This document shows, one piece after another, positions 1 through 64,000 of a stretch of 64,000 bases of DNA. The notes beneath the pieces are model-generated. The model made no database searches, was not told the origin of the DNA, and was given only the letters and a program-made list of their open reading frames with translations. Numbering within the stretch: the stretch's first letter is position 1; each line of letters opens with the position of its first letter. A program made the position numbers and the translations under genes. Source of the stretch: Herbidospora sakaeratensis (GTDB lineage Bacteria; Actinomycetota; Actinomycetes; Streptosporangiales; Streptosporangiaceae); assembly GCF_001570525.1 (NCBI RefSeq), contig NZ_BBXC01000007.1, positions 1,186,679-1,250,678 of the forward strand, read 5' to 3'.

Positions 1-2
1 TG

Positions 3-338
3 ACCACCTGCTCGGGCCTGCACGCCGACGGCACGCCCTACGTGCGCGCCCGCGACGGTTCGGGCGAGCGGAGGGTGCCGGAACTGGCCCATGGGCTGGC
101 CGCCGACCGGTTCATGGCCGCGCACGTCACCGGGCGGGCCGAGGCCGAACAGTACGTCATCGACGTGGCCACCGGCAGATCGGGCAGCCTGGAGCTCAAC
201 GTCACCCTGGAGGGGGGCGAGACGTCATACACCACGATCGGTCCCACCGTCGACGACCGGGACATGCTCAGCGCGCATCGGACCGGTGACGACACGTTGG
301 TCTTCATCGACCTGCGGCGGATAGTCTCGGGCCCGTGA
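3..338 (+). CDS. hypothetical protein, 5' end outside the window
   Basis: The frame is open from the left edge to a TGA at 336-338, giving at least 111 residues of a protein whose start lies upstream of the window. Only a C-terminal part is visible, with a segment rich in Thr/Gly/Glu near residues 65-80 and a hydrophobic strand close to the end. I do not recognise the family. The next gene starts with a GTG that overlaps this stop by four bases (GTGA), so the two are probably translationally coupled in one operon. Confidence 0.6.
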   Translation, partial: TTCSGLHADGTPYVRARDGSGERRVPELAHGLAADRFMAAHVTGRAEAEQYVIDVATGRSGSLELNVTLEGGETSYTTIGPTVDDRDMLSAHRTGDDTLVFIDLRRIVSGP

Positions 339-1186
339 TCGACGAGATCGGCGCCGTGGCGGCGCGTCATCTGGGCCGTCCGGCCCGGTCGGTGGTCAAG
401 CTCGGCGAAGGCTGGGACAACGTCGCCTACGAGGTCGACGGCGACCTCATCGTGCGCGGCAGCAAGGAGGGCGGGCCCGCGGAGGTCCGCCGTGAGGCCG
501 CGCTGCTCGCCGTCGTCGCGGAGGTCTCACCCGTGCCGACCCCTCAGGTCCTGTTCGTGGACGACGAGGCGGGCGTGATGGCGTACCGGAAACTGGCGGG
601 AGAACCCCTCGACAGCCGGCTCGGGATCGCGGTCGCCGCGCCACTGGGGGCCTTCCTCGCCGCGATGAACGCGGTGCCCAAGGAGCGGGTCGCCGGCCTG
701 GTCGAGGTCGACGACGACCCGTTCTACGCCTGGCTGGCCGGCACGATCGAGGAGTACAAGGAGGTCGTCGCCGAGCACGTGCCCGACGACCTGCGGGCGC
801 CCATCGAGAAGTTCCTCCGCGACGACCCGCCGCGCAACGAGAGCAAGACGCTGGCGTTCTGCCACAACGACCTCGGCGCCGAACACGTGCTGACCGACGG
901 CACGACCGTCACCGGGGTCATCGACTGGACCGACGCCGCGATCTCCGACCCGGCCTACGACCTCGGGCTGGTGCTGCGCGACCTCGGCCCCGAGGTGTTC
1001 GCCGAGACGCTGCGCCACTACCGCGCCCACGGCGGCGACGCCGGGCCGACCGCCGAGACGCGGGCCCGCTTCTACGCCCGCTGCGCGATCATCGAGGACA
1101 TCGCCTACGGCCTCACCCAGCCCGGCGCCCGCCACTACGCCGACGAGGGCCTGGCTCACCTGTCCTGGACGTTCGCCGACAACTGA
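335..1186 (+). CDS. aminoglycoside phosphotransferase (APH/choline-kinase fold) family kinase
   Basis: 283 residues with a protein-kinase-like APH fold. The Brenner-type catalytic motif is visible as CHNDLGAEHVL with H177-N178-D179, followed by the metal-binding segment IDWTDAAISDPAYDL (Asp197). The N-terminal lobe has the usual LGEGWDNVAYEV strand. Length fits the family. Members phosphorylate aminoglycosides, macrolides, amino sugars or other small hydroxylated substrates; the substrate here cannot be told from sequence. The GTG start overlaps the preceding stop by four bases. The 3' end overlaps the convergent ACT-domain gene by 31 bases. It could be a resistance enzyme, but many actinobacterial chromosomal members are not. 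Confidence 0.85.
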   Translation: MIDEIGAVAARHLGRPARSVVKLGEGWDNVAYEVDGDLIVRGSKEGGPAEVRREAALLAVVAEVSPVPTPQVLFVDDEAGVMAYRKLAGEPLDSRLGIAVAAPLGAFLAAMNAVPKERVAGLVEVDDDPFYAWLAGTIEEYKEVVAEHVPDDLRAPIEKFLRDDPPRNESKTLAFCHNDLGAEHVLTDGTTVTGVIDWTDAAISDPAYDLGLVLRDLGPEVFAETLRHYRAHGGDAGPTAETRARFYARCAIIEDIAYGLTQPGARHYADEGLAHLSWTFADN

Positions 1187-1548
1187 CGCAGCACCCGCAT
1201 CGTGTCGCCGGCCCGCTCCGGCGGCACGAACAGGTGGTCGTGGAAGTAGGCCGACACCGCGTTGCACGGGATGCCCTCGGCCGTCAGCGCGGCCGTGATC
1301 GCGGCCAGCATGCCGACCGCCGCCAGCGACGAGTGCACCCGCAACGTGATCCAGCGGCACGGGAACACGCCCTCGGCCTGCCCCTCGGGCACCACCAGGG
1401 TGACGCCCTCGGGCTCGTGGAAGGTGAACACCGGGGTGAGGCCGGGCGGCGGCTCGGCGGCGGTCGCGAAGACGTAGACGCCGTCGTGGAGCACGGGGTC
1501 GAGGGTGGCCAGCAGGGTCGCGAGGTCGTGCTCGCCGGGCGTCGTCAT
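1156..1548 (-). CDS. ACT-domain protein (ACT_3 family)
   Basis: 130 residues; the ATG at 1548 overlaps the recombinase stop by four bases (ATGA). The protein has the two-part layout of the actinobacterial ACT_3 family: an N-terminal segment (HDGVYVFATA, TPVFTFHEPEGVTLVV) and a C-terminal ACT unit containing WITLRVHSSLAAVGMLAAI and GIPCNAVSAYFHDHLFVP. ACT domains bind amino acids and related ligands, and stand-alone ACT_3 proteins have no firmly assigned function. It is the last gene of a minus-strand run behind a sigma factor and a tyrosine recombinase. Its 3' end runs 31 bases into the convergent kinase gene. Confidence 0.8.
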   Translation of the reverse strand: MTTPGEHDLATLLATLDPVLHDGVYVFATAAEPPPGLTPVFTFHEPEGVTLVVPEGQAEGVFPCRWITLRVHSSLAAVGMLAAITAALTAEGIPCNAVSAYFHDHLFVPPERAGDTMRVLRQLSANVQDR

Positions 1549-2489
1549 CCGATGACCGCCGCGACGATCTGCGACGGGTCGCGTTCGAGGTTGTCGCGGC
1601 TGTGGATGTAGATGTCGGTGGTCGACGAGCTCGAGTGGCCGAGCGCCTGCTGCAGCTGCTTGACCGACGCGCCCCGGTCGCTGGCGACCGTCGCGAACGT
1701 GTGGCGCAGCGCGTGGGGGGTCACCTTCGACTCCAGACCGGCGGCCTTGGCGACCTTCACGACCAGGCGGTAGGCGTCGGCCCGGTCGAGCGCCCGGCCG
1801 CCCGCCGTGGCGAACAGCGGGCCGGTCAGCCGCTCCCTGGCGACCCCGGCCCGGCGGGCGCGGTCGTCGAGGTAGGCGTCGAGAGCGGCCGCGGTGGCCG
1901 GGGGCAGGTTGCGCACGCGGGTCTTCTGCCCCTTCCCGACGATCTTGAGGGTACGGTGGCCGCGCTGATGCCCCAGGTCGTCGATGCCGGCCGCCAGCGC
2001 CTCCGACACCCGCGGCCCCAGCTCGATCATCAGCCGGATGAACGCGGCCGTGCGCAGGGCGGTCGGCCCCGTCGTCGCGTCGGCCGCCGCCACGAGGGCC
2101 CGGGCCTCCTCTTCGGTCAGCCCGACGGTCTCCGACTGGAACCGTTCGACCTTGGGGCGGCGGACCCGCGTGAAGGGGTTGGACTCCAGGACGCCCTCGT
2201 CGGTCGCGTAGGCGTACCAGGAGGAGATCGCCGACAACTTCCGCGCCAGCGTGCGCGGCGAGACCGGCCCGAGCCAGCGGGCGAACGCGTCGCCGTGCAC
2301 GCGGATCGCCCGCAGCGGGTGGACCTCGTGCCGCTCGCAGAAGGCGAGCCACTGGGCCAGGTCGGAGCCGTAGGCCGACCGCGTGTGGGGTGAGGCGAAC
2401 GACAACAACCAGGCCCGGGTGAGCCGGTCGAGCACCGCCTCGCCGTCACGGGCCACCACGCCGTCGATCACCCGTTCGGGCAGACTCAT
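1545..2489 (-). CDS. tyrosine recombinase, XerC/XerD-like
   Basis: 314 residues with the two-domain layout of tyrosine recombinases. An N-terminal SAM-like core-binding domain (about 20-105, TRSAYGSDLAQWLAFCERH) is followed by a catalytic domain. The catalytic residues are all visible: R160 in ELGPRVSEAL, K186 in VGKGQKTR, H259-xx-R262 in PHALRHTFAT, H285 in LGHSSSSTT and nucleophile Y294 in TDIYIHS. The length matches Xer proteins and short phage-type integrases. It lies five bases after the ECF sigma gene and overlaps the ACT gene by four, so it appears to be the middle gene of an operon rather than next to a tRNA or att site. No duplicated att-like sequence was seen nearby. Whether it resolves chromosome dimers or belongs to an old element cannot be decided here. 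Confidence 0.9.
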   Translation of the reverse strand: MSLPERVIDGVVARDGEAVLDRLTRAWLLSFASPHTRSAYGSDLAQWLAFCERHEVHPLRAIRVHGDAFARWLGPVSPRTLARKLSAISSWYAYATDEGVLESNPFTRVRRPKVERFQSETVGLTEEEARALVAAADATTGPTALRTAAFIRLMIELGPRVSEALAAGIDDLGHQRGHRTLKIVGKGQKTRVRNLPPATAAALDAYLDDRARRAGVARERLTGPLFATAGGRALDRADAYRLVVKVAKAAGLESKVTPHALRHTFATVASDRGASVKQLQQALGHSSSSTTDIYIHSRDNLERDPSQIVAAVIG

Positions 2490-2494
2490 GATCG

Positions 2495-3703
2495 TCAGGA
2501 TACTCCGGCCCGCGCCAGCAGCAGCGCCCTCTCACGCTCGTTGCGCGTCAGCTCCGCCGCCCGCCGGAACTCGGCCCTGGCCTCCTCGTCGCGCCCCAGC
2601 CGGGCCAGCAGATCCCCCCGCACGCTCGGCAGCAGATGGTATGCCTGCAAGGCTGGTTCGCCGGCCAGTTCGTCGACCAGCTCCAGCCCGGCTTCGGGAC
2701 CGTAGGCCATCGCCAGCGCCACCGCCCGGTTCAGCTCGACGACCGGCGACGGGGCGAGCTGTTCGTAGAGCGCCGCGATACGCCCCCAGTCGGTCGCCTC
2801 GGCCGTCTCGGCCCGCGCATGGCAGGCGGCGATGGCGGCCTGCAGGGCGTAGGGCCCCGTCCCGGCCCGGTCGAGCGCCGCGAGCCCGGCGGCGATGCGG
2901 CCGCGGTCCCACTTCGCGCGATCCTGGTCGGGCAGCAGGATCGGGTCGCCGTTCGCGTCGGTCCGGGCGCCGAGCCGCGACGCCTGGATCTCCAGCAGCG
3001 CCCGCAACCCGTGCACCTCGGGCTCGCGCGGCAGCAGCTCCTCCAGCAGCCGGGCCAAACGCAGCGCCTCCTCGCAGAGGTGCGGCCTGATCCAGTCGTC
3101 TCCGGCGGTGGCGGTGTAGCCCTCGTTGAAGATCAGGTAGACGACCTCAAGCACCGCTTCGAGGCGCTCGCCCAGCTCCTCCCGTCCCGGCACCTCGAAC
3201 GGCACCCGCTCCTTGGCGAGGGTCTTCTTCGCCCGCGAGATGCGCTGCCCCAGCGTGGCCTCCGGGGTCAGGAACGCCCGGGCGATCTCGTCGGTGCTCA
3301 GCCCGCCGAGCAGCCGCAACGTGAGCGCCACCCGCGACTGCGTGGTGAGAACCGGATGACAGGCGACGAACACCAGCCGCAGCACGTCGTCCTCGATGGC
3401 ATCGGGCTCGGGCTGCTCCTCGACGTCGGTGAAGGTCCGGGCCAGCTCGGCGAGCTTCTCGTCGTGCCGCTCCCGCCGCCGGAACAGATCGACGGCCCGG
3501 CGCTTGGCGACGGTCGTCAGCCAGGCGCCCGGGTTGTTCGGGACGCCGTCGCGGGGCCACTGCTCCAGCGCCGCGACCATCGCGTCCTGGGCCAGCTCCT
3601 CGGCCAGGGCGACGTCGCCGGTGAGCCGCGCCAGCCCGGCGACGACCCGGGCCGCCTCCTCTCGCCAGACCTCTTCCACCGCTTGGTGCGCCTTGTTGGT
3701 CAC
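2495..3703 (-). CDS. ECF sigma factor, ECF42 (SigJ-like) type with C-terminal TPR extension
   Basis: 402 residues from the GTG at 3703. A longer in-frame start exists, but it reads antisense through the divergent DGPF gene, so it was rejected. Region 2 is at about 15-80 (LAEELAQDAMVAALEQWP, GAWLTTVAKRRAVDLFRRR). Region 4 is at about 125-185 (LTLRLLGGLSTDEIARAFLTPE, LGQRISRAKKTLAKER). These are followed by a ~200-residue helical extension with NEGYTA and TPR-like repeats (VELNRAVALAM, YHLLPSVRGDLLARLGRDEEARAEFRRA). This C-terminal domain, together with an adjacent DGPF protein, defines ECF42, a group without a classical anti-sigma factor in which the extension controls activity. It faces the DGPF gene across 25 bases. 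Confidence 0.9.
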   Translation of the reverse strand: MTNKAHQAVEEVWREEAARVVAGLARLTGDVALAEELAQDAMVAALEQWPRDGVPNNPGAWLTTVAKRRAVDLFRRRERHDEKLAELARTFTDVEEQPEPDAIEDDVLRLVFVACHPVLTTQSRVALTLRLLGGLSTDEIARAFLTPEATLGQRISRAKKTLAKERVPFEVPGREELGERLEAVLEVVYLIFNEGYTATAGDDWIRPHLCEEALRLARLLEELLPREPEVHGLRALLEIQASRLGARTDANGDPILLPDQDRAKWDRGRIAAGLAALDRAGTGPYALQAAIAACHARAETAEATDWGRIAALYEQLAPSPVVELNRAVALAMAYGPEAGLELVDELAGEPALQAYHLLPSVRGDLLARLGRDEEARAEFRRAAELTRNERERALLLARAGVS

Positions 3704-3728
3704 CGCGCCATTCCACCAGACTGGGCGG
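3704..3728. promoter_or_regulatory. 25-base gap between two divergent start codons
   Basis: Only 25 bases separate the GTG of the ECF42 sigma gene (minus strand) from the ATG of the DGPF gene (plus strand). Neither gene can have its own complete promoter in this gap, so at least one promoter must lie in the 5' coding part of the other gene. No clear Shine-Dalgarno is present for either. Both start positions are supported by family alignment from memory (VTNKAHQAVEEVWR and MRFMIMGRG are typical N-termini). Confidence 0.5.
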
Positions 3729-4124
3729 ATGCGATTCATGATCATGGGCCGGGGGAGCGAGGCCAGCGAGGCCGGGGTGCTGCCCAGCGACGAACTGATC
3801 TCGGCCATGGGGGCGTACAACGAGGCCATGACCGAGGCCGGCGTTTTGGTGGCGGCCGAGGCGCTGCACCCGATGACGCGGGGGGCGCGGATCTCGTACC
3901 GGAAGGGCAAGGCCGTCGTCATCGACGGGCCTTTCACGGAGACGAAGGAGGTCATCGCCGGGTTCTGGATCATCGAAGTGGGGTCCAAGGAGGAGGCGGT
4001 GGCGTGGGCGCTGAGGATGCCTTATGTGCAGGACGGGGAGGAGGGGGTGGAGATCCGGGAGGTGTTCGAGGTGCCGGAACTCGATGAACGGATCGCGGGG
4101 GAACGGGCTCGGGGGGAGCGGTGA
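3729..4124 (+). CDS. DGPF-domain (YCII-related) protein, partner of ECF42 sigma
   Basis: 131 residues with the defining motif DGPFTETKEVI at about residues 61-71, preceded by the conserved N-terminus MRFMIMGRGSEASEAG and the SYRKGKAVV strand. This is a ferredoxin-like alpha/beta fold related to YCII. DGPF proteins are nearly always encoded beside ECF42 sigma factors, but their biochemical role is unknown. The start was set at the ATG at 3729 because the family begins with MRFM/MKYM. The gene is divergent from, not co-directional with, its sigma partner. The last 15 residues are charged and Arg/Gly-rich (DERIAGERARGER). Confidence 0.9.
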   Translation: MRFMIMGRGSEASEAGVLPSDELISAMGAYNEAMTEAGVLVAAEALHPMTRGARISYRKGKAVVIDGPFTETKEVIAGFWIIEVGSKEEAVAWALRMPYVQDGEEGVEIREVFEVPELDERIAGERARGER

Positions 4125-4793
4125 GGTGTTGCGGGGAGAGGTGGCCGCTGGATACGGGATGACGGGTGGGGCGACTCTTGGCCTGCCGGAGAGGTGGCGA
4201 TCCCCGGCATGTGGCGTCACTGTTCGAGTTCGTGGGCCTTCGACCCGGTACGTGGCACCAGAGCACGGGACGATCGCGTGACCGGTGGGGACCTTCGGCC
4301 GGTCGGAGACCTGATCGCTTACGGAGGCACTGGTATCCGACACCGGGTTCGGGACGGTCTCGGGCGTGACCGGTGGGTGATCTCGGCCCACCGGAGACGG
4401 GCTATCTCGGTGATGGCATGAGTTGTCGGGTTCCGGGGTGATCGAGGGGATCGTGGGAGCGGCCGAGCCGGAACCCCTGATCTGGTTATTCGATGACGAC
4501 ACCCGGCGCATGGTCTGCGGCGGTTGAGATGACTCTTCAACGGCGATTTCGGAGCCGGGGCTCGGAGCGGCCGAAACGATTAGGGTGTCCTGGCAGACCG
4601 TGCGCACCTCCCGGGTTGAACCGGGTCAACGTCGATCATGGGCGTTGCGGGCGCTCCCCATGAGGTTGCCTGCACAAGCCGTGGACCATTGCGGCTGACC
4701 GTGGGATCCGATGAGGCCACGGTCTTGTGCCCCAGTTCCGCACCGCATGGCTCCTGACGGCCCTGGGGCGTAAATCGGTGGGAATGTCGCGTC
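4125..4793. other. 669-base stretch without a recognisable gene
   Basis: Short open frames exist on both strands here, but none has a ribosome-binding site, typical third-position G/C bias or a recognisable family. GC content looks lower and more even across codon positions than in the flanking genes. I see no tRNA, obvious transposon remnant or clear hairpin. It may hold the 3' end of the DGPF transcript and the promoter of the methyltransferase. Confidence 0.5.
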
Positions 4794-5576
4794 GTGAGCG
4801 GCAGGGTGGACGGCATGTTCTCCGATCGTCTGGCGGAAGGTCTGGCCGTTCCCGTCGAAGGGTGGGACTTCTCCTGGTTCGACGGGCGGGCCACCGAGCA
4901 GCGGCCCTCCTGGGAGTATTCGCGGCTGCTCGCCGACCGGGCCGCCTCGGCGAAGGCGCTGCTCGACGTGCAGACCGGCGGGGGCGAGGTACTGGCGTCC
5001 GTGCCGGCCCTGCCGCCGGTGGTGGCGGCGACCGAATCGTGGGAACCCAACCTCGGCATCGCCCGCCGGCGGCTCGGCGAGGTCGTCGCCCACGTGGCCG
5101 ACGACGCCGACCTGCCCTTTCCCGACGGGCACTTCGATCTCGTCGTCTCCCGGCACCCCGTCGCCACCCGCTGGGACGAGATCGCCCGCGTCCTCACGCC
5201 CGGCGGACGATACCTGGCCCAGCACGTCGGGTCGGGCACGGTGCGCGAACTGACTGAGTTCATGATGGGGCCGGTCAGCGGCGGCCGCCGTACCCGTGAC
5301 CCGCTGACGACCTATTCCGGCGTGGACGTCGTCGGCCTCGTGACCGCCGCCGAACGGGCCGGGCTCGACGTGACCGACGTCCGGCACGAGGCGTTGCGGA
5401 TGGAGTTCTTCGACGTCGCGGCCATCGTGGTGTTCCTGCGCAAGGTCGTCTGGACCGTCCCTGGTTTCACCGTCGATGCCTACCGCGACCGCCTGGAGAC
5501 CCTGCACGACTTCATCGAGCGGCACGGCCCGTTCGTCGCCCACTCGCAGCGCATCCTCATCGAGGCGGTTGGCTGA
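4794..5576 (+). CDS. class I SAM-dependent methyltransferase
   Basis: 260 residues from GTG 4794; an ATG seven codons later (4815) is an alternative. It shows a Rossmann-type methyltransferase core. The motif I region is LLDVQTGGGEVLA (about 57-69). A loop ADDADLPFPDGHFDLVVSRHPV follows (about 102-123). The post-I strand EIARVLTPGGRYLAQHVG is typical of Methyltransf_11 enzymes. The usual DxGxGxG is altered to DVQTGGG. A C-terminal extension to residue 260 carries the FLRKVVWTVPGF segment. It is probably cytoplasmic. The substrate is unknown and the neighbours give no clue. Confidence 0.8.
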   Translation: MSGRVDGMFSDRLAEGLAVPVEGWDFSWFDGRATEQRPSWEYSRLLADRAASAKALLDVQTGGGEVLASVPALPPVVAATESWEPNLGIARRRLGEVVAHVADDADLPFPDGHFDLVVSRHPVATRWDEIARVLTPGGRYLAQHVGSGTVRELTEFMMGPVSGGRRTRDPLTTYSGVDVVGLVTAAERAGLDVTDVRHEALRMEFFDVAAIVVFLRKVVWTVPGFTVDAYRDRLETLHDFIERHGPFVAHSQRILIEAVG

Positions 5577-5643
5577 CCAGGCCCGTTTCATGGGCGGATC
5601 TGCACCCGGTTTGTTGGCGCCGCACCTGAACAGCGCGAGTCGC

Positions 5644-8262
5644 TCAACGCACGACTTTCGTCGTGGCAGCGAGCATCGACGACCCGGCGGCCAGCACCAG
5701 ACAGACCGCGATCAGACCCCCGATGAGCGGCCAGGGGATCACCAGCGGCACATCTGTGCGCATGGCCTCGGCGAACGCGCCGCGGATGCCTAACAGCGCG
5801 GGCAACGCGACCACCAGCCCCAACCCGGCGCCGATCAGCACCACGAGCGCCGACTCCGCCGCGACGGTCCCGCGCACCTGCCGGGGCGTCGCCCCCGACA
5901 GGCGCAGCACCTCGAGGTCACGCACCCGGCCGGCGGCCGACATGACCATCGTGTTCACGATCGCCACACCCGCGTAGGCGGTGGACACCACGACCAGGAG
6001 CAACGTCGCGATCCACACCAGCCGGTCTTCCTCGGCGTCGGCCTCGGCCGCGTAGGTGGCCACGTCGACCACCCGCGCCCCCGGACCGGGATCGGTAGCG
6101 GCGCCGACGACGTAGGCCTCGTCGGCCAGGACCACCGGGTCGTGTTTCCGCAACAACTCCCGGGAGACGAGCGCGTCGGCGTCCGCGTTCTGAACGGTGC
6201 CGGCGACGGTCAGCCGTGCTGACGTGCCGTCTTCGAACGACACCGGCAGCACCGCGCCCGGCCGCAGCCCCCGCTCCTCGGCCAGCCAGTCGGCGAGCAG
6301 GATCCGGTCGTCGTGGCGGAGCTCGTCGAGCGGCCCCGAGGTCTCCCCGGCCTTGTCCAGCAGTTCCGGCGTGGCCCCCAGGACGCTCAGCGGGTCGCCG
6401 TTCGCCTCGAACAGGGCGCTGAACAGGGACGAATCACCACCGGACGCGTCGGTCAGGCCGGGCGTGCCGTCGGGCACGACGACCGCGTCGGCGCGGATCG
6501 TGGTGGCCCGGACGGCCGCGAACCCGGCGGCGGTCGTCTGCACCATGCCCGTGATCAGCACCGCGCACCCGACCGTGACCAGCACCGGTGTGGCGGTGGC
6601 GGCGGTCCGGCGGACGGCGGACCGGGCGTTCTCCCGGACGAGCATGCCGAGCGCCCCGCGTCCCCGCGTGAACGGCCACGACGCCAACCGCGCCACCGGC
6701 GGGACCACCACGGGGGACAGCAGCGCCAGACCGGCGATCACACCCACCGCGGCGACCAGACCCGACATCACGAACGCGCCTTCGGAGTCGGAGCCCACCG
6801 CCGAAGCCACGCCCAGCGCGCACAGGGCCAGCCCGGTGATCCATCGCAGGCGCGGCATCGGCCGGTTGTCCACGTCGGCCTCGCGGAGCGCCTCCAGCGG
6901 ACTCACCCGCGCCGCCCGCCTCGACGCCGACCAGACCGCCACCAGCGTCAGCACCACCCCGCCCGCGAACGACCCCGCCAGAGGGAGCGGCGACAGACCG
7001 ACCGTGAACCCCGCCGGCTCGAACCCGACGTCGACCAGCACGCCGCCCAGCACGGGGGCGAGCAGCGCACCGGCCGCCACACCCGCCGCCGTCGCGGCGA
7101 CCCCGACGACGAGCGCCTCGCCGTAGACCATGGCCCGAACCTGACGCGGCGTCGCCCCGACGGCCCGCAGCAGCCCGAACTCCCTGCGGCGCTGCGCCAC
7201 CCCGACGGCGAACGTCGACCCCACCACCAGCACGGACACGAGCGCCGACAGGACGAACATGCCGGTGAGAACCTGCATGCCGATCCAGCGGGTCCGCTCG
7301 TCGTCACGGGACTCCAGCAGGCTCCGGTCGTCTCCGGTGAGAACGTCCCCGATCCTCTGCCCCGTGGCGTCGTCTGTCTCGGGTCCGGCGAGGTCAGGCT
7401 TTTGCCTGGGAACGTCGCCTTCGGCGCGACCGGTCGAGAGCATGGCTGCTTCTGCGGCGGTGACGTCGATTTCCGGTGTGGATGCTGGGTGTAGAGCGTG
7501 GCGTGTCGGATGGCCGACGGTGAGCATGCCCGCCCCCGTCTCCTCGATCAGGCCGGACTTCGCAGGGATGTCGAGCTGCCGCCCAGAGACGCCGCCCTTC
7601 GAAGTGGCGCCCGCCTCTTCTCCCACGGAGATGGCACCCGCGGCCTTCGCGATCGCGGCCACGTCGGCTCCCGGTTCGGCGACCAGGCCGATCGCGCGCA
7701 CTCCCGCCGAGAGGGAGGCCGCTTCGGCGTCGTTCAGGAAGACCCCCGTCCCGTCGATCGTGCCGGACACGGTGTAGGTCACCGGACCGGGCGCGGTCAG
7801 CACGGACACCCGCGTCCCCGGCGTCAGCCCGAGTGACCGGTCGACCACCACCTCGCCCTCGCGGGGTGCGGTGCCCGCCGTCAGCCGGTAGGGCGCCAGC
7901 ATCGCCGTGGACCAGGCGTGACCCCGTTCGGAGGTTGCCGGTCGGCCGTTGATGATCGGCTGGGCGTAGAAGGTCCGGTCGGGGACGGCCTGTGCCACTC
8001 CCGGAATCGCGGACAACCTGCCGAGCAGCGAAGTGACCGTCTCGGGTGACCAGGGGCGGTCGGGAGCGAAGCTGCCGTCAGCCCGATCCGCTCTCGGAGC
8101 CGACACGAACACCGGCGCTCCCGCCAGTCGGTCGGGCACTCTGGGCCCCGCCGAGGCCAGCGCCAGGAAGCTCATCGACACCAGCGCCATGCCGAGGAAC
8201 AGCACGACGAAGCCGCCGGCGAACGAGTGCCACCGTTCTCTCACCGTCGCGAAGCTCAGCAT
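5644..8262 (-). CDS. ABC transporter permease, MacB/FtsX type
   Basis: 872 residues. An N-terminal signal-anchor helix (FVVLFLGMALVSMSFLALAS, about 18-38) precedes a large extracytoplasmic domain. Two FtsX membrane blocks follow. The first, about 335-475, contains RRREFGLLRAVGATPRQVRAMVYGEALVVG. The second, about 745-870, contains LEVLRLSGATPRQVRGTVAAES. A further extracytoplasmic domain lies between. The LRxxGATPxQVR coupling motif in each half is characteristic. The start overlaps the end of the ATPase gene by seven bases, so the pair forms one exporter. Such exporters in Gram-positive bacteria commonly handle peptides, lipids or antibiotics. The divergent histidine kinase and response regulator suggest control by a cell-envelope signal. 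Confidence 0.92.
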   Translation of the reverse strand: MLSFATVRERWHSFAGGFVVLFLGMALVSMSFLALASAGPRVPDRLAGAPVFVSAPRADRADGSFAPDRPWSPETVTSLLGRLSAIPGVAQAVPDRTFYAQPIINGRPATSERGHAWSTAMLAPYRLTAGTAPREGEVVVDRSLGLTPGTRVSVLTAPGPVTYTVSGTIDGTGVFLNDAEAASLSAGVRAIGLVAEPGADVAAIAKAAGAISVGEEAGATSKGGVSGRQLDIPAKSGLIEETGAGMLTVGHPTRHALHPASTPEIDVTAAEAAMLSTGRAEGDVPRQKPDLAGPETDDATGQRIGDVLTGDDRSLLESRDDERTRWIGMQVLTGMFVLSALVSVLVVGSTFAVGVAQRRREFGLLRAVGATPRQVRAMVYGEALVVGVAATAAGVAAGALLAPVLGGVLVDVGFEPAGFTVGLSPLPLAGSFAGGVVLTLVAVWSASRRAARVSPLEALREADVDNRPMPRLRWITGLALCALGVASAVGSDSEGAFVMSGLVAAVGVIAGLALLSPVVVPPVARLASWPFTRGRGALGMLVRENARSAVRRTAATATPVLVTVGCAVLITGMVQTTAAGFAAVRATTIRADAVVVPDGTPGLTDASGGDSSLFSALFEANGDPLSVLGATPELLDKAGETSGPLDELRHDDRILLADWLAEERGLRPGAVLPVSFEDGTSARLTVAGTVQNADADALVSRELLRKHDPVVLADEAYVVGAATDPGPGARVVDVATYAAEADAEEDRLVWIATLLLVVVSTAYAGVAIVNTMVMSAAGRVRDLEVLRLSGATPRQVRGTVAAESALVVLIGAGLGLVVALPALLGIRGAFAEAMRTDVPLVIPWPLIGGLIAVCLVLAAGSSMLAATTKVVR

Positions 8263-8963
8263 GATCCCGCCATTCGGGCGGCGACGGTCTCGGCCGTCAG
8301 CGCGCCGGTGAACTCGTCGACGACGCGACCGTCTTCCAGGAAGACCACCCGGTCGGCGTAGGACGCCGTCACCGGGTCGTGGGTCACCATGATCATCGTC
8401 TGACCGTGGTCGTCGACCAGCCCGCGCAGCATGCCGAGCACCTGGCGTGAGGTCTGGGTGTCGAGCTGTCCGGTCGGTTCGTCGGCGAACACCACGGCGG
8501 GCCTGGTGATCAGCGCCCGGGCGATCGCCACCCGCTGCTGCTCGCCACCCGACATGCCGCTCGGCCGGTGACCGGCCCGATCGGCCAGGCCCACCTCCGC
8601 CAGCGCCTGACGAACCGGGGCGGGGGCGGCGGGACGCCCGGCCAGACGTAAGGGCAGTGCGACGTTCTGCTCGGCGGTCAGCGCGGAGACCAGGTTGAAC
8701 GCCTGGAAGACGAACCCGATGCGCTCACGCCGCAGCACGGTCAGGCCGTGTTCGTTCAGCGTGCCGAGGTCGGTGCCGTCGACGACGACCGTTCCCTCGG
8801 TCGGACGGTCGAGACCGGCGGCGCAGTGCAGCAGCGTCGACTTCCCCGACCCGGACGGGCCCATGATCGCCGTCAACGTGCCCGCCTCGAAGCCGGCCGT
8901 CACCCCGTCGAGCGCCGCCACCGTTCCGTAGGTGCGGCGTACCGCTTTCAAGTGAACCTTCAT
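8256..8963 (-). CDS. ABC transporter ATP-binding protein, MacB/LolD type
   Basis: 235 residues from ATG 8963; an ATG nine codons upstream (8990) is possible but gives a non-family tail. Walker A is GPSGSGKST (about 36-44) and the Q-loop region is VFQAFNLVSALT. The signature is SGGEQQRVAIARAL, Walker B is VVFADEPTGQLD and the switch histidine is in MVTHDP. The order and spacing are those of MacB/LolD ATPases that power FtsX-type permeases. It is transcribed ahead of the permease and overlaps it by seven bases. The start lies 111 bases from the divergent histidine kinase start, with a short palindrome in between. Confidence 0.92.
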   Translation of the reverse strand: MKVHLKAVRRTYGTVAALDGVTAGFEAGTLTAIMGPSGSGKSTLLHCAAGLDRPTEGTVVVDGTDLGTLNEHGLTVLRRERIGFVFQAFNLVSALTAEQNVALPLRLAGRPAAPAPVRQALAEVGLADRAGHRPSGMSGGEQQRVAIARALITRPAVVFADEPTGQLDTQTSRQVLGMLRGLVDDHGQTMIMVTHDPVTASYADRVVFLEDGRVVDEFTGALTAETVAARMAGSC

Positions 8964-9022
8964 GGCGTCCAGCGAAGCCGACCTGCCCATGGCGGCACAT
9001 TGGTGCTGCGGCGAGAAGCGAT

Positions 9023-9040
9023 GGTAGTCCTGGCACTACC
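9023..9040. promoter_or_regulatory. inverted repeat between ABC exporter and histidine kinase, possible response-regulator site
   Basis: GGTAGT and ACTACC form perfect six-base arms around a six-base spacer in the 111-base gap between the divergent ATPase and kinase genes. NarL-type response regulators bind short symmetric sites like this, and the cognate regulator gene lies downstream of the kinase. The assignment is inference from position. Confidence 0.4.
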
Positions 9041-9074
9041 GTGCGGGCCTGGATCGATCGGCTACGGTCGGGGC

Positions 9075-10283
9075 GTGCTGACCAGAACCGTCATGTCCGC
9101 GATGACGCGTCGGCCACTGGCGTTCCTGTGCTCGTCGTGGCCGTGGCGCGCGCTCGCCTATCTGTTGTGCAGCGCGGTCTACGCCGTGACCGTGTGCCTG
9201 CTGATCTACACCGGCTACGTCTTCGGCGCCGGCGCGGCGTTCGCCGCCGCGCTGCTCGTCCTGATCGTGTTCTCGTTGTCGGCCGCGGCGTTCGAGCGGC
9301 TGCGGATGCGGCTGGTCGACCGCATGCCGGTCGACGACCCTCACGTGCGGCCGCCGAAAGCCGGTCTGCGGGCCTGGTTCGTCACCCGGGCGCGGGAGCA
9401 GGCGACCTGGCGTGATCTGGGGTTCACGGTCGTCGCGTTGTCGGTGCTGTGCTGGATGGACATCGGGCTCGTCTCGTCCGCGTTCTGGTTGCCGGCGCTG
9501 CTGATGTCGGCGCCGTTCCAGCCGAGCATGCACTGGGCCGACGGCCTGCCCCTGGCCATCGGCGGCGTCCTGCTGGTGCCGCTGTCGGCCTACATGCTGG
9601 CGGCGTGGGCGGGCACCCGAGCGATGATCACGCGCGCGGTCATCGCCCCAGGGGAGGCCGAGATCATCCGCTCCCGGGCCCGGCTCGTCGACGCCTTCGA
9701 GGCCGAACGCCGCCGCATCGAGCGCGACCTCCACGACGGCGCGCAGCAGCGGTTGGTGTCCCTCAGCATGAAACTCGGCCTCGCCCGCCTCGACCTGCCG
9801 CCCGGCTCGCCCGCCGAGGCCCAGGTCGCCGAGGCCCATGAAGAGGCCAAACGCGTGCTCGCGGAGCTGCGCGAACTGATCAGGGGCATTCACCCGCAGG
9901 TCCTCACCGATCGAGGGCTCGGCGCGGCGGTCGAAGACGTGGCCGGGCGGTCGCCGGTCCCCGTCGACGTCGACGTCTCACTCCCCGGGCGGCTGCCCGC
10001 GCCGATCGAGACCGCCGCCTACTACGTCGTCTCCGAGGCGATGGCGAACATCGCCAAGCACAGCGGCGCCCGGCACAGCTTTGTATACGGCCGCCTCCAC
10101 GAGGGCGCCCTGATCCTGGAGGTCCGCGACGACGGAGTGGGCGGCGCCGACCCGGCGGCGGGCTCGGGCCTGGCGGGCCTGGCCGACCGGGTGGCGGTCA
10201 CCGACGGCGTGATGACCGTGTCCAGTCCGCGCGGTGGTCCGACCTTGTTACGGGTGGAGATTCCGTGTCCGGTGTCCGGATAG
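9075..10283 (+). CDS. sensor histidine kinase, NarL-associated (HisKA_3) class
   Basis: 402 residues from GTG 9075; ATG 9093 is an alternative. Four to five membrane helices occupy roughly residues 28-75 and 115-190 (LAYLLCSAVYAVTVCLLIYTG, LTSALFW-type helices). The HisKA_3 dimerisation helix follows with RRRIERDLHDGAQQRLVSLSM, whose His is the phospho-acceptor. The ATPase domain contains YYVVSEAMANIAKHSGA, DDGVGG and GSGLAGLADRV. The protein belongs to the short-loop envelope-sensing kinases. It is divergent from an FtsX-type exporter and followed 274 bases later by its likely response regulator, as in drug-responsive exporter modules. Confidence 0.9.
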   Translation: MLTRTVMSAMTRRPLAFLCSSWPWRALAYLLCSAVYAVTVCLLIYTGYVFGAGAAFAAALLVLIVFSLSAAAFERLRMRLVDRMPVDDPHVRPPKAGLRAWFVTRAREQATWRDLGFTVVALSVLCWMDIGLVSSAFWLPALLMSAPFQPSMHWADGLPLAIGGVLLVPLSAYMLAAWAGTRAMITRAVIAPGEAEIIRSRARLVDAFEAERRRIERDLHDGAQQRLVSLSMKLGLARLDLPPGSPAEAQVAEAHEEAKRVLAELRELIRGIHPQVLTDRGLGAAVEDVAGRSPVPVDVDVSLPGRLPAPIETAAYYVVSEAMANIAKHSGARHSFVYGRLHEGALILEVRDDGVGGADPAAGSGLAGLADRVAVTDGVMTVSSPRGGPTLLRVEIPCPVSG

Positions 10284-10557
10284 TTCCGATGAGGACGCCG
10301 GGTCCCGCAGGAGATTTCAGATGAGATCATTTGTCCTGCCCCTGATGACCCGGGAAGGGGGCAAGTCGCCGAAGTGAGGTGGAATGGCGCTTCTCTTGTC
10401 GTTCGGTGCACGGGTTCCGCAAGGCGGGAGGGTTGCGGTTCCGTGGAGCGCTGACAGAGATCCGTTGTCCCGTCTTCGGCGGCTCTTGCGAGGGTTCTCC
10501 CCGGGGTCCCCTCGATTCTCCAGGTCGCCCGAATGCAGATCGTGAAGGGGAGGTCGT

Positions 10558-11211
10558 GTGCCGCGTCTCCGGGTAGCGCTGGCCGAAGACGTCGTGCTGC
10601 TGCGTGAAGGGCTCGCCGGGCTTCTCGACCGCTTCGGCCACGAGGTCGTCGCCGCGGTCGGCGACGGTGACGCGCTCATCGAAGCCGCGACCGTCCACGA
10701 ACCCGACATCGTCGTCACCGACGCGCGCATGCCGCCCGGCTTCTCCGACGAGGGTCTGCGCGCCGCGCTCGCCCTGCGCGCCGCCCGTCCCAACCTGGCC
10801 GTGCTGGTGCTCAGCCAGTACGTCGAGCAGACCTACGCCGCCGAACTCCTCGACTCCGGGGGCGGCGTCGGCATCGGTTACCTGCTGAAAGACCGCATCG
10901 GCGAGGTGCGCGAGTTCGTCGAGGCGGTCGAACGCGTCGCCGAGGGGCACACGGTCGTCGATCCGGAGGTGGTGCGGCAACTGATCAGCCGCCGACGCGA
11001 ACCGCTGGCCCGGCTGACCCCGCGTGAACTCGAGGTCCTCGGCCTGGTCGCCGAAGGCCGCTCCAACGCGGCCATCGCGCGCGCGTTGGTGGTCACCGAG
11101 GCGGCGGTCGCCAAGCACATCGCCAGCATCCTCGCCAAGCTCGATCTGCCGCCGGCCGAAGACGACCACCGCCGGGTGCTGGCCGTGCTGGCCTATCTGA
11201 GGGGCCGTTGA
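10558..11211 (+). CDS. response regulator, NarL/LuxR family
   Basis: 217 residues from a GTG preceded by a strong GAAGGGGAGG ribosome site. The receiver domain (1-120) has the acidic pair in LAEDVVLLREG, the phospho-accepting Asp in DIVVTDARMPP, a switch Ser/Thr in VLVLSQYVE and Lys in YLLKDRIG. The C-terminal GerE helix-turn-helix starts at LTPRELEVLGLVAEGRSNAAIARAL and continues through VAKHIASILAKLDL. It is the likely partner of the kinase 274 bases upstream. The gap is larger than usual for the pair, so the regulator may have its own promoter. Confidence 0.92.
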   Translation: MPRLRVALAEDVVLLREGLAGLLDRFGHEVVAAVGDGDALIEAATVHEPDIVVTDARMPPGFSDEGLRAALALRAARPNLAVLVLSQYVEQTYAAELLDSGGGVGIGYLLKDRIGEVREFVEAVERVAEGHTVVDPEVVRQLISRRREPLARLTPRELEVLGLVAEGRSNAAIARALVVTEAAVAKHIASILAKLDLPPAEDDHRRVLAVLAYLRGR

Positions 11212-11727
11212 TCGGCAGCCTCCGCACGCGGGGGCTGCGAAGACGCAGATGCACCCGGTTGCGTTCGCGCCGTAACCCGCGCGGGCGTCACCGCCGGTGG
11301 CCTTGGCAAGAAAGTGGTCGACACCGCCGCGACCGACCACCCGAGAACCGGCGCCCCCATCCCTCCTACACGTCATACCGCCCAGAACGGCCGCATTTGG
11401 ATTTCTGGGAACCGCTGCTTCTCGGCCCCAGCGCCGGCTCCGTCCCGACCGGGTTCGACGAGGAGGTCCGCATCTGAACTCCGCCCGATGGCGCCGGATA
11501 CCCGGCCCCGACCGCTATTCCTCCGGCCTAAGCGCTATCCGTGGCGAGTCCCAGCGGCACCATCGACCATCTGGCAATGCAGACGATCATGGGTTGCCGT
11601 TCAACGCCACAGCTGCTGGATCTTCAAGCGCATGGACCTCTTCCAGTGCCGCGAGGTCCTACCCCAACCGGCGCTCGCCTACGTCAGGGTGAGGCTCGTC
11701 GCGATTGAGGTGCTAACATTCCCTATC
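11212..11727. other. 516-base stretch without a recognisable gene
   Basis: Several frames stay open but carry no ribosome site, typical codon bias or recognisable domain. The right end holds the promoter of the HTH gene, including a TATGAT hexamer at 11734-11739 and an extra half-site TTCCCTAT at 11719-11726 just outside the palindrome. No structural RNA was recognised. Confidence 0.45.
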
Positions 11728-11746
11728 GTTCCCTATGATAGGGAAC
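11728..11746. promoter_or_regulatory. perfect 19-bp palindrome abutting the start codon of the HTH gene
   Basis: GTTCCCTATGATAGGGAAC has nine-base arms around one central base. A third half-site, TTCCCTAT, lies ten bases upstream in direct orientation. The centre contains TATGAT, a near-consensus -10 hexamer placed seven bases before ATG 11747, so the palindrome would overlap the core promoter of a leaderless transcript. This is what an autoregulatory operator of the downstream HTH protein should look like, but the binding protein is inferred. Confidence 0.65.
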
Positions 11747-12160
11747 ATGCAGCCCTATTCGGTCGAACAGGTCGCGAATCTGCTCGGCCTTCACGTCAAA
11801 ACGGTCCGGAACTACGTCCGGGACGGGAAGCTGAAGGCCGTCCGCATCGGCAAGCAATATCGCATCACCCGCGAGGACCTCGAAGCCTTCACCGGACACC
11901 CGGTGGTCCCAGAGACGGTGCGGCGACACCGTGCGGTCGAGGTCTCCAGTGTCGTCCAGGTCGACGCGATCAGCCGCCAGCAGACCGATCGGCTCTCCAA
12001 CGCGCTGATCGCCGCCGCCAACACCGGCAGCGGGGAGGGGAGGCTCCGGGTCGAGACCGTCTACGACGAGGTCAGGGCCTCGCTGAAGATCATCGTGATC
12101 GGCGGGGCCGCCGACACCTCCGCGCTGCTCGCCATCGTCGACGCCCTCACCCAGGAGTGA
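11747..12160 (+). CDS. excisionase/MerR-like helix-turn-helix DNA-binding protein
   Basis: 137 residues. ATG 11747 was chosen over the in-frame ATG 11735, because the latter lies inside the palindrome and -10 hexamer. The N-terminus is a winged HTH_17 domain: YSVEQVANLLGLHVKTVRNYVRDGKLKAVRIGKQYRITREDLEAF (about 4-48). The C-terminal half (about 65-137) is a soluble alpha/beta region ending in SLKIIVIGGAADTSALLAIVDAL, which I do not recognise as a ligand domain. The stop is two bases before the DUF4180 gene, so the two are co-transcribed. It probably regulates itself through the palindrome. It is unlikely to be a phage excisionase, since no integrase is adjacent. Confidence 0.8.
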   Translation: MQPYSVEQVANLLGLHVKTVRNYVRDGKLKAVRIGKQYRITREDLEAFTGHPVVPETVRRHRAVEVSSVVQVDAISRQQTDRLSNALIAAANTGSGEGRLRVETVYDEVRASLKIIVIGGAADTSALLAIVDALTQE

Positions 12161-12162
12161 CC

Positions 12163-12501
12163 GTGCACTTCACCCTTCCTGCCGACGGGCCGCTGATCGC
12201 CAGTGAGTCCGACGCGCTCGACGTCATCGGCGCCACCTTCGGGCAGGGCGTGACCTGGGTGGTCATCCCGGCCGAGCGGCTGCCCGACGCCTTCTTCTCC
12301 CTTCGGACCGGGCTCGCGGGCGTGATCCTGCAGAAGTTCGTCCAGTACGGCTTCCGCCTGGCCGTCATCGGAGACGTCTCCCGCCACGTGGCGGCCAGTG
12401 ACGCCTTCCGTGACCTGGTCCGCGAATGCAACCGCGGCGACCAGACGTGGTTCCTGCCGACACGCGAGGAGTTCGACGCCCGCGTCACGGCACCCCGATG
12501 A
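12163..12501 (+). CDS. DUF4180 protein
   Basis: 112 residues from GTG 12163. It matches DUF4180 by its ordered motifs SDALDVIGATFGQGVTWVVIP, ERLPDAFFSLRTGLAGVILQKF, YGFRLAVIGDVS and FVRECNRG-like FRDLVRECNRGDQTWFL. The fold resembles small STAS/SpoIIAA-like proteins and the function is unknown. Pairing with a small HTH regulator is a recurrent arrangement for this family. The 3' end overlaps the convergent azlD gene by 17 bases. Confidence 0.85.
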   Translation: MHFTLPADGPLIASESDALDVIGATFGQGVTWVVIPAERLPDAFFSLRTGLAGVILQKFVQYGFRLAVIGDVSRHVAASDAFRDLVRECNRGDQTWFLPTREEFDARVTAPR

Positions 12502-12781
12502 GCCGCAACACGGCCGTGGTCGCCGCCGCCGCGATCACGATCACCGGGAACGGCGCCTTCCGGATGGCCAGCACCCCCGCCACCAGCACCCCGGCCGGCC
12601 GCGCCCATCCGGCGAACGACGAGGTCACGACCAGCGCGAACAGCAGAACGAGCGCGGCCACCGAGAGCAGGTCCTCCAGGCGGGGCGGAATCCGTACCCG
12701 GTCCCTGAAGAGGGGGCCCGCCAGCCGGAACACGAGCGTCCCAGCGGCGAGCACCACGATGGCGACGATCGGCATGTCCAT
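12485..12781 (-). CDS. azlD: AzlD-family subunit of branched-chain amino acid exporter
   Basis: 98 residues, nearly all membrane. Three or four helices are visible (VAIVVLAAGTLVFRLAGPL, LLSVAALVLLFALVVTSS, PAGVLVAGVLAIRKAPFPVIVIAAAATTAVLRLI), as in AzlD proteins. The ATG is preceded by an excellent AAGGAGG site. AzlD works with AzlC to export branched-chain amino acids or analogues. Normally the two genes overlap. Here azlD starts 1011 bases downstream of the end of azlC, with a tandem-repeat array in between. Because its ribosome site is intact, azlD is probably still expressed, perhaps from its own promoter. Confidence 0.85.
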   Translation of the reverse strand: MDMPIVAIVVLAAGTLVFRLAGPLFRDRVRIPPRLEDLLSVAALVLLFALVVTSSFAGWARPAGVLVAGVLAIRKAPFPVIVIAAAATTAVLRLIGVP

Positions 12782-12936
12782 TTCAGGCCCTCCTTCGGGC
12801 GGTTCGAATCACGGGGGTGACAGCGGGGCCCGGCGATGACCTCGGCCATGAAGACCGGATGGGCGACTGCTCCGGAACTGCGCGTCTCCCGTCGCTGGCC
12901 GTGCCGACAAGACACTTGGATGACGCCGGCCCACAG

Positions 12937-13727
12937 GCCATGGCAAGCGAAGGCTCGTGTCCATGTCGTGCCGAATTCGGCCGTCATGGTCGAGCGCACT
13001 GGTGAGGCTGGCCAGAAAGGCAGGCGAGGGCTCGGGTGGCGTCGGCCATGGTGGCTTGGCCTGGGCGAAGGCTGGTGAGCAACCTCATGTCATGCGGTCT
13101 TCCGCTGCGGATGCTAGAGCGCTCCGGTAGAGGTGGCTATGTTGGCTAGGGCAAAGGCTCATGTGCACCCCATGTGAGGCTGCCTTTCGTCGCCTATGGT
13201 GAAGCGCTCCGGTGACGGTGGCCATGGTGGCTGGGCCTGGGCGAAGGCTCATATGCACCTCATGTCAGGTCGTCTTCCGTCGCGGATGGTGAAGCGCTTG
13301 GGTGGCGTCGGGCATGGTGGCTGGGGCAGGTTGAAGGCTCGTGAGCGACTCATGTCAGGCTGGCTTCCGCTGCGGATGGTGAAGCGCTCCGCTGGCGTCG
13401 GCCATGGTGGCTGGGGCAGGCTGAAGGCTCGTGAGCGCCTCATGTCAGGCTGGCTTCCGCTGCGGATGGTGAAGCGCTCCGGTGGCGTCGGCCATGGTGG
13501 CTTGGCCTGGGCGAAGGCTCGTGAGCGCCTCATGTAGGGCCGCCTTTCGTCGCGGATGGGTGAAGCGCTCCGATGACGGTGGCCATGGTGGCTGGGCCAG
13601 GGCGAAGGCTCAGGAGCGGGTCGTCTTCCGTCGCGGATGGTGAAGCGCTCCGGTGACGGTGGCTACGTTGGCTAGGGCAAAGGCTCATGAGCACCCCATG
13701 CCAGCCCGAGTTCCGTCGCGAACAGGG
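12937..13727. repeat. tandem array of degenerate ~90-bp repeats between azlC and azlD
   Basis: A conserved block containing ATGGTGAAGCGCTCC recurs at about 13111 (as ATGCTAGAGCGCTCC), 13196, 13286, 13376, 13466, 13556 and 13637. The spacings are 85, 90, 90, 90, 90 and 81 bases. Other shared blocks in each unit are GGCCATGGTGGCT, GGCTCGTGAGCGCCTCATGT and CTTCCGCTGCGGATGG. The four central units are nearly identical and the outer ones more diverged. Decayed copies extend left to about 12937. Because 90 is divisible by three, both strands show repetitive open frames, but none has a ribosome site and they look like by-products. The unit contains AGCGCT and GCCA-N3-TGGC symmetries. Confidence 0.85.
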
Positions 13728-13792
13728 GCCGAAACGGGCGAATGCCTTGTCGACCTCGTGGGTAGCAGGCGCAACGTCCCGACCCACGCCCC

Positions 13793-14443
13793 TCACCCCT
13801 CCTTCGGCCGCGCCAGCAACCCCAGCAAAGACAGCAGAACCGGAACCCCCGCCGGCAGCACCGCAGAAGCCGCCAGCGCGATCACCCCACCCACCAGCAC
13901 CGGAACCCGAACCCGCCGCTCAAAGAGCGCAGGCATGATCAAGGCCAGCAGCACCGCCGGGAACATCGCGTCCAGCCCCAGCGCATCCGTGTCCCCGATG
14001 ACCGTCCCGGCCAGCGCGCCCACGACCACCGACACGTTCCATGCCGCGAACAGGGCCAGCCCGCTCACCCAGAAGTAGTCGTGCCGTTCCCGTGCGTCCC
14101 GACCCTTCAGGGCGAAGGCCACCGTCTCGTCGGTGATCAACTGGGCCCCGTACGGGCGGCCCTTCACCACGTCGGCGACCGCGAAGCCGAACGGAAGCAG
14201 GCGGGCGTTCAGGACGAGGCCGGTCGCGACCGCGGCCACGACGCCTCCGCCGCCCATCACGATGCCGATCGCGGCGAACTGGGCCCCTCCGGCGAAGACG
14301 ATCAGGGACATCACCACCGGCACCCAGGGGTCGAAGCCTCCGGACACGGCGATCGCGCCGAAGGAGGCTCCGACGATGGCGTCGGCGGCGCATACCAGGG
14401 CTATGTCTCGCAAAGCCGTTCGCGATATCGAACGCATGGCCAT
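13793..14443 (-). CDS. azlC: AzlC-family branched-chain amino acid exporter, large subunit
   Basis: 216 residues from ATG 14443; 14437 and 14464 are alternatives. The protein is mostly hydrophobic with about six to seven helices. It carries the AzlC family segments ALVCAADAIVGASFGAIAVSGG, VFAGGAQFAAIGI and NARLLPFGFAVADVVKG, followed by LITDETVAFAL. AzlC/AzlD export branched-chain amino acids and toxic analogues. The divergent XRE-cupin regulator starts 62 bases away with a perfect palindrome in the gap, the standard arrangement for this transporter in actinobacteria. The azlD partner is displaced by a repeat array. Confidence 0.9.
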   Translation of the reverse strand: MAMRSISRTALRDIALVCAADAIVGASFGAIAVSGGFDPWVPVVMSLIVFAGGAQFAAIGIVMGGGGVVAAVATGLVLNARLLPFGFAVADVVKGRPYGAQLITDETVAFALKGRDARERHDYFWVSGLALFAAWNVSVVVGALAGTVIGDTDALGLDAMFPAVLLALIMPALFERRVRVPVLVGGVIALAASAVLPAGVPVLLSLLGLLARPKEG

Positions 14444-14462
14444 TAGGATGAACACACACGGC

Positions 14463-14484
14463 ATTGTTCGTCAAGGCGAACAAT
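14463..14484. promoter_or_regulatory. palindromic operator between azlC and its XRE regulator
   Basis: ATTGTTCG and CGAACAAT form perfect eight-base arms around the six-base spacer TCAAGG, in the 62-base gap between the divergent azlC and regulator starts. Position and symmetry suggest that a dimeric XRE protein binds here and controls both genes. Confidence 0.65.
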
Positions 14485-14505
14485 CGGACTGATGGAGCGA
14501 ACGGC

Positions 14506-15063
14506 TTGGACACCTCCGCCGCGTTGATCACGCTCATCGCCGCGTCGATACGGCGTGAGCGGGAGCGGGTCGGTCTGTCGCTGACCGAGCTCGCCAAGCG
14601 GGCCGGGATCGCCAAGTCGACCCTCTCGCAGCTCGAGTCGGGGGGCGGCAATCCCAGCGTGGAGACCCTGTGGGCGCTCGCGGTCGCGCTGGGGGTGCCG
14701 ATCAGCCGGCTCATCGACCCGCCCCGGCCGCACGTGCGGGTGATCCGGGCGGGGGAGGGGCCGGTGACCCACTCCGAGCGGGCCGACTACGCCGCCACGC
14801 TGCTGGCCTCGTGTCCGCCGGGGGCGCGCCGGGACCTGTTCCGGATCGACGCCGAGCCGGGGGAGGCGCGGGTGTCCGATCCGCACAACCCGGGCACGAT
14901 GGAGCACGCCGTCATCGGGCGCGGGCGGGCGCTCGTCGGGCCGACCGAGGGGCCCGTCGAGCTCGGGCCGGGTGATTACATCACCTACCCTGGCGACGTG
15001 CCGCATGTCTTCCGGGCACTCGACGCCCAGACCACCGCCGTCATCGTCATGGAGCACGTGTGA
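14506..15063 (+). CDS. XRE-family regulator with C-terminal cupin
   Basis: 185 residues from TTG 14506. This start was chosen because GGAG lies eight bases upstream and because LDTSAALITLIAASIRRERE is the family N-terminus; the longer frame begins inside the palindrome. The HTH is LSLTELAKRAGIAKSTLSQLESGGGNPSVETLWALA (about 24-60). The C-terminal half is a cupin, with metal- or ligand-type positions in DPHNPGTMEHAVIGRG and LGPGDYITYPGDVPHVF. Proteins of this type usually regulate an adjacent transporter in response to a small ligand, here probably an amino acid exported by AzlCD. Confidence 0.9.
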   Translation: MDTSAALITLIAASIRRERERVGLSLTELAKRAGIAKSTLSQLESGGGNPSVETLWALAVALGVPISRLIDPPRPHVRVIRAGEGPVTHSERADYAATLLASCPPGARRDLFRIDAEPGEARVSDPHNPGTMEHAVIGRGRALVGPTEGPVELGPGDYITYPGDVPHVFRALDAQTTAVIVMEHV

Positions 15064-15767
15064 TCGACCTGCGCTCCGACTGCGCCTCCTGCGCGGGGCT
15101 CTGCTGCGTGGAGCTGCCGTTCACCCGGTCGGCCGACTTCGCCGTCGACAAGCCCGCCGGGACGCCGTGCGCGAACCTGACCGGCGGCTTCCGCTGCCGC
15201 ATCCACGACCGGCTGCTCGACAGCGGCTACCAGGGGTGCGTCACCTTCGACTGCTTCGGCGCGGGGCAGCGGGTCACCCAGGAGGAGCGCGACGTCTCGC
15301 TCTTCCCGCTGCTGCGGCAGCTGCACGAGCTGCTGTTCTACCTCGACGAGGCCGGGCGGTACGGCCACGCCGCCGACCTCCGCGAGGAGGCCGAGGCGCT
15401 GGCCGCGTCGCCGGTGATCGACGCCTTCGCGGTCGACGAGCTGCGGGGACGGGTCGGGGTGCGGCTCGGGGAGATCAGCGCGCGGGTGCGTGGGCCGGGC
15501 AAGGAGATGCGCCGTGACCTCGCCGGGGCGCGGTTGCGCGGGCGCGACCTGCGCGGCGTGAGCCTGCGGGGGCGGCTGCTCATCGGGGCCGACCTGCGCG
15601 AGGCCGACCTCCGTCAGGCCGATTTGCTCGGGGCCGATCTGCGGGGGGCCGACGTGCGCGGGGCCGACCTACGGGGTGCGCTGTTCCTGACCCGGCCGCA
15701 GGTCGCCGCCGCCCGGGGCGACCGGGAGACCCGGCTCGACCTCGACCGGCCCGTCCACTGGCGCTGA
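15060..15767 (+). CDS. Cys-cluster protein with C-terminal pentapeptide repeats
   Basis: 235 residues; the GTG overlaps the regulator stop by four bases. The N-terminal half has a cysteine cluster, CASCAGLCC (about 8-16), then C39, C47, C60 and C65. This resembles the YkgJ-type CxxCxxxCC cluster that may bind zinc or an iron-sulfur centre. Residues about 150-205 are pentapeptide repeats of A(D/N)LRG type (GADLREADLRQADLLGADLRGADVRGADLRGA shape), which form a right-handed beta-helix. The role is unknown; other pentapeptide proteins mimic DNA or act as scaffolds. The last 99 bases overlap the convergent MFS gene. Confidence 0.8.
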   Translation: MIDLRSDCASCAGLCCVELPFTRSADFAVDKPAGTPCANLTGGFRCRIHDRLLDSGYQGCVTFDCFGAGQRVTQEERDVSLFPLLRQLHELLFYLDEAGRYGHAADLREEAEALAASPVIDAFAVDELRGRVGVRLGEISARVRGPGKEMRRDLAGARLRGRDLRGVSLRGRLLIGADLREADLRQADLLGADLRGADVRGADLRGALFLTRPQVAAARGDRETRLDLDRPVHWR

Positions 15768-16976
15768 GCGCATCTCGCGCCACTCCGGGCGCAGGCCGGT
15801 GAGGGTCGTGGTGAGGAAGTAGGCCACACCGCAGACGATCAGCACCGGGACCAATCCGGTCGCGGCCACCGCCGCGCCGGCCGCCAGGCCGCCCAGGGGG
15901 ATGCCCGACCAGGCCACCGCGTCGCTGAGGGCGTTGACGCGGCCCAGGATCGCCCTCGGCACCCGTTCGAAGTAGATCGCGCCGATGATCGGGTTCAGGA
16001 AGCCGCTGCCGAAGCCGCCGACCGCGAAGACGGCCACGACCGCCCACAACGGCACGTCGACCGCCAGGATCAGGAACCTCGGCGCGCCGATGACGAAGAA
16101 GCCGAGGAAGAAGACCAGCCGGCGGGGCAGCCGGTGCGCGACCATCGCGGCGATCAGCGACCCGGCCACCGCCGAGATGCCCATGACGCTGGTGGCCAGG
16201 CCGATCGCGGCCGGGCCGCCGCCGGTCTCCTTGGCCCAGACCGGGAGCAGCAGGGAGGCGAAGGCGGCGTCCAGGAAGTTCGTCAGGCCGACCATGATCG
16301 TGATGGTCAGCATGAGGCGTTCGTTCTTCAGGAAGGCGAAGCCCTCGCCGAAGCGCCGCCAGTAGCCGACCTTCGGGCCCGTCTCGGCGGGGCGGTGGCC
16401 CATGTCCTTCGGCAGGACGGTGGCGACGATCACCGAGCCGAGGGCGAAGCAGACGGCGTTGACGATCAGGGCGACCATCGGGCCGGTCAGGGCCACCAGG
16501 GCGCCCGCGACCGCCGGGCCGACCGTGGAGGCGAGGCGTTCGGCGACGCCCGCGAGGCCGGCCGCCCGCTCCAGGGGGATGCGGCCGAGTTCCGCCGCCT
16601 CCGGGACCATGATCTCCTTGGCCAGGTCGCCCGGTCCGCGCACGGCCCCGATGACCGCGACGAGCACCAGCAGCACGGGGAACGACAACGCCCCCGAGAA
16701 GTGCAGGATCGGGATCAGCGTGGCCGCCACGGCGCTGACCGCGTCGGCCCGCCACGACATCCTCCTGGGCCCCATCCGGTCGACGACCGGGCCCGCCAGG
16801 GCCTTGACCAGCACGTACGGAGCCATCTCGCAGAACGCGACCAGGCCGGTCTGGGTGACGCTGCCGGTGGTGACCAGCACGAACCAGGGGATGGCGATCG
16901 CGGAGACGCGGGTGCCCGTGAGGGCGGTGAGCGAAGCGGCGAACAGGCCCGCGACCGGGCGCCACGAGCGTGTCAT
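15669..16976 (-). CDS. MFS transporter
   Basis: 435 residues with about twelve membrane helices. Typical MFS elements include LTGTRVSAIAIPWFVL (helix 1) and the loop VVDRMGPRRMSWRAD between helices 2 and 3. A central cytoplasmic loop is at VLPKDMGHRPAETGPKVGYWRRFGEGF. It resembles MFS_3/enterobactin-exporter-like drug exporters. The ATG at 16976 overlaps the stop of the ArsR-type regulator by four bases, so the two form an operon. The hydrophilic tail of about 40 residues is encoded antisense to the end of the pentapeptide gene. Confidence 0.9.
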   Translation of the reverse strand: MTRSWRPVAGLFAASLTALTGTRVSAIAIPWFVLVTTGSVTQTGLVAFCEMAPYVLVKALAGPVVDRMGPRRMSWRADAVSAVAATLIPILHFSGALSFPVLLVLVAVIGAVRGPGDLAKEIMVPEAAELGRIPLERAAGLAGVAERLASTVGPAVAGALVALTGPMVALIVNAVCFALGSVIVATVLPKDMGHRPAETGPKVGYWRRFGEGFAFLKNERLMLTITIMVGLTNFLDAAFASLLLPVWAKETGGGPAAIGLATSVMGISAVAGSLIAAMVAHRLPRRLVFFLGFFVIGAPRFLILAVDVPLWAVVAVFAVGGFGSGFLNPIIGAIYFERVPRAILGRVNALSDAVAWSGIPLGGLAAGAAVAATGLVPVLIVCGVAYFLTTTLTGLRPEWREMRSAPVDGPVEVEPGLPVAPGGGDLRPGQEQRTP

Positions 16977-17533
16977 GACGGCTCCGGCAGGGAGTGGATG
17001 ACGAGCACGACCCGTTCCGCGCCCTCGGGGGCTGGGGCGTCGGCGCCGTCGAACCGATAGCGGCCGACGACGGCGTGCAGCTCCTCGATGAGGCTGTGGG
17101 CCTCCTCGGGGGTCAGGCGCAGCGACCAGTCGCTGAGGTCGAAGACGTCGCGCCACTGGCCGGGCATCGTCTCGTGGGCGGCCAGGGTGCGCCGGGCGCG
17201 CTGGGCCTGGACGTCGATGATCGACTGGAGGTACATGAACGTGGCCTCCGGCTCCTGGCCGGCCAGTTCTCTGTCGTCGAAATGGGTGGACCGGTGCACC
17301 GCCCGCCACCAGCGCTCGCGGCCGTTGCCCCGGTTCACGTCCTCCTCGACCAGCCCGCCGCCCGCGAGCTGGCGGAGGTGGTAGCTGGTCGCGCCGGAGG
17401 TCAGGCTCAGCCGGTCGGCCAGGCCGGTCGCGGTGTGGGGGCCGTGCAGGCGCAGCAGGCCGAGCAGCTGCACGCGGACCGGGTGCGCCAGCGCGCGCAG
17501 GCCCTTGGCGTCGAGGAACACGGACTCGTTCAT
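16973..17533 (-). CDS. ArsR/SmtB-family winged-helix regulator
   Basis: 186 residues from ATG 17533; an in-frame ATG at 17545 is an alternative. The HTH_20-type winged helix occupies about 8-80, with LRALAHPVRVQLLGLLRLHG, TATGLADRLSLTSGATSYHLRQLAGGGLVEE and GRERWWRA. A C-terminal dimerisation region follows with a WSLRLTPEEAHSLIEELHAVVGRYR helix. No obvious metal-binding Cys pair is present, so a non-metal ligand is likely. It is co-transcribed with the MFS exporter. A double palindrome begins 13 bases upstream of its start and also lies upstream of the divergent dehydrogenase. Confidence 0.9.
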   Translation of the reverse strand: MNESVFLDAKGLRALAHPVRVQLLGLLRLHGPHTATGLADRLSLTSGATSYHLRQLAGGGLVEEDVNRGNGRERWWRAVHRSTHFDDRELAGQEPEATFMYLQSIIDVQAQRARRTLAAHETMPGQWRDVFDLSDWSLRLTPEEAHSLIEELHAVVGRYRFDGADAPAPEGAERVVLVIHSLPEPS

Positions 17534-17545
17534 GCCGACCACCAT

Positions 17546-17585
17546 AAACCGCAAAGAACTCTTTGCAAAGAACCCTTTGCGGTTT
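17546..17585. promoter_or_regulatory. double palindromic operator for the ArsR-type regulator
   Basis: Two adjacent sites, GCAAAGAACTCTTTGC (17551-17566) and GCAAAGAACCCTTTGC (17565-17580), share two bases. They are enclosed in a larger palindrome with eleven-base arms, AAACCGCAAAG (17546-17556) and CTTTGCGGTTT (17575-17585). The element lies between the divergent regulator/MFS operon and the dehydrogenase gene, so it could control both. The tandem sites predict cooperative binding of two dimers. Confidence 0.75.
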
Positions 17586-17636
17586 GGGATGGCCGAAAAC
17601 GGTACGCCAACGTAAGATCCAGGAGAAAAGGGGATC

Positions 17637-18647
17637 ATGCGCGCGTTCGTCATAACCGGGCCGTTCCAGGGCGAAGTCCTGGACGTCGAGCCGCCCGTGC
17701 CGGGGCCCGGCGAGGTGGTCGTCCGGGTCGAACGGGCCGGGGTGTGCGGCACCGACGCCGAGTTCTTCACCGGCGAGATGGCCTACCTGCACGACGGCCA
17801 GGCCCGCTACCCCCTCAGGATCGGGCACGAGTGGTGCGGCGTGGTGACCGCCCTCGGGGCCGGGGTCGGCCGCGAGTGGCTCGGCCGGCGGGTCACCGGC
17901 GACACCATGCTCGGGTGCCAGACCTGTCACCGCTGCCGCAGCGGGCGGCAGCACCTGTGCGCCGACCGGTTCGAGATCGGGATCCGGCACGGCCGCCCGG
18001 GCGCCCTGGCCGAATTCCTGCCGGTGCCCGTGTTCGCGCTGCACGTCCTGCCCGACGAGGTCGGGCCGACGCTGGGGGCGCTGGTCGAGCCGGGCGGGAA
18101 CGCGCTGCGCGCCGTCCGGGCGGCCCGGTTGCGGGCGGGCGACCGGCTGCTGATCCTCGGGCCGGGCACGATCGGCCTGCTGGCGGCCATGTTCGCGGCC
18201 GCCGAGGGCGCCGAGGTGCACCTGCTCGGCTTGTCGACGGGGTTCGCCCGCTCGCTCGGCTTCGCCTGCCACACCGAGACGCCCGACCTGCCGTTCGACG
18301 CGGTGATCGACGCCTCCAACGCCGCCCGGCTGCCCGCGCTGGCCGTCGAGACGGTCGAACCCGGCGGGCGGGTGGTCTTCATCGGGCTGGCCGGGGAGCC
18401 GAGCCTGGCCGACACCCGCGTGATCGCGCTCAAGGACCTGCGGGTGACCGGCGTGCTCAGCGCGTCAGGCGGGCTGGAGGGCACGATCGAGCGGTACGCC
18501 TCCGGCGCGGTCGACCCCACGCCGCTGGTCGCCGCGACGATCGGGCTCGACGACGTGGCCGGGGCGCTGGCCGGGGGCCGCGATCCCGATCAGCCGCCCA
18601 AGATCCACATCGACCCGTCGGCCCAGACCGAGTGCGGGTCGACGTAG
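17637..18647 (+). CDS. zinc-dependent medium-chain dehydrogenase
   Basis: 336 residues of the MDR family. The catalytic zinc site appears as CGTD (about 37-40), GHEW (about 63-66) and a Glu in LVEPGGNALRAV. The structural zinc lobe is GCQTCHRCRSGRQHLC with four cysteines. The Rossmann motif is LGPGTIGLLAA (about 177-187). It resembles sorbitol, threonine or glucose dehydrogenases, and the substrate is unknown. It faces the ArsR/MFS operon across the double operator. The last 58 bases overlap the convergent DUF3800-like gene. Shared control with the exporter suggests a role in modifying or detoxifying the inducer. Confidence 0.9.
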   Translation: MRAFVITGPFQGEVLDVEPPVPGPGEVVVRVERAGVCGTDAEFFTGEMAYLHDGQARYPLRIGHEWCGVVTALGAGVGREWLGRRVTGDTMLGCQTCHRCRSGRQHLCADRFEIGIRHGRPGALAEFLPVPVFALHVLPDEVGPTLGALVEPGGNALRAVRAARLRAGDRLLILGPGTIGLLAAMFAAAEGAEVHLLGLSTGFARSLGFACHTETPDLPFDAVIDASNAARLPALAVETVEPGGRVVFIGLAGEPSLADTRVIALKDLRVTGVLSASGGLEGTIERYASGAVDPTPLVAATIGLDDVAGALAGGRDPDQPPKIHIDPSAQTECGST

Positions 18648-19483
18648 GGGGCGAGCAGGTTCTCCAGCAGCGGGTCGCCCTCGCCGTGCAGGGCGGCGGC
18701 GGCGATCCCCCGGGCGATCCCGGCCAGCAGGTCGGCGACCTGGATGCGGGCGTCGAGGTGGGAATCCTGCAGCCGCAGCTCCTCCAGGGGGCAGACCCGG
18801 CGCAGCAGGTCGACTCGTTCCTCGGTGAGGCTGGTCTGGCGGTCGTGCACGATCGTCACCGGGAGGCCGCGGCCCCAGTGGTCCACCGCCCGCACGATCG
18901 CCGGCAGCAGCGGGTCGAGGGGCGCGGCGGTGCCCGGGTCGCGGGCCAGGCGCACCCGCAGATCCTCGATCAGGGGCCGGGTCTTGGCCAGGCGGCGCAG
19001 CAGGTCGCCGGCCTCGCCGGGAGCCTGGGCCAGGTCGTCGACCATGGCGAACACGTCGTCGATCGTGCGGTCGGCGTAGGGGCGCATCAGCTCGTTGAAG
19101 CCCTCCAGCAGGACGGGCCAGCGGGCCCCGAGGGCGGCCGGGCCGAGCCGGTAGAGGCGGTCGCCGTCCGCGCCGATCAGGTCGGCGACGCGGCGCGTCA
19201 TGTACAGGGTCTTGTCGGTCAGATGGACGTGGGCGCGGCCCGGCAGCGGGCCCGTCGGGCCGAGCAGCCATTGGAGGGCCAGCCGGTGCTTGGCCCGCCG
19301 GATCACGAACGCCTTGTACTCGGTGATGGGGGAGGGGGCGCGGCGCCGCACCTCGTCCATGCACGCCTCGGCCTCGTCGAGGGTGAGCGCGATGCCGGCG
19401 TGGGCGAAGACGTCGGTCACCCCGCCGATGAGCTTCTCGCCCTCCGCTCCCGACTCGTCACACCCGATCTCCATGCTGGCCAT
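18590..19483 (-). CDS. DUF3800-like protein
   Basis: 297 residues from ATG 19483; ATG 19474 is an alternative. The N-terminal IGCDESGAEGEKLIGG and the C-terminal LRLQDSHLDARIQVADLLAGIARGI match the conserved acidic motifs of DUF3800 (DESG near the start, QxADLLAG near the end). DUF3800 proteins have an RNase H-like fold and are found both in mobile and defence contexts and as ordinary chromosomal genes; activity is unproven. The ending overlaps the dehydrogenase gene by 58 bases. It is divergent from a GNAT gene with a 52-base gap. Confidence 0.7.
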   Translation of the reverse strand: MASMEIGCDESGAEGEKLIGGVTDVFAHAGIALTLDEAEACMDEVRRRAPSPITEYKAFVIRRAKHRLALQWLLGPTGPLPGRAHVHLTDKTLYMTRRVADLIGADGDRLYRLGPAALGARWPVLLEGFNELMRPYADRTIDDVFAMVDDLAQAPGEAGDLLRRLAKTRPLIEDLRVRLARDPGTAAPLDPLLPAIVRAVDHWGRGLPVTIVHDRQTSLTEERVDLLRRVCPLEELRLQDSHLDARIQVADLLAGIARGIAAAALHGEGDPLLENLLAPYVDPHSVWADGSMWILGG

Positions 19484-19535
19484 TAGACAATACGGGGCGA
19501 ACTTCCCGCTTCCCGGTTTGTGTATGGTGCCGCCC

Positions 19536-20252
19536 ATGGACCAGCCCGAATGGTGGCGGCTCGAACGCCGCGCGGCCCGCGCCTGGCCGGCCGCCGAGAC
19601 CGAGGAGCGGGACGGCTGGCTGCTCCGGCACTCCCCCTCGGTGCCGCGCCGCCGCACCAACTCGGCGCTGCCGCTGCCCGGCGGGACCCCGTCGATCGAG
19701 GCGGTCGAGCGCTACTACCGTGAGCGCGGCCGGGCCGTCTGCGTCCAGGTCAGCCCGGCGGAGGCGCACACCGGCCTCGACGCGGCCCTGGCCGCCCGGG
19801 GCTACCGGCGCGACGCCCCGATGCTGATCCTCACCGCCCCCACGTCGGCGGTCGCGGGGGAGGCCCCGACCGTGGAGCGGGTCGGCGACCGGTCGTGCTG
19901 GCCCGAGGTGTTCGGCGGCCTCGACGAGCGGCTCACCAGCGTCGAGGTCGTGCTGCGCATGCCCGAGCCGGTCGCCTTCTTCGCCGCCACCGCCGGCGGC
20001 GAGCCCGCCGGCATGGGGGTGTTCGTGGTGGACGACGGCTACGCGGGCGTCTTCTGCATGGTCACCCGGCCCGGTCTCCGCCGCCGGGGGATCGCGTCGC
20101 AGGTCCTCGCGGCGGGCGCGGCCTGGGCCGAGGGGGAGGGCGCCCGGTGTCTCTACCTCCAGGTCGAGGAGGACAACCCGGGCGCCAGGGCCCTCTACGC
20201 CCGGCACGGCTTCACGCTGTCGCACGGTTACCACTACCGGATCAGCGGCTGA
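19536..20252 (+). CDS. GNAT-family N-acetyltransferase
   Basis: 238 residues from ATG 19536. The in-frame ATG at 19524 is less likely because TATGGT at 19523-19528 looks like a -10 hexamer seven bases before 19536. The C-terminal GNAT domain (about 125-235) shows GVFVVDDGYAGVFCMVTRPGLRRRGIASQVLAAGAAWA with the acetyl-CoA loop RRRGIA. YLQVEEDNPGARALYARHGF then gives motif B. The N-terminal half (ERDGWLLRHS, RRRTNSALPLPGG) is a degenerate GNAT-like segment, as in two-domain family members. The substrate is unknown. Confidence 0.88.
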   Translation: MDQPEWWRLERRAARAWPAAETEERDGWLLRHSPSVPRRRTNSALPLPGGTPSIEAVERYYRERGRAVCVQVSPAEAHTGLDAALAARGYRRDAPMLILTAPTSAVAGEAPTVERVGDRSCWPEVFGGLDERLTSVEVVLRMPEPVAFFAATAGGEPAGMGVFVVDDGYAGVFCMVTRPGLRRRGIASQVLAAGAAWAEGEGARCLYLQVEEDNPGARALYARHGFTLSHGYHYRISG

Positions 20253-21300
20253 AGACCTCGGCGATCACCTTCTCCACGAACGGCTGGAAGGACGCCGCCT
20301 GGGACATCGCGGCGTCGTCCACGTAGGTCAGCGAGCCGGTCAGGGTGGTTTCGCCGTCGGGGGTGGCGTACATGAGCGTGGCGTAGCCCGACAGGCCGCC
20401 GTTGTGGTTGAGCAGCGCGCCGTCGTCCAGGACGAACAGGCCCAGGCCGTAGCCCGCCTTGGGGTGGGGGGTGCGCATCTCGTCCAGGAGCGGGGCCGGG
20501 AGGAGGCGGCCGCCCATCAGCGCCGAGATGAACGTGTGGAGGTCCTCGGTGGTGGAGATCATGTCGCCGCCGGTGGAGATCCACGACGGGTTCTGCACGG
20601 TGACGTCGACCGTCTTCTCGACGCCGTCCTCCTCGTAGCGGTAGTAGGCGTGGGCGTGCGGGCCGGGGATCGCGGTGTCGGCGCCGGGCAGGAAGGTGTT
20701 CGCCAGGCCGAGCGGGCCGAGGATCAGCCGGTGCGTCTCCTCGGCGAGCGAGCGGCCGGTGACCTGCTCGACCAGCAGCCGGGCCAGCACGTAGTTGGTG
20801 TTCGAGTAGTTCCAGTCGGCGCCCGGCTCGAACCGCGCGGGCTTGGCCAGCGCGAACCTGGCCAGTTCCTCCGGGGTGTACGTCGTGAAGCGGGCCTCCA
20901 CCCACTCCTGGCCGAGCACCGGGATGCCGGGCACGACCGTGCCGTCCTCGAAGTACTCGCCGGTGAAGGCGAACACCCCGCTGGTGTGCTGCAGCAGCAT
21001 GCGCACCGTGATCCGGGGGTCGAGGTCGAAGCCGGGCAGGTGGCCGGCGACCGCGTCGTCGAGCCCGAACCGGCCCTCGGCCACCAGTCCGAGCACCACG
21101 GTCGCGGCGAAGGTCTTGGTGGCGCTGCCGATCCGGAACCGGCCGTCGGCCGGGGGACCCTCCGGCTCGCCGAGCCGGGCCACCCCGGCGGTGCCGACCC
21201 AGACGTCGCCGCGGTCGTGCACGCGCAGCTGCGCGCTGAGGATGCCGTCGCCGACGAGTTCGTCGATGGCGGTCTGCAGGGCGGCGGTGGTGGTGGACAT
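20242..21300 (-). CDS. class C beta-lactamase/DD-peptidase-family serine hydrolase
   Basis: 352 residues. The three catalytic motifs are present: S59-A-T-K62 (RIGSATKTF), YSNTNY near residue 165 and HNGGLSGY near 298. The order and spacing are those of the class C beta-lactamase/esterase/D-Ala-D-Ala peptidase superfamily. No signal peptide or membrane anchor is present, which favours a cytoplasmic esterase or peptidase over a wall enzyme. GAGGAG lies eight to thirteen bases before the ATG. The 3' end overlaps the GNAT gene by 11 bases. Confidence 0.88.
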   Translation of the reverse strand: MSTTTAALQTAIDELVGDGILSAQLRVHDRGDVWVGTAGVARLGEPEGPPADGRFRIGSATKTFAATVVLGLVAEGRFGLDDAVAGHLPGFDLDPRITVRMLLQHTSGVFAFTGEYFEDGTVVPGIPVLGQEWVEARFTTYTPEELARFALAKPARFEPGADWNYSNTNYVLARLLVEQVTGRSLAEETHRLILGPLGLANTFLPGADTAIPGPHAHAYYRYEEDGVEKTVDVTVQNPSWISTGGDMISTTEDLHTFISALMGGRLLPAPLLDEMRTPHPKAGYGLGLFVLDDGALLNHNGGLSGYATLMYATPDGETTLTGSLTYVDDAAMSQAASFQPFVEKVIAEVFSR

Positions 21301-21467
21301 GGGGTGCTCCTCATTTCCGTGGTGTTCGATGGGTCAACCGTCGCCGACCGCGCTGACACGGGACCGTCGCGGGGCTGACACGCTCCGGCGGCTACCGCAG
21401 CGGACGTAGGCGACGGGCCATCCCCGGCATGACGCGCCGGGCCACGGCGGGCGGCGACGATCGGCCC

Positions 21468-21833
21468 ATGAACACGGCATATCTGGGCGCGCGGCGGATC
21501 GTGACGATCGTCCTCGCGGCCGCACTCCTCATTCAGGGCATCACCGCCGGACTGCTGCTGGCCACCCCGGGCGGGCGGGGCATGCACCGCGCCACCGCGA
21601 TCCTGGTGCTGCTGGCGGCACTGGCCTCGCTGGTGATCTCGATCATGACGAAGGACCGGAAGGTGATCGTCCCGGCGGTGATGGTGCTCCTGCTGGTCCT
21701 CGTGCAGATGTACTTGGGATTCGCGCACTTCAAGGCGCTGCACGTGCCGATCGGCATGCTCATGTTCGGCGGCGTGGTCCATTCGCTGGGCTACCTCTTC
21801 CCGGCCCGGCAGACCACGTCGGCGGCGGCGTGA
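21468..21833 (+). CDS. small four-helix membrane protein
   Basis: 121 residues from ATG 21468; ATG 21429 gives a polar leader and was not preferred. Four predicted helices are visible: RIVTIVLAAALLIQGITAGLLL, ATAILVLLAALASLVISIM, VIVPAVMVLLLVLVQMYLGF and VPIGMLMFGGVVHSLGYLF. Histidines occur in HRATA, AHFKALHVP and VVHS, reminiscent of small cytochrome-like or copper-associated membrane proteins, but I do not recognise the family with certainty. The stop overlaps the multicopper oxidase start (GTGA), so it probably works with that enzyme. Confidence 0.75.
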   Translation: MNTAYLGARRIVTIVLAAALLIQGITAGLLLATPGGRGMHRATAILVLLAALASLVISIMTKDRKVIVPAVMVLLLVLVQMYLGFAHFKALHVPIGMLMFGGVVHSLGYLFPARQTTSAAA

Positions 21834-23263
21834 GGCTCACCCGGCGTGAGGCCCTGGCCACCATCGGCCTGGGCGGGTTCGCCCTGGTCACGGGGTGCTC
21901 GCTGCTCGCGGGCACCCCGGTGCCCCAGGTCCTGCGCAGCACCGCTCCACTGCCCGAACCGTTCGCCGTCCCGCTGCCCGTCCCGCCGGTGGCCCGCCCG
22001 GCCCGGCGCGGCGACGCCGACCACTACGACCTCACCGCACGCCCGGCCGCCGCCGCCATCCTGCCGGGGCTGCGCACGCCGATCTGGGGCTACGACGGCG
22101 TCTTCCCCGGCCCGACCATCGAGACCCGGCGCGACCGCAGGACCGTGGTGCGGCTGACCAACGGCCTGGCCGCGCCGACCGTGCTGCACCTGCACGGCGG
22201 CCACACCCCGGCGGCCTCCGACGGGCATCCGACCGACCTCGTACACCCGGGGGCGACCCGCGAATACGACTATCCGATGACGCAGCGCGCCGCCACGCTC
22301 TGGTATCACGACCACCGCATGGACTACACCGGCCCGCAGGTCTGGCGCGGCCTGGCCGGGTTGTTCCTGGTCCGCGACGACGAGGAGGACGCCCTGCCGC
22401 TGCCGAAGGGCGAGCGCGAGGTCCCGCTGGTGATCTGCGACCGCTCCTTCGCCGCCGACGGCACCATGCCCTACCCCGGCGTGCCGGGGAAGCCGGGGGC
22501 GAGGGAGGCGTACATGGGCGGGGTGCTGGGCGACGTCACGCTGGTCAACGGCGCGCCGTGGCCCGTGCTCAGGGTGGCCCGGGCCCGTTACCGGCTGCGC
22601 GTGGTCAACGCGTCGAACGCGCGGCCCTACGAGTTGTCGACCGGCGGCCCGATCGTCCAGATCGGCACCGACGGCGGCCTGCTCCCCGCGCCCAGAACCC
22701 TCGATTCGGTACGGCTCTCGCCCGGCGAGCGGGCCGATCTCGTCGTCGACTTCGCCGCCCACCGGATCGGCGACCGCGTCGAGTTGCGCGACCTCGCCGA
22801 CGACGGCCGCGTCATGCGGTTCGACGTCGACCGCGACGCCCCCGACGACTCCGCGATCCCCGCCGTGCTCTCCCGGGTCGACCGGCTCGACCCGGCGTCG
22901 GCCACCGTGACCCGCGACTTCGAGTTCACCAGCGGCAACCTGCACGGCGGCACCGGCTGGCTCATCAACGGCAAGCCGTACGCCGCCGACCGGGTCGACG
23001 CCACGGTGCAGCTCGGCGCGACCGAGATCTGGCGCTTCACCAGCGACGTCAGCCACCCGATCCACCTGCACCTGGCGCACTTCCAGGTGATCGCCGACGG
23101 CACGCCCAGCCCGGAGTGGAAGGACACCGTCGAGCTGCGGGAGGCGCAGACCCTCGAAGTCATCGCGAAGTTCGACGGCTACCCGGGCCGGTACGTCTTC
23201 CACTGCCACAACCTCGAACACGAGGACATGGCCATGATGGCGACCTTCGACGTCATCCCGTGA
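21830..23263 (+). CDS. multicopper oxidase, Tat-exported lipoprotein
   Basis: 477 residues. The N-terminus has a twin-arginine signal (LTRREALATIGLGGFALVTGC) ending in a lipobox with Cys23, so the enzyme is probably folded before export and lipid-anchored outside. Copper ligands are complete: HLHGGH (121-126), WYHDH (159-163), HPIHLHL near 400 and HCHNLEHEDMAMM near 458-470. This covers type 1, 2 and 3 sites across three cupredoxin domains, as in CueO, SufI-like or bilirubin-oxidase-type enzymes. Phenol or metal oxidation is likely. It is translationally coupled to the small membrane protein upstream. The next gene is convergent, four bases away. Confidence 0.92.
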   Translation: MRLTRREALATIGLGGFALVTGCSLLAGTPVPQVLRSTAPLPEPFAVPLPVPPVARPARRGDADHYDLTARPAAAAILPGLRTPIWGYDGVFPGPTIETRRDRRTVVRLTNGLAAPTVLHLHGGHTPAASDGHPTDLVHPGATREYDYPMTQRAATLWYHDHRMDYTGPQVWRGLAGLFLVRDDEEDALPLPKGEREVPLVICDRSFAADGTMPYPGVPGKPGAREAYMGGVLGDVTLVNGAPWPVLRVARARYRLRVVNASNARPYELSTGGPIVQIGTDGGLLPAPRTLDSVRLSPGERADLVVDFAAHRIGDRVELRDLADDGRVMRFDVDRDAPDDSAIPAVLSRVDRLDPASATVTRDFEFTSGNLHGGTGWLINGKPYAADRVDATVQLGATEIWRFTSDVSHPIHLHLAHFQVIADGTPSPEWKDTVELREAQTLEVIAKFDGYPGRYVFHCHNLEHEDMAMMATFDVIP

Positions 23264-23267
23264 GACG

Positions 23268-23906
23268 TCATCCCCTGAAGCGCGGCACCACCAGCCCCGA
23301 CTCGTAGGCGGCGACCACGGCCTGCGTGCGGTCGCGCAGGCCCAGCTTGTGCAGCACCCGGCTGACGTGGGTCTTCACGGTCTCCTCGGTGACGGTCAGC
23401 CGGTGGGCGATCTCCGGGTTCGACAGCCCCTCGGCGATCAGCCGCAGCACCTGCGTCTCGCGGGGCGTCAGCCCCTCGACCGACACCTTCGGCCGGAGCC
23501 GGGCGAACTGGCCGATGAGCCGCCGGGTGACCGTGGGCGCGAGCAGCGCCTCGCCGGCGGCCACCACCCTGACGGCGTCGAAGAGGCGCTCGGCCGTGAC
23601 GTCCTTGAGCAGGAAGCCGCCGGCTCCGGCGCGCAGCGCGTCGTAGACGTACTCGTCGAGGTCGAAGGTGGTCAGGATGAGCACCCGGGCGCCGGGGGAG
23701 AGCCGCCGGGTGGCCTCGATGCCGTCCATGACGGGCATGCGGACGTCCATGAGCACGAGGTCGGGCGTGGTCGCGGCGCAGACCCGCACCGCCTCCGCGC
23801 CGTCGGAGGCGGTGCCGACCACGGCGAAGTCGGGCTGGGTGGCGAGCAGGTCGGCGAACGCCGACCGGACGACCGGATGGTCGTCGGCGATGACGACCCG
23901 GATCAC
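23268..23906 (-). CDS. response regulator, NarL/LuxR family
   Basis: 212 residues from GTG 23906, which overlaps the kinase stop by four bases. The receiver domain has [13 protein letters not shown], phospho-Asp in [14 protein letters not shown], Thr in [12 protein letters not shown] and Lys in FLLKDVTA. The GerE HTH is [43 protein letters not shown]. It pairs with the adjacent kinase. The divergent ABC-2 transporter operon, with short palindromes at its start, is the likely target. Confidence 0.95.
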
Positions 23907-24970
23907 GCCGCCGCCCCGGGGAGGACCGCCTCGACCATGAACCCGCCGCCTCTCACCGCTCCGGCCCGCACCGTGCCGCCCACCGCGCCCGCGCGTTCGC
24001 GCATGCCGACCAGGCCCAGCCCGTCGACCGGCCCCTCGATCGGGTCGTCGGCGCCCGGCCCGTTGTCGCGGACCGTCACCCGCAGCGCGCCGCCCTCGTA
24101 GGAGAACTCCACGTCGACCGCCGCGCCGGGCGCGTGCCGCCGGGCGTTGGTCAGGGCTTCCTGGACGATCCGGTACGCCGCCAGCTCCGCCACCGGTTCG
24201 AGGGCGATCGGCGTGCCGCGCAGGATGAGCCGGGTGGCCCCGCCGGAGGCCGCGCGGGCCGCGTCGACCAGGGCGTTCAGCTCCCGCAGCCCCGGCTGGG
24301 GCGCCCGCTCCGGCGGGCCGGTGTCCGCGCGCAGCACGCCGAGCAGGCGGCGCATCTCGGTCAGCGCGCCGCGCGCGGTGTCGCCGATCGCGCGCAGCCG
24401 GTCGGCCCCGGCGGGCGGCAGCCCCGGGGTGGCCAGCCGGGCCGTCTCGGCCTGCACGGCGATCATGGAGATGTGGTGGGCCACCACGTCGTGCAGCTCC
24501 CGTGCGATCCTGGCCCGTTCGCCGGCCGCGCCGCTGCGCATGAGGCTCTCCTCGATCACGTCGCGCGCGGCGGCGCTGACCCGGGCCCTGCTCCTGGCCT
24601 GCCAGGCGATCCCGGCCAGGGCGGCGCTGGGGGCGAGCGCCGCCGCCACCGGGGCGTGCCCGGTCACGGCCAGCGCCAGGTACGGCAGGGAGCAGGCCAG
24701 CGCCGCCCGGTCGGACGTCTCGCCCAGCCGGAACAGCGCGATCATGGTCGCCGCCAGGCCGGCGTACGCCGGGTGCCGGAAGGCCGTCAGCGACACCACC
24801 GTGGCCACCGTGACCAGCACGGCGGCGGCCGTCCGCTGCGGCCACAGCAGCACCAGCGGCAGGGTCGTCGCCAGGCCCACCAGCGCCAGGGCGGTCGACT
24901 CGGACGCGCCCACGGCGAAGGCGGCCACCCCGAGGAGACCTGCGACGACACGCCCGTTCACCCCGGTCAT
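23903..24970 (-). CDS. sensor histidine kinase, HisKA_3 class
   Basis: 355 residues from ATG 24970; 24997 is a longer alternative. About five to six membrane helices fill residues 5-130. The dimerisation helix contains [25 protein letters not shown], with the phospho-accepting His in ELHD. The ATPase domain has [24 protein letters not shown] and [16 protein letters not shown]. This class senses membrane or antibiotic stress through its short-loop membrane domain. It is divergent from an ABC-2 transporter operon 103 bases away and translationally coupled to the response regulator. Confidence 0.93.
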
Positions 24971-24999
24971 TCTGCCCGCCGGGGGAGGAACCGGCATCC

Positions 25000-25073
25000 C
25001 TCGTACGAGCTATCCCAGGACCGCTCCCTCGCGGGACGCCCCGGCCGCGACCCCGAGCCTAGGGTTCCGGAAC
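25000..25073. promoter_or_regulatory. two 10-bp palindromes upstream of the ABC-2 operon
   Basis: CTCGTACGAG (25000-25009) is a perfect palindrome in the 103-base divergent gap and a candidate NarL-type site. GTTCCGGAAC (25064-25073) is a second perfect palindrome ending directly at the ATG of the ATPase gene. TAGGGT at 25060-25065 is a plausible -10 hexamer eight bases before the ATG, so the transcript may be leaderless and the second palindrome would overlap its start. Confidence 0.45.
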
Positions 25074-25979
25074 ATGGACGCGACTGTCGCAGTCAACGGG
25101 CTGCGCAAACGGTTCGGGGCGACCCGGGCCCTCGACGACATGACCTTCACCGTCCGGCCGGGCACGGTCACCGGGTTCGTCGGCCCCAACGGGGCGGGCA
25201 AGTCGACCACGATGCGGATCGTCGTCGGGCTCGATCGGCCCGACGCGGGGTCGGCGCTGGTGGGCGGGGTGGCGTACCGGACCCTGAAGAGGCCCCTCAC
25301 CCACGTCGGCGCGCTGCTCGACGCCTCGGCCCTGCAGCCGAGCAGGACCGGACGCCACCACCTGCTGTGGCTGGCGCATTCTCAAGGGCTCGGGACCCGC
25401 CGGGTCGACGAGGTGCTCGGGCTGGTCGGCCTCGAACCGGCCGCGCGGCGGAAGGCGGGCGGCTACTCCCTCGGGATGCGGCAGCGGCTCGGCATCGCCG
25501 CGGCGCTGCTCGGCGACCCGCCGGTGCTGCTGTTCGACGAGCCGTTCAACGGCCTCGACCCGGACGGCATCGTCTGGATCCGCGGCCTGCTGCGCTCGCT
25601 GGCGGCCGACGGGCGCGCGGTGCTCGTGTCGAGCCACCTGATGAGCGAGCTCCAGGACGTCGCCGGGCACCTGGTCGTCGCCGGTCGCGGCCGGGTCGTC
25701 GCCGACCGCGACGTCGAGGACCTCATCGCGGCCGCCTCCGACGGCCGGGTGGGCGTGCGCACCACCGCCCGCGAGGACGCGATGGAGGCGCTGGCCCGCG
25801 CGGGCGCGACCGTGACGGTGACCGGCCCCGACACGCTGACCGTGGCGGGGTTGCCGGGGGCCGGGACGGTCGCGGCCCTGACGGCGGCCGGGGTGCCGTT
25901 CGCCGAGGTGAGCGCCCATCGGGCGACGCTGGAGGAGGCCTACATGGAGCTCACCCGAGAGAGCGTGGAGTTCCGGTGA
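25074..25979 (+). CDS. ABC-2 type transporter ATP-binding protein
   Basis: 301 residues. Walker A is GPNGAGKSTT (about 36-45) and the signature is YSLGMRQRLGIAAAL. Walker B is VLLFDEPFNGLDP and the switch His is in SSHLMSEL. The signature is SLGMRQR rather than SGGQ, as is common in bacitracin/lantibiotic-type (BcrA-like) exporters. The C-terminal ~80 residues match the accessory domain of that group. The start overlaps no gene; the 3' end couples to the permease by a GTGA overlap. Confidence 0.93.
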   Translation: MDATVAVNGLRKRFGATRALDDMTFTVRPGTVTGFVGPNGAGKSTTMRIVVGLDRPDAGSALVGGVAYRTLKRPLTHVGALLDASALQPSRTGRHHLLWLAHSQGLGTRRVDEVLGLVGLEPAARRKAGGYSLGMRQRLGIAAALLGDPPVLLFDEPFNGLDPDGIVWIRGLLRSLAADGRAVLVSSHLMSELQDVAGHLVVAGRGRVVADRDVEDLIAAASDGRVGVRTTAREDAMEALARAGATVTVTGPDTLTVAGLPGAGTVAALTAAGVPFAEVSAHRATLEEAYMELTRESVEFR

Positions 25980-27451
25980 TCCCGCTGCTGCGGTCCGAAT
26001 GGACCAAGTTCCGCACGGTACGCGGCTGGATCGCCGGGTCGATCGTGGCGATCCTGCTCACCGCCGGGGTCGGCCTGCTGGGCGCGGCCGGATCGGTCCG
26101 CTCCTGCGAGGGGCCGAACGGGAACGTCTGCCCGGAGATCCCGATCGGGCCCGGCGGCCAGGCCGTCGTCGACCGGTTCTCCTTCTACCACCGGGCGCTG
26201 CCCGGAGACGGCTCGATCACCGCCAGGGTCACCGGCGTCAGCGGCGTCATCACCTACCCGCCGCCCGGCCACGACCGGATCGTCCCGGGCGTGGTGCCCT
26301 GGGCGAAGGTCGGCGTCATGGTCAAGCGCGACCTCACCCAGGGGTCGGCGTACGCCGCCGTCATGGTCACCGGCGACCACGGCACCCGCATGCAGGACGA
26401 CTTCGTGAACGACCTGGCCGCCGGCCGCGACCCGTGGGTGCGGCTCTCGCGGACCGGCGACGTCCTCACCGGGGCGACCTCGGCTGACGGGAGGTCGTGG
26501 CGGGTGGTCGCCACGACGCGCCTGGCCGGACCGGCGGTGATCGGCCTGTTCGCCGCCTCCCCCTGCGACGTCACCCTCGGCCAGGGCTCCCTCGGCGGGG
26601 TCGTCGGGGCCTGCCGGCTCACCAACGTCACCGGGCGGTTCGAGGACGTCAGCGTCGAAGGGGCCGCCGGAACCTGGACCCACGACGACGTCGGGGGCGA
26701 ACCCGGCGCGCCGTCGTTGTCGGTCGGCTCGGCGCGCGACTGGGGCAGCGCCGTCCAGCTCACCGGCTCGGGCGACGTCGCCCCGGCGGGCGTCGACGGG
26801 GGCGCGGTCATCGAGCGCACCCTGAGCGGCGTGACCATCGGCCTGATCGCGGTGATCGTCGTCGCGGTGCTGTTCGTGACGGTGGAATACCGGCGCGGCC
26901 TGATCGGGGCGACCCTGGCCGCCACCCCCGGCCGGACCGGGATCCTGCCGGCCAAGGCGGCCGTGGTCGCGGCGGTGACGTTCGCCGGGGGCCTGGTCGC
27001 GGCGGCCATCGCGGTGCCCGCCGGGCTGCGGCTGATGCGCGCCAACGACAACGCCATCGCGCCCGTCACCACGCTCACCGGGGTCCGCGTGATCGTCGGC
27101 ACGGCCGCGCTGCTGGCGGTGACGGCGGTGCTGGCCCTCGCGATGGGCGCGATCTTCCGGCGCAGCGCGGCGGCGGTCATCGCCACGATCCTGCTGGTCC
27201 TGCTGCCGCAACTGCTCGCGACCGCCTCGGTCATCCCGGTGGCGGCGGCCGAGTGGCTGCTGCGGCTCACCCCGGCCGCCGGGTTCGCGATCCAGCAGAG
27301 CATCCCCGCGTATCCGCAGGTCGAGGACTACTCCGTGCCCGCGCTCGGCTACTACCCCCTGCCACCGTGGGGCGGCTTCGCGGTGACCTGCCTGTACGCC
27401 GCCGCGGCGCTCGGCGCGGCGATCGTGCTGCTGCGCCGGAGGGACGCATGA
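25976..27451 (+). CDS. ABC-2 permease with embedded DUF1349-like extracytoplasmic domain
   Basis: 491 residues from GTG 25976 (GTGA overlap with the ATPase gene). A first helix (WIAGSIVAILLTAGVGLLGAAGS, about 18-40) is followed by about 240 extracytoplasmic residues. These resemble a DUF1349/concanavalin-like jelly roll: DRFSFYHRALPGDGSITARV, WAKVGVMVKRDLTQGSAYAAVM and DGRSWRVVATTRL. Five or so helices follow from about 285 (TIGLIAVIVVAVLFVTVEYRRG, then LAVTAVLALAMGAIFRRS). A single Cys pair (about C44/C52) sits at the start of the extracytoplasmic part. The lectin-like insertion is unusual for ABC-2 permeases and could bind glycans or wall material. Confidence 0.88.
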   Translation: MIPLLRSEWTKFRTVRGWIAGSIVAILLTAGVGLLGAAGSVRSCEGPNGNVCPEIPIGPGGQAVVDRFSFYHRALPGDGSITARVTGVSGVITYPPPGHDRIVPGVVPWAKVGVMVKRDLTQGSAYAAVMVTGDHGTRMQDDFVNDLAAGRDPWVRLSRTGDVLTGATSADGRSWRVVATTRLAGPAVIGLFAASPCDVTLGQGSLGGVVGACRLTNVTGRFEDVSVEGAAGTWTHDDVGGEPGAPSLSVGSARDWGSAVQLTGSGDVAPAGVDGGAVIERTLSGVTIGLIAVIVVAVLFVTVEYRRGLIGATLAATPGRTGILPAKAAVVAAVTFAGGLVAAAIAVPAGLRLMRANDNAIAPVTTLTGVRVIVGTAALLAVTAVLALAMGAIFRRSAAAVIATILLVLLPQLLATASVIPVAAAEWLLRLTPAAGFAIQQSIPAYPQVEDYSVPALGYYPLPPWGGFAVTCLYAAAALGAAIVLLRRRDA

Positions 27452-28143
27452 CGGCGATCCGCGCGGAATGGACCAAGTTCCGCACCCTGCCCGGCCTGCC
27501 GTGGCTCGTCGTCGTGCTGGTCGTGGCGACCGTCGGCGTGGGCGCGGCGGCCACGGCGCTGGCGCCCTGCTGCGACGTGCTCCCGTCGCGGATCTCCCTC
27601 GCGGGCGTGGCCGTCGGGCAGGCCGCCGCCGTCGCCCTGGCCGTGGGCGTCATGTCGGGGGAGTACGCCACCGGCCTGATCCTGACGAGCCTGCTCGCCG
27701 TGCCGGACCGGGGACGGCTGCTCGCCGCCAAGGCCCTGCTGACCGGGGCCGCCACGCTGGCGGGGGCGCTGGTGGCGGTCCCGGTGTCGGCGGCCGTCGG
27801 GCCCGGCGCCACGCCGACGGCCGTCATCGGGTCGATCGTCTACCTCGTCCTGGTGTCGCAGTTCGCCCTCGGCGTGGCCGCGCTGGTGCGCGACCCGGCG
27901 GTGGCCATGGGCGTCACGCTCGGGGTCTTGTACGGATTCCCGCTGGTCATCCGCCTGGTTCAGGATCCCGGCTGGCAGGAGCGGCTGGCCTGGCTCTCGC
28001 CGATGGAGGCGGGGCTGGCCGTGCAGGGCGGGCTGGCGCCGATCGGCCCCTGGGCCGGGCTGGCGGTGCCGGGCGTCTACGCCGCGGTCGCGCTCGCGGC
28101 CGGGCGCTCGCGGGTGGGCCGAAGTGCCGGCGCGGTCGTCTAG
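27448..28143 (+). CDS. ABC-2 permease, second subunit
   Basis: 231 residues; the ATG overlaps the preceding stop by four bases. It shares the EWTKFRT N-terminal motif with the larger permease, so the two are paralogues and probably form a heterodimer. About six helices are visible (LPWLVVVLVVATVGVGAAATAL, GVAVGQAAAVALAVGVMSGEYATG, LTGAATLAGALVAVPVSAAV, IVYLVLVSQFALGVAALV). It has no extra domain. With the ATPase it completes an exporter probably controlled by the divergent two-component system. Confidence 0.9.
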   Translation: MTAIRAEWTKFRTLPGLPWLVVVLVVATVGVGAAATALAPCCDVLPSRISLAGVAVGQAAAVALAVGVMSGEYATGLILTSLLAVPDRGRLLAAKALLTGAATLAGALVAVPVSAAVGPGATPTAVIGSIVYLVLVSQFALGVAALVRDPAVAMGVTLGVLYGFPLVIRLVQDPGWQERLAWLSPMEAGLAVQGGLAPIGPWAGLAVPGVYAAVALAAGRSRVGRSAGAVV

Positions 28144-28153
28144 GCTCTCCGGC

Positions 28154-30430
<2,277 letters not shown>

Positions 30431-30549
30431 CCGGACGCCGGCCGCTCCTGCTCACCAGGCTTTAAGACACGTGTCACCTGCTCGGTGAACATCGGACAAG
30501 CGGGCCTGATGCGATCATTCCGCACGACCACCTGAGCGCAGGAGCGGGC

Positions 30550-31320
30550 ATGCGCTATCTCCGTTACGTCGCCGTCGGCGACAGCCAGACCGAGGGCCTC
30601 AACGACGGCGACGAGACGGCGGGCTACCGGGGCTGGGCCGACCGGTTCGCCGAGATGCTCGCCGTCCACCACCCCGGGATCCAGTACGCCAACCTCGCCA
30701 TCCGCGGCCACCGCACCCGCCACGTGAGGTCGATGCAGCTCGACCCCGCCCTGGCGATGCGGCCCGACCTGGTCACCGTGATGGTCGGCATGAACGATCT
30801 GGTCCGTCCCGGCTTCGACGTCGACGCGGTGATGGCCGACCTCGACGCCGTCTACGCCGCCTTCGCCTCGGCCGGGGCGACCGTCCTCACCTTCACCTAC
30901 CCCGACGTGACCCGCATCTCCGCGATGACCCGCCACCTGCGGCCGAGGCTGCTGGAGTTCAACCAGCGCATCCGCGAGTCGGCGCGCAGGCTCGGCGTGA
31001 TCGTGGTCGACACGGAGTCCTACGAGATCGGGGTCGACCCGAGGTTGTGGTGCCGCGACCGCGTGCACGCCACCCCGCTGGGCCACTCGCTGATCGCCGC
31101 CGGCGCCGCCCACGCCCTCGGTCTGCCCGGCGCCGACGAGTCCTGGGCCGCCCCGCTGCCCCCGCTGAAGACGCCGAACCGGCTGGCCAGGTACCACGCG
31201 GAGGTGGTCTGGGTGGTGACCTTCCTCGGCCCGTGGCTGATCCGCCGCCTGACGGGCCGCTCCTCGGGCAACGGCCGCCTCGCCAAACGCCCCGCCCTGA
31301 CCGACGTCGTCTCGAACTGA
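30550..31320 (+). CDS. SGNH-family lipase/esterase
   Basis: 256 residues. SGNH blocks are visible: block I VAVGDSQTEG (catalytic Ser), block II NLAIRGHRT (Gly), block III VMVGMNDLV (Asn) and block V DRVHATPLGH (Asp-x-x-His). Residues 215-232 (VVWVVTFLGPWLIRRL) form a hydrophobic patch near the C-terminus. No signal peptide is present, so the enzyme is probably cytoplasmic or peripheral. GGAG lies upstream of the ATG. The upstream gap contains the palindrome GACACGTGTC. The substrate may be an acyl ester or lysophospholipid. Confidence 0.9.
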   Translation: MRYLRYVAVGDSQTEGLNDGDETAGYRGWADRFAEMLAVHHPGIQYANLAIRGHRTRHVRSMQLDPALAMRPDLVTVMVGMNDLVRPGFDVDAVMADLDAVYAAFASAGATVLTFTYPDVTRISAMTRHLRPRLLEFNQRIRESARRLGVIVVDTESYEIGVDPRLWCRDRVHATPLGHSLIAAGAAHALGLPGADESWAAPLPPLKTPNRLARYHAEVVWVVTFLGPWLIRRLTGRSSGNGRLAKRPALTDVVSN

Positions 31321-31372
31321 TCGCGCCGGCCTTCCGCACAGGTGCTTCGGGCGTTGCCGTCGACTCCACGAT

Positions 31373-31391
31373 CGCCGGCACGCCGCCGGCG
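31373..31391. terminator. short GC hairpin between convergent genes
   Basis: CGCCGGC and GCCGGCG form perfect seven-base arms around a five-base loop in the 142-base gap between the convergent SGNH and MarR genes. There is no T-tract, which is common for actinobacterial terminators. It could serve both strands. Confidence 0.5.
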
Positions 31392-31462
31392 CACCGCCTG
31401 ACCCGCCACCCGCGCATGTGGGCGCCCCGTCTGCACGGTGGCCGTCCCCGGACCCGCCCGAC

Positions 31463-31933
31463 CTAGAGGGCCCCTTCCGCGCCGCCGCGGAGACGGTCGG
31501 CGTGCCGTGCCTGGATGGCCAGCGCGCGGCTCAGGAAGGTCTCGACGACGTCGAGTTCGGCGAGGCTGAACCGCAGCAGCTCGGCCTGGGCGTCGTCGGC
31601 GATCGGCCCCCAGATCTCCCGGACGTCCTGTGTGCCCCGAAGGGTCAGCCGCACGTGGACCCGGCGCCGGTCGGCCGTGTCGCGGACCCGTTCGACCAGG
31701 CCGGTCCGCTCCAGCCGGTCGATGGCGGTGGTGGCGGCCCCTCCGGTGAGGCCGGCGGCGGCGGCCAGCTCGCTCGCGGTGAGCGGGCCGCGCGCCGTCA
31801 GCCGGCTCAGGCACCGCAGGTCGGTCCGGTTGACGCCGAGCCGCCGGGCCGCGAGTTCGTCGATGAGGTCGGTGGCGTCCTGGAGTTCTTGGACGTCCCT
31901 GGTCACGGCCTGAACCCTGGATTGCTTTGACAA
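31463..31933 (-). CDS. MarR-family regulator
   Basis: 156 residues from TTG 31933. The start is supported by AAGGA six bases upstream; GTG 31906 is an alternative. The winged helix is at about 38-105, with TDLRCLSRLTARGPLTASELAAAAGLTGGAATTAIDRLERTGLVERVRDTADRRRVHVRL. Dimerisation helices flank it on both sides. MarR proteins usually repress a neighbouring gene until a small ligand binds. The divergent GNAT gene across 61 bases is the likely target, and a small inverted repeat overlaps the TTG ribosome site. Confidence 0.92.
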   Translation of the reverse strand: MSKQSRVQAVTRDVQELQDATDLIDELAARRLGVNRTDLRCLSRLTARGPLTASELAAAAGLTGGAATTAIDRLERTGLVERVRDTADRRRVHVRLTLRGTQDVREIWGPIADDAQAELLRFSLAELDVVETFLSRALAIQARHADRLRGGAEGAL

Positions 31934-31946
31934 TCTAATCCTTAGA
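31934..31946. promoter_or_regulatory. inverted repeat overlapping the MarR ribosome site
   Basis: TCTAATCCTTAGA has five-base arms (TCTAA/TTAGA) and a three-base centre. It lies in the AT-rich 61-base gap between the divergent MarR and GNAT starts and covers the Shine-Dalgarno of the MarR gene. It is a candidate autoregulatory operator. The shortness of the arms limits confidence. Confidence 0.4.
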
Positions 31947-31994
31947 AAGTTGAATTAATAGGGCATGCGGAGTCTAACCTGCACGGAGGACGCG

Positions 31995-32606
31995 ATGCCA
32001 CGATCTTCTGCCCAGCTGCGCCCGGCGACGGCCGACGACGTCGCGGCCCTGCTGACCCTGATGGACGCCGTCCACGCATGGCTCCTGGCCCGGGGGCGGC
32101 CCGGGCAGTGGGGCACCGTGCCGTTCTCCCGCATCCCCGGCTTCCCCGACCGGGTCGCCGACTGGGCCCGCCAGAACGTCGTCACCCTGGCCGAACGCGA
32201 CGGCCGCTGCGTCGGGATGCTGGCCGCGGCCCCCGTGGTCCCGCCGCGGATCCCCGCCGGGGCCGTGCCCGGCGGATCGTTGTTCATCCACACCGTGATG
32301 ACCGACCGCGGTCCCGAGGGCCACGGCGTCGGCGCGGCCCTGCTGGAGGAGGCCGAGCGCCTCGCCCGGGCGCACGGCGCCCCCGCGCTGGCCCTCGACC
32401 ACTGGGCCGGCAGCCCCGAGCTCGACCGCCTCTACGACGACCACGGTTACGTCAGGGTCGCCGAGTACACCGACGAGACGGCCGGCAACGTCGTGCGGGT
32501 CAGGTTGCTTCTTGGATCTGCTGACAACGCTTGGCTCATGGGTCGTGGCGATCAACGGGGCGCTCTGCCGGGCGCGGACCGGGCCGCCCCGGCGGGACCT
32601 TCCTGA
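31995..32606 (+). CDS. GNAT-family N-acetyltransferase
   Basis: 203 residues from ATG 31995, which has the ribosome site GGAGGA eight bases upstream. The GNAT core spans about 8-165: LRPATADDVAALLTLMDAVHAWL, then SLFIHTVMTDRGPEGHGVGAALLEEAERLA with the acetyl-CoA loop GHGVGA. LYDDHGYVRVAEYTD follows. The last 30 residues (GSADNAWLMGRGDQRGALPGADRAAPAGPS) are non-family and low complexity, so the gene may have lost its original stop. It is probably controlled by the divergent MarR regulator. The substrate is unknown. Confidence 0.88.
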   Translation: MPRSSAQLRPATADDVAALLTLMDAVHAWLLARGRPGQWGTVPFSRIPGFPDRVADWARQNVVTLAERDGRCVGMLAAAPVVPPRIPAGAVPGGSLFIHTVMTDRGPEGHGVGAALLEEAERLARAHGAPALALDHWAGSPELDRLYDDHGYVRVAEYTDETAGNVVRVRLLLGSADNAWLMGRGDQRGALPGADRAAPAGPS

Positions 32607-33161
32607 GCGGTTCGGCTCCTGGGTCACGGTTGACAGTGGTGTCGGATCGTATCCAGGCGCCACGCATGGCCGCGGGCCGGCCCAGGACACAAGGCCGACC
32701 GCCACGACGAACGCGGCTCCATCACGGCTTTGCTCACCTGGCTCCGCGCCTGGTTTGAGAAACAGGCGTCGCCGGGCGGCGCGTGCTGGTCGCCCTCGGA
32801 TTCGAGCACGTGCCGGTGGTCGTTCCAGAGGACCGTTATTCACGCGGCGGGGCGGGCTCTGTGTTTCCCCGGCCTGCCCGCTGCCGCTGCCGGGGCCCGT
32901 GGAATCGGCTGTGGCGATGTCGCGAAACAGGCTCCTTCGTGGGAGCCGGCCTGCGTGTTCGCCGGGTGCCCTGCCTTGACCGTCGCACGTCTGTGGGATG
33001 TGGAACGCGCCGCATCAGCCGGATCGTTTGGTTTGGGTCACCCGGCGGTTCGTTAGCGATATTTCCCCATATTTGTCTATCCGCGAAGTTACCCCCACTG
33101 TCCGCAAGCGGACGGTTACCTGTTCCCACTGGGGTGTGTGAGTTCACGAAGGCGGGAGCAC
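32607..33161. other. 555-base stretch without a recognisable gene
   Basis: Small open frames occur on both strands without ribosome sites or recognisable domains. Near the right end, GTCCGC and GCGGAC (33100-33105 and 33108-33113) make a perfect 14-bp palindrome. It is flanked by GTTACC copies, about 50 bases before the SPFH start, and may be an operator or attenuator. No tRNA or insertion sequence was recognised. Confidence 0.5.
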
Positions 33162-33836
33162 ATGGGCCTGATCCGTGGCGAACTGATCGACATCGTCGAG
33201 TGGAAGGGCGGGCGGCCGGGGGTCGTCGCCTGGCGGTATGACCGGCCGTTCGACGAGCTGAAGAACGGCAGCAAGCTGATCGTGCGGGAATGGCAGGTCG
33301 CGCTGTTCGTCCGGGGCGGGCAGATCGTCCGGGAGTGTCATGCCGGGACGCAGACCCTGCGGACGGGCAACGTCCCCGTCACGAGCAGGCTGCGGGGGTT
33401 CCGGTACGGGTTCCGGTCGCCGGACAAGGCCGAGGTGCACTTCGTCAGCACCCGCAGGTTCAGCAATCTCAAGTGGGGGACCCGGCGGCCCGTGCAGGTG
33501 CGCGATCCCGAGAACGGGCCGCTGCTGCTCGCGGCGCACGGGAGCTTCTCGTTCCGGGTGGCCGATCCGACCGCGTTCCTCAACCAGCTCGTCGCCGGGC
33601 AGGCGCTCGTCGAGGCCGAGCAGGTCGCCGAGGCGGTCCGGGGGCCGCTGCTGCGGCGGTTGACGAACACCGTCGCGGCCTGGTCGGAGCGGCGGGCGGT
33701 GCTCGACGTGCTGAACGACGCGGCGCTGGCCGACGAGGTGGCCGCCGCCGTCAGCAGGGATCTCGCCGAGACCGGGCTGGAGATCTGCGACATCGACGTC
33801 GGGGGCCTGACCACGCCCCTGCCACCGTGGGGGTAG
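33162..33836 (+). CDS. SPFH-domain protein (YdjI/virion-core-protein-like)
   Basis: 224 residues from ATG 33162 (GGGAG upstream). The start MGLIRGELIDIVEW and the segment KLIVREWQVALFVRGGQIV are typical of the bacterial SPFH subgroup. They are followed by a strand-rich SPFH core (VHFVSTRRFSNLKWGTRRPVQVRD, GSFSFRVADPTAFL) and a helical region. It lacks the long C-terminal tail with zinc ribbons seen in YdjI-like homologues; instead the zinc-ribbon part is encoded by the next gene, four bases downstream. This suggests a split version of the same complex. SPFH proteins form membrane-associated oligomers. Confidence 0.82.
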   Translation: MGLIRGELIDIVEWKGGRPGVVAWRYDRPFDELKNGSKLIVREWQVALFVRGGQIVRECHAGTQTLRTGNVPVTSRLRGFRYGFRSPDKAEVHFVSTRRFSNLKWGTRRPVQVRDPENGPLLLAAHGSFSFRVADPTAFLNQLVAGQALVEAEQVAEAVRGPLLRRLTNTVAAWSERRAVLDVLNDAALADEVAAAVSRDLAETGLEICDIDVGGLTTPLPPWG

Positions 33837-33840
33837 CACG

Positions 33841-34815
33841 ATGCACTGCGATCTCTGTGGCGGCGTGACCGAGTACGTCCCGGGGGACGAAGGCATGCGC
33901 TGCCCGTACTGTCAGGATTTCCAGCCTCTCGTGGTGACCGGGCCGGCGGTGCGGCGGCCGGTGGAGACGCTGCGCGGGCGGTTGCCCGTGACCGTCACCG
34001 ACGAGCACCGGGTGGTGTGTCCCCGGTGCGCGACCACGTCCACGCCCGCGCTCCTGTCGTCGCGGTGCCCGGCGTGTGAGACGCCGATCGTCAGGGAGCT
34101 CGGCGGCGAGGTGCGGCCCGGGGCGGTGGTGCCGTTCGCGGTCGACCGGCGGCACGCCTCGACGGCCCTCGACCGGTGGGCGGCCGCCCGGGTGTCCGAC
34201 GCCGCCTCGATGCGGGCCACCTTCCTCCCCGCCTGGGTGTTCGACCTGGAGACCGTCACCCGGTACGCCGGACGGCGCGGCGACCACCATTACCAGGCCG
34301 AGACCGACGACGAGGGCCGGAGCCGCCAGGTGCGGCGTACCCGCTGGCGTCACGCGCGCGGCAGGGTCGGCCGCCGGTTCGCCGACGTCGTCGTGCCGGG
34401 GGTGGGCCACCTTCGAACTCAGAGGTTGCCGGCCGCGACGGTGCCGTTCCGGGCCGAATACCTGTCGGGGGTGGAGACGCCGCGGTACACCGTGCCGCCC
34501 GACCAGGCGCTCGACCAGGCCAAGACCTCGGTGCGGCCGCAGGTCAGGGCGGCCTGCCTGGCCGACATCGGCGGCGACGACCGGCGGCTGCACTCCGTCG
34601 TCACCACCTATCCCTCGATCGACGGCGACCTCGTCCTGCTGCCGTACTGGACCGGCACCTATCTGCTCGACGGGAAGACCTGGCGCTTCACCGTCGACGG
34701 CGCCACCGGGGAGGTGCGCGGGAGACGGCCCTACAGCGCGGCCAGACTGACCGCGCCGATCGTGGTGCTCCTGCTGGTCGTGCTCGTCGCCGGGCTGGTG
34801 CTGGTCAGCCGGTGA
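33841..34815 (+). CDS. zinc-ribbon protein with C-terminal membrane anchor
   Basis: 324 residues. The N-terminal zinc ribbon is CDLCGG...CPYC (about 3-23), and a second, CPRC...CPAC, is at about 61-80. A long mixed middle region follows with TRYAGRRGDHHYQ, FADVVVPG and DLVLLPYWTGTYLLDGKTWRFTVDGATGEVRG. This region is typical of a family often mislabelled as helicase or primosomal protein. A single C-terminal helix (APIVVLLLVVLVAGLVLVSR) anchors it. It lies four bases after the SPFH gene and very likely acts with it at the membrane. The end overlaps the glycohydrolase gene by 11 bases. Confidence 0.82.
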   Translation: MHCDLCGGVTEYVPGDEGMRCPYCQDFQPLVVTGPAVRRPVETLRGRLPVTVTDEHRVVCPRCATTSTPALLSSRCPACETPIVRELGGEVRPGAVVPFAVDRRHASTALDRWAAARVSDAASMRATFLPAWVFDLETVTRYAGRRGDHHYQAETDDEGRSRQVRRTRWRHARGRVGRRFADVVVPGVGHLRTQRLPAATVPFRAEYLSGVETPRYTVPPDQALDQAKTSVRPQVRAACLADIGGDDRRLHSVVTTYPSIDGDLVLLPYWTGTYLLDGKTWRFTVDGATGEVRGRRPYSAARLTAPIVVLLLVVLVAGLVLVSR

Positions 34816-35587
34816 AGGCCGCCGCGAACGCGGCGAACGTCGGGGCGCCCGGCTGTCGGTCGAGCACGGCGAACCTGACGTGGTCGAACGGCTGCGGCCC
34901 GGCGAGGGCCGAGGCGAAGGCGGCGGCGACCATCGCGGGGTCGTTGCCGAACACCCCGCAGCCCCACGCGCCGAGCACCAGCCGCCGGTGCCCGTGCGCG
35001 GCCGCGACGTCGAGCACCCGCGCCGCCCTGGCGTCGAGCAGGCCGGCGAGTTCGCCGGGCGACGCGCTCGGCGGCTGCCCCATGGCCCGCGCGTTGGGCG
35101 CGGCCGAGGTCAGGAACGCCACCCGGTAGGGCTCGTCGAGCAGGCCGCCCCTGTCGTCGCGGAACACCGGCACGCCGGGGGAGTAGATCACCCGGTCGCT
35201 GTAGCGGAGGTCGCCCTGTTCGCGGTGGAAGGCGTAGAACGCGGGGGCGGCGGTCAGGCAGGTGTAGAGCGCCGAGGCGCGGGCCACGTCCTCCTCCTGC
35301 GCCTTCGCGCCGTTCAGGAAGCCGCCGCCGGGGTTCCTGGCCGAGGCGAAGACCAGGCAGGCCGGGTCGCCGCCGAGCTCGCGGGCCCCCTGGAGCGTGG
35401 TCTGGTTGCGCACGTCGATCAGCGGCGTTCGGTCGCCGCGCCGGTCGAGCCGCTCGCCGGGCAGGTGGAGGCGGGTGCGGGCCGGGTCGACGGTCACCTC
35501 GACCCAGCGGCCGGAGGGAAGCCGGTATCCGCCGGTCTCGACGATGTCCATGGTCTCGCGGGCGACGGCCCGCAGTCGGGTGCTCAT
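34805..35587 (-). CDS. bacterial poly(ADP-ribose) glycohydrolase, TIGR02452 macrodomain family
   Basis: 260 residues from ATG 35587. The bacterial PARG signature GGG-X(6-8)-QEE is clear as GGGFLNGAKAQEED (about 86-99), preceded by VFASARNP. Other family motifs are YSDRVIYSPGVPVFRDD, FLTSAAPNA and LVLGAWGCGVFGNDP. These enzymes remove ADP-ribose chains and act in DNA damage or toxin responses. The gene starts 29 bases after the blaB-like gene on the same strand, so it may be the third gene of the LysR/blaB operon. The reason for that linkage is not obvious. Confidence 0.92.
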   Translation of the reverse strand: MSTRLRAVARETMDIVETGGYRLPSGRWVEVTVDPARTRLHLPGERLDRRGDRTPLIDVRNQTTLQGARELGGDPACLVFASARNPGGGFLNGAKAQEEDVARASALYTCLTAAPAFYAFHREQGDLRYSDRVIYSPGVPVFRDDRGGLLDEPYRVAFLTSAAPNARAMGQPPSASPGELAGLLDARAARVLDVAAAHGHRRLVLGAWGCGVFGNDPAMVAAAFASALAGPQPFDHVRFAVLDRQPGAPTFAAFAAAFTG

Positions 35588-35616
35588 TTGCCGCGATCGT
35601 CGCAAAGCGACCGGGG

Positions 35617-36495
35617 TCAGCGCGACCGGATTTCGTCCCGTAAGGCCCGCGCCACCTGAGCCATCAGCGCCTCCGCGCCGGGTTGCCGGACCGCCGCGAC
35701 GCGCGACTCCGTCAGCGCCGCCACGGCGTAGACCTGGCCGCCGGCGTGCTCCACCACGCCGACCTCGTGGCGCAGGTTGAGCATCGTGCCGGTCTTGGAC
35801 GACCAGGTCGTCAGGTCGGAGGTGAAGTCGGGGGCCAGGCGCTGGCGCAGCACGTTGTCGCCCATCAGCTCGCGCACCCGCCCGGCCACCCAGGGGTCGA
35901 TCGCGGACGGCCGCCACAACGCCGCCAGCAGGTCGACGAAGGCGCGGGCCGACCCCGACGAGCCCCGCGTCACGTCGAGCTGGGGGACCGGGTGGCCGCG
36001 TCCGGCGGTGGCGCCCTCGATGGCCAGCACGTGGGCCAGATGACCGCCGAGCGCCTGCACCGGGCTGTCGGTCAGGTGGCGCAGCGTGTGGCGGATCGAG
36101 ATGCCGCGCAACCCGTGGTCGTCCAGGAACGCGGCCACCATCGCGGGCGGGGTCAGCTCGAACAGGGCGTCGCCGGCGGTGTTGTCGCTGATCGTCATGG
36201 TCAGCAGGAGCAGGTCGTCGACGGCGATCTCGGCCGGGTGGCGGAACCTGCTGGCGCCGGTCGGGCCGGGGGAGTGGCGGGCGCCGGGGCCGACCGTCAG
36301 GCGCATGGCCCCGTCGAGCTCGCCGCGCCTGACCCGGTAGAGGGTGGCCGCCGCCAGCGGGATCTTGACCAGCGACGCGGTGGTGTACTCGTCGTCGGGG
36401 TCGATGCCGATCTCCTCGCCGGTACGCAGGTCGCGGACCAGGAAGGAGCCCCGCAGGCCGCCCTCCTCCAGCATCCGGCGCAGGTCACGGATCAC
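35617..36495 (-). CDS. serine-beta-lactamase-like cytoplasmic protein, BlaB-type
   Basis: 292 residues from GTG 36495, which overlaps the LysR stop by four bases. Class A-type motifs are S41-L-V-K44, S103-D-N105 and K234-T-G236. The omega-loop Glu-x-x-Leu-Asn that deacylates penicillins is absent (the region reads TLRHLTDSPVQALGG). No signal peptide is present. A cytoplasmic beta-lactamase-fold protein encoded after a LysR gene and divergent from a true beta-lactamase matches BlaB of Streptomyces cacaoi. There, BlaA and BlaB are both needed for beta-lactamase induction. Here it may sense the inducer rather than hydrolyse it. Confidence 0.75.
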   Translation of the reverse strand: MIRDLRRMLEEGGLRGSFLVRDLRTGEEIGIDPDDEYTTASLVKIPLAAATLYRVRRGELDGAMRLTVGPGARHSPGPTGASRFRHPAEIAVDDLLLLTMTISDNTAGDALFELTPPAMVAAFLDDHGLRGISIRHTLRHLTDSPVQALGGHLAHVLAIEGATAGRGHPVPQLDVTRGSSGSARAFVDLLAALWRPSAIDPWVAGRVRELMGDNVLRQRLAPDFTSDLTTWSSKTGTMLNLRHEVGVVEHAGGQVYAVAALTESRVAAVRQPGAEALMAQVARALRDEIRSR

Positions 36496-37361
36496 GCGTC
36501 AACCCCCAGGCAGGCGGCCACCCGACGCCATCCCCGCACCCGCTCGGCGTCGTCCCCGATGGCGGAGGCCACAGCGTACCCGCGCGGGAGGCGCAGTTCG
36601 CCGACGGGCCGCCACTCCAGCCCGAGCTCGGCGGCCTGGCGCGGCGAGCAGAGCAGCAGGTCGGCCGAGACCATCACCTCGGCGGCGGCCACGACCAGCG
36701 AGGGCGCGACCGCGACCTGGGAGGGCAGCAGGCCGGCGGCGTCCCTGATCCGGAACAGGCGATCTCTGATGTGCGGGACGTCGTCCTCCGGCTGGATCCA
36801 GATCCTCGGCCGGCGGCCCGACCTGTCGGCGCGGGCGGGCCGGAGGCTCTCGACGTACACGACCGGACCCGGCGGACCCCCCACGCCGGCCAGGCCCAGG
36901 TCGACCACCCACGTCGCACCGTCTTCGGGCGTGGCGACCAGCGCCGCGCGGACCTCGCGGGAGCGCGCCAGCTCGGCCCTGATCCCGGCGGCGGCGGCGA
37001 CCACGTCGAGGTGCACGCCCTCCTGCCGGGCCTCCACCGTCAGCAGGGCCAGGTCGCGGACCGCGCAGATCTCCGGCACGGCCAGCCGGAGCGGCTTGAG
37101 CCGGGCCTGGCCCGCCTCCCACTCCATGTCGTCGGCGAGCCGCACCAGGCGCTGCGCCGACGGGAGCAGGTCGCGGCCGAAGTCGGTCAGCAGCGCGCCC
37201 CGCGCGGACCGGTCGAAGAGCTTGGCGCCGAGGTGCTGTTCCAGGGCGGCGATGCGGCGGCTGGCCACCGGCTGGGGCACCTGGGAGGCGGCGGCGCCCT
37301 CGGTGAAGCTGCCGCGTTCGCTGACGTTGACGAACACTCTCCAGGCTGCGAGGAGGTCCAC
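36492..37361 (-). CDS. LysR-type regulator, BlaA/AmpR-like
   Basis: 289 residues from GTG 37361. The winged HTH is at about 1-60: LLAAWRVFVNVSERGSFTEGAAASQVPQPVASRRIAALEQHLGAKLFDRS. The effector domain follows from about 90 with two lobes (LKPLRLAVPEICAVRDLALL, LVVAAAEVMVSADLLLCSP). It is divergent from a class A beta-lactamase across 83 bases containing a LysR-type inverted repeat, and coupled to the BlaB-like gene. This fits an activator of the beta-lactamase. Confidence 0.9.
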   Translation of the reverse strand: MDLLAAWRVFVNVSERGSFTEGAAASQVPQPVASRRIAALEQHLGAKLFDRSARGALLTDFGRDLLPSAQRLVRLADDMEWEAGQARLKPLRLAVPEICAVRDLALLTVEARQEGVHLDVVAAAAGIRAELARSREVRAALVATPEDGATWVVDLGLAGVGGPPGPVVYVESLRPARADRSGRRPRIWIQPEDDVPHIRDRLFRIRDAAGLLPSQVAVAPSLVVAAAEVMVSADLLLCSPRQAAELGLEWRPVGELRLPRGYAVASAIGDDAERVRGWRRVAACLGVDA

Positions 37362-37369
37362 GACCAGGA

Positions 37370-37390
37370 ATTATGTCATGAATGCATAAT
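37370..37390. promoter_or_regulatory. LysR-type operator between blaA-like and beta-lactamase genes
   Basis: ATTATG-N9-CATAAT is a perfect inverted repeat with the T-N11-A character of LysR sites, nine bases from the LysR start and 54 bases before the beta-lactamase ATG. Further right, TTGACG (37408-37413) and CAGACT (37432-37437, seven bases before the ATG) with an 18-base spacer are a plausible beta-lactamase promoter. The site would then lie just upstream of -35, as expected for activation. Confidence 0.7.
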
Positions 37391-37444
37391 GTAGTCTTCA
37401 AGTGTCTTTGACGGTATTTACGCTGACAGAACAGACTCCTCGGC

Positions 37445-38293
37445 ATGCTTTCCTTCGTGATGTCCCTCGCCCTGCTCTCCGGCGCCGTCACCGCGCCGCC
37501 GACCTCGGCGGTCGCGGATCTGCGCGCGCTGGAGACCTCGTTCAAAGGCCGGATCGGCCTGTACGCCATCGACACCGCCACCGGCAAGACGATCGCCTAC
37601 CGCTCGGGCGAGCGTTTCCCGCTCGCCTCGACCTTCAAGGCGGTGCTCGCGGCGGCCGTGCTGGACAAGAAGCCCGACATCCTCGGCAAGCGCATCCCCA
37701 TCAGGAAGAAGGACCTGGTGGACTACTCGCCGGAGGTCGAGAAGCACGTCGGGTCGCGCATGACCGTGGCCGCGCTGGCCCGTGCCGCCGTCACCAAGAG
37801 CGACAACGCCGCCGCGAACCTGCTGCTCCGGCAGGTCGGCGGGCCGAAGGGCCTGACCCGCTACTTCCGGAGCCTGGACGACCACGTGTCGCGCCTCGAC
37901 CGCAACGAACCCGGTCTCAACCTCTGGCATCCCGCGGAGCTCCGCGACACCACCACCCCGGCCGCCGTCGCCCGCGACCTGAAGGACCTGACCGCGGGCG
38001 ACGCCCTCGACGCGGGCGACCGCCGCACCTTCACCGGCTGGCTGGTCGCCAACGAGACCGGCGACAAGCGCATCCGGGCCGGGCTGCCCAAGAGCTGGCG
38101 GGTCGGCGACAAGACCGGGACGGGCGGCACCTACGGGACCGCCAACGACATCGCGATCATCTGGCCGAAGGGGTCGAAGAAGCCGATCATCATGGCGATC
38201 TACACCAACCGCACCGACAGGAACGCCGCCGCCGACGACTCCGTCGTCGCCAGGACCGCCACGATCGCGGCACGTGGCCTCGGGAAACTCTGA
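37445..38293 (+). CDS. bla: secreted class A beta-lactamase
   Basis: 282 residues. A short signal peptide (LSFVMSLALLSGAVTAPPTSAVA, about 1-24) is present. All class A motifs are seen: S62-T-F-K65, S119-D-N121, general-base E155 in LDRNEPGLN and K223-T-G225. Length fits a mature enzyme of about 29 kDa. The divergent LysR gene, the palindromic operator and the cytoplasmic BlaB-like gene suggest inducible expression. The stop overlaps the start of a class A PBP gene by one base (TGATG), so the beta-lactamase and PBP are co-expressed. Confidence 0.95.
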   Translation: MLSFVMSLALLSGAVTAPPTSAVADLRALETSFKGRIGLYAIDTATGKTIAYRSGERFPLASTFKAVLAAAVLDKKPDILGKRIPIRKKDLVDYSPEVEKHVGSRMTVAALARAAVTKSDNAAANLLLRQVGGPKGLTRYFRSLDDHVSRLDRNEPGLNLWHPAELRDTTTPAAVARDLKDLTAGDALDAGDRRTFTGWLVANETGDKRIRAGLPKSWRVGDKTGTGGTYGTANDIAIIWPKGSKKPIIMAIYTNRTDRNAAADDSVVARTATIAARGLGKL

Positions 38294-40605
38294 TGCGCCT
38301 ACGTACCATGCCCGGCCTGCTCGTCGCCGGGATCGCCGCCGGGGTGATCACCGCCGGGCTCGCGCTCCCGGCCGGCATCGCCCTCAGCGGGGTGGCCGAG
38401 ACCATCGACCTCAGCCCGATGGAGCTGGCCGAACCGCCGCTGGCCGAGAAGACCACGCTCCTCGACGCCGACGGCAAGCGCATCGCCCAGTTCTACGACC
38501 AGTACCGCGAGAACGTCACCGTCGACAAGGTCGCCCCGATCATGCGCACCGCGATCGTGGCGATCGAGGACGACCGCTTCTACCAGCACGGCGCCATCGA
38601 CCTCGAGGGCACCATCCGCGCCCTGGCCGCCAACCTCAGCGCGGGCGGCGTCGCCCAGGGCGGCTCCAGCATCACCCAGCAGTACGTCAAGCAGGTCCTG
38701 CTCAACAGCGCCACCACCGACGAGCAGAAGGAGGCGGCGCTCGCGCCCAGCTACGTGCGCAAGCTGAACGAGCTGCGCTACGCGTTGTCGGTCGAGGAGA
38801 AGTACACCAAGGACCAGATCCTCGAGAAGTACCTGAACATCGCCTACTTCGGCGCGGGCGCGCACGGCATCCAGGCCGCCGCCAAGCGTTTCTTCGGCGT
38901 CACGGCGGCCAAGCTGAACCTGGCCCAGTCGGCGACGCTGGCGGCGGCGGTCCGGCTGCCGACGTCCACCGACCCGGAGGGCGGCAAGAAGAACCGCGAC
39001 GCGCTCATCGCCCGCCGCAACGTGGTGCTCGACCGGATGGCCGAACTCGGCAAGATCACCCCCGCCGAGGCGGCGAAGGCGAAGAAGACCAAGCTCGGCT
39101 ACAAGGGCGTGCCGATCCCCGGCGGCTGCGAGACCAGCGACTACCGCTACTTCTGCCAGTACGTCGCCGCGGAGGTGCTGGCCGACAAACGATTCGGCAA
39201 GACCCGCTCCGACCGCGAACGCGCCCTCAAGCAGGGCGGCATGACGATCCGCACCACCCTGAACCCGAAGATGCAGGACGCCGCCCAGAAGGGCATCGAG
39301 GCGTTCGTCGGCCCGAAGGACGGCCCGGTGGCCGCCCAGGCGCTCGTCGAGCCGGGCAGCGGCGCGATCCGCGCGATGGCCGCCAGCCGCGACAACCTCG
39401 ACTACAACGTGGTCGCCGACCGCGCCCACGGCGGGCTCGGGGGCGTCCAGGCGGGGTCGACGTTCAAGACGTTCACGCTGCTCACGGCGCTCGGCCAGGG
39501 CATGCGGCTGAGCGACGGGTTCAACGTCGGCGGGTCGTACACCGCGCCGTCGCCCTCGGCGTTCACCGACTGCGCCGGCAACGCCGTCGGCGACCCGAAC
39601 CACGCCGTGACCAACGACGAGGGCTCGCCCGGCTACACCACCCTCCAGACCGGGACGTGGGGCTCGGTCAACACGTTCTTCCTGACGCTGGAGGAGCGCG
39701 TCGGCCTGTGCGAGACGGTCAAGACGGCCAAGGCGCTCGGCATCAAGCGCGCCGACGGCAAGAAGCTCCAGGAGTACGAGACCTTCACGCTCGGCATCAA
39801 CGAGATGGACCCGGTCACCGTCGCCAACGCCTACGCGGCGATCGGCGCGCGCGGCAAGTACTGCACGCCGATGGCCATCACCGCGATCACCGACCGCGAC
39901 GGGAAGAAGACCTCGTTCACGCCGGAGTGCAACCAGGCGATCGACGCCGAGGTGGCCGACGCGGCGGCCGACATCCTGTCGGGCGTGTTCACCAAGGGCA
40001 CCATGCGGAGCGTCGGCGGCATCGGCCGCCCGGCGGCCGGCAAGACCGGCACCAACGACAACCAGTCGAGCGCCTGGTTCGCCGGCTTCACCCCCGACCT
40101 GGCCGGCGCGGTCAGCCTGGCCGACCCGCGCGGCGCGATCACCCACAAGCTGAACAACGTGACGATCGGCGGCCGCTGGTACGGCTCGGTCTTCGGCGCG
40201 ACCGTGCCGGGGCCGATCTGGAAGGCGACCATGACGGCGGCCCTGGAGGGCGTTCCCGCGACGCCGTTCACGCCGATCAACCAGGAGCGGTTCGGCGTGG
40301 AGGAACGCTTCGACCCGTGGTCGGAGGGCCCCTACGACGAGGGCCCGTGGGACGAGTACGGCCAGCGTCCGCCGGACGGCTGGGACCAGACCGACCCCGG
40401 CACGACCGACCCGGGCACCGACGGTCCGGGCCGCGACAACCCGGGGACCGACGACCCCGGAAACGAGGGCCCGGGACCGAACGACCCCGGGCCGAACGAC
40501 CCGGGGCCGGGTGACAACGGGCCCGGCGGCCCGGGCCCGGACAACCCGGGCGGGCCGAACCAGGGCGACACGCCGGACATGTCTCCCGGGGCGGGCCGGG
40601 GCTGA
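38293..40605 (+). CDS. class A penicillin-binding protein (glycosyltransferase-transpeptidase)
   Basis: 770 residues. An N-terminal membrane helix (about 8-33) is followed by the GT51 glycosyltransferase with EDDRFYQHGAID (92-103), GGSSITQQYVKQ and KYLNIAYFGAGAHGIQAAAKRFF. The transpeptidase has S389-T-F-K392, S458-V-N460 and K584-T-G586. The last ~110 residues are rich in Asp, Pro and Gly with repeated DPG/NDPG units, probably a wall-spanning tail. It is translated with the beta-lactamase. A PBP linked to inducible beta-lactamase suggests a low-affinity back-up enzyme, but affinity cannot be judged from sequence. Confidence 0.95.
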   Translation: MRLRTMPGLLVAGIAAGVITAGLALPAGIALSGVAETIDLSPMELAEPPLAEKTTLLDADGKRIAQFYDQYRENVTVDKVAPIMRTAIVAIEDDRFYQHGAIDLEGTIRALAANLSAGGVAQGGSSITQQYVKQVLLNSATTDEQKEAALAPSYVRKLNELRYALSVEEKYTKDQILEKYLNIAYFGAGAHGIQAAAKRFFGVTAAKLNLAQSATLAAAVRLPTSTDPEGGKKNRDALIARRNVVLDRMAELGKITPAEAAKAKKTKLGYKGVPIPGGCETSDYRYFCQYVAAEVLADKRFGKTRSDRERALKQGGMTIRTTLNPKMQDAAQKGIEAFVGPKDGPVAAQALVEPGSGAIRAMAASRDNLDYNVVADRAHGGLGGVQAGSTFKTFTLLTALGQGMRLSDGFNVGGSYTAPSPSAFTDCAGNAVGDPNHAVTNDEGSPGYTTLQTGTWGSVNTFFLTLEERVGLCETVKTAKALGIKRADGKKLQEYETFTLGINEMDPVTVANAYAAIGARGKYCTPMAITAITDRDGKKTSFTPECNQAIDAEVADAAADILSGVFTKGTMRSVGGIGRPAAGKTGTNDNQSSAWFAGFTPDLAGAVSLADPRGAITHKLNNVTIGGRWYGSVFGATVPGPIWKATMTAALEGVPATPFTPINQERFGVEERFDPWSEGPYDEGPWDEYGQRPPDGWDQTDPGTTDPGTDGPGRDNPGTDDPGNEGPGPNDPGPNDPGPGDNGPGGPGPDNPGGPNQGDTPDMSPGAGRG

Positions 40606-40627
40606 TCCTGCGGCGGCCGCCACCGGA

Positions 40628-40662
40628 TGCCGGGCGCGGGCAGAACGAGCCCGCGCCCGGCA
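40628..40662. terminator. strong hairpin between convergent PBP and NACHT genes
   Basis: A perfect 14-bp stem (40628-40641 with 40649-40662, core arm GCCGGGCGCGGGC) encloses the seven-base loop AGAACGA. It starts 23 bases after the PBP stop and ends 22 bases before the NACHT stop on the opposite strand, so it probably terminates both transcripts. No T-tract follows. Confidence 0.8.
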
Positions 40663-40683
40663 CGCCGCCGGTCACCTCGCCCT

Positions 40684-42918
40684 CTACCCGGGTGGTCCGG
40701 CGGCGAGGTGGTCCTGCAGGTCGGCGTGCCGGAACTGGTAGAACGGGCCGACCGCGCGCAACAGCCCGAGCCGGTGCGCGTCGTCCAGGAACGGCATCAG
40801 CGCGCGGGGCAGGCGCCCCGACCAGGCCAGCCGGCAGGTGGCGGCGGCATACGCCGGCCAGGCGTGATGATTCCCGCCCACCAGCCCGCCCACCAGCCCG
40901 AGGGAGAACGCGGGCACGAGCCCCAGCACGAGCCCGGCGACGAGTGCGGTCACCGGCCCGTCCCTGAGTCCCGCCGCGGCCCCCATCCCCCCGAACGTGA
41001 TCCCGACGCCGAGGACCACCGCGTCGATGCGCACCAGGTTGAGGGCACGGTCTGCCTGCCAGCTGCTCATCGGCGCTCTTGCCCGGTCTGCCGCGGCCGG
41101 TGTCTCCACCCATCCCATGAACCCGGCCACGAGCACGAACACGACCACTGCGGCCGCACCCACCACGAGTGCGGCCAGAAGCCCGAACACGCCACCGGCC
41201 GGGAGCGCGGCCTCGAATCCGAAATCGAGTCCGGCCCGGATGCCGACGATGATCCCGACCCCGCCGCCGACCACGATCCCCGCCGCGATCCCGGCCGAGA
41301 CCGCGCCCGCGAGCCGGCGGGCGAGCAGAGACCGCCGGCCGTGCAGGCGGAGGTTGGCGAACCCCGGCTCCTCCAGGGGCCATGACCCTGACAGCAGCCC
41401 GACCGCCAGCCCGCCGACGAGCCCGACGGTGATCGCGATCACGATCGTGATCTCGAACAGGGGGTCGTACACGACCACGAGCCCGGCCGCGACCACGGAC
41501 GCGACCACGACGGTGACCGCGCCGGCGATCGCGAGCCTGCTCACGGCGGTGAAGGCACGGGTCCTCCGGGCCAGGTCCCACCAGGCGAAGTCGCGGGTGG
41601 GCGTGCCGTTCAGGGGGTGGGCCATGGTGCGGGCCAGGTAGGTCAGCCAACGACGGGCCTGGTGGGGGTCGTGGCGACGGTGGGGCAGGAAGGGGTCTGC
41701 CGGGTCCGCGCCGGGCGTGCGCGTGGCGATGAGGGCGGGGATGAGCCGGTCGAGCAGATGACCCTTCAACCGTGCGGTGTCGGGGAACCGCCCGGGCTCC
41801 GTCAGAGGCGCAGGGTCGGCGCGGTCGTCGATGTAGACCACCCGAAGTAGCCACAGGCCCAGCGCCGTACCGGCGATCGTGGCCAGGACACGGCCGGCGT
41901 CGTGCCCGGCGGGCGTCGCGCGCAGGACGGCGAGGACCTCCTCCCACCCGGCCGCCGGGCGCGGCGGCAGGCATCGCTCCAGGTAGGCGGCGGCCGTTTT
42001 CGGGGTCAGCGCCCGCGGCTCGATGACCATGGCCGAGGTGAGGACGTCTCCCGCCCCCTCCACGGCCCGGCTGAACTCGGCGGTCCTGCTGGTCACGATC
42101 AGCTGGTCGGTATCGGCGAGAGACTGGTTCAGCGCCACGATGACGGCCTGCCGCGCGGGCGGGGAAAGCTCGTCCAGGCCGTCGAGCACGGGCAGGACGT
42201 GCCCCCGCGTGGCGAGGGCCGCCGGCATCTCGGCGGGCAGGTCGGCGGCCCGCAGGGCGGGATAGTCGTGTTCGAGCCGTACGGCGAGCCATTGGTGCAG
42301 ACGGGGGTGGTTCCGCGTGTCCCAGTCGGCCACCGACATCAACACCGGCACCGGTTCGCCGGGATGGGCGCCCCGGGTGGCGAGCAGTTCACGAATGAGC
42401 TGGATGGCCAGAGTGGTCTTGCCGGTGCCGGGGTCGCCGAGGATGACCAGGCGACGACGGCGCAGCCGGCGGAACGTCCTGGCCGCGGCGACGATGTCGT
42501 CGCTGTGCACGCTCAGTCGCCGCAGACCGGGGGTGAGGTTGGCCGGATGGTCCATGACGCCGGAGGTACGGGTCAGCCGCCATCGCACCGGGATGGGGGA
42601 GGGATCGTCCACCGATCGCATCCTCGCCTCGGTGTTCCACTGATGCTCGATCAGCCCGGCCAGCACGTCCTTGGCGTGGTCCACGTGCGCGGAGGTCACC
42701 GCCGGACGCACCGTCGAGCGCCGCCACCACAACCAGAGCGGAACCAGCAGCGTCGGAACCACGAGGATGACACCGGCCAGCTGGGCCACGTTCGCCGCGG
42801 TCTGCAACCCGTCGGTCCCGCGCAGCGCGGATCCGGTCAGCGCCAGCAGCCCGGTCACGCCCGCCAGGCCGGCCCACCAGCCCAGTGTGTGCCGCCACGA
42901 ACCGCTCCTCCTCGCCAT
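40684..42918 (-). CDS. membrane-associated NACHT-family NTPase
   Basis: 744 residues from ATG 42918; a TTG at 42978 is a weaker alternative. Two N-terminal helices (about 12-30 and 47-65) lead to a NACHT module. It has P-loop GDPGTGKTT (161-169), Walker B VLPVLDGLDEL (241-251) and sensor-like VTSRTAEF. From about 450 there are six to eight helices in glycine/valine-rich blocks (LAIAGAVTVVVASVVAAGLVVV, ITVGLVGGLAVGLLSG). The C-terminus is VGPFYQFRHADLQDHLA. Actinobacteria have many such proteins; some NACHT proteins in bacteria defend against phage. No effector nuclease or protease is present here, so function is open. Confidence 0.85.
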   Translation of the reverse strand: MARRSGSWRHTLGWWAGLAGVTGLLALTGSALRGTDGLQTAANVAQLAGVILVVPTLLVPLWLWWRRSTVRPAVTSAHVDHAKDVLAGLIEHQWNTEARMRSVDDPSPIPVRWRLTRTSGVMDHPANLTPGLRRLSVHSDDIVAAARTFRRLRRRRLVILGDPGTGKTTLAIQLIRELLATRGAHPGEPVPVLMSVADWDTRNHPRLHQWLAVRLEHDYPALRAADLPAEMPAALATRGHVLPVLDGLDELSPPARQAVIVALNQSLADTDQLIVTSRTAEFSRAVEGAGDVLTSAMVIEPRALTPKTAAAYLERCLPPRPAAGWEEVLAVLRATPAGHDAGRVLATIAGTALGLWLLRVVYIDDRADPAPLTEPGRFPDTARLKGHLLDRLIPALIATRTPGADPADPFLPHRRHDPHQARRWLTYLARTMAHPLNGTPTRDFAWWDLARRTRAFTAVSRLAIAGAVTVVVASVVAAGLVVVYDPLFEITIVIAITVGLVGGLAVGLLSGSWPLEEPGFANLRLHGRRSLLARRLAGAVSAGIAAGIVVGGGVGIIVGIRAGLDFGFEAALPAGGVFGLLAALVVGAAAVVVFVLVAGFMGWVETPAAADRARAPMSSWQADRALNLVRIDAVVLGVGITFGGMGAAAGLRDGPVTALVAGLVLGLVPAFSLGLVGGLVGGNHHAWPAYAAATCRLAWSGRLPRALMPFLDDAHRLGLLRAVGPFYQFRHADLQDHLAAGPPG

Positions 42919-43017
42919 GACCGCAATCGTGATCCTCTCGATCCCGATGTGGCCCGCGCCGGAAGGAACTGTGACCAACCCGCGTCCATGGGCCGGCCTG
43001 CTCGTCGCCGGGCGTTC

Positions 43018-43380
43018 TCATGCGACGTCGTAGGCGTCCCGGGCCGACAGCACCTTCGGGAGGTTGGCCCGGGACCACGCGCACATCGTGTCGAGCGGCT
43101 CGACCAGGGAGTGGCCGAGCGGCGAGAGTTCGTACACGACCTTCGGCGGGATGCCCGGATGGGCGGTCCGGGTCAGCAGCCCGTCGCGCTCCATCGAGCG
43201 CAGCGACTCGGTCAGCACCTTCGGGGTGATGCCGGTCAGCGGGACCTTGAGCTCGGAGTAGCGCCGGGGGCCGTCCTGGAGGCAGCGGATGATCTTCGCG
43301 GTCCACTTGTCGCCGATCCGGACCGGCGAGGTGACGGGTGCGCACCCGGCGAACATGTCGGGGTCGAGAGGCTCTGCCAC
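43018..43380 (-). CDS. HxlR-family winged-helix regulator
   Basis: 120 residues. The HxlR pattern is clear: an N-terminal Cys (FAGCAPV, C13), then IGDKWTAKIIRCLQDGPRRYSELKVPLTGITPKVLTESLRSMERDGLLTRT and YELSPLGHSLVEPLDTMCAW. HxlR regulators respond to electrophiles or redox signals, often through the N-terminal Cys. It is divergent from an NAD(P)-binding protein gene across 63 bases, a very common pairing, so it probably controls that gene. Confidence 0.92.
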   Translation of the reverse strand: MAEPLDPDMFAGCAPVTSPVRIGDKWTAKIIRCLQDGPRRYSELKVPLTGITPKVLTESLRSMERDGLLTRTAHPGIPPKVVYELSPLGHSLVEPLDTMCAWSRANLPKVLSARDAYDVA

Positions 43381-43443
43381 CTTCGGGAGGGTACGTGAGT
43401 ATCGTTGCGGAAACCAAGGGTGCGCAGGTTAACGTCACGCCCC

Positions 43444-44037
43444 ATGAGAATCGTGGTTTTCGGAGCGGGCGGCCGGGCGGGCCGCCGGATCGTGACCGAG
43501 GCGGGCGCCCGCGGGCACGAGGTGACCGGCGTCTCCCACCGCCCGGGCGACTGGACGGTCGGCGACGTCACCGACCCTGAATCGGTGGCCTCCCTGGTCA
43601 CCGGGCACGACGCGGTCGTGATGGCGGCCAGCCGGTACGAACCGGGCTTCTTCCCCCGTTCGGCTCTCGCCTTGGCCGCCGGGATGGCCGAGGCGGGGGT
43701 GACCCGGCTGGTGGCGGTCGGCATCGGCACGACGCTGGAGACGCCGGAGGGCGTGCCGCTGTACGAGACGCCCGGCTTCCCCGAGGACGCGCGGGCCTTC
43801 ACGCTGGGGCACGTCGAGGAGCTCGGCGTGTTGCGCGAGTCGGCGCTCGACTGGGTCGTGCTCGCGCCGCCGCCCGTCTTCCTCAACGACGACCCGGCGA
43901 CCGGCCGGCACCGGATCGGCGCACGCCTGGCGCCGGGCGATGAGGCGTTCGGCTACGCCGACCTGGCGGCGGCGGTGGTGGACGAGGTGGAGCGGCCCAC
44001 CTGCCACCGGGAGCTGGTGGCCGTCACGGCCGCCTAG
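43444..44037 (+). CDS. NAD(P)-binding atypical short-chain reductase
   Basis: 197 residues from ATG 43444. The Rossmann start MRIVVFGAGGRAGRRIVTEAGARGHEVTGVSHRPGD has GAGGRAG in place of GATGxxG. DVTDPESVASLVTGHDAVVMAA follows. It belongs to the NAD(P)H-binding (SDR_a5/NmrA-like) group in the KEGG-style putative NADH-flavin reductase class. It ends four bases into the convergent megasynthase gene. Control by the HxlR regulator points to a stress role rather than a part in the megasynthase pathway. Confidence 0.88.
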   Translation: MRIVVFGAGGRAGRRIVTEAGARGHEVTGVSHRPGDWTVGDVTDPESVASLVTGHDAVVMAASRYEPGFFPRSALALAAGMAEAGVTRLVAVGIGTTLETPEGVPLYETPGFPEDARAFTLGHVEELGVLRESALDWVVLAPPPVFLNDDPATGRHRIGARLAPGDEAFGYADLAAAVVDEVERPTCHRELVAVTAA

Positions 44038-47000
44038 ACCCATTCCCCGGCGAGGTGCAGCGGCGCCGCCTCGACCCCGGCGGCGGTCATCGCCCGCAGA
44101 CAGGCCAGGGCCGTGCCGGTGTCGACCAGACCGTGGACGGGTGTCAGACCCGGGATGAGGGATTCCAGGCGGCAGGAGGCGATGGTGCCGGGGAGCCAGG
44201 GCGCGGGCACGTCCACCGTGAGCCGCCGCTTGATGCCCGGCATCGACAGCAGGCCGCCGCCGACGACGGTGACGTCGCGCCGGGCGCGGGCCTTGGCGAC
44301 GTCGAAGCAGTGGGGGAAGGAGTCGTCGACGAGGATCGTGCCGGGTCGTAGCCGGTCGACGTCGATGACGAGGTCGTGGCCGCTGACGGCCGCGACGATC
44401 AGGTCGGCGTCGTAGACCTCGTCCATCGCGCAGATCTCCGCGCCCGGGTGCAGGCCCTCCAGCGGGGCGGCGTCGTCGCGCAACAGCAGCCGCCCCGGCC
44501 GGTCGGCCACGGTCAGCAGCAGACCGAGCGCCGACCGGCCGATGGAGCCGAGCCCGACGAAGGCGACGGTCAGGTCGCGCGACGACCTTCCCGCCAGCGC
44601 CTTCTGGACGGTCAGGACCACCGAGACGGCCGTCGCGGCATGGCCCGTCGTGACGGGCACATCGGTCCGCCGGACCACGTCGAAGCCGTAGCCGGTCAGC
44701 GCCGGGATCATCCCGGCCAGCGACACGGTCCGCGCGCCGAGGGAGGCGGCGTGCTCGACGGCCTCGGCGGTCCGCGCGGCGAGGTCGGGCGTGCGGGCGA
44801 GCTCGTCGGCGAACAGTGGAAGGCAGACGAAGCCCGACCGGCCGAGTGGCGTGTCGAGCTCCTCGGCCAGGCGCGGGCGACCGCCGGGGAACAGGAGGGC
44901 GCGCACGTCGTCCCTGGTCAGGGTGGCGTCTGGGGCGAGCGCCTGCACGTGCTCGAAGGGAGGCAGGTAGCCGACCAGCGCGGCGTCCAGGGTCGCGTCA
45001 CGGGCGCGCGGTGGCGGCTGGCTGCCCTGGGCCGGCAGTTCGGACCGCAAAAGGCGCTCGAAACGGTCCGCGTCCGCCACGGCGGTTCGCAGCACCACTC
45101 GCAGATCCCCCTCCGGCGTGGGTCGCACCGACAGGAAGGTCTGCGCGCCCACGGGGGCGATCTCCCCGTCGAGGTCCCAGGTCAGCCGCAGGTTGCGGCC
45201 CTCCATCGGGCCCAGCGCCGTGAAGTCGAGGTAGGTGAAGAAGAACTGGGCCGCCCTGATGTCCTCGGCGTTCGCCGTGCGGGCGGCCGTCACCTCCTCG
45301 GCCACCGCCCGCAGGTCACCGCCGGCAGGCCGCACCGGCACCGCGTGCGCGTAGGGGCCGAAGACCAGGTGAGCGTCGGGCGGCGCGTCGTCGCGGCCGG
45401 ACACGGCCACGCCGACCATCAGGTCGTCGTGGCCCGTGAACGCGGTCAGCGCCCGGTGGTAGGCGGCCAGGACCGCGACGAACAGGGTCGTGCCCGCCGC
45501 CGCGGCGGCCCGCCGCAGCTCCGCCGCGCCGACCGTGAACGCCGTCGTGCGGGCCGGTCCCGGTGGCACCACCGGCTTCCGGTACGCCTCCCGCCCGCCC
45601 CCCGCCGGCCGCAGCCGGGCCACGTGGTCGCGGAACGTGCTGCGCGGGGGAGGCGGCTCGATCCCGTCGTAGGCCGCGAGCAGTTCACGCCCCAGCAGCG
45701 CGGCGCTGTAGCCGTCGCCGATCAGATGGTGGGCGTGCACGATGAGCACGTGTTCCGACGAGCTCAGGGTGACGAGCCGGAGCCGGAGCAGCGGCCACGC
45801 CCACGGTTCGAACACGCGGGCCCGTTCGGCCGCGATCGACGCGGCGGGGTCGGCGGCCTCCTCGAAGACCACGGGCAGGCGCAGGCTGCCGGGGAGCTCC
45901 TGCTGCCCGTCCCCGGGGAACACCGTGCGCAGCATCCCGTGCCGCGCCACGCAGGCGTCGACCGCGCGCTGGAAGCGTTCCCGGTCGACCCGCCCGTGCA
46001 CGCGCAGGGTCGCCAGCCACGCCTGGCCCGACAGCAGGAACCCGCGCTGCGCGGGCGTCAGCGGGAACGGGCCGTCGGCGGCCGCCGGCACGAACGGGGC
46101 AGGTTCGGCCTCGTCGATCGCCTGAGCCAGCGCGGCGAGCGTGCCGTGCTCGTACACGACCGTCGGGCGCGGCAGGGTGGGGATGCGCTCGGCGAGCCGG
46201 GCGAACACGCGCAGGATCAGGATCGAGTCGCCGCCCAAGGCGAAGAAGTCGTCCTCCCGCGACACGCGCGGCACCTCCAGCAGGGAGCGCCACACCTCGG
46301 CGACCAGTTCCTCGGTCGGGGTCGCGGGCGGCGTGCCGTCGAGGCCGCGCCGGTCGATCTTGCCCGTGGTGGTCTGCGGGAGCGCGGTCACGATCTCGAT
46401 CCGGGCCGGGATCATGTACGCCGGCAGCGTCGCCCCCAGGTGCCGGCGCAGCGCGACGGGATCGGGGTCGCCGCCGGGGCGGGGCTCGACGAAGGCGGTC
46501 AGCCGTTCGCCCGTCAGCACCACGGCGGCCCGCGCCACCTCCGGATGCGTGTGGAAGGCCGCCTCGACCTCCCCCGGCTCCACCCGGTGGCCGCGCACCT
46601 TGACCTGCGCGTCGAGCCGCCCGGCGAAGACCAGGTCGCCGTCGGCGTTCCGCCGCACGCGGTCGCCGCTCCGGTACCACCGCACGCCGTCGCGTTCGAC
46701 GAACGCCGTGCCGGGGTCGTCGAGGTAGCCGGGGGTGAGCCCGGCCCCGGCGATGAGGAGTTCGCCCGAGTCGTCCACCTCGACGAAGACGCCCGCGACA
46801 GGGCGGCCGATCGGGATCGTGGTGACGTCGTCGGCGGGCCGTTCGGCGATGACGTGGCAGGTGGCGTTGATGGTCGACTCGGTCGGGCCGTAGAGGTTGG
46901 CGATCCGGGCGACGGGGCCGTACAGGTCGAACCAGCGGCGCACGTGCTCGGGCGGCAGCGCCTCGCCGCCCACGTGGATCCAGCGCAGCCGGTGCTCGAC

Positions 47001-50000
47001 GGGCCCGAGGTCCAGCAGCCGCGCCCACAGGCTCGGCACCGAACTCCACACCGTGACGTCGCGCAGCCGCCCGGCCAGCAGCGCGGGGTCGCGCACCTCC
47101 TCCCGCGTGAACGTCACCACGGTCGCCCCGGCCAGCAGCGGGGCCAGCAGCTGCCGGACCGAGGCGTCGAAGCAGATCGACGCCGTCTGGGCCAGCCGGT
47201 CGCCCGCGTGGTAGCCGAACGTCGCCAGCGCCCAGTCGAGGTAGTTCTCTACCGACCGCCAGGTGATCGGCACCCCCTTGGGACGGCCCGTCGAACCGGA
47301 GGTGAAGATGACGTAGGCGGTCGCGTCGGGTGAGACGTCCGGGGCGTCATGGCAGCCCTCACCCGACACGTCGGTGACGACCGTCGTCACGCCACAGCGG
47401 GCGAGCTGGTCGCGGCGGCGGGCCTCCGGATGAGAGGCGTCGAGCGGCAGCCACCCCGCGCCCGCGCGCACGATGCCGACCAGGCCGACGACGGTGTCGA
47501 TGCCGGGCTCGGTCATCAGCCCGATCAGGTCACCGGCCCCGCGCAGCCGGTTCGCCAGCGCGGCGGACCTGCGGTCGAGCTCGGCGTAGGTCAGCCGTTC
47601 CGTTCCGGTGTCGACGGCCACGGCGTCGGGGCCGGCGCGGAACCGCGCCCGCAACCGGGCGGCCAGCCCGGGTCTCTCGCTCGTGGACAGTTCGGCCAGG
47701 TGCTCGGCGGCCAGCCGGTCGACGGTCGCCCGGCGGAACAACCGCGACGGGAAGTTCCACGAGAACCGCAGCTCACCGGCCGACTCCCAGCAGAGCAGGC
47801 TGAGCCGGGTCGCGGCCGTCGCGGTCCCGGCGGCGGTCGCGACGGCGTCCACCGGGCAGGCCGGGTCGGTCGCGGCGGGGAACCGGGCGAAGCTGAACGA
47901 CGCAGGGCTCGCCGTGCGCGGACCACCTGAGGCGGGCAGCAGCCGGGCCAGGTCGGCGGAGGTCGGCGTGGCGTGGCGTTCGGCGTCCCGCCACAGGTCC
48001 CGCAGCCGCCCGGCCAGCTCCGGCAGCGACTCGTCGGGGCGCACCTCGGCCACCAGCGGGAGCGTGTCGGCCAGCGGCCCGACCAGGCGGTCGACGCCCG
48101 GAAGGCGGATCTCACGGCGGGCCCTGGCGACGTTCACCGCGACGGCGTCGCTTCCGGTCCAGCGGGCGAGCCGGCGGACATAGGCGGCCAGCAGCAGATG
48201 GAACAACGAGACCCCGTGCGCGGCGGCCGTCGCCCGCAGGGCGGCCGACTGTTCGCGGGTCAGCGCGACCTGAACGGCGTCGAGCGGCGGCCCGTCCGGG
48301 TCGCCGTCGTAGGGAAGGCGCAGGTCGGGGGCGGTGCGCACGACCTCGGTCCAGTACGCCAGATCGCCCGCCCCCGCCGGTTCCGACGCGGCGGCGTAGT
48401 CGGCGAAGGTCGTCGGCAGCGGCGGCAGGACCGGGGCGGCCCCGCGCGACAGGGCCGTGTAGACGGTCCAGAGCTCCTCGCCGAGCACGTTCAGGCTGAA
48501 GCCGTCGGCGGCGAGGTGGCTGACGACGATGACCAGGTGGGTCCCGGTGGGGGTGCGGGCCACGACCGCCCGCAGCGGGCCCTCCCGCGTCAGGTCGAAG
48601 GGCCGGTTGCGCAGGTCGCTTTCGAGGGCGTCGAGATCGCCGGTGTCGTGCACCTCGAAGTGGAGGCCCGCGGACGGTTCGGCCGACTGCATGCCGTCGG
48701 CGTCGATCCGCAACCGCAACATCGGGTGCCGGTCGGCCAGGAACTCCAGCGCCGCCCGCAGGTGCGCGATGTCGAGGGGTCCGGTGATGGTCTGCCGCAC
48801 ATACCCGTATGCCGAAATTTCGGGATAAAGCCACTGTTGGGTCTGGAACGCGACCTGCGTCGGCGTGAGCGGGAACGACCCGCCGCCGTCGAGGTGGGCC
48901 GACAACTCGCGCAGTGTGCGGAACTCGAAGAACAGGGTGACCGGCAGCGGCCTGCCGAGCTCCTTCTCCAGCCGTTTGACCAGGTCGACGGCGGTGAGCG
49001 AGTCGAGCCCGAGACTGAGGAACGACTCGTCGTCGCCGAGGTCGTCCCGCCTGAGCGCACCCCCCACCAGCCGCCTGACCACCGCCCGCACGTCACCGGA
49101 GGACGGCACGAAAGCCGGTTCCGGTACGTCCGCCAGATCGGCCACCACCACCTGCGCGCCCCCCGACCCGATCGCGGCGCGCAAGGCGGCCAGGGCCGCC
49201 GACGGATCGAGCGCCCCCCGGGTCACCCCGGCGCGGGCGGCCAGGCCGACCTCCGCGAAGGCGGCGAAGTTCACCGCGATCCACGGCCCCCGCCCGGCCC
49301 GGCACAACGCGTCGAGGTAGGCGTTGGCCGCGGCATAGCCACCGATGCCCCCGGCCAGACCGGGCAGCACCGACGACACCGACGAGAACGCCACGCACAC
49401 GACCGGCGTGAGCCGATGTCGGCGCAGCCCCTCGGCGAGCAGGTAGGCCCCCCGGGTCTTGGCCGCCATGCCCGCCACCAGTTCCCCGGCCGACCCGCCC
49501 CGCAGCGCGCCGGGCCGCACCTCCCCGGCGGCATGGAACAGCCCGTCGAGCCGGGCCAGCGGGGCGAGCAACGCCTCGACGTCACCCTCCCGCGACACGT
49601 CAGCGCTGAGGTAGTCGACGGTCGCGCCCCGGGAACGCAGATCCGCGAGCAGCCCGGCGGGCGGCCGGGCGGACCGCCCGGCCAGCACGATCGTGGGCCG
49701 CCCCCGATCGGCGAGGTCCCGTGCGAGCGCGGCCCCGACCCCGCCCGCCCCACCGGTGATCAGGTAGACCCCATCAGGAGGCAGCTCGCGCCCGGCCGGG
49801 CCGGCCGCCTCCGGCTCCGACCCCGTGCCACCACGCCAGGCGACCGGGCCGACTGCCGCCGGCTCCGACCGTGCGCCACCGCGCCAGGCGATCAGATCAG
49901 AACCCGAGGCCGGGACGATCGCCTCCGGCTCTCGTTCCGACCGCCTGCCCCCGCGCCACCTGACCAGCCCGGAACCCCGGGCGGAGACCTCGGTCTCGAC

Positions 50001-53000
50001 CGCCGCCACCCGCTGCTCCACGGGCTCCCGGGAGGCCAGGTCGGCGACCCTGACCTCGGCTCCCGTCTCCTGGGCCAGGGCCGCCGCCAGACCTTCGAGC
50101 ACCGCCTGCTCGGGCCGGTCGGCGTGCACGTCCTGGGTGACGACGAGCACGCGCGTCGCGTCGAGCGCGAGCAGGGCCGACGTCAGTTCGCGGTGCACGG
50201 CGTCGAGCGCGTCGGCCGACTCGGCTCGCCGGGGCGACCCGGCGACGAGGATCGTGACGTCGCCGCCGGGCAGCACGGTCACGCCGGGGGTGGTGAGCGC
50301 GTCTGCCAGTCCGTCGACGGTCACGCGTGGAGCGTCGATCGGCCGCTCGCGCCAGACCAGGCGGTGCAGCAGTCGCGACGACGGCCAGTGGCGGCGGCGC
50401 TCGAACGGATACGTCGGCAGGGCCACCCGGGTCCGGCCCCGGTCCATGGTGGTGCGGTCGATCGGGAGGCCGCGTTGCCAGAGTGCGCCCACGGTCTCCA
50501 GCAGCGCCCGTGCGCCGCCCGCGTGCCCGGCAGCCAGCGTCGCGACCGGTGTGGCCGCCGCGTCCGACACGGCGCGGACCGCGCCGCCGAGCGCGGGGGA
50601 CGGGCCGAGTTCGAGGAAGGTGTCGTAGCCCTCGGCGATCAGCCGGGCGATCGTGTCGGCGAAGCGGACCGGGCGGGCGGCGTGGGAGACCAGGTAGGCC
50701 GGGTCGAATGACGGGTTCCACTCGGCGGTGACCGTGCTGAGCAGGGCGATCTCCGGCGGGCCGACGGTGAGCCGGGCCGCCGCCTCGGCGAGCGGGTCGA
50801 GTGCCGGGTCCATCAGCGGGGAGTGGAAGGCCCGCGTGACGTCGATGCGGCGGCCGCCCAGCGCCGCCACCGCGTCCACCGGACCGGCGACCACGACGCG
50901 GCCGGGCGCGTTCAGAGCCGCCACCGTCACCTCCGGCGGCAGCTCCGTGTCGTCGGGGACGACCGCCATCGCGCCGGGCGGGCAGAGGTCGTGCATCAGG
51001 CGGCCGCGTTCGGCCGCGAACGTGACGGCGTCGGCAAGGCTGAGGCGTCCCGACACGCAGGCGGCGGCGAGTTCGCCCACGCTGTGGCCGGCGACGGCGT
51101 CCGGGACCACCCCCCAGGCGCGCAGCTGGCGGGCGAGCGCGATTCCGTACATGACCAGGAGGGGCTGCACCACGTCGGTGCGGGCGATCTCGGCGGCGGG
51201 ATCGGCGCACCAGTCCTTGAGGGTGCGGCCGCCGACGGGGCCGAGCAGGTCGGACGCCTCGTCGACGACCTGCCGGAACACCGGCGCGTGCGCGTAGAGG
51301 TCCGCGCCGGAGCCCTGCGCGCCCTGGCCCGGCAGCAGCAGGACCAGGCGGGGGCGCGGGCCGGCCACCCGGGCCTCGGCGGTTGACAGACGCCGGGCCA
51401 GGTCGCCGTCGGCGACGACCGCGAGGCGGTGGGGGCGGTCGTCCCGGGCTTGGGCGACGGACGCGCAGACGTCGCCCTCGTCGTGGCCGGGGAGGACGGC
51501 GGCCAGGTCGTCGGCGGCCCGGCGCAGCGCGGTGGCGCTCGCCGCCGACAGGGTGAGCAGGGTGAGCCCTTCATGAGGGGTGCGGTCGACCACGCGGGCG
51601 GGGGGCTCGGACAGGATGGCGTGCGCGTTCGTGCCGCCGAAGCCGAAGGCGTTGACCCCGGCGGTGCGCGGTTCCGGCCAATCCACGGGCTCGGCCGGGA
51701 TCGTGAAGCCGTCGAGGCCCTCGGCGGGGGGAGCGGCGTGCAGCGACGGCGGCACGGTCCGGTGGCCCAGGGCCAGCACGACCTTGAGCAGGCTCGGCAT
51801 CGCGGCGGCGTTGAGCAGGTGGCCCACGTTGGTCTTGACCGAGCCCAGCAGCCGGGAGCCGGTGGGGAAGGCGTGCCGCAGCGAGCGCAGCTCGATCGGG
51901 TCGCCGACCGGGGTGCCCGTCCCGTGGGCCTCGACGTAGGTGACCTCGGCCGGGTCGACGCCCGCCTCCGCGTGGGCCCGGGTGATCACCTCGCGCTGGG
52001 TGAGCGGGTTGGGCGCGAGCAGGCTCAGCGACCGGCCGTCGTTGTTGACGGCGGTGCCCCTGACGACGGCCAGGACGGGGTCGCCGGACCGTTCGGCGTC
52101 GTCGAGGCGGGCCAGCACCAGCGCCGCGCCGCCCTCGCCCGGCACGAACCCGTCGGCCGCCGCGCCGAACGCGCGGCACCGCCCCGACGGGGAGAGCGCC
52201 CGCGTCTTCCCGAGCGCCCGGTAGCCGGCGGGGGTGAGGGTGAGGTTCACGCCCGCCACCACCGCGAGGTCGCATTCGCCCTGCTGGAGGCTGCGGCGGG
52301 CCAGGTGGAGGGCGACCAGCGCCGACGAGCAGGCGGTGTCGACGGCCAGCGCCGGGCCGGTCAGGTCGAGCGTGTGGGCGACCCGGGCGGCCAGCAGGTT
52401 GGGCAGGTTCCCGGTCAGCGCCTCGGCCGGCAAGCCCGTCGCGCCGTGGGCGGCCTCCAGGATCTCCCGGTAGCCGCTCTCCCCGGCGGCGGCGAACACG
52501 CCGACCCGGCGGCCGTGGCGGCGCGGGCCCGCGTAGCCGGCCCGTTCGAGGGCCTCGTGGGCGAGTTCCAGCAGCAGCCGGGCCTGGGGGTCGGTCGCGG
52601 CGGCCTCCTCGTCGGACAGGCCGAAGAAGCGGGCGTCGAACAGCGCGGGGTCGTCGAGGAAGCCGCCGTGGCCCGGGTGGTCGAAGCGGGTGATCGGGGT
52701 GATGGCGTCGTGGCCGCCGACGAGCCGTTCCCAGAACTGCCCGGGGTCGTCGGCACCGGGGAACCGGCAGGCCAGGCCGGTGATCGCGACCGGCTGACCG
52801 GCCGCCTGCCGGGGCTCGGTGGACATGAGGGCGGGCGGGGTCAGCAGGTGCGCCGCGAGGGCGGCGACGGTGTCGTGGTCGCGGACGTCGGAGGGCCGCA
52901 ACGTCACCCCGAACCGGTCTTCGACGGCCGCCAGGACCTGCATCGCCGTGAGCGACGACCCGCCCAGCGACGTGAACCGGTCGTGCGGCCCGACGTCGGC

Positions 53001-54581
53001 GACGCCGAGCACGTCGGCCCAGATCGCGGTGACGGCCGCCTCGACGTCGGCCCGCGACCGGGGGGCCGGGCTGAACTCCCCGGCCTCGAACCGGGCCCGG
53101 AGCACCGAACGGCGCAGCTTCCCGCTGGTCGTCCGGGCGAACGCGGTCGACGGCACCGCCACCACGGCGACGTCGTCGTGCCCGCACGCCGCCGCGACCC
53201 GCCGCCGCACCTCGCCGACGACCCCGGCCGGCGCGGGCGCCCGGACGAACACCACGACCCGCTCGCCCTCGGGCCCCGAGGAGCCGACGACCGCCACCGG
53301 GCCCGCCGCCACGCCCGCCGCGACCTCCTCCAGGTCGGCGGCGTGGAAGGTGGCCCCGTTGACGAACACGACGTCCTTGGCCCGGCCGGTCACGCACAAC
53401 CGGCCCTCGTGCAGGAAGCCCAGGTCGCCGGTGTCGAGCCAGTCGCCGAAGCGGGGGCCGCCGTGGTAGCCGCGGGCGACCTGCGGCCCCCGGACCTGGA
53501 TCAGCCCGACCCGGTCGTCTCCGGCGACGCGCACCTGGCAGCCGGGCACCGGCGCGCCGACGTCCAGGAGCTCGACCGCGTGCGGGCCGGGCGTGGTGAA
53601 CTCCACCCGGCCCTCGGCGAGCGCCCGCCGGTCGAGCACGAGCGGTTCGGCCGTGGTTCCCGGCGGCGGCACGGTGACCGCGAGGGTCGCCTCGGCCAGG
53701 CCGTAGACCGGCTGCGGCACGTGGGGCGGCAGCCCGGTCCTGGCCAGGAAGGCCCGCCAGACGCGCGGTGAGATCGGCTCCGCGCCGACCAGCATCAGCC
53801 GCACGCTCGACAGGTCGAGCCGGGCGATCAGCTCGGCGGGCACCCGCCGCTCGACCAGCGCCAGCGCGAAGTTCGCCGCCGTCAGCACGGTCGCCCGATG
53901 GCGCGCGGCCGTCTCCAGCCACAGGGCCGGACGTTTGGCGAAGGCCAGCGGCCCCAGCTTGACCTGCTTGATCCGGGCCGCCAGCGGCGCGAGATGGGTG
54001 CCGATCAGGCCCATGTCGTGGAAGTAGGGCATCCAGCTGACCGAGACGTCGCCGGGGGTGATCGCGGCGGCGGCCCGGATCTGCGCCAGGTTCGCCTCGA
54101 CGGCGGCGTGGGTGAGCTCGACGCCCTTCGGGTCTCCGGTGCTGCCCGAGGAGAACTGGAGGAAGGCCACGTCGTGCGGTGACCGTACCGGCAGATCGAG
54201 AGCCTTCTCGCCGCGCAGCAGCGCGGCGGGGGAGAGCACCCGCGCCTCCGGGACCGGCGGCTCGTCGGCCACCATCGGCGGGCGGCCGAGGAGCTCCCAC
54301 ACCGGCCGCACCCGGCGCGGGTCGGGGGCCAGCGGGACCGGCACGAGCCCGGCCGCGACCAGCCCCCAGAAGAGCGGCTGGAACTCCTCGCTCCGGTCGG
54401 CGATGAGCGGGATCGGGGTGCCCGGCGCGAGGCCCTCCCGCAGCAGCGCGCCCGCCGCCCGCAGGGCCTCGTCGCGTAGTTCCGCGTGCGTGACGACCCG
54501 TTCGGAGCCGTCGCCGCGCACGTGGACGACGACCTGGCCGGGCGCGTCGTCCGCCGCCCCCAGCAGCACGTCAAGCAGCAT
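44034..54581 (-). CDS. hybrid PKS-NRPS: FAAL-ACP-KS-AT-KR-ACP-C-A-PCP-C-reductase
   Basis: 3515 residues from ATG 54581. FAAL (1-500) has LQFSSGSTGDPKGVELTH and SWMPYFHDMGLIG. ACP1 has GGSS (S542). KS has C751, H886 and H921. AT has GHSVGE (S1167) and AFHS (1251-1254, malonyl-type). KR has TGGAGGVG, K1708, SS near 1734 and Y1749/N1753, so it looks active. ACP2 has S1861. C1 has SHLAADG instead of HHxxxDG. The A domain (2315-2745) gives a by-eye code of about D-A-R-S-I-V-L-I-N-K with no match I know. PCP has LGGDS (S2786). C2 has intact HHLIGDG (2951-2957). The C-terminal 320 residues look like an acyl-ACP reductase (AAR): LAGMIPALTGYGFD, TTGHAATAVS, VGLGSIGRSALG, LVDDSFP and C3470. No TE, DH or ER is present. 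Confidence 0.92.
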   Translation of the reverse strand: MLLDVLLGAADDAPGQVVVHVRGDGSERVVTHAELRDEALRAAGALLREGLAPGTPIPLIADRSEEFQPLFWGLVAAGLVPVPLAPDPRRVRPVWELLGRPPMVADEPPVPEARVLSPAALLRGEKALDLPVRSPHDVAFLQFSSGSTGDPKGVELTHAAVEANLAQIRAAAAITPGDVSVSWMPYFHDMGLIGTHLAPLAARIKQVKLGPLAFAKRPALWLETAARHRATVLTAANFALALVERRVPAELIARLDLSSVRLMLVGAEPISPRVWRAFLARTGLPPHVPQPVYGLAEATLAVTVPPPGTTAEPLVLDRRALAEGRVEFTTPGPHAVELLDVGAPVPGCQVRVAGDDRVGLIQVRGPQVARGYHGGPRFGDWLDTGDLGFLHEGRLCVTGRAKDVVFVNGATFHAADLEEVAAGVAAGPVAVVGSSGPEGERVVVFVRAPAPAGVVGEVRRRVAAACGHDDVAVVAVPSTAFARTTSGKLRRSVLRARFEAGEFSPAPRSRADVEAAVTAIWADVLGVADVGPHDRFTSLGGSSLTAMQVLAAVEDRFGVTLRPSDVRDHDTVAALAAHLLTPPALMSTEPRQAAGQPVAITGLACRFPGADDPGQFWERLVGGHDAITPITRFDHPGHGGFLDDPALFDARFFGLSDEEAAATDPQARLLLELAHEALERAGYAGPRRHGRRVGVFAAAGESGYREILEAAHGATGLPAEALTGNLPNLLAARVAHTLDLTGPALAVDTACSSALVALHLARRSLQQGECDLAVVAGVNLTLTPAGYRALGKTRALSPSGRCRAFGAAADGFVPGEGGAALVLARLDDAERSGDPVLAVVRGTAVNNDGRSLSLLAPNPLTQREVITRAHAEAGVDPAEVTYVEAHGTGTPVGDPIELRSLRHAFPTGSRLLGSVKTNVGHLLNAAAMPSLLKVVLALGHRTVPPSLHAAPPAEGLDGFTIPAEPVDWPEPRTAGVNAFGFGGTNAHAILSEPPARVVDRTPHEGLTLLTLSAASATALRRAADDLAAVLPGHDEGDVCASVAQARDDRPHRLAVVADGDLARRLSTAEARVAGPRPRLVLLLPGQGAQGSGADLYAHAPVFRQVVDEASDLLGPVGGRTLKDWCADPAAEIARTDVVQPLLVMYGIALARQLRAWGVVPDAVAGHSVGELAAACVSGRLSLADAVTFAAERGRLMHDLCPPGAMAVVPDDTELPPEVTVAALNAPGRVVVAGPVDAVAALGGRRIDVTRAFHSPLMDPALDPLAEAAARLTVGPPEIALLSTVTAEWNPSFDPAYLVSHAARPVRFADTIARLIAEGYDTFLELGPSPALGGAVRAVSDAAATPVATLAAGHAGGARALLETVGALWQRGLPIDRTTMDRGRTRVALPTYPFERRRHWPSSRLLHRLVWRERPIDAPRVTVDGLADALTTPGVTVLPGGDVTILVAGSPRRAESADALDAVHRELTSALLALDATRVLVVTQDVHADRPEQAVLEGLAAALAQETGAEVRVADLASREPVEQRVAAVETEVSARGSGLVRWRGGRRSEREPEAIVPASGSDLIAWRGGARSEPAAVGPVAWRGGTGSEPEAAGPAGRELPPDGVYLITGGAGGVGAALARDLADRGRPTIVLAGRSARPPAGLLADLRSRGATVDYLSADVSREGDVEALLAPLARLDGLFHAAGEVRPGALRGGSAGELVAGMAAKTRGAYLLAEGLRRHRLTPVVCVAFSSVSSVLPGLAGGIGGYAAANAYLDALCRAGRGPWIAVNFAAFAEVGLAARAGVTRGALDPSAALAALRAAIGSGGAQVVVADLADVPEPAFVPSSGDVRAVVRRLVGGALRRDDLGDDESFLSLGLDSLTAVDLVKRLEKELGRPLPVTLFFEFRTLRELSAHLDGGGSFPLTPTQVAFQTQQWLYPEISAYGYVRQTITGPLDIAHLRAALEFLADRHPMLRLRIDADGMQSAEPSAGLHFEVHDTGDLDALESDLRNRPFDLTREGPLRAVVARTPTGTHLVIVVSHLAADGFSLNVLGEELWTVYTALSRGAAPVLPPLPTTFADYAAASEPAGAGDLAYWTEVVRTAPDLRLPYDGDPDGPPLDAVQVALTREQSAALRATAAAHGVSLFHLLLAAYVRRLARWTGSDAVAVNVARARREIRLPGVDRLVGPLADTLPLVAEVRPDESLPELAGRLRDLWRDAERHATPTSADLARLLPASGGPRTASPASFSFARFPAATDPACPVDAVATAAGTATAATRLSLLCWESAGELRFSWNFPSRLFRRATVDRLAAEHLAELSTSERPGLAARLRARFRAGPDAVAVDTGTERLTYAELDRRSAALANRLRGAGDLIGLMTEPGIDTVVGLVGIVRAGAGWLPLDASHPEARRRDQLARCGVTTVVTDVSGEGCHDAPDVSPDATAYVIFTSGSTGRPKGVPITWRSVENYLDWALATFGYHAGDRLAQTASICFDASVRQLLAPLLAGATVVTFTREEVRDPALLAGRLRDVTVWSSVPSLWARLLDLGPVEHRLRWIHVGGEALPPEHVRRWFDLYGPVARIANLYGPTESTINATCHVIAERPADDVTTIPIGRPVAGVFVEVDDSGELLIAGAGLTPGYLDDPGTAFVERDGVRWYRSGDRVRRNADGDLVFAGRLDAQVKVRGHRVEPGEVEAAFHTHPEVARAAVVLTGERLTAFVEPRPGGDPDPVALRRHLGATLPAYMIPARIEIVTALPQTTTGKIDRRGLDGTPPATPTEELVAEVWRSLLEVPRVSREDDFFALGGDSILILRVFARLAERIPTLPRPTVVYEHGTLAALAQAIDEAEPAPFVPAAADGPFPLTPAQRGFLLSGQAWLATLRVHGRVDRERFQRAVDACVARHGMLRTVFPGDGQQELPGSLRLPVVFEEAADPAASIAAERARVFEPWAWPLLRLRLVTLSSSEHVLIVHAHHLIGDGYSAALLGRELLAAYDGIEPPPPRSTFRDHVARLRPAGGGREAYRKPVVPPGPARTTAFTVGAAELRRAAAAAGTTLFVAVLAAYHRALTAFTGHDDLMVGVAVSGRDDAPPDAHLVFGPYAHAVPVRPAGGDLRAVAEEVTAARTANAEDIRAAQFFFTYLDFTALGPMEGRNLRLTWDLDGEIAPVGAQTFLSVRPTPEGDLRVVLRTAVADADRFERLLRSELPAQGSQPPPRARDATLDAALVGYLPPFEHVQALAPDATLTRDDVRALLFPGGRPRLAEELDTPLGRSGFVCLPLFADELARTPDLAARTAEAVEHAASLGARTVSLAGMIPALTGYGFDVVRRTDVPVTTGHAATAVSVVLTVQKALAGRSSRDLTVAFVGLGSIGRSALGLLLTVADRPGRLLLRDDAAPLEGLHPGAEICAMDEVYDADLIVAAVSGHDLVIDVDRLRPGTILVDDSFPHCFDVAKARARRDVTVVGGGLLSMPGIKRRLTVDVPAPWLPGTIASCRLESLIPGLTPVHGLVDTGTALACLRAMTAAGVEAAPLHLAGEWV
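49806..49970 (-). repeat. three-fold linker repeat inside the megasynthase, before the KR
   Basis: The segment encodes residues about 1538-1592 with three copies of a W-R-G-G-x-x-S-E-P/R unit (VRWRGGRRSERE, IAWRGGARSEPA, VAWRGGTGSEPEA). At the DNA level the copies share GGCTCCGACC and CGCGCCAGGCGA-like blocks at about 50-65 base spacing. The repeat lies in the flexible linker between the structural KR half and the NADPH-binding KR half and probably arose by slippage or unequal exchange. Confidence 0.7.
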
Positions 54582-54636
54582 CGTTCGCCCCCGGCTCTCC
54601 GCAGATTCCGGGACATGATGACAGAGATCACTCTGA

Positions 54637-54673
54637 TTGCGTGTTGCGCAAATAGTGCGTGGCACGCAAATAT
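54637..54673. promoter_or_regulatory. paired palindromes between the megasynthase and the TIM-barrel gene
   Basis: TTGCG-N5-CGCAA (54637-54651) and the perfect palindrome TGCGTGGCACGCA (54656-54668) are followed or overlapped by CGCAAATA in direct repeat (54647-54654 and 54665-54672). They lie in the 98-base gap between divergent starts at 54581 and 54680. TTGCGC on the minus strand could be the -35 of the megasynthase promoter. The layout suggests binding of a dimeric regulator that controls one or both genes. Confidence 0.6.
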
Positions 54674-54679
54674 GTGAGC

Positions 54680-55675
54680 ATGCACACCCGAGGCGTCAAC
54701 TACGACACCGGCTTCGCCGACCTCCCCTCCCGTCGGGCCGGGCACAGCACCCACGAACCCTTCGACCCCGCCGAGGTCGCCCGCGACATGCGGGTCATCC
54801 GCGACGACCTGCGCTGCACGGCGGTCCGCATCACCGGGCAGTACGCCGACCGGCTGAAGACCGCCGCCACCGCCGCGGCCGACGCGGGGCTGGAGGTCTG
54901 GTTGTCCCCGTTCACCTGCGACGTCACCACCGGCGAACTGCTGGCCGTGATCGCCGACTGCGCCGCGCACGCCGAGCGGCTGCGGCAGGGCGGCGCCGAG
55001 GTGGTCATGGTCACCGGGTCGGAGGTGAGCATGATGACCGACGGCTTCCTGCCGGGCGAGACTCTGCGCGAGCGGGTGCCCCGGCTGGGCGAGGGGATCG
55101 CGCTCGTGCCGGACAAGGTGAACACGTTCCTCGCCGAGGCGGTCGCGCTGGTGCGCGAGCGGTTCGGGGGCCGGGTCACCTACTCGTCGTTGCCGTTCGA
55201 GCAGGTCGACTGGACGATCTTCGATCTCGTCGCCACCGACGCGGGCTACCGGTCGGCGGCCACCGCCGCGACCTACCGGGAGTCCGTCCGGGCCCTGGTC
55301 GCGCAGGCGCGGGAGCTGGGCAAGCCGTTCTCGGTCAACGAGTTCGGCTGCGTGACCTACCGGGGCGCGGCCGACGCGGGGGAGCGCGGCGACGCCGTGG
55401 TCGAGTGGAGCGAGCGCGGCCCGGCCGCCCGGCTGACGCGGGAGGTCGTCCGGGACGAGGAGGAGCAGGCCCGCTACCTGCGCGAGGTGCTGGCGATCCT
55501 CGACGAAGAGGGGGTCGACGCGGCGTTCTGGTACACCTTCGCGCGGTGGGACCTGCCGGGCGGCTTCGACGTCGCCAGCCCGGGGGTGGTGAAGGTGCTC
55601 GACGGCGGGGCCGGGTGGGCGCCGAAGGCGTCCTTCGCCGCCCTCGCCGACGTCTACGGGCGCATGGACGCGTGA
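54680..55675 (+). CDS. TIM-barrel glycosidase-like protein
   Basis: 331 residues from ATG 54680; GTG 54659 is an alternative. The pattern of alternating strands and helices and motifs such as RGVNYDTGF, AVRITGQYADRL, LEVWLSPFTCD, VTGSEVSMM, PFSVNEFGCVTYRGA and DAAFWYTFARWDLPGG suggest a (beta/alpha)8 glycoside-hydrolase-like fold. Glu residues in TGSE and VNEFG sit where acid/base and nucleophile residues often occur. Homologues in Streptomyces are often labelled abortive-infection proteins, for which I see no support. There is no signal peptide. It is divergent from the megasynthase and 13 bases upstream of a TetR gene. Confidence 0.7.
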   Translation: MHTRGVNYDTGFADLPSRRAGHSTHEPFDPAEVARDMRVIRDDLRCTAVRITGQYADRLKTAATAAADAGLEVWLSPFTCDVTTGELLAVIADCAAHAERLRQGGAEVVMVTGSEVSMMTDGFLPGETLRERVPRLGEGIALVPDKVNTFLAEAVALVRERFGGRVTYSSLPFEQVDWTIFDLVATDAGYRSAATAATYRESVRALVAQARELGKPFSVNEFGCVTYRGAADAGERGDAVVEWSERGPAARLTREVVRDEEEQARYLREVLAILDEEGVDAAFWYTFARWDLPGGFDVASPGVVKVLDGGAGWAPKASFAALADVYGRMDA

Positions 55676-55688
55676 ATATGCTGCCTGC

Positions 55689-56270
55689 ATGACCGACCTG
55701 AGGGCCCGCAACCGGCAGGCCACCCGCGCGGCGATCACCGCCGCCGCGCTGCGCCTGGCCGTCGAACAGGGCCCCAGCGGCCTGGCCCTCGTCCGGGTCA
55801 ACGACATCGCCTCGGCGGCCGGGGTGTCGCCCCGGACGTACAACAACTACTTCTCCAGCAGGGAGGAGGCCATCTGCGGCGGGCAGGCCGACCGGTCGCG
55901 GGGCGCGGGCGACGCGCTCCGGGCGCGGCCCGCCGGGGAGCCGCTCGACGTGGCCGTCACCGAGGCGATGGTCGGGCTGTTCACCGATCCCGAGCCCGAC
56001 CGGGCCGGGCTGCGCATGATCATGCTGACCCCCGAGCTGGAGGGCGAGGCGCTGCGCGCCTTCACGGTGGGGGAGTCCTCGCTCGCCGAGGCCATCGCCG
56101 AGCGCACCGGGGAGACCGGCCTCCGTCCCGAGGTCACGGCGGCGGCGGTGGTCGCCGCGATCAGGGTCGCCGGGCGGCACTGGCTGACCCCGGCCGCCAA
56201 CCATCCGTTCGCCGACGTCATCCGGCGGGCGCTGAGCTCGGTCTTCTCACCTGATCAGACCTCGCGATGA
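55689..56270 (+). CDS. TetR-family regulator
   Basis: 193 residues; TATGCT ends six bases before the ATG, so a leaderless transcript is likely. The HTH is at about 12-58: ATRAAITAAALRLAVEQGPSGLALVRVNDIASAAGVSPRTYNNYFSSREEAI. The C-terminal ligand domain is helical with GLRMIMLTPELEGEALRAF. Target genes are unknown. The divergent megasynthase and the TIM-barrel gene are nearby, and the paired palindromes in front of them would suit a TetR dimer. Confidence 0.9.
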   Translation: MTDLRARNRQATRAAITAAALRLAVEQGPSGLALVRVNDIASAAGVSPRTYNNYFSSREEAICGGQADRSRGAGDALRARPAGEPLDVAVTEAMVGLFTDPEPDRAGLRMIMLTPELEGEALRAFTVGESSLAEAIAERTGETGLRPEVTAAAVVAAIRVAGRHWLTPAANHPFADVIRRALSSVFSPDQTSR

Positions 56271-56390
56271 GGTAGATCGTTTACGTCCGCGCAACGGAGG
56301 TTAATGCCGGGACAATAGTTGAAAGTTTAACTCGTGCTGTTTCGTGAGCTTTGTGTGGCTTGCGGGACGTAAATGCACGAGAGGAATGCC

Positions 56391-58730
56391 ATGAGGCTTT
56401 CTAGGGCCACCGCGATCCTGGCGGTGGTGACGGGGCTTCTCGCCCTGCCCCTTCCCGCCGCCGCCGACACCTGGTCGGTCGTCGAGGTCGACGGCGGATA
56501 CCGGGTGACGTTGACGCTGGACGAACCCCTGCCCGTCCGGAACGCCGCCCCCGAGCTGGCGGTCGACGGATTATCGCTCGGGTACGCCACCGAGAGCGCC
56601 GACGGTCACACCCTGACCCTGCTCACCGACGATCCGCGCGCCGCCGGGGCGCAGCGGGTCGAGGTCGCCTGGAACGGCGTCGCCGAGTCGGCGGCGCAGG
56701 TCAGGTCGCGGGCGGTCTACACCCCGCCGGCCGACCCGCAACCGTCGACCATCCCGGCCGACCCGGCCACGCCGGGACCGTTCCCGGTCACCGAGACCGA
56801 CTACGACCTGGGCGCGCAGGCCATCGCCCTGGACGGCCTCGGCGGGCGGCTCGGCGAACTGAAGGCCCGGGTCTACGCCCCGACGGGGGCCGCCGGACGG
56901 CGTCCGCTGGTGCTGTTCCTGCACGGGCGGCACTCCGCCTGCTACGACGCCGTCACCCGGCGGACCAGCAACACCGCCTGGCCGTGCCCCGCGCCGCAGA
57001 TCCCCATCGACAGCTACACCGGCTACAAGGGCCCGGCCGACGCGCTGGCCAGCCACGGGTACATCGTGGTGTCGGTCAGCGCCAACGCGGTCAACGCCTT
57101 CGACGCCAACTTCTCCGAGGACCGGGGCGCGCTGGCGCGCGGCGAGGTCGTCATGCGGCACCTCGACCTGATCAACGAGGCCGAGAAGGGCAAGGGCGAC
57201 CCCCAGCTGGTCTCCCTGTTCCAGGGCCGCGTCGACCTCGACAACGTCGGCCTGATGGGCCACTCGCGCGGCGGCGAGGGCGTCGCGAAGGCGGTGCTGA
57301 TGAACGCCGGCCGGGCCAAGCCCTACGGCATCCGCGCCGTGCTGCCGCTCGCGCCGACCGACTTCGCGCGGGCCACGCTGCCCGGCATCCCGACGCTGAC
57401 GATCCTGCCGTACTGCGACGGCGACGTGTCCAACCAGCAGGGCCAGCACTTCTACGACGACTCCCTGTACGCCGTCCCCGGCGACACCGCCTTCCGGTCG
57501 GTCCAGATGGTCATGGGCACCGACCACAACTTCTTCAACACCGAGTGGACGCCCGGCGTCGCCACCGCCCCCGCCTCCGACGACTGGTCGAACAACAACG
57601 ACCCCGTCTGCGGCAACCGCGCGCCCTCCCGCCTGTCGGCGAGTGAGCAGTACGCCGTCGGCACCGCCCTGATGGCCGGGTTCTTCCGGCTCGTCCAGGG
57701 CCAGGAGACGGCGCTGCTGCCGCTGTTCGACGGCAGCAACAAGACGGTCGCCTCCACCGGCCGCGCCGTCGTCTACTCGGTCGCCCAGGCCCCGGCCTCC
57801 AGCCGGATCGACGTCGACACCTTCGCGGGCTCGACCATCTCCACGGTCTCCGGCGCCGCTACCGGCGTGATCTGCGCGAGCATGCTCGACCGCTCCCCGC
57901 AGAGCGGCCTGCCGTCGTGCGCGACGAAGCTGACCACCTCGCAGGCGCCGTCGTGGACGCCGGCGACGTACCTGCCGAACGCCGCGGCGACCTCGCTGAT
58001 GCGGTTCGCCTGGACCGACACGACCGGGAAGCTGACCGTCACGCTGCCCGAGCGGAACGTCTCCAAGGCCGAGTACCTGACCTTCCGGGTGGCCCGCGAC
58101 GAGAACGTCCCGGCCGCCCAGCCGCTCGACCTCGCGCTCACCCTGGTCGACGGCCGCGACCGCAGCGTCACGGTGCCGGTCTCCTCGCTGAGCACCGCCC
58201 TGGAGGCGCTGCCCGGCCTCGCCTCGCCGCTGCCGAAGACGTGGCTGCGGGCGGTCCGTCTGCCGCTGTCGGGGCTCAGCGGCATCGACAAGAAGGACGT
58301 CAAGGAGGTGTCGCTGACCGGCGTCTCGCCGACCGGCGGCGTCTACCTGGCCGACCTGTCGTTCACCCGCTACCGCGTCGGCGAGGAGACCGTCGCCGCG
58401 CTGCCGCAGGTGTCGGTCGGCGACGTGACCGTGGCCGAGGGGAACGGGCCGGGCGTGGCGACGATCCCGGTGACCCTGTCGCGGGTCTCCGACCGGCCGG
58501 TGACCGTGTCGGTGCAGGCCCTGCAGACCGGCACCGCCCCGGTGATCACCTCGCTGGCGGCGTCGGTCACCATCCCGGCCGGGTCGACCGGCGGGACGTT
58601 CACGGTGCCGGTGGCCGGCAACACGGTCAAGGCGACGGTCGCGCAGTCGTACCAGGTCGTGGCCGGCGTCTCGGCCGGCGCGACCGTCGGCGACGGTTTC
58701 GCCCGCCTGGTCGTCACCGACGACGACTGA
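56391..58730 (+). CDS. secreted alpha/beta hydrolase with C-terminal beta-sandwich (Calx-beta-like) domain
   Basis: 779 residues from ATG 56391, with AGAGGA six bases upstream. A signal peptide (LSRATAILAVVTGLLALPLPAAADTWS, about 3-26) is present. A beta-rich N-terminal module precedes the alpha/beta hydrolase core from about 150. The core has LVLFLHGRHSACYD (oxyanion), nucleophile elbow GLMGHSRGGEG, acid region ILPYCDGDVSN and VMGTDHNFFN with the catalytic His. Cysteine pairs suggest extracellular disulfides. The C-terminal ~90 residues (VSVGDVTVAEGNGPGVATIPVTLSRVSDRPVTVSV) resemble a Calx-beta repeat. It probably attacks an extracellular ester or polymer. A strong terminator follows. Confidence 0.88.
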   Translation: MRLSRATAILAVVTGLLALPLPAAADTWSVVEVDGGYRVTLTLDEPLPVRNAAPELAVDGLSLGYATESADGHTLTLLTDDPRAAGAQRVEVAWNGVAESAAQVRSRAVYTPPADPQPSTIPADPATPGPFPVTETDYDLGAQAIALDGLGGRLGELKARVYAPTGAAGRRPLVLFLHGRHSACYDAVTRRTSNTAWPCPAPQIPIDSYTGYKGPADALASHGYIVVSVSANAVNAFDANFSEDRGALARGEVVMRHLDLINEAEKGKGDPQLVSLFQGRVDLDNVGLMGHSRGGEGVAKAVLMNAGRAKPYGIRAVLPLAPTDFARATLPGIPTLTILPYCDGDVSNQQGQHFYDDSLYAVPGDTAFRSVQMVMGTDHNFFNTEWTPGVATAPASDDWSNNNDPVCGNRAPSRLSASEQYAVGTALMAGFFRLVQGQETALLPLFDGSNKTVASTGRAVVYSVAQAPASSRIDVDTFAGSTISTVSGAATGVICASMLDRSPQSGLPSCATKLTTSQAPSWTPATYLPNAAATSLMRFAWTDTTGKLTVTLPERNVSKAEYLTFRVARDENVPAAQPLDLALTLVDGRDRSVTVPVSSLSTALEALPGLASPLPKTWLRAVRLPLSGLSGIDKKDVKEVSLTGVSPTGGVYLADLSFTRYRVGEETVAALPQVSVGDVTVAEGNGPGVATIPVTLSRVSDRPVTVSVQALQTGTAPVITSLAASVTIPAGSTGGTFTVPVAGNTVKATVAQSYQVVAGVSAGATVGDGFARLVVTDDD

Positions 58731-58737
58731 TCGCAGC

Positions 58738-58772
58738 GCCTCCGCCCGGCGGTGGGAACGCCGGGCGGAGGC
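58738..58772. terminator. strong hairpin after the secreted hydrolase
   Basis: A perfect 14-bp stem (GCCTCCGCCCGGCG at 58738-58751 and its complement at 58759-58772) encloses the seven-base loop GTGGGAA. It begins eight bases after the hydrolase stop and 50 bases before the convergent response-regulator stop, so it may terminate both. Confidence 0.88.
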
Positions 58773-58821
58773 ACTCACCAGCATCACGCACCCGCGTATA
58801 GGGCCGGTATAGGGCCAGGTC

Positions 58822-59415
58822 TCAGAGCCAGCCGCGCGAGCGGGCGGTGCCGACCGCCTCGGCCCGGTTGCGCGCCCCCGTCTTGCCGATGGCCGACGAC
58901 AGGTAGTTGCGCACCGTGCCCTCGGTCAGGAACAGCGACCGGGCGATGTCGGCGACGCTCGCCCCGCCGTCGGCCGCGCGCAGCACGTCGCACTCCCGTA
59001 CGGTCAGCGGGCTCGCCCCCACCGTCAGGGCCGTCACCGCGAGCTTCGGGTCGACCACCCGCTCGCCCGCCATCACCCGCCGGACGGCGGCGGCCAGCTC
59101 GGCGGCGGGCGCGTCCTTCACCACGAACCCGGCCACCCCGGCGTCGAGGGCGCGGCGCAGGTAGCCGGGACGGCCGAACGTCGTCACCACGACCACCCGC
59201 ACGCCGGTGAGCCGCTCGGCCACCTCCAGGCCCGACAGGCCCGGCATCTCGATGTCGAGCAGCACCACGTCGGGCCGGTGCGCGGCCACCGAGGCGAGCA
59301 CCTCGTCGCCCCTGGCCACCTCGGCCACCACCTCGATGTCGGGTTCGAGCCCGAGCAGCGCGGCCAGGCCGCCCCGCACGAGGTCCTGGTCGTCGGCGAT
59401 GAGCACGCGGATCAC
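58822..59415 (-). CDS. response regulator, NarL/DesR-like
   Basis: 197 residues. The receiver has LIADDQDLVRGGL, phospho-Asp in DVVLLDIEMPGLSG, Thr in VVVVTTFGRPGYL and Lys in FVVKDAPA. The HTH runs LTVRECDVLRAADGGASVADIARSLFLTEGTVRNYLSSAIGKTG. The subtype matches DesR-like regulators linked to ABC exporters. The ATG overlaps the kinase stop by four bases. It is the last gene of the ATPase-permease-kinase-regulator operon. Confidence 0.95.
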   Translation of the reverse strand: MIRVLIADDQDLVRGGLAALLGLEPDIEVVAEVARGDEVLASVAAHRPDVVLLDIEMPGLSGLEVAERLTGVRVVVVTTFGRPGYLRRALDAGVAGFVVKDAPAAELAAAVRRVMAGERVVDPKLAVTALTVGASPLTVRECDVLRAADGGASVADIARSLFLTEGTVRNYLSSAIGKTGARNRAEAVGTARSRGWL

Positions 59416-60464
59416 GGCACCTCCACCCGCAGCCGGTAGCCGCCCTCAGGCCGGGCGCCGGCCTCCAGGGTGCCACCGGCCGCCTCGACCCGCTCGGCCA
59501 GGCCCAGCAGCCCGGTGCCGGAACCGGCCCCCGCGCCCGCCCGGCCGTCGTCGCTCACTTCAAGAGACCGGTCGCCGACGGTGATCCAGCACCGGGTGGC
59601 CCCGCTGTGCCGCAGCACGTTGGTCACCGCCTCGCGGACGACCCAGGCGAGCAGCGACTCCGAACCGGGCGGGACGGCGCCCGCGCCCGTGACGGTCAGC
59701 CCGATCCCGGCCAGGTCGAGCGCCGCCCGCGCGTTTGCCAGCTCCTCCGGCAGCGACACCGCGCGATAGCCGGCGACCGCGTCGCGCACGTCGTCGAGGG
59801 CCTGCCGGGCGGTGCGCTCGACCCCGCCCATCTCCTCGGCGGCCCGCGCCGGGTCGGTCGCGGCCAGCCGGGCGGCCAGCTGGCTGCGGATGGTGATCGA
59901 GGTCAGCGTGTGGCCGAGGATGTCGTGCAGGTCGCGGGCGAACCGCAGCCGCTCGTTCTCCACCGCGAGCCGCTCGCTCTCCGCCGTCGCCTGGCTGAGC
60001 CGCATGATCAGCTCCCGCATGTGGACGAGCGCCCGCACCGCCCCCGCCTCCAGCGCCATCACCAGCGGCACCCACCACACGAACCCCTCGCCGAACGCGA
60101 CGAGCGCCGCGACGGTCACCCCCATCGTCACGACCAGCCCGGCCGCGAAGACCAGCGGGCGCAGCGTGCCCAGCACGGAGATCACCAGCACGAACGACGT
60201 GTACGCCCACGGCGCCCCCAGCAGCGGGACGAGCGCCCCCGCCGAGGCCAGCAGCACCACGACGCTGCGCGGGTCGGGCCCGCCGACGCCCATGACCCGC
60301 CACATGATCCGCCCCCAGCAGAGGGCGAACACGCAGACGAGGGCCGTGATCAGGGCGAGTTCGGCGGGCCCGCGCGTCTGGAACGCGACCCACAACGGCC
60401 AGACCAGCACGAGCAGCCAGACCTGGGAGGCCAGCCGCGCGACGGTCAGCGCCGTGCGGCTCAC
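59412..60464 (-). CDS. sensor histidine kinase, DesK-like
   Basis: 350 residues from GTG 60464 (GTGA overlap with the permease stop; GTG 60470 is an alternative). Five to six helices occupy about 10-145. The DesK-type motif RFARDLHDILGHTLTSI is at about 185-201, with the phospho-accepting His in RDLHD. The ATPase domain shows WVVREAVTNVLRHSGA, SDDGRAG and GTGLLGLAERV. DesK-like kinases respond to membrane state. The gene lies between the permease and its response regulator. Confidence 0.94.
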   Translation of the reverse strand: MSRTALTVARLASQVWLLVLVWPLWVAFQTRGPAELALITALVCVFALCWGRIMWRVMGVGGPDPRSVVVLLASAGALVPLLGAPWAYTSFVLVISVLGTLRPLVFAAGLVVTMGVTVAALVAFGEGFVWWVPLVMALEAGAVRALVHMRELIMRLSQATAESERLAVENERLRFARDLHDILGHTLTSITIRSQLAARLAATDPARAAEEMGGVERTARQALDDVRDAVAGYRAVSLPEELANARAALDLAGIGLTVTGAGAVPPGSESLLAWVVREAVTNVLRHSGATRCWITVGDRSLEVSDDGRAGAGAGSGTGLLGLAERVEAAGGTLEAGARPEGGYRLRVEVP

Positions 60465-61168
60465 CTCCACGCGGCACTCCGGTAACGCCACAGCCCGAGC
60501 AGCACGAACAGCGCCGTCCACCCCGCGAGCACCAGCACCGACGTCCCGGTCGGCGCGAGCCCGTCGAGCGCCCGCCAGCCCAGCGACCCGGCCTGGTGGG
60601 CCGGGCTGTACTCCGCGAACACCTGGAGCCCTTCGGGCATGCGCGACACCGGCAACCACAACCCGCCGAGCACCGCCATCACGAAGTAGACGACCATCAT
60701 GGCGATGTTCGCCGACTGGCCCTTCAGCGAGTAGCCGAACGCCACCCCGAGCGCCGCGAACGGCAGCACCCCGGCCCAGATGAGCAGCGGCAGCGCCAGC
60801 CAGGTCGCGGCGGGCAGCCGCACGCCGCCCAGCAGCGCCCCGGCGGCCAGCACGATCACCACGCTCGGCAGCACCGCCAGCATGCCGCCGGCGAGCTTGG
60901 CCGCGATGTAGCCGTGGGCGGGCAGCGGCGTGACGGCCAGCTGCCGCAACCAGCCGCCCGACCGCTCCAGCGCGATCGCCCCGCCGATGAACAACGCGCC
61001 GCCCATCGCGCCGTACGTGGCCATCGACACCATCGACACCGGCCCCGACGCCAGGTCGAGCACCTTCGTCCACAGCAGGTAGAGCAGCACCGGGAACCCG
61101 GCCAGGAAGACGAGGTTGACCGGATTGGACATCGCCCGCCGCACCTCGAAGCGCAGGAAGGACCGCAT
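60461..61168 (-). CDS. ABC-2 permease, DesKR-linked
   Basis: 235 residues; the ATG overlaps the ATPase stop by one base (TGATG). Six helices are visible (NPVNLVFLAGFPVLLYLLW, ATYGAMGGALFIGGAIALE, MLAVLPSVVIVLAAGALLGG, LLIWAGVLPFAALGVAFG, IAMMVVYFVMAVLGGLWLPVS, VLVLAGWTALFVLLGLWRY). GRSGGWLRQLAVTPLPAHGYIAAKL-type sequence is typical of ABC2_membrane permeases. It forms a homodimeric exporter with the ATPase upstream, probably for a lipid or antibiotic. Confidence 0.92.
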   Translation of the reverse strand: MRSFLRFEVRRAMSNPVNLVFLAGFPVLLYLLWTKVLDLASGPVSMVSMATYGAMGGALFIGGAIALERSGGWLRQLAVTPLPAHGYIAAKLAGGMLAVLPSVVIVLAAGALLGGVRLPAATWLALPLLIWAGVLPFAALGVAFGYSLKGQSANIAMMVVYFVMAVLGGLWLPVSRMPEGLQVFAEYSPAHQAGSLGWRALDGLAPTGTSVLVLAGWTALFVLLGLWRYRSAAWR

Positions 61169-62019
61169 CACGCCCCCTTCCCGGTCAGGCTGACGAACGC
61201 GCTCTCCAGGTCGGCCCCCGACGTGCGCACGTTGCGCGCGTCGCCGAACCCGGCGAACAGCGCGCGGAGGGTCGCGTCGGAGTCGCCGGTCCGCAGGACG
61301 GCCGTGGCGCCCTCGACCACGACGTCGTGCACGCCGGGCAGGGCCCGCAGGCCGGGTTCGTCCATCGTATCGAGGGTGAGCCGCACCTCCGTGCCGCCGA
61401 CCAGCGCCTTGATCTCCTCCACCGGCCCGTCGGCGACGACCCGGCCGCCCGCCAGCAGCACCACCCGGTCGGCGTGGTCGTCGGCCTCGGCCAGGTAGTG
61501 GGTGGCGAACACGACCGTGCGGCCGCTGACCCGCCGCCACAACGCGCGGCGCGCGTCGACGTCGAGCCCGACCGTGGGCTCGTCGAGGATCAGCAGCCGG
61601 GGGTCGCCCGCCAGCGCGAGCGCGAACCGCACGAGCTGCCGCTGGCCGCCCGACAAGCCCGCCACCCGGCGTCCGGCCAGCGCCTCCAGCTCGGGGTCGG
61701 CCAGGATCGACGGCGTCGGGTACATCCCGGCCACGGCCCCGACCAGGTCGCCGACCCGGACGTCGTCGGGCAGCCCGGCGTCCTGCAGCAGCACGCCCAC
61801 CCGCCCGGCCGCCAGCGCCTCGCGGGGCGGCCGCCCGAGCAGCCGGGCCGTGCCCGAGTCGGGGGCGAGCAGCCCGAGCGCGATCGACAACAACGTGGTC
61901 TTCCCGGCCCCGTTGGGGCCGAGCAGGGCGACCTTCTCGCCCTCGCGGACGCGCAGGCTCACGCCGTCGAGCGCGGTGATCTCCCCGTAGTTCTTCGTCA
62001 GATCAGTGAGTTCCAGCAT
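61168..62019 (-). CDS. ABC transporter ATP-binding protein, DesKR-linked
   Basis: 283 residues from ATG 62019. Walker A is GPNGAGKTTL, Q-loop VLLQDAGLPDD, signature LSGGQRQLVRFALAL, Walker B LLILDEPTVGLD and switch His ATHYLAEA. A C-terminal extension of about 70 residues (TEVRLTLDTMDEPGLRALPGV) matches the accessory domain of drug-type ABC ATPases. It is the first gene of the four-gene operon. A candidate response-regulator site lies 61-74 bases upstream of the start. Confidence 0.95.
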   Translation of the reverse strand: MLELTDLTKNYGEITALDGVSLRVREGEKVALLGPNGAGKTTLLSIALGLLAPDSGTARLLGRPPREALAAGRVGVLLQDAGLPDDVRVGDLVGAVAGMYPTPSILADPELEALAGRRVAGLSGGQRQLVRFALALAGDPRLLILDEPTVGLDVDARRALWRRVSGRTVVFATHYLAEADDHADRVVLLAGGRVVADGPVEEIKALVGGTEVRLTLDTMDEPGLRALPGVHDVVVEGATAVLRTGDSDATLRALFAGFGDARNVRTSGADLESAFVSLTGKGA

Positions 62020-62079
62020 GGGCCCAGCCTCGCCCGGAGGGGCCGGCGGCCTGTAGTGCCGCCGATCAGCACGACCCGC

Positions 62080-62093
62080 ATGACGGATGTCAT
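62080..62093. promoter_or_regulatory. inverted repeat upstream of the third ABC/two-component operon
   Basis: ATGAC-GGAT-GTCAT has perfect five-base arms around four bases, 61 bases upstream of the ATPase start. Sites of the form TGAC-N4-GTCA are typical for DesR/NarL-type regulators that control their own ABC operon. Binding is inferred from shape and position. Confidence 0.5.
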
Positions 62094-62141
62094 ACCGCCA
62101 GGAACTCGTCGATCCGCCGGTCGGGTGCACCTCTCGTCGGT

Positions 62142-63008
62142 TCAGAAGCCGGGCATGTTCGCCTTCCCGGCGACGACCGTGCTGGTGAGGGTGCCGACCT
62201 CGGAGATCGTGATGGTGATCTCGTCGCCCGCGCGCAGCGTGAACGGCAGCTCGGGGACCAGGCAGGTGCCGGTCGCCAGGATCACCCCGTCGGGGAAGAC
62301 GTCCTCGCGGAACAGGTAGCCGACCAGGTCGTCGAGGCGGCGGTGCAGCTGGCCGGTGCTCGCCTCGCCGTGCCACGCCTCCTCGCCGTCGCGGGTGATC
62401 GTCAGTTCGATGCCGAGGGTGTACGGGTCGGGCACCTCCCACGACGGCCGGATCGCCGGGCCGGTGGCGCAGCCGCCCAGGTAGATCTTGGCCTGGGGGA
62501 GGTAGAGCGGGTTCTCGCCCTCGATGGTGCGCGAGCTCATGTCGTTGACCACGGTGTATCCGGCGATCTCGCCGTGCCGGTTGACCACCAGGCCCAGTTC
62601 CGGTTCCGGTACGTCGATCTCCGAGTCGGCCCGCACCGAGACGTGCCCGCCGTGGCCGGTCGCCCGCCAGGCCGCCGACTTGAAGAACAACTCGGGGCGG
62701 TCGGCGTCGTAGACGAGGTCGTAGACGTCGGCCGCCTTCTCGCTCTCGACCATGCGGGCCGCCTTGGACCGCTCGTAGGTCACCCCGGCCGCCCACACCT
62801 CCATACGCTCGTCGAGCGGGGGAAGGAGGCGGACCGACGACCGGTCGTGGCGGGGGCCGTCGGCGGCGGCGCAGCGGTCGCGCAGCTCCTCCACGGTCAG
62901 CCTGAGCAGCTCGCCGATCGTCCCGTCGATCTCCGTGAGGTGGACGCCGTCGTCGAGACCGATCGTGGCCTGGCCGGTGGCCGGGGCGATGAACCGCGCG
63001 ATGTGCAC
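62142..63008 (-). CDS. fumarylacetoacetate-hydrolase-family protein
   Basis: 288 residues from GTG 63008, which has AAGGAG six bases upstream. The FAH fold shows EVWAAGVTYERSK, the metal site region EPELGLVVNRHGEIAGYTVVNDMSSR, KIYLGGCATGPAI and SEVGTLTSTV. The order suggests the 2-keto-3-deoxy-pentonate dehydratase or related subgroup rather than true fumarylacetoacetase. It lies 30 bases after the erythromycin-esterase-like gene on the same strand; the two may be co-transcribed, with no obvious metabolic link. Confidence 0.9.
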   Translation of the reverse strand: MHIARFIAPATGQATIGLDDGVHLTEIDGTIGELLRLTVEELRDRCAAADGPRHDRSSVRLLPPLDERMEVWAAGVTYERSKAARMVESEKAADVYDLVYDADRPELFFKSAAWRATGHGGHVSVRADSEIDVPEPELGLVVNRHGEIAGYTVVNDMSSRTIEGENPLYLPQAKIYLGGCATGPAIRPSWEVPDPYTLGIELTITRDGEEAWHGEASTGQLHRRLDDLVGYLFREDVFPDGVILATGTCLVPELPFTLRAGDEITITISEVGTLTSTVVAGKANMPGF

Positions 63009-63038
63009 TATCTGCTCCTTTGGGGTGGTTCTCCGGGG

Positions 63039-64000
63039 CTATCTTCGCAAAGACGTTCCGTCGGCGACGTGCAGGAGGGCGTCGGCCCCGTCGAGGGTGT
63101 CGGCGGCGAGCGGGAAGTAGCCCATCGGCGGCGTGGTGTCGGTGCGGGTGAGGCCCGACGGCATCGTGGTGGTCAGGCCCCACGTGGCGAACCGGCCGCC
63201 CAGGTCGTCCTCGTAGGTGCCCGCCGGCGGGTCGCCCAGGCCGAGGGCCGCGCTGCGGCCCAGGGACGACGCGATGAAGGCGTAGCGGTCCCCCCACAGG
63301 GACGCCACGATCTCCCCGGCGCCGTGCCAGGTCATCGACGTGCCGCGCATCTCCCAGGTGCTCGGGGTCTTCTTCAGGTGGAGGTTGTGCGAGAAGACGA
63401 GGGTGCGGCCCCGGCGGGTCTCGGCGTCGCGGATGGCGAAGAGGTTCTCGGCCATGATGGCGTCGCGGGTGGCCAGCAGCAGGCGGATGCGCGCGCCCTG
63501 GTCGAGCGGGATCGCCGCCTGCCGGTGGTAGCGGAGCAGGGCGATGCCCGCCGTCAGATGGGTCTTGGCCCGCGACCACGCCGCGCGCGGGCTCTCCGGG
63601 GCCCTCTCGTGGAGGCGGGCCAGCAGGTCGTCGGCGATGACCCGCGCCTTCTCGGCCTCCGGGGTCGCGCCGGGCGACCGGGCCGGGTCCATGATGGCGT
63701 CGGTGTGGTGCCAGCGTTCGTCGTCGCCCAGCAGCCCGGCCAGGTCGAGGTCGAGGCCCAGGTGGTCGCGGGCGTGTTCGAGGTAGGCGCGCGGGCTGGG
63801 GGCGGTGGTGTTCTCGGTGGGGGCGTCGAAGCCGTGGAAGGTCAGCCGGTCCTCCGGCGGGCGCGTGGCGTTGTGCTCGCGCAGCCAGGCGACCAGGGCG
63901 CGGTTGGGCGCGAAGCCGCCCCAGCCGTGGGAGAAGCCGTCGCGCATGACGTCGTCGAGCGAGCCGGGCCCGCCCTGGACGTAGTCGTCGACGGCCAGCG
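63039..64000 (-). CDS. erythromycin esterase-family protein, 5' end outside the window
   Basis: At least 320 residues; the frame runs off the right edge, where it reads DDYVQGGPGSLDDVMRDGF upstream of the first internal Met. Family features are the RALVAWLREHN and LTFHGFDAPTE segments, the helical insert with AYLEHARDHLGL and the late motif VFSHNLHLKK. The catalytic His/Glu region near the true N-terminus is not visible. Members hydrolyse macrolide lactones or act as succinoglycan-biosynthesis-like esterases; most chromosomal actinobacterial copies are not proven macrolide resistance genes. Confidence 0.85.
   Translation of the reverse strand, partial: LAVDDYVQGGPGSLDDVMRDGFSHGWGGFAPNRALVAWLREHNATRPPEDRLTFHGFDAPTENTTAPSPRAYLEHARDHLGLDLDLAGLLGDDERWHHTDAIMDPARSPGATPEAEKARVIADDLLARLHERAPESPRAAWSRAKTHLTAGIALLRYHRQAAIPLDQGARIRLLLATRDAIMAENLFAIRDAETRRGRTLVFSHNLHLKKTPSTWEMRGTSMTWHGAGEIVASLWGDRYAFIASSLGRSAALGLGDPPAGTYEDDLGGRFATWGLTTTMPSGLTRTDTTPPMGYFPLAADTLDGADALLHVADGTSLRR

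Follow-up and report, generated by a model that had tools for sequence, protein, structure and literature searches.

A TAD-type domain of the acyl-ACP-reductase superfamily as the probable release domain of a FAAL-PKS-NRPS megasynthase in Herbidospora and other actinobacteria

The window, a stretch of 64,000 nucleotides from Herbidospora sakaeratensis, carries a megasynthase open reading frame of 3543 aa on the minus strand (44034-54665), with a GTG start at 54665. Translation likely begins at an ATG 28 codons into the frame, a choice guided by the numbering of the original prediction and by where the orthologous frame L135_7 starts; the gene then encodes 3515 aa (44034..54581, minus strand). 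Pfam matches, with weaker stretches ordered by eye, give the domain order FAAL-ACP-KS-AT-KR-ACP-C-A-T-C-TAD, and all domains lie on the minus strand. The fatty acyl-AMP ligase-like adenylation domain (FAAL; 53073..54545) is recognized by PF00501 at residues 41-401, and its matches to fatty acyl-AMP ligase models stay below the model cut-offs. It is followed by a first carrier protein (52845..53036; PF00550, residues 544-607), a ketosynthase (51735..52796; PF00109 and PF02801, residues 624-977) and an acyltransferase (50532..51338; PF00698, residues 1110-1378). The acyltransferase reads RAFHS, and either RAFHS or HAFHS is found in 56 of 62 family proteins having the GHSxGE motif. We take the xAFH motif of the window synthase to indicate the malonyl type. 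A ketoreductase (49293..49772; PF08659, residues 1632-1791) and a second carrier protein, one of three PF00550 stretches and with approximate limits set by eye (48912..49103), complete the polyketide section.

The peptide section begins with the condensation domain C1 (47706..48872), which carries SHLAADG in the window and matches PF00668 with its best stretch at 1932-2320. An amino-acid adenylation domain (46341..47663) scores above the cut-off of TIGR01733 and is matched by adenylation domains in the PDB. Its core FDASVRQLLAPL is identical in 70/80 loci of the family, which suggests from sequence that the family uses one conserved amino acid. Among the ten loci without the exact core, six have frames cut short, L095 and L105 are one residue off, and the remaining two are L049 and L103. 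The third carrier protein, T3 (46116..46298; PF00550), carries GGDSI and is followed by the condensation domain C2 (45105..46085) with HHLIGDG, matched by PDB condensation domains from 8.4e-19. C2 sits between T3 and the terminal domain, and no adenylation domain, T domain or other carrier follows it. The HHxxxDG motif of C2 is nonetheless intact in all 78 family proteins long enough to examine.

The synthase ends in a Rossmann domain of about 315 aa (44037..44987, minus strand). This domain matches no Pfam family at E <= 10, including the R-domain model PF07993, and no thioesterase is among the 15 Pfam families matched by the megasynthase at E <= 0.01. A standard R domain or thioesterase was rejected on these grounds, and the prediction of an unusual terminus in their place is confirmed. 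Across the family, the TAD-type domain replaces the thioesterase at the NRPS C-terminus and ends the frame in 79/80 loci, the frame being broken in L099. Annotation pipelines of the Pfam type would therefore read such synthases as having no release domain.

Structure comparison predicts the fold of acyl-ACP reductase (AAR) for the terminal domain, as had been proposed. The nearest structure is the TAD of the carmabin pathway, which aligns over nearly the whole domain at 31-32% identity, whereas AAR (PDB 6jzq, 6jzu, 6jzy, 6jzz; TIGR04058) shares 20-21%. A plain dehydrogenase of the alanine or shikimate type, considered as an alternative best match, was rejected, since the unrelated dehydrogenases listed reach about half the Z score and mostly about half the length. 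TIGR04058 is absent from the matches of the terminal domain at E <= 1, two orthologues reach 18.7 and 14.8 bits with it, and a search of the window's own genome gave no match over its curated cut-off of 449.7 bits. In a sequence-profile search, AAR is reached at 1.3e-3 with malic enzyme close behind at 2.8e-3, and orthologue matches to FolD, SbnB and glutamate dehydrogenase models are weak and Rossmann-wide. In a tree, the 28 TAD-type and the 20 AAR-type rows fall into separate branches (support 100/99; 100% of 200 bootstrap trees), with 26 of the 80 actinobacterial rows included and a program warning of long branches meeting. Within the TAD group, the carmabin TAD pairs with a protein from Pantoea (100/100).

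Residues of the terminal domain are numbered here by the fragment 44034-45098 of the window, in which Cys3470 of the ATG numbering is residue 309. This cysteine (44172..44174, minus strand) aligns with the AAR nucleophile Cys294 and with Cys2238 of the carmabin TAD. The AAR partner falls at 294 by counting along the alignment, as originally proposed. In the carmabin chain, the aligned cysteine alone among four tried fits the number 2238, given continuous numbering. C309 is invariant in 80/80 actinobacterial, 82/82 TAD-type and 20/20 AAR-type rows. The expected nucleotide-binding loop is present as GLGSIG (44538..44555, minus strand). His153 in TTGH (44640..44642, minus strand; Asn in AAR and PigE), Asp208 at the end of the second Rossmann strand (44475..44477, minus strand), Asp259, Ser260, His263 and Arg273 occur in 82/82 TAD-type rows, and Cys264 in 81. 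Cys264 belongs to the motif DDSFPHCF (44304..44327, minus strand), where it lies inside an insertion missing from AAR-type rows. All 20 AAR-type rows instead have Asn at 153, Arg one place after 208 and a gap at Cys264, and one of them has Asp at 259. Counts for DDSFPH are biased because part of the motif served as a search pattern, and those for H153, D208 and C309 are unaffected. The predicted likeness to AAR thus holds for fold and cysteine, but the diagnostic residues (His153, Asp208, DDS..HC) are TAD-type.

A second Rossmann strand ending in an acidic residue usually indicates NAD(H), and an Arg indicates NADP(H). Asp208 and GLGSIG are consistent with NAD(H) binding by the terminal domain. 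The PDB entries of the carmabin TAD name NAD and NADH in their titles, and the title of 9e56 places Cys2238 in a disulfide with dephosphocoenzyme A. By homology and by these titles, C3470 would lie close to the cofactor. Glu312, the AAR glutamate, is kept in 80/80 actinobacterial rows, while carmabin and Pantoea have Ser. The actinobacterial rows are therefore not simply carmabin-like, which speaks against a simple transfer of function from the carmabin TAD.

The terminal domain is present in all seven Herbidospora genomes searched, with a single match in the window's own genome. In a sample of the family, 8/200 genomes encode it and seven of these are Herbidospora. A sample of the class yielded 11/394 genomes, one with a stand-alone relative of 402 aa, and a sample of the phylum yielded 33/296 genomes with any match, four in a long synthase frame and 29 in separate shorter frames. 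The separate-frame relatives of the phylum sample (L005-L030) are mostly about 360-390 aa long and many come from genomes of 1.3-2.8 Mb. L005, the single member scanned, is recognized by the models of PigE (1.8e-62) and AAR (1.5e-37). When named genomes were scanned with the patterns [VL]VDDSFPH and [LM]DAAL[VI]GYL, 174 pattern matches, 144 confirmed stretches and 80 kept loci resulted; the two patterns limit the reach to fairly close relatives. Titles assign 66/80 kept loci to Streptomyces; the genera covered are Herbidospora, Nonomuraea, Microtetraspora, Streptomyces, Micromonospora, Couchioplanes, Actinoplanes, Kineococcus and Ornithinimicrobium, together with one Nocardioidaceae bin. Megasynthase orthologues of other genera align over >3000 residues at about 50-66% identity. 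A stand-alone relative on a Streptomyces plasmid (L033, 9815-12217) shows His, Asp and DDS as in TADs, yet branches outside the TAD group, and its gene lies near ACP and ketosynthase genes. Another stand-alone relative (L150, about 6146-9734) resembles it by eye.

A multi-gene cluster around the synthase was considered and rejected, as the commonest downstream ORF cluster occurs in just 14 of 77 loci. Upstream, seven regions were compared (five genomes, one plasmid and the window), and the cross-genus links besides the megasynthase are transporter-like genes, named by eye, in a few pairs. Several neighbors are common to two Herbidospora regions, as expected of close relatives. Across genera, no common neighbor was found among the downstream ORFs of the 77 loci and the seven upstream regions, and none of the shared neighbors in these regions appears able to supply ammonia. 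The pathway hence seems to be held in one gene. Other genes of the window include one for a 785-aa protein with a sub-threshold PETase-like match (56373-58730); another Herbidospora genome also has this gene and the adjoining TetR gene next to its synthase. A NACHT-domain protein (PF05729) is encoded near the synthase at 40684-42978, a beta-lactamase2-family protein at 35617-36495 and an erythromycin-esterase-family protein at 63039-63947. Literature searches, which were little aimed at the product, returned no product name for the megasynthase.

Several known systems provide a frame for the function of the domain. Structures of the carmabin TAD (PDB 9e4s, 9e4u, 9e4x, 9e50, 9e56) were released in February 2025, in entries that name the molecule an amino acid adenylation domain protein. 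We read TAD as terminal amidation domain. The carmabin TAD shares the fold, the matching cysteine, His153, Asp208 and the DDS.PHC motif with the window domain, and at residues 1914-2287 it likewise lies late in a long protein. The window family differs in its Glu312, its Actinomycetes host, the condensation domain between carrier and TAD, and the combination of FAAL, PKS and NRPS in one gene. In the account of hectoramide B biosynthesis (PMC10949194), the PCP of HcaD is followed by a domain that closely resembles one in VatR of the vatiamide pathway and is believed to release the product by terminal amidation; it is possibly related to a domain in carmabin A biosynthesis. According to the same account, neither how terminal amidation proceeds nor its enzymology had been studied at that time. 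The HcaD and VatR domains and the carmabin TAD are probably members of one family. Like the window domain, they are C-terminal in place of a thioesterase, but they directly follow the PCP, whereas C2 intervenes in the window family. AAR itself is a stand-alone enzyme acting on fatty acyl-ACP. The reductase domains of PigE and TamH (the latter as described in PMC9594044) share the superfamily and the catalytic cysteine, but are fused to a transaminase outside any megasynthase, and the PigE residues are AAR-type. The protein from Pantoea stewartii plasmid pCN101 (L032) falls in the TAD group like the window domain, but is a separate protein beside NRPS/PKS genes. Its NRPS/PKS cluster (L120, 7138-34714) also contains a MupA-type luciferase-like monooxygenase gene and FAAL-like and penicillin-acylase genes.

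We suggest that the terminal domain is an actinobacterial TAD-type member of a branch of the acyl-ACP-reductase superfamily that closes NRPS proteins, and that it offloads the chain, likeliest as a primary amide; taken as a whole, this reading is somewhat favored. Architecture, predicted fold, cysteine, TAD-type residues and clade come from the present comparisons, and the ligands and the CoA disulfide from the titles of the carmabin structures of others. The FAAL would load a fatty acid, one KS-AT-KR round would produce a 3-hydroxyacyl chain and C1-A-T3 would add one amino acid. The chain on T3 may then pass to Cys3470 beside NAD(H) and form an acyl-Cys enzyme. Offloading through acyl-Cys with NAD(H) is the part we hold with high confidence. 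Ammonia could then attack the acyl-Cys directly and release the chain as a primary amide. Alternatively, a redox-neutral shuttle would reduce the acyl group to the aldehyde level, add ammonia and reoxidize the hemiaminal with NAD+. Free ammonia could serve as the source, and C2 may take part. We consider it rather unlikely, though worth stating, that such a redox-neutral hydride shuttle by a Cys/NAD(H) domain operates across a widespread one-gene actinobacterial line and converts a thioester into a primary-amide lipo-amino-acid, with C2 cooperating, for example, by delivering or gating the nitrogen nucleophile. To our knowledge, release logic of this kind has no described counterpart.

The main rival outcome is an aldehyde, which the original prediction had proposed through a Cys-bound acyl intermediate. 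As in AAR, PigE and TamH, the acyl group would move to C3470 and receive a hydride from NADH or NADPH, giving an N-(3-hydroxyacyl) amino aldehyde, perhaps cyclized or trapped. The AAR fold and the cysteine are common to both groups, Glu312 is kept as in AAR, and the AAR-type domains of secondary metabolism in PigE (PMC8341465) and TamH (PMC9594044) are described as making aldehydes. An NAD-type site is also compatible with this outcome, since the TamH reductase domain is described as NADH-dependent (PMC9594044). However, sequence, tree and diagnostic residues group the domain with the carmabin TAD rather than with AAR or PigE, and neither the missing TIGR04058 match nor the narrow lead of the AAR profile over malic enzyme favors an AAR. 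The aldehyde does not follow from the fold, because primary amides are the end products, in the account of PMC10949194, of cyanobacterial pathways whose terminal domain probably belongs to this family. The acyl-Cys part of the proposal is thus likely to stand, but its aldehyde is doubtful, and we regard it as possible at best. By analogy with the hectoramide and vatiamide terminal domains, which are thought to release primary amides, the amide is the more likely outcome.

The conservation of C2, kept intact with no carrier to follow, raises a different possibility. Condensation domains that use free amines exist, VibH being an example. C2 could be the true release catalyst and couple the T3 chain with a free amine or alcohol. 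The TAD-type domain would then serve modification or proofreading, for example by clearing stalled chains or acting on a different intermediate. The strictly conserved cysteine and nucleotide site, both located at the extreme C-terminus, speak instead for catalysis on the thioester, which makes release by C2 improbable. Nothing beyond the weak Rossmann-wide matches favors an R domain or thioesterase of standard type that escaped recognition by divergence, or an ordinary dehydrogenase lacking acyl chemistry, and these readings are hardly credible. TAD-type offloading, preferably to a primary amide, is the reading we retain.

The original prediction knew of no such release chemistry in PKS-NRPS proteins. 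The carmabin TAD structures, however, already put a Cys/NAD domain of an NRPS on record. The release domain is of a known but little described kind. What looks new is its setting, in one gene with no cross-genus neighbor, in 7/7 Herbidospora genomes and many streptomycetes, and with a conserved condensation domain separating the TAD from the carrier. A large actinobacterial family, for which one genome collection yielded 144 confirmed stretches, is now tied to the carmabin TAD, and residues that separate TAD from AAR are available. The family also offers a one-gene system in culturable bacteria for studying how NRPSs make terminal amides.
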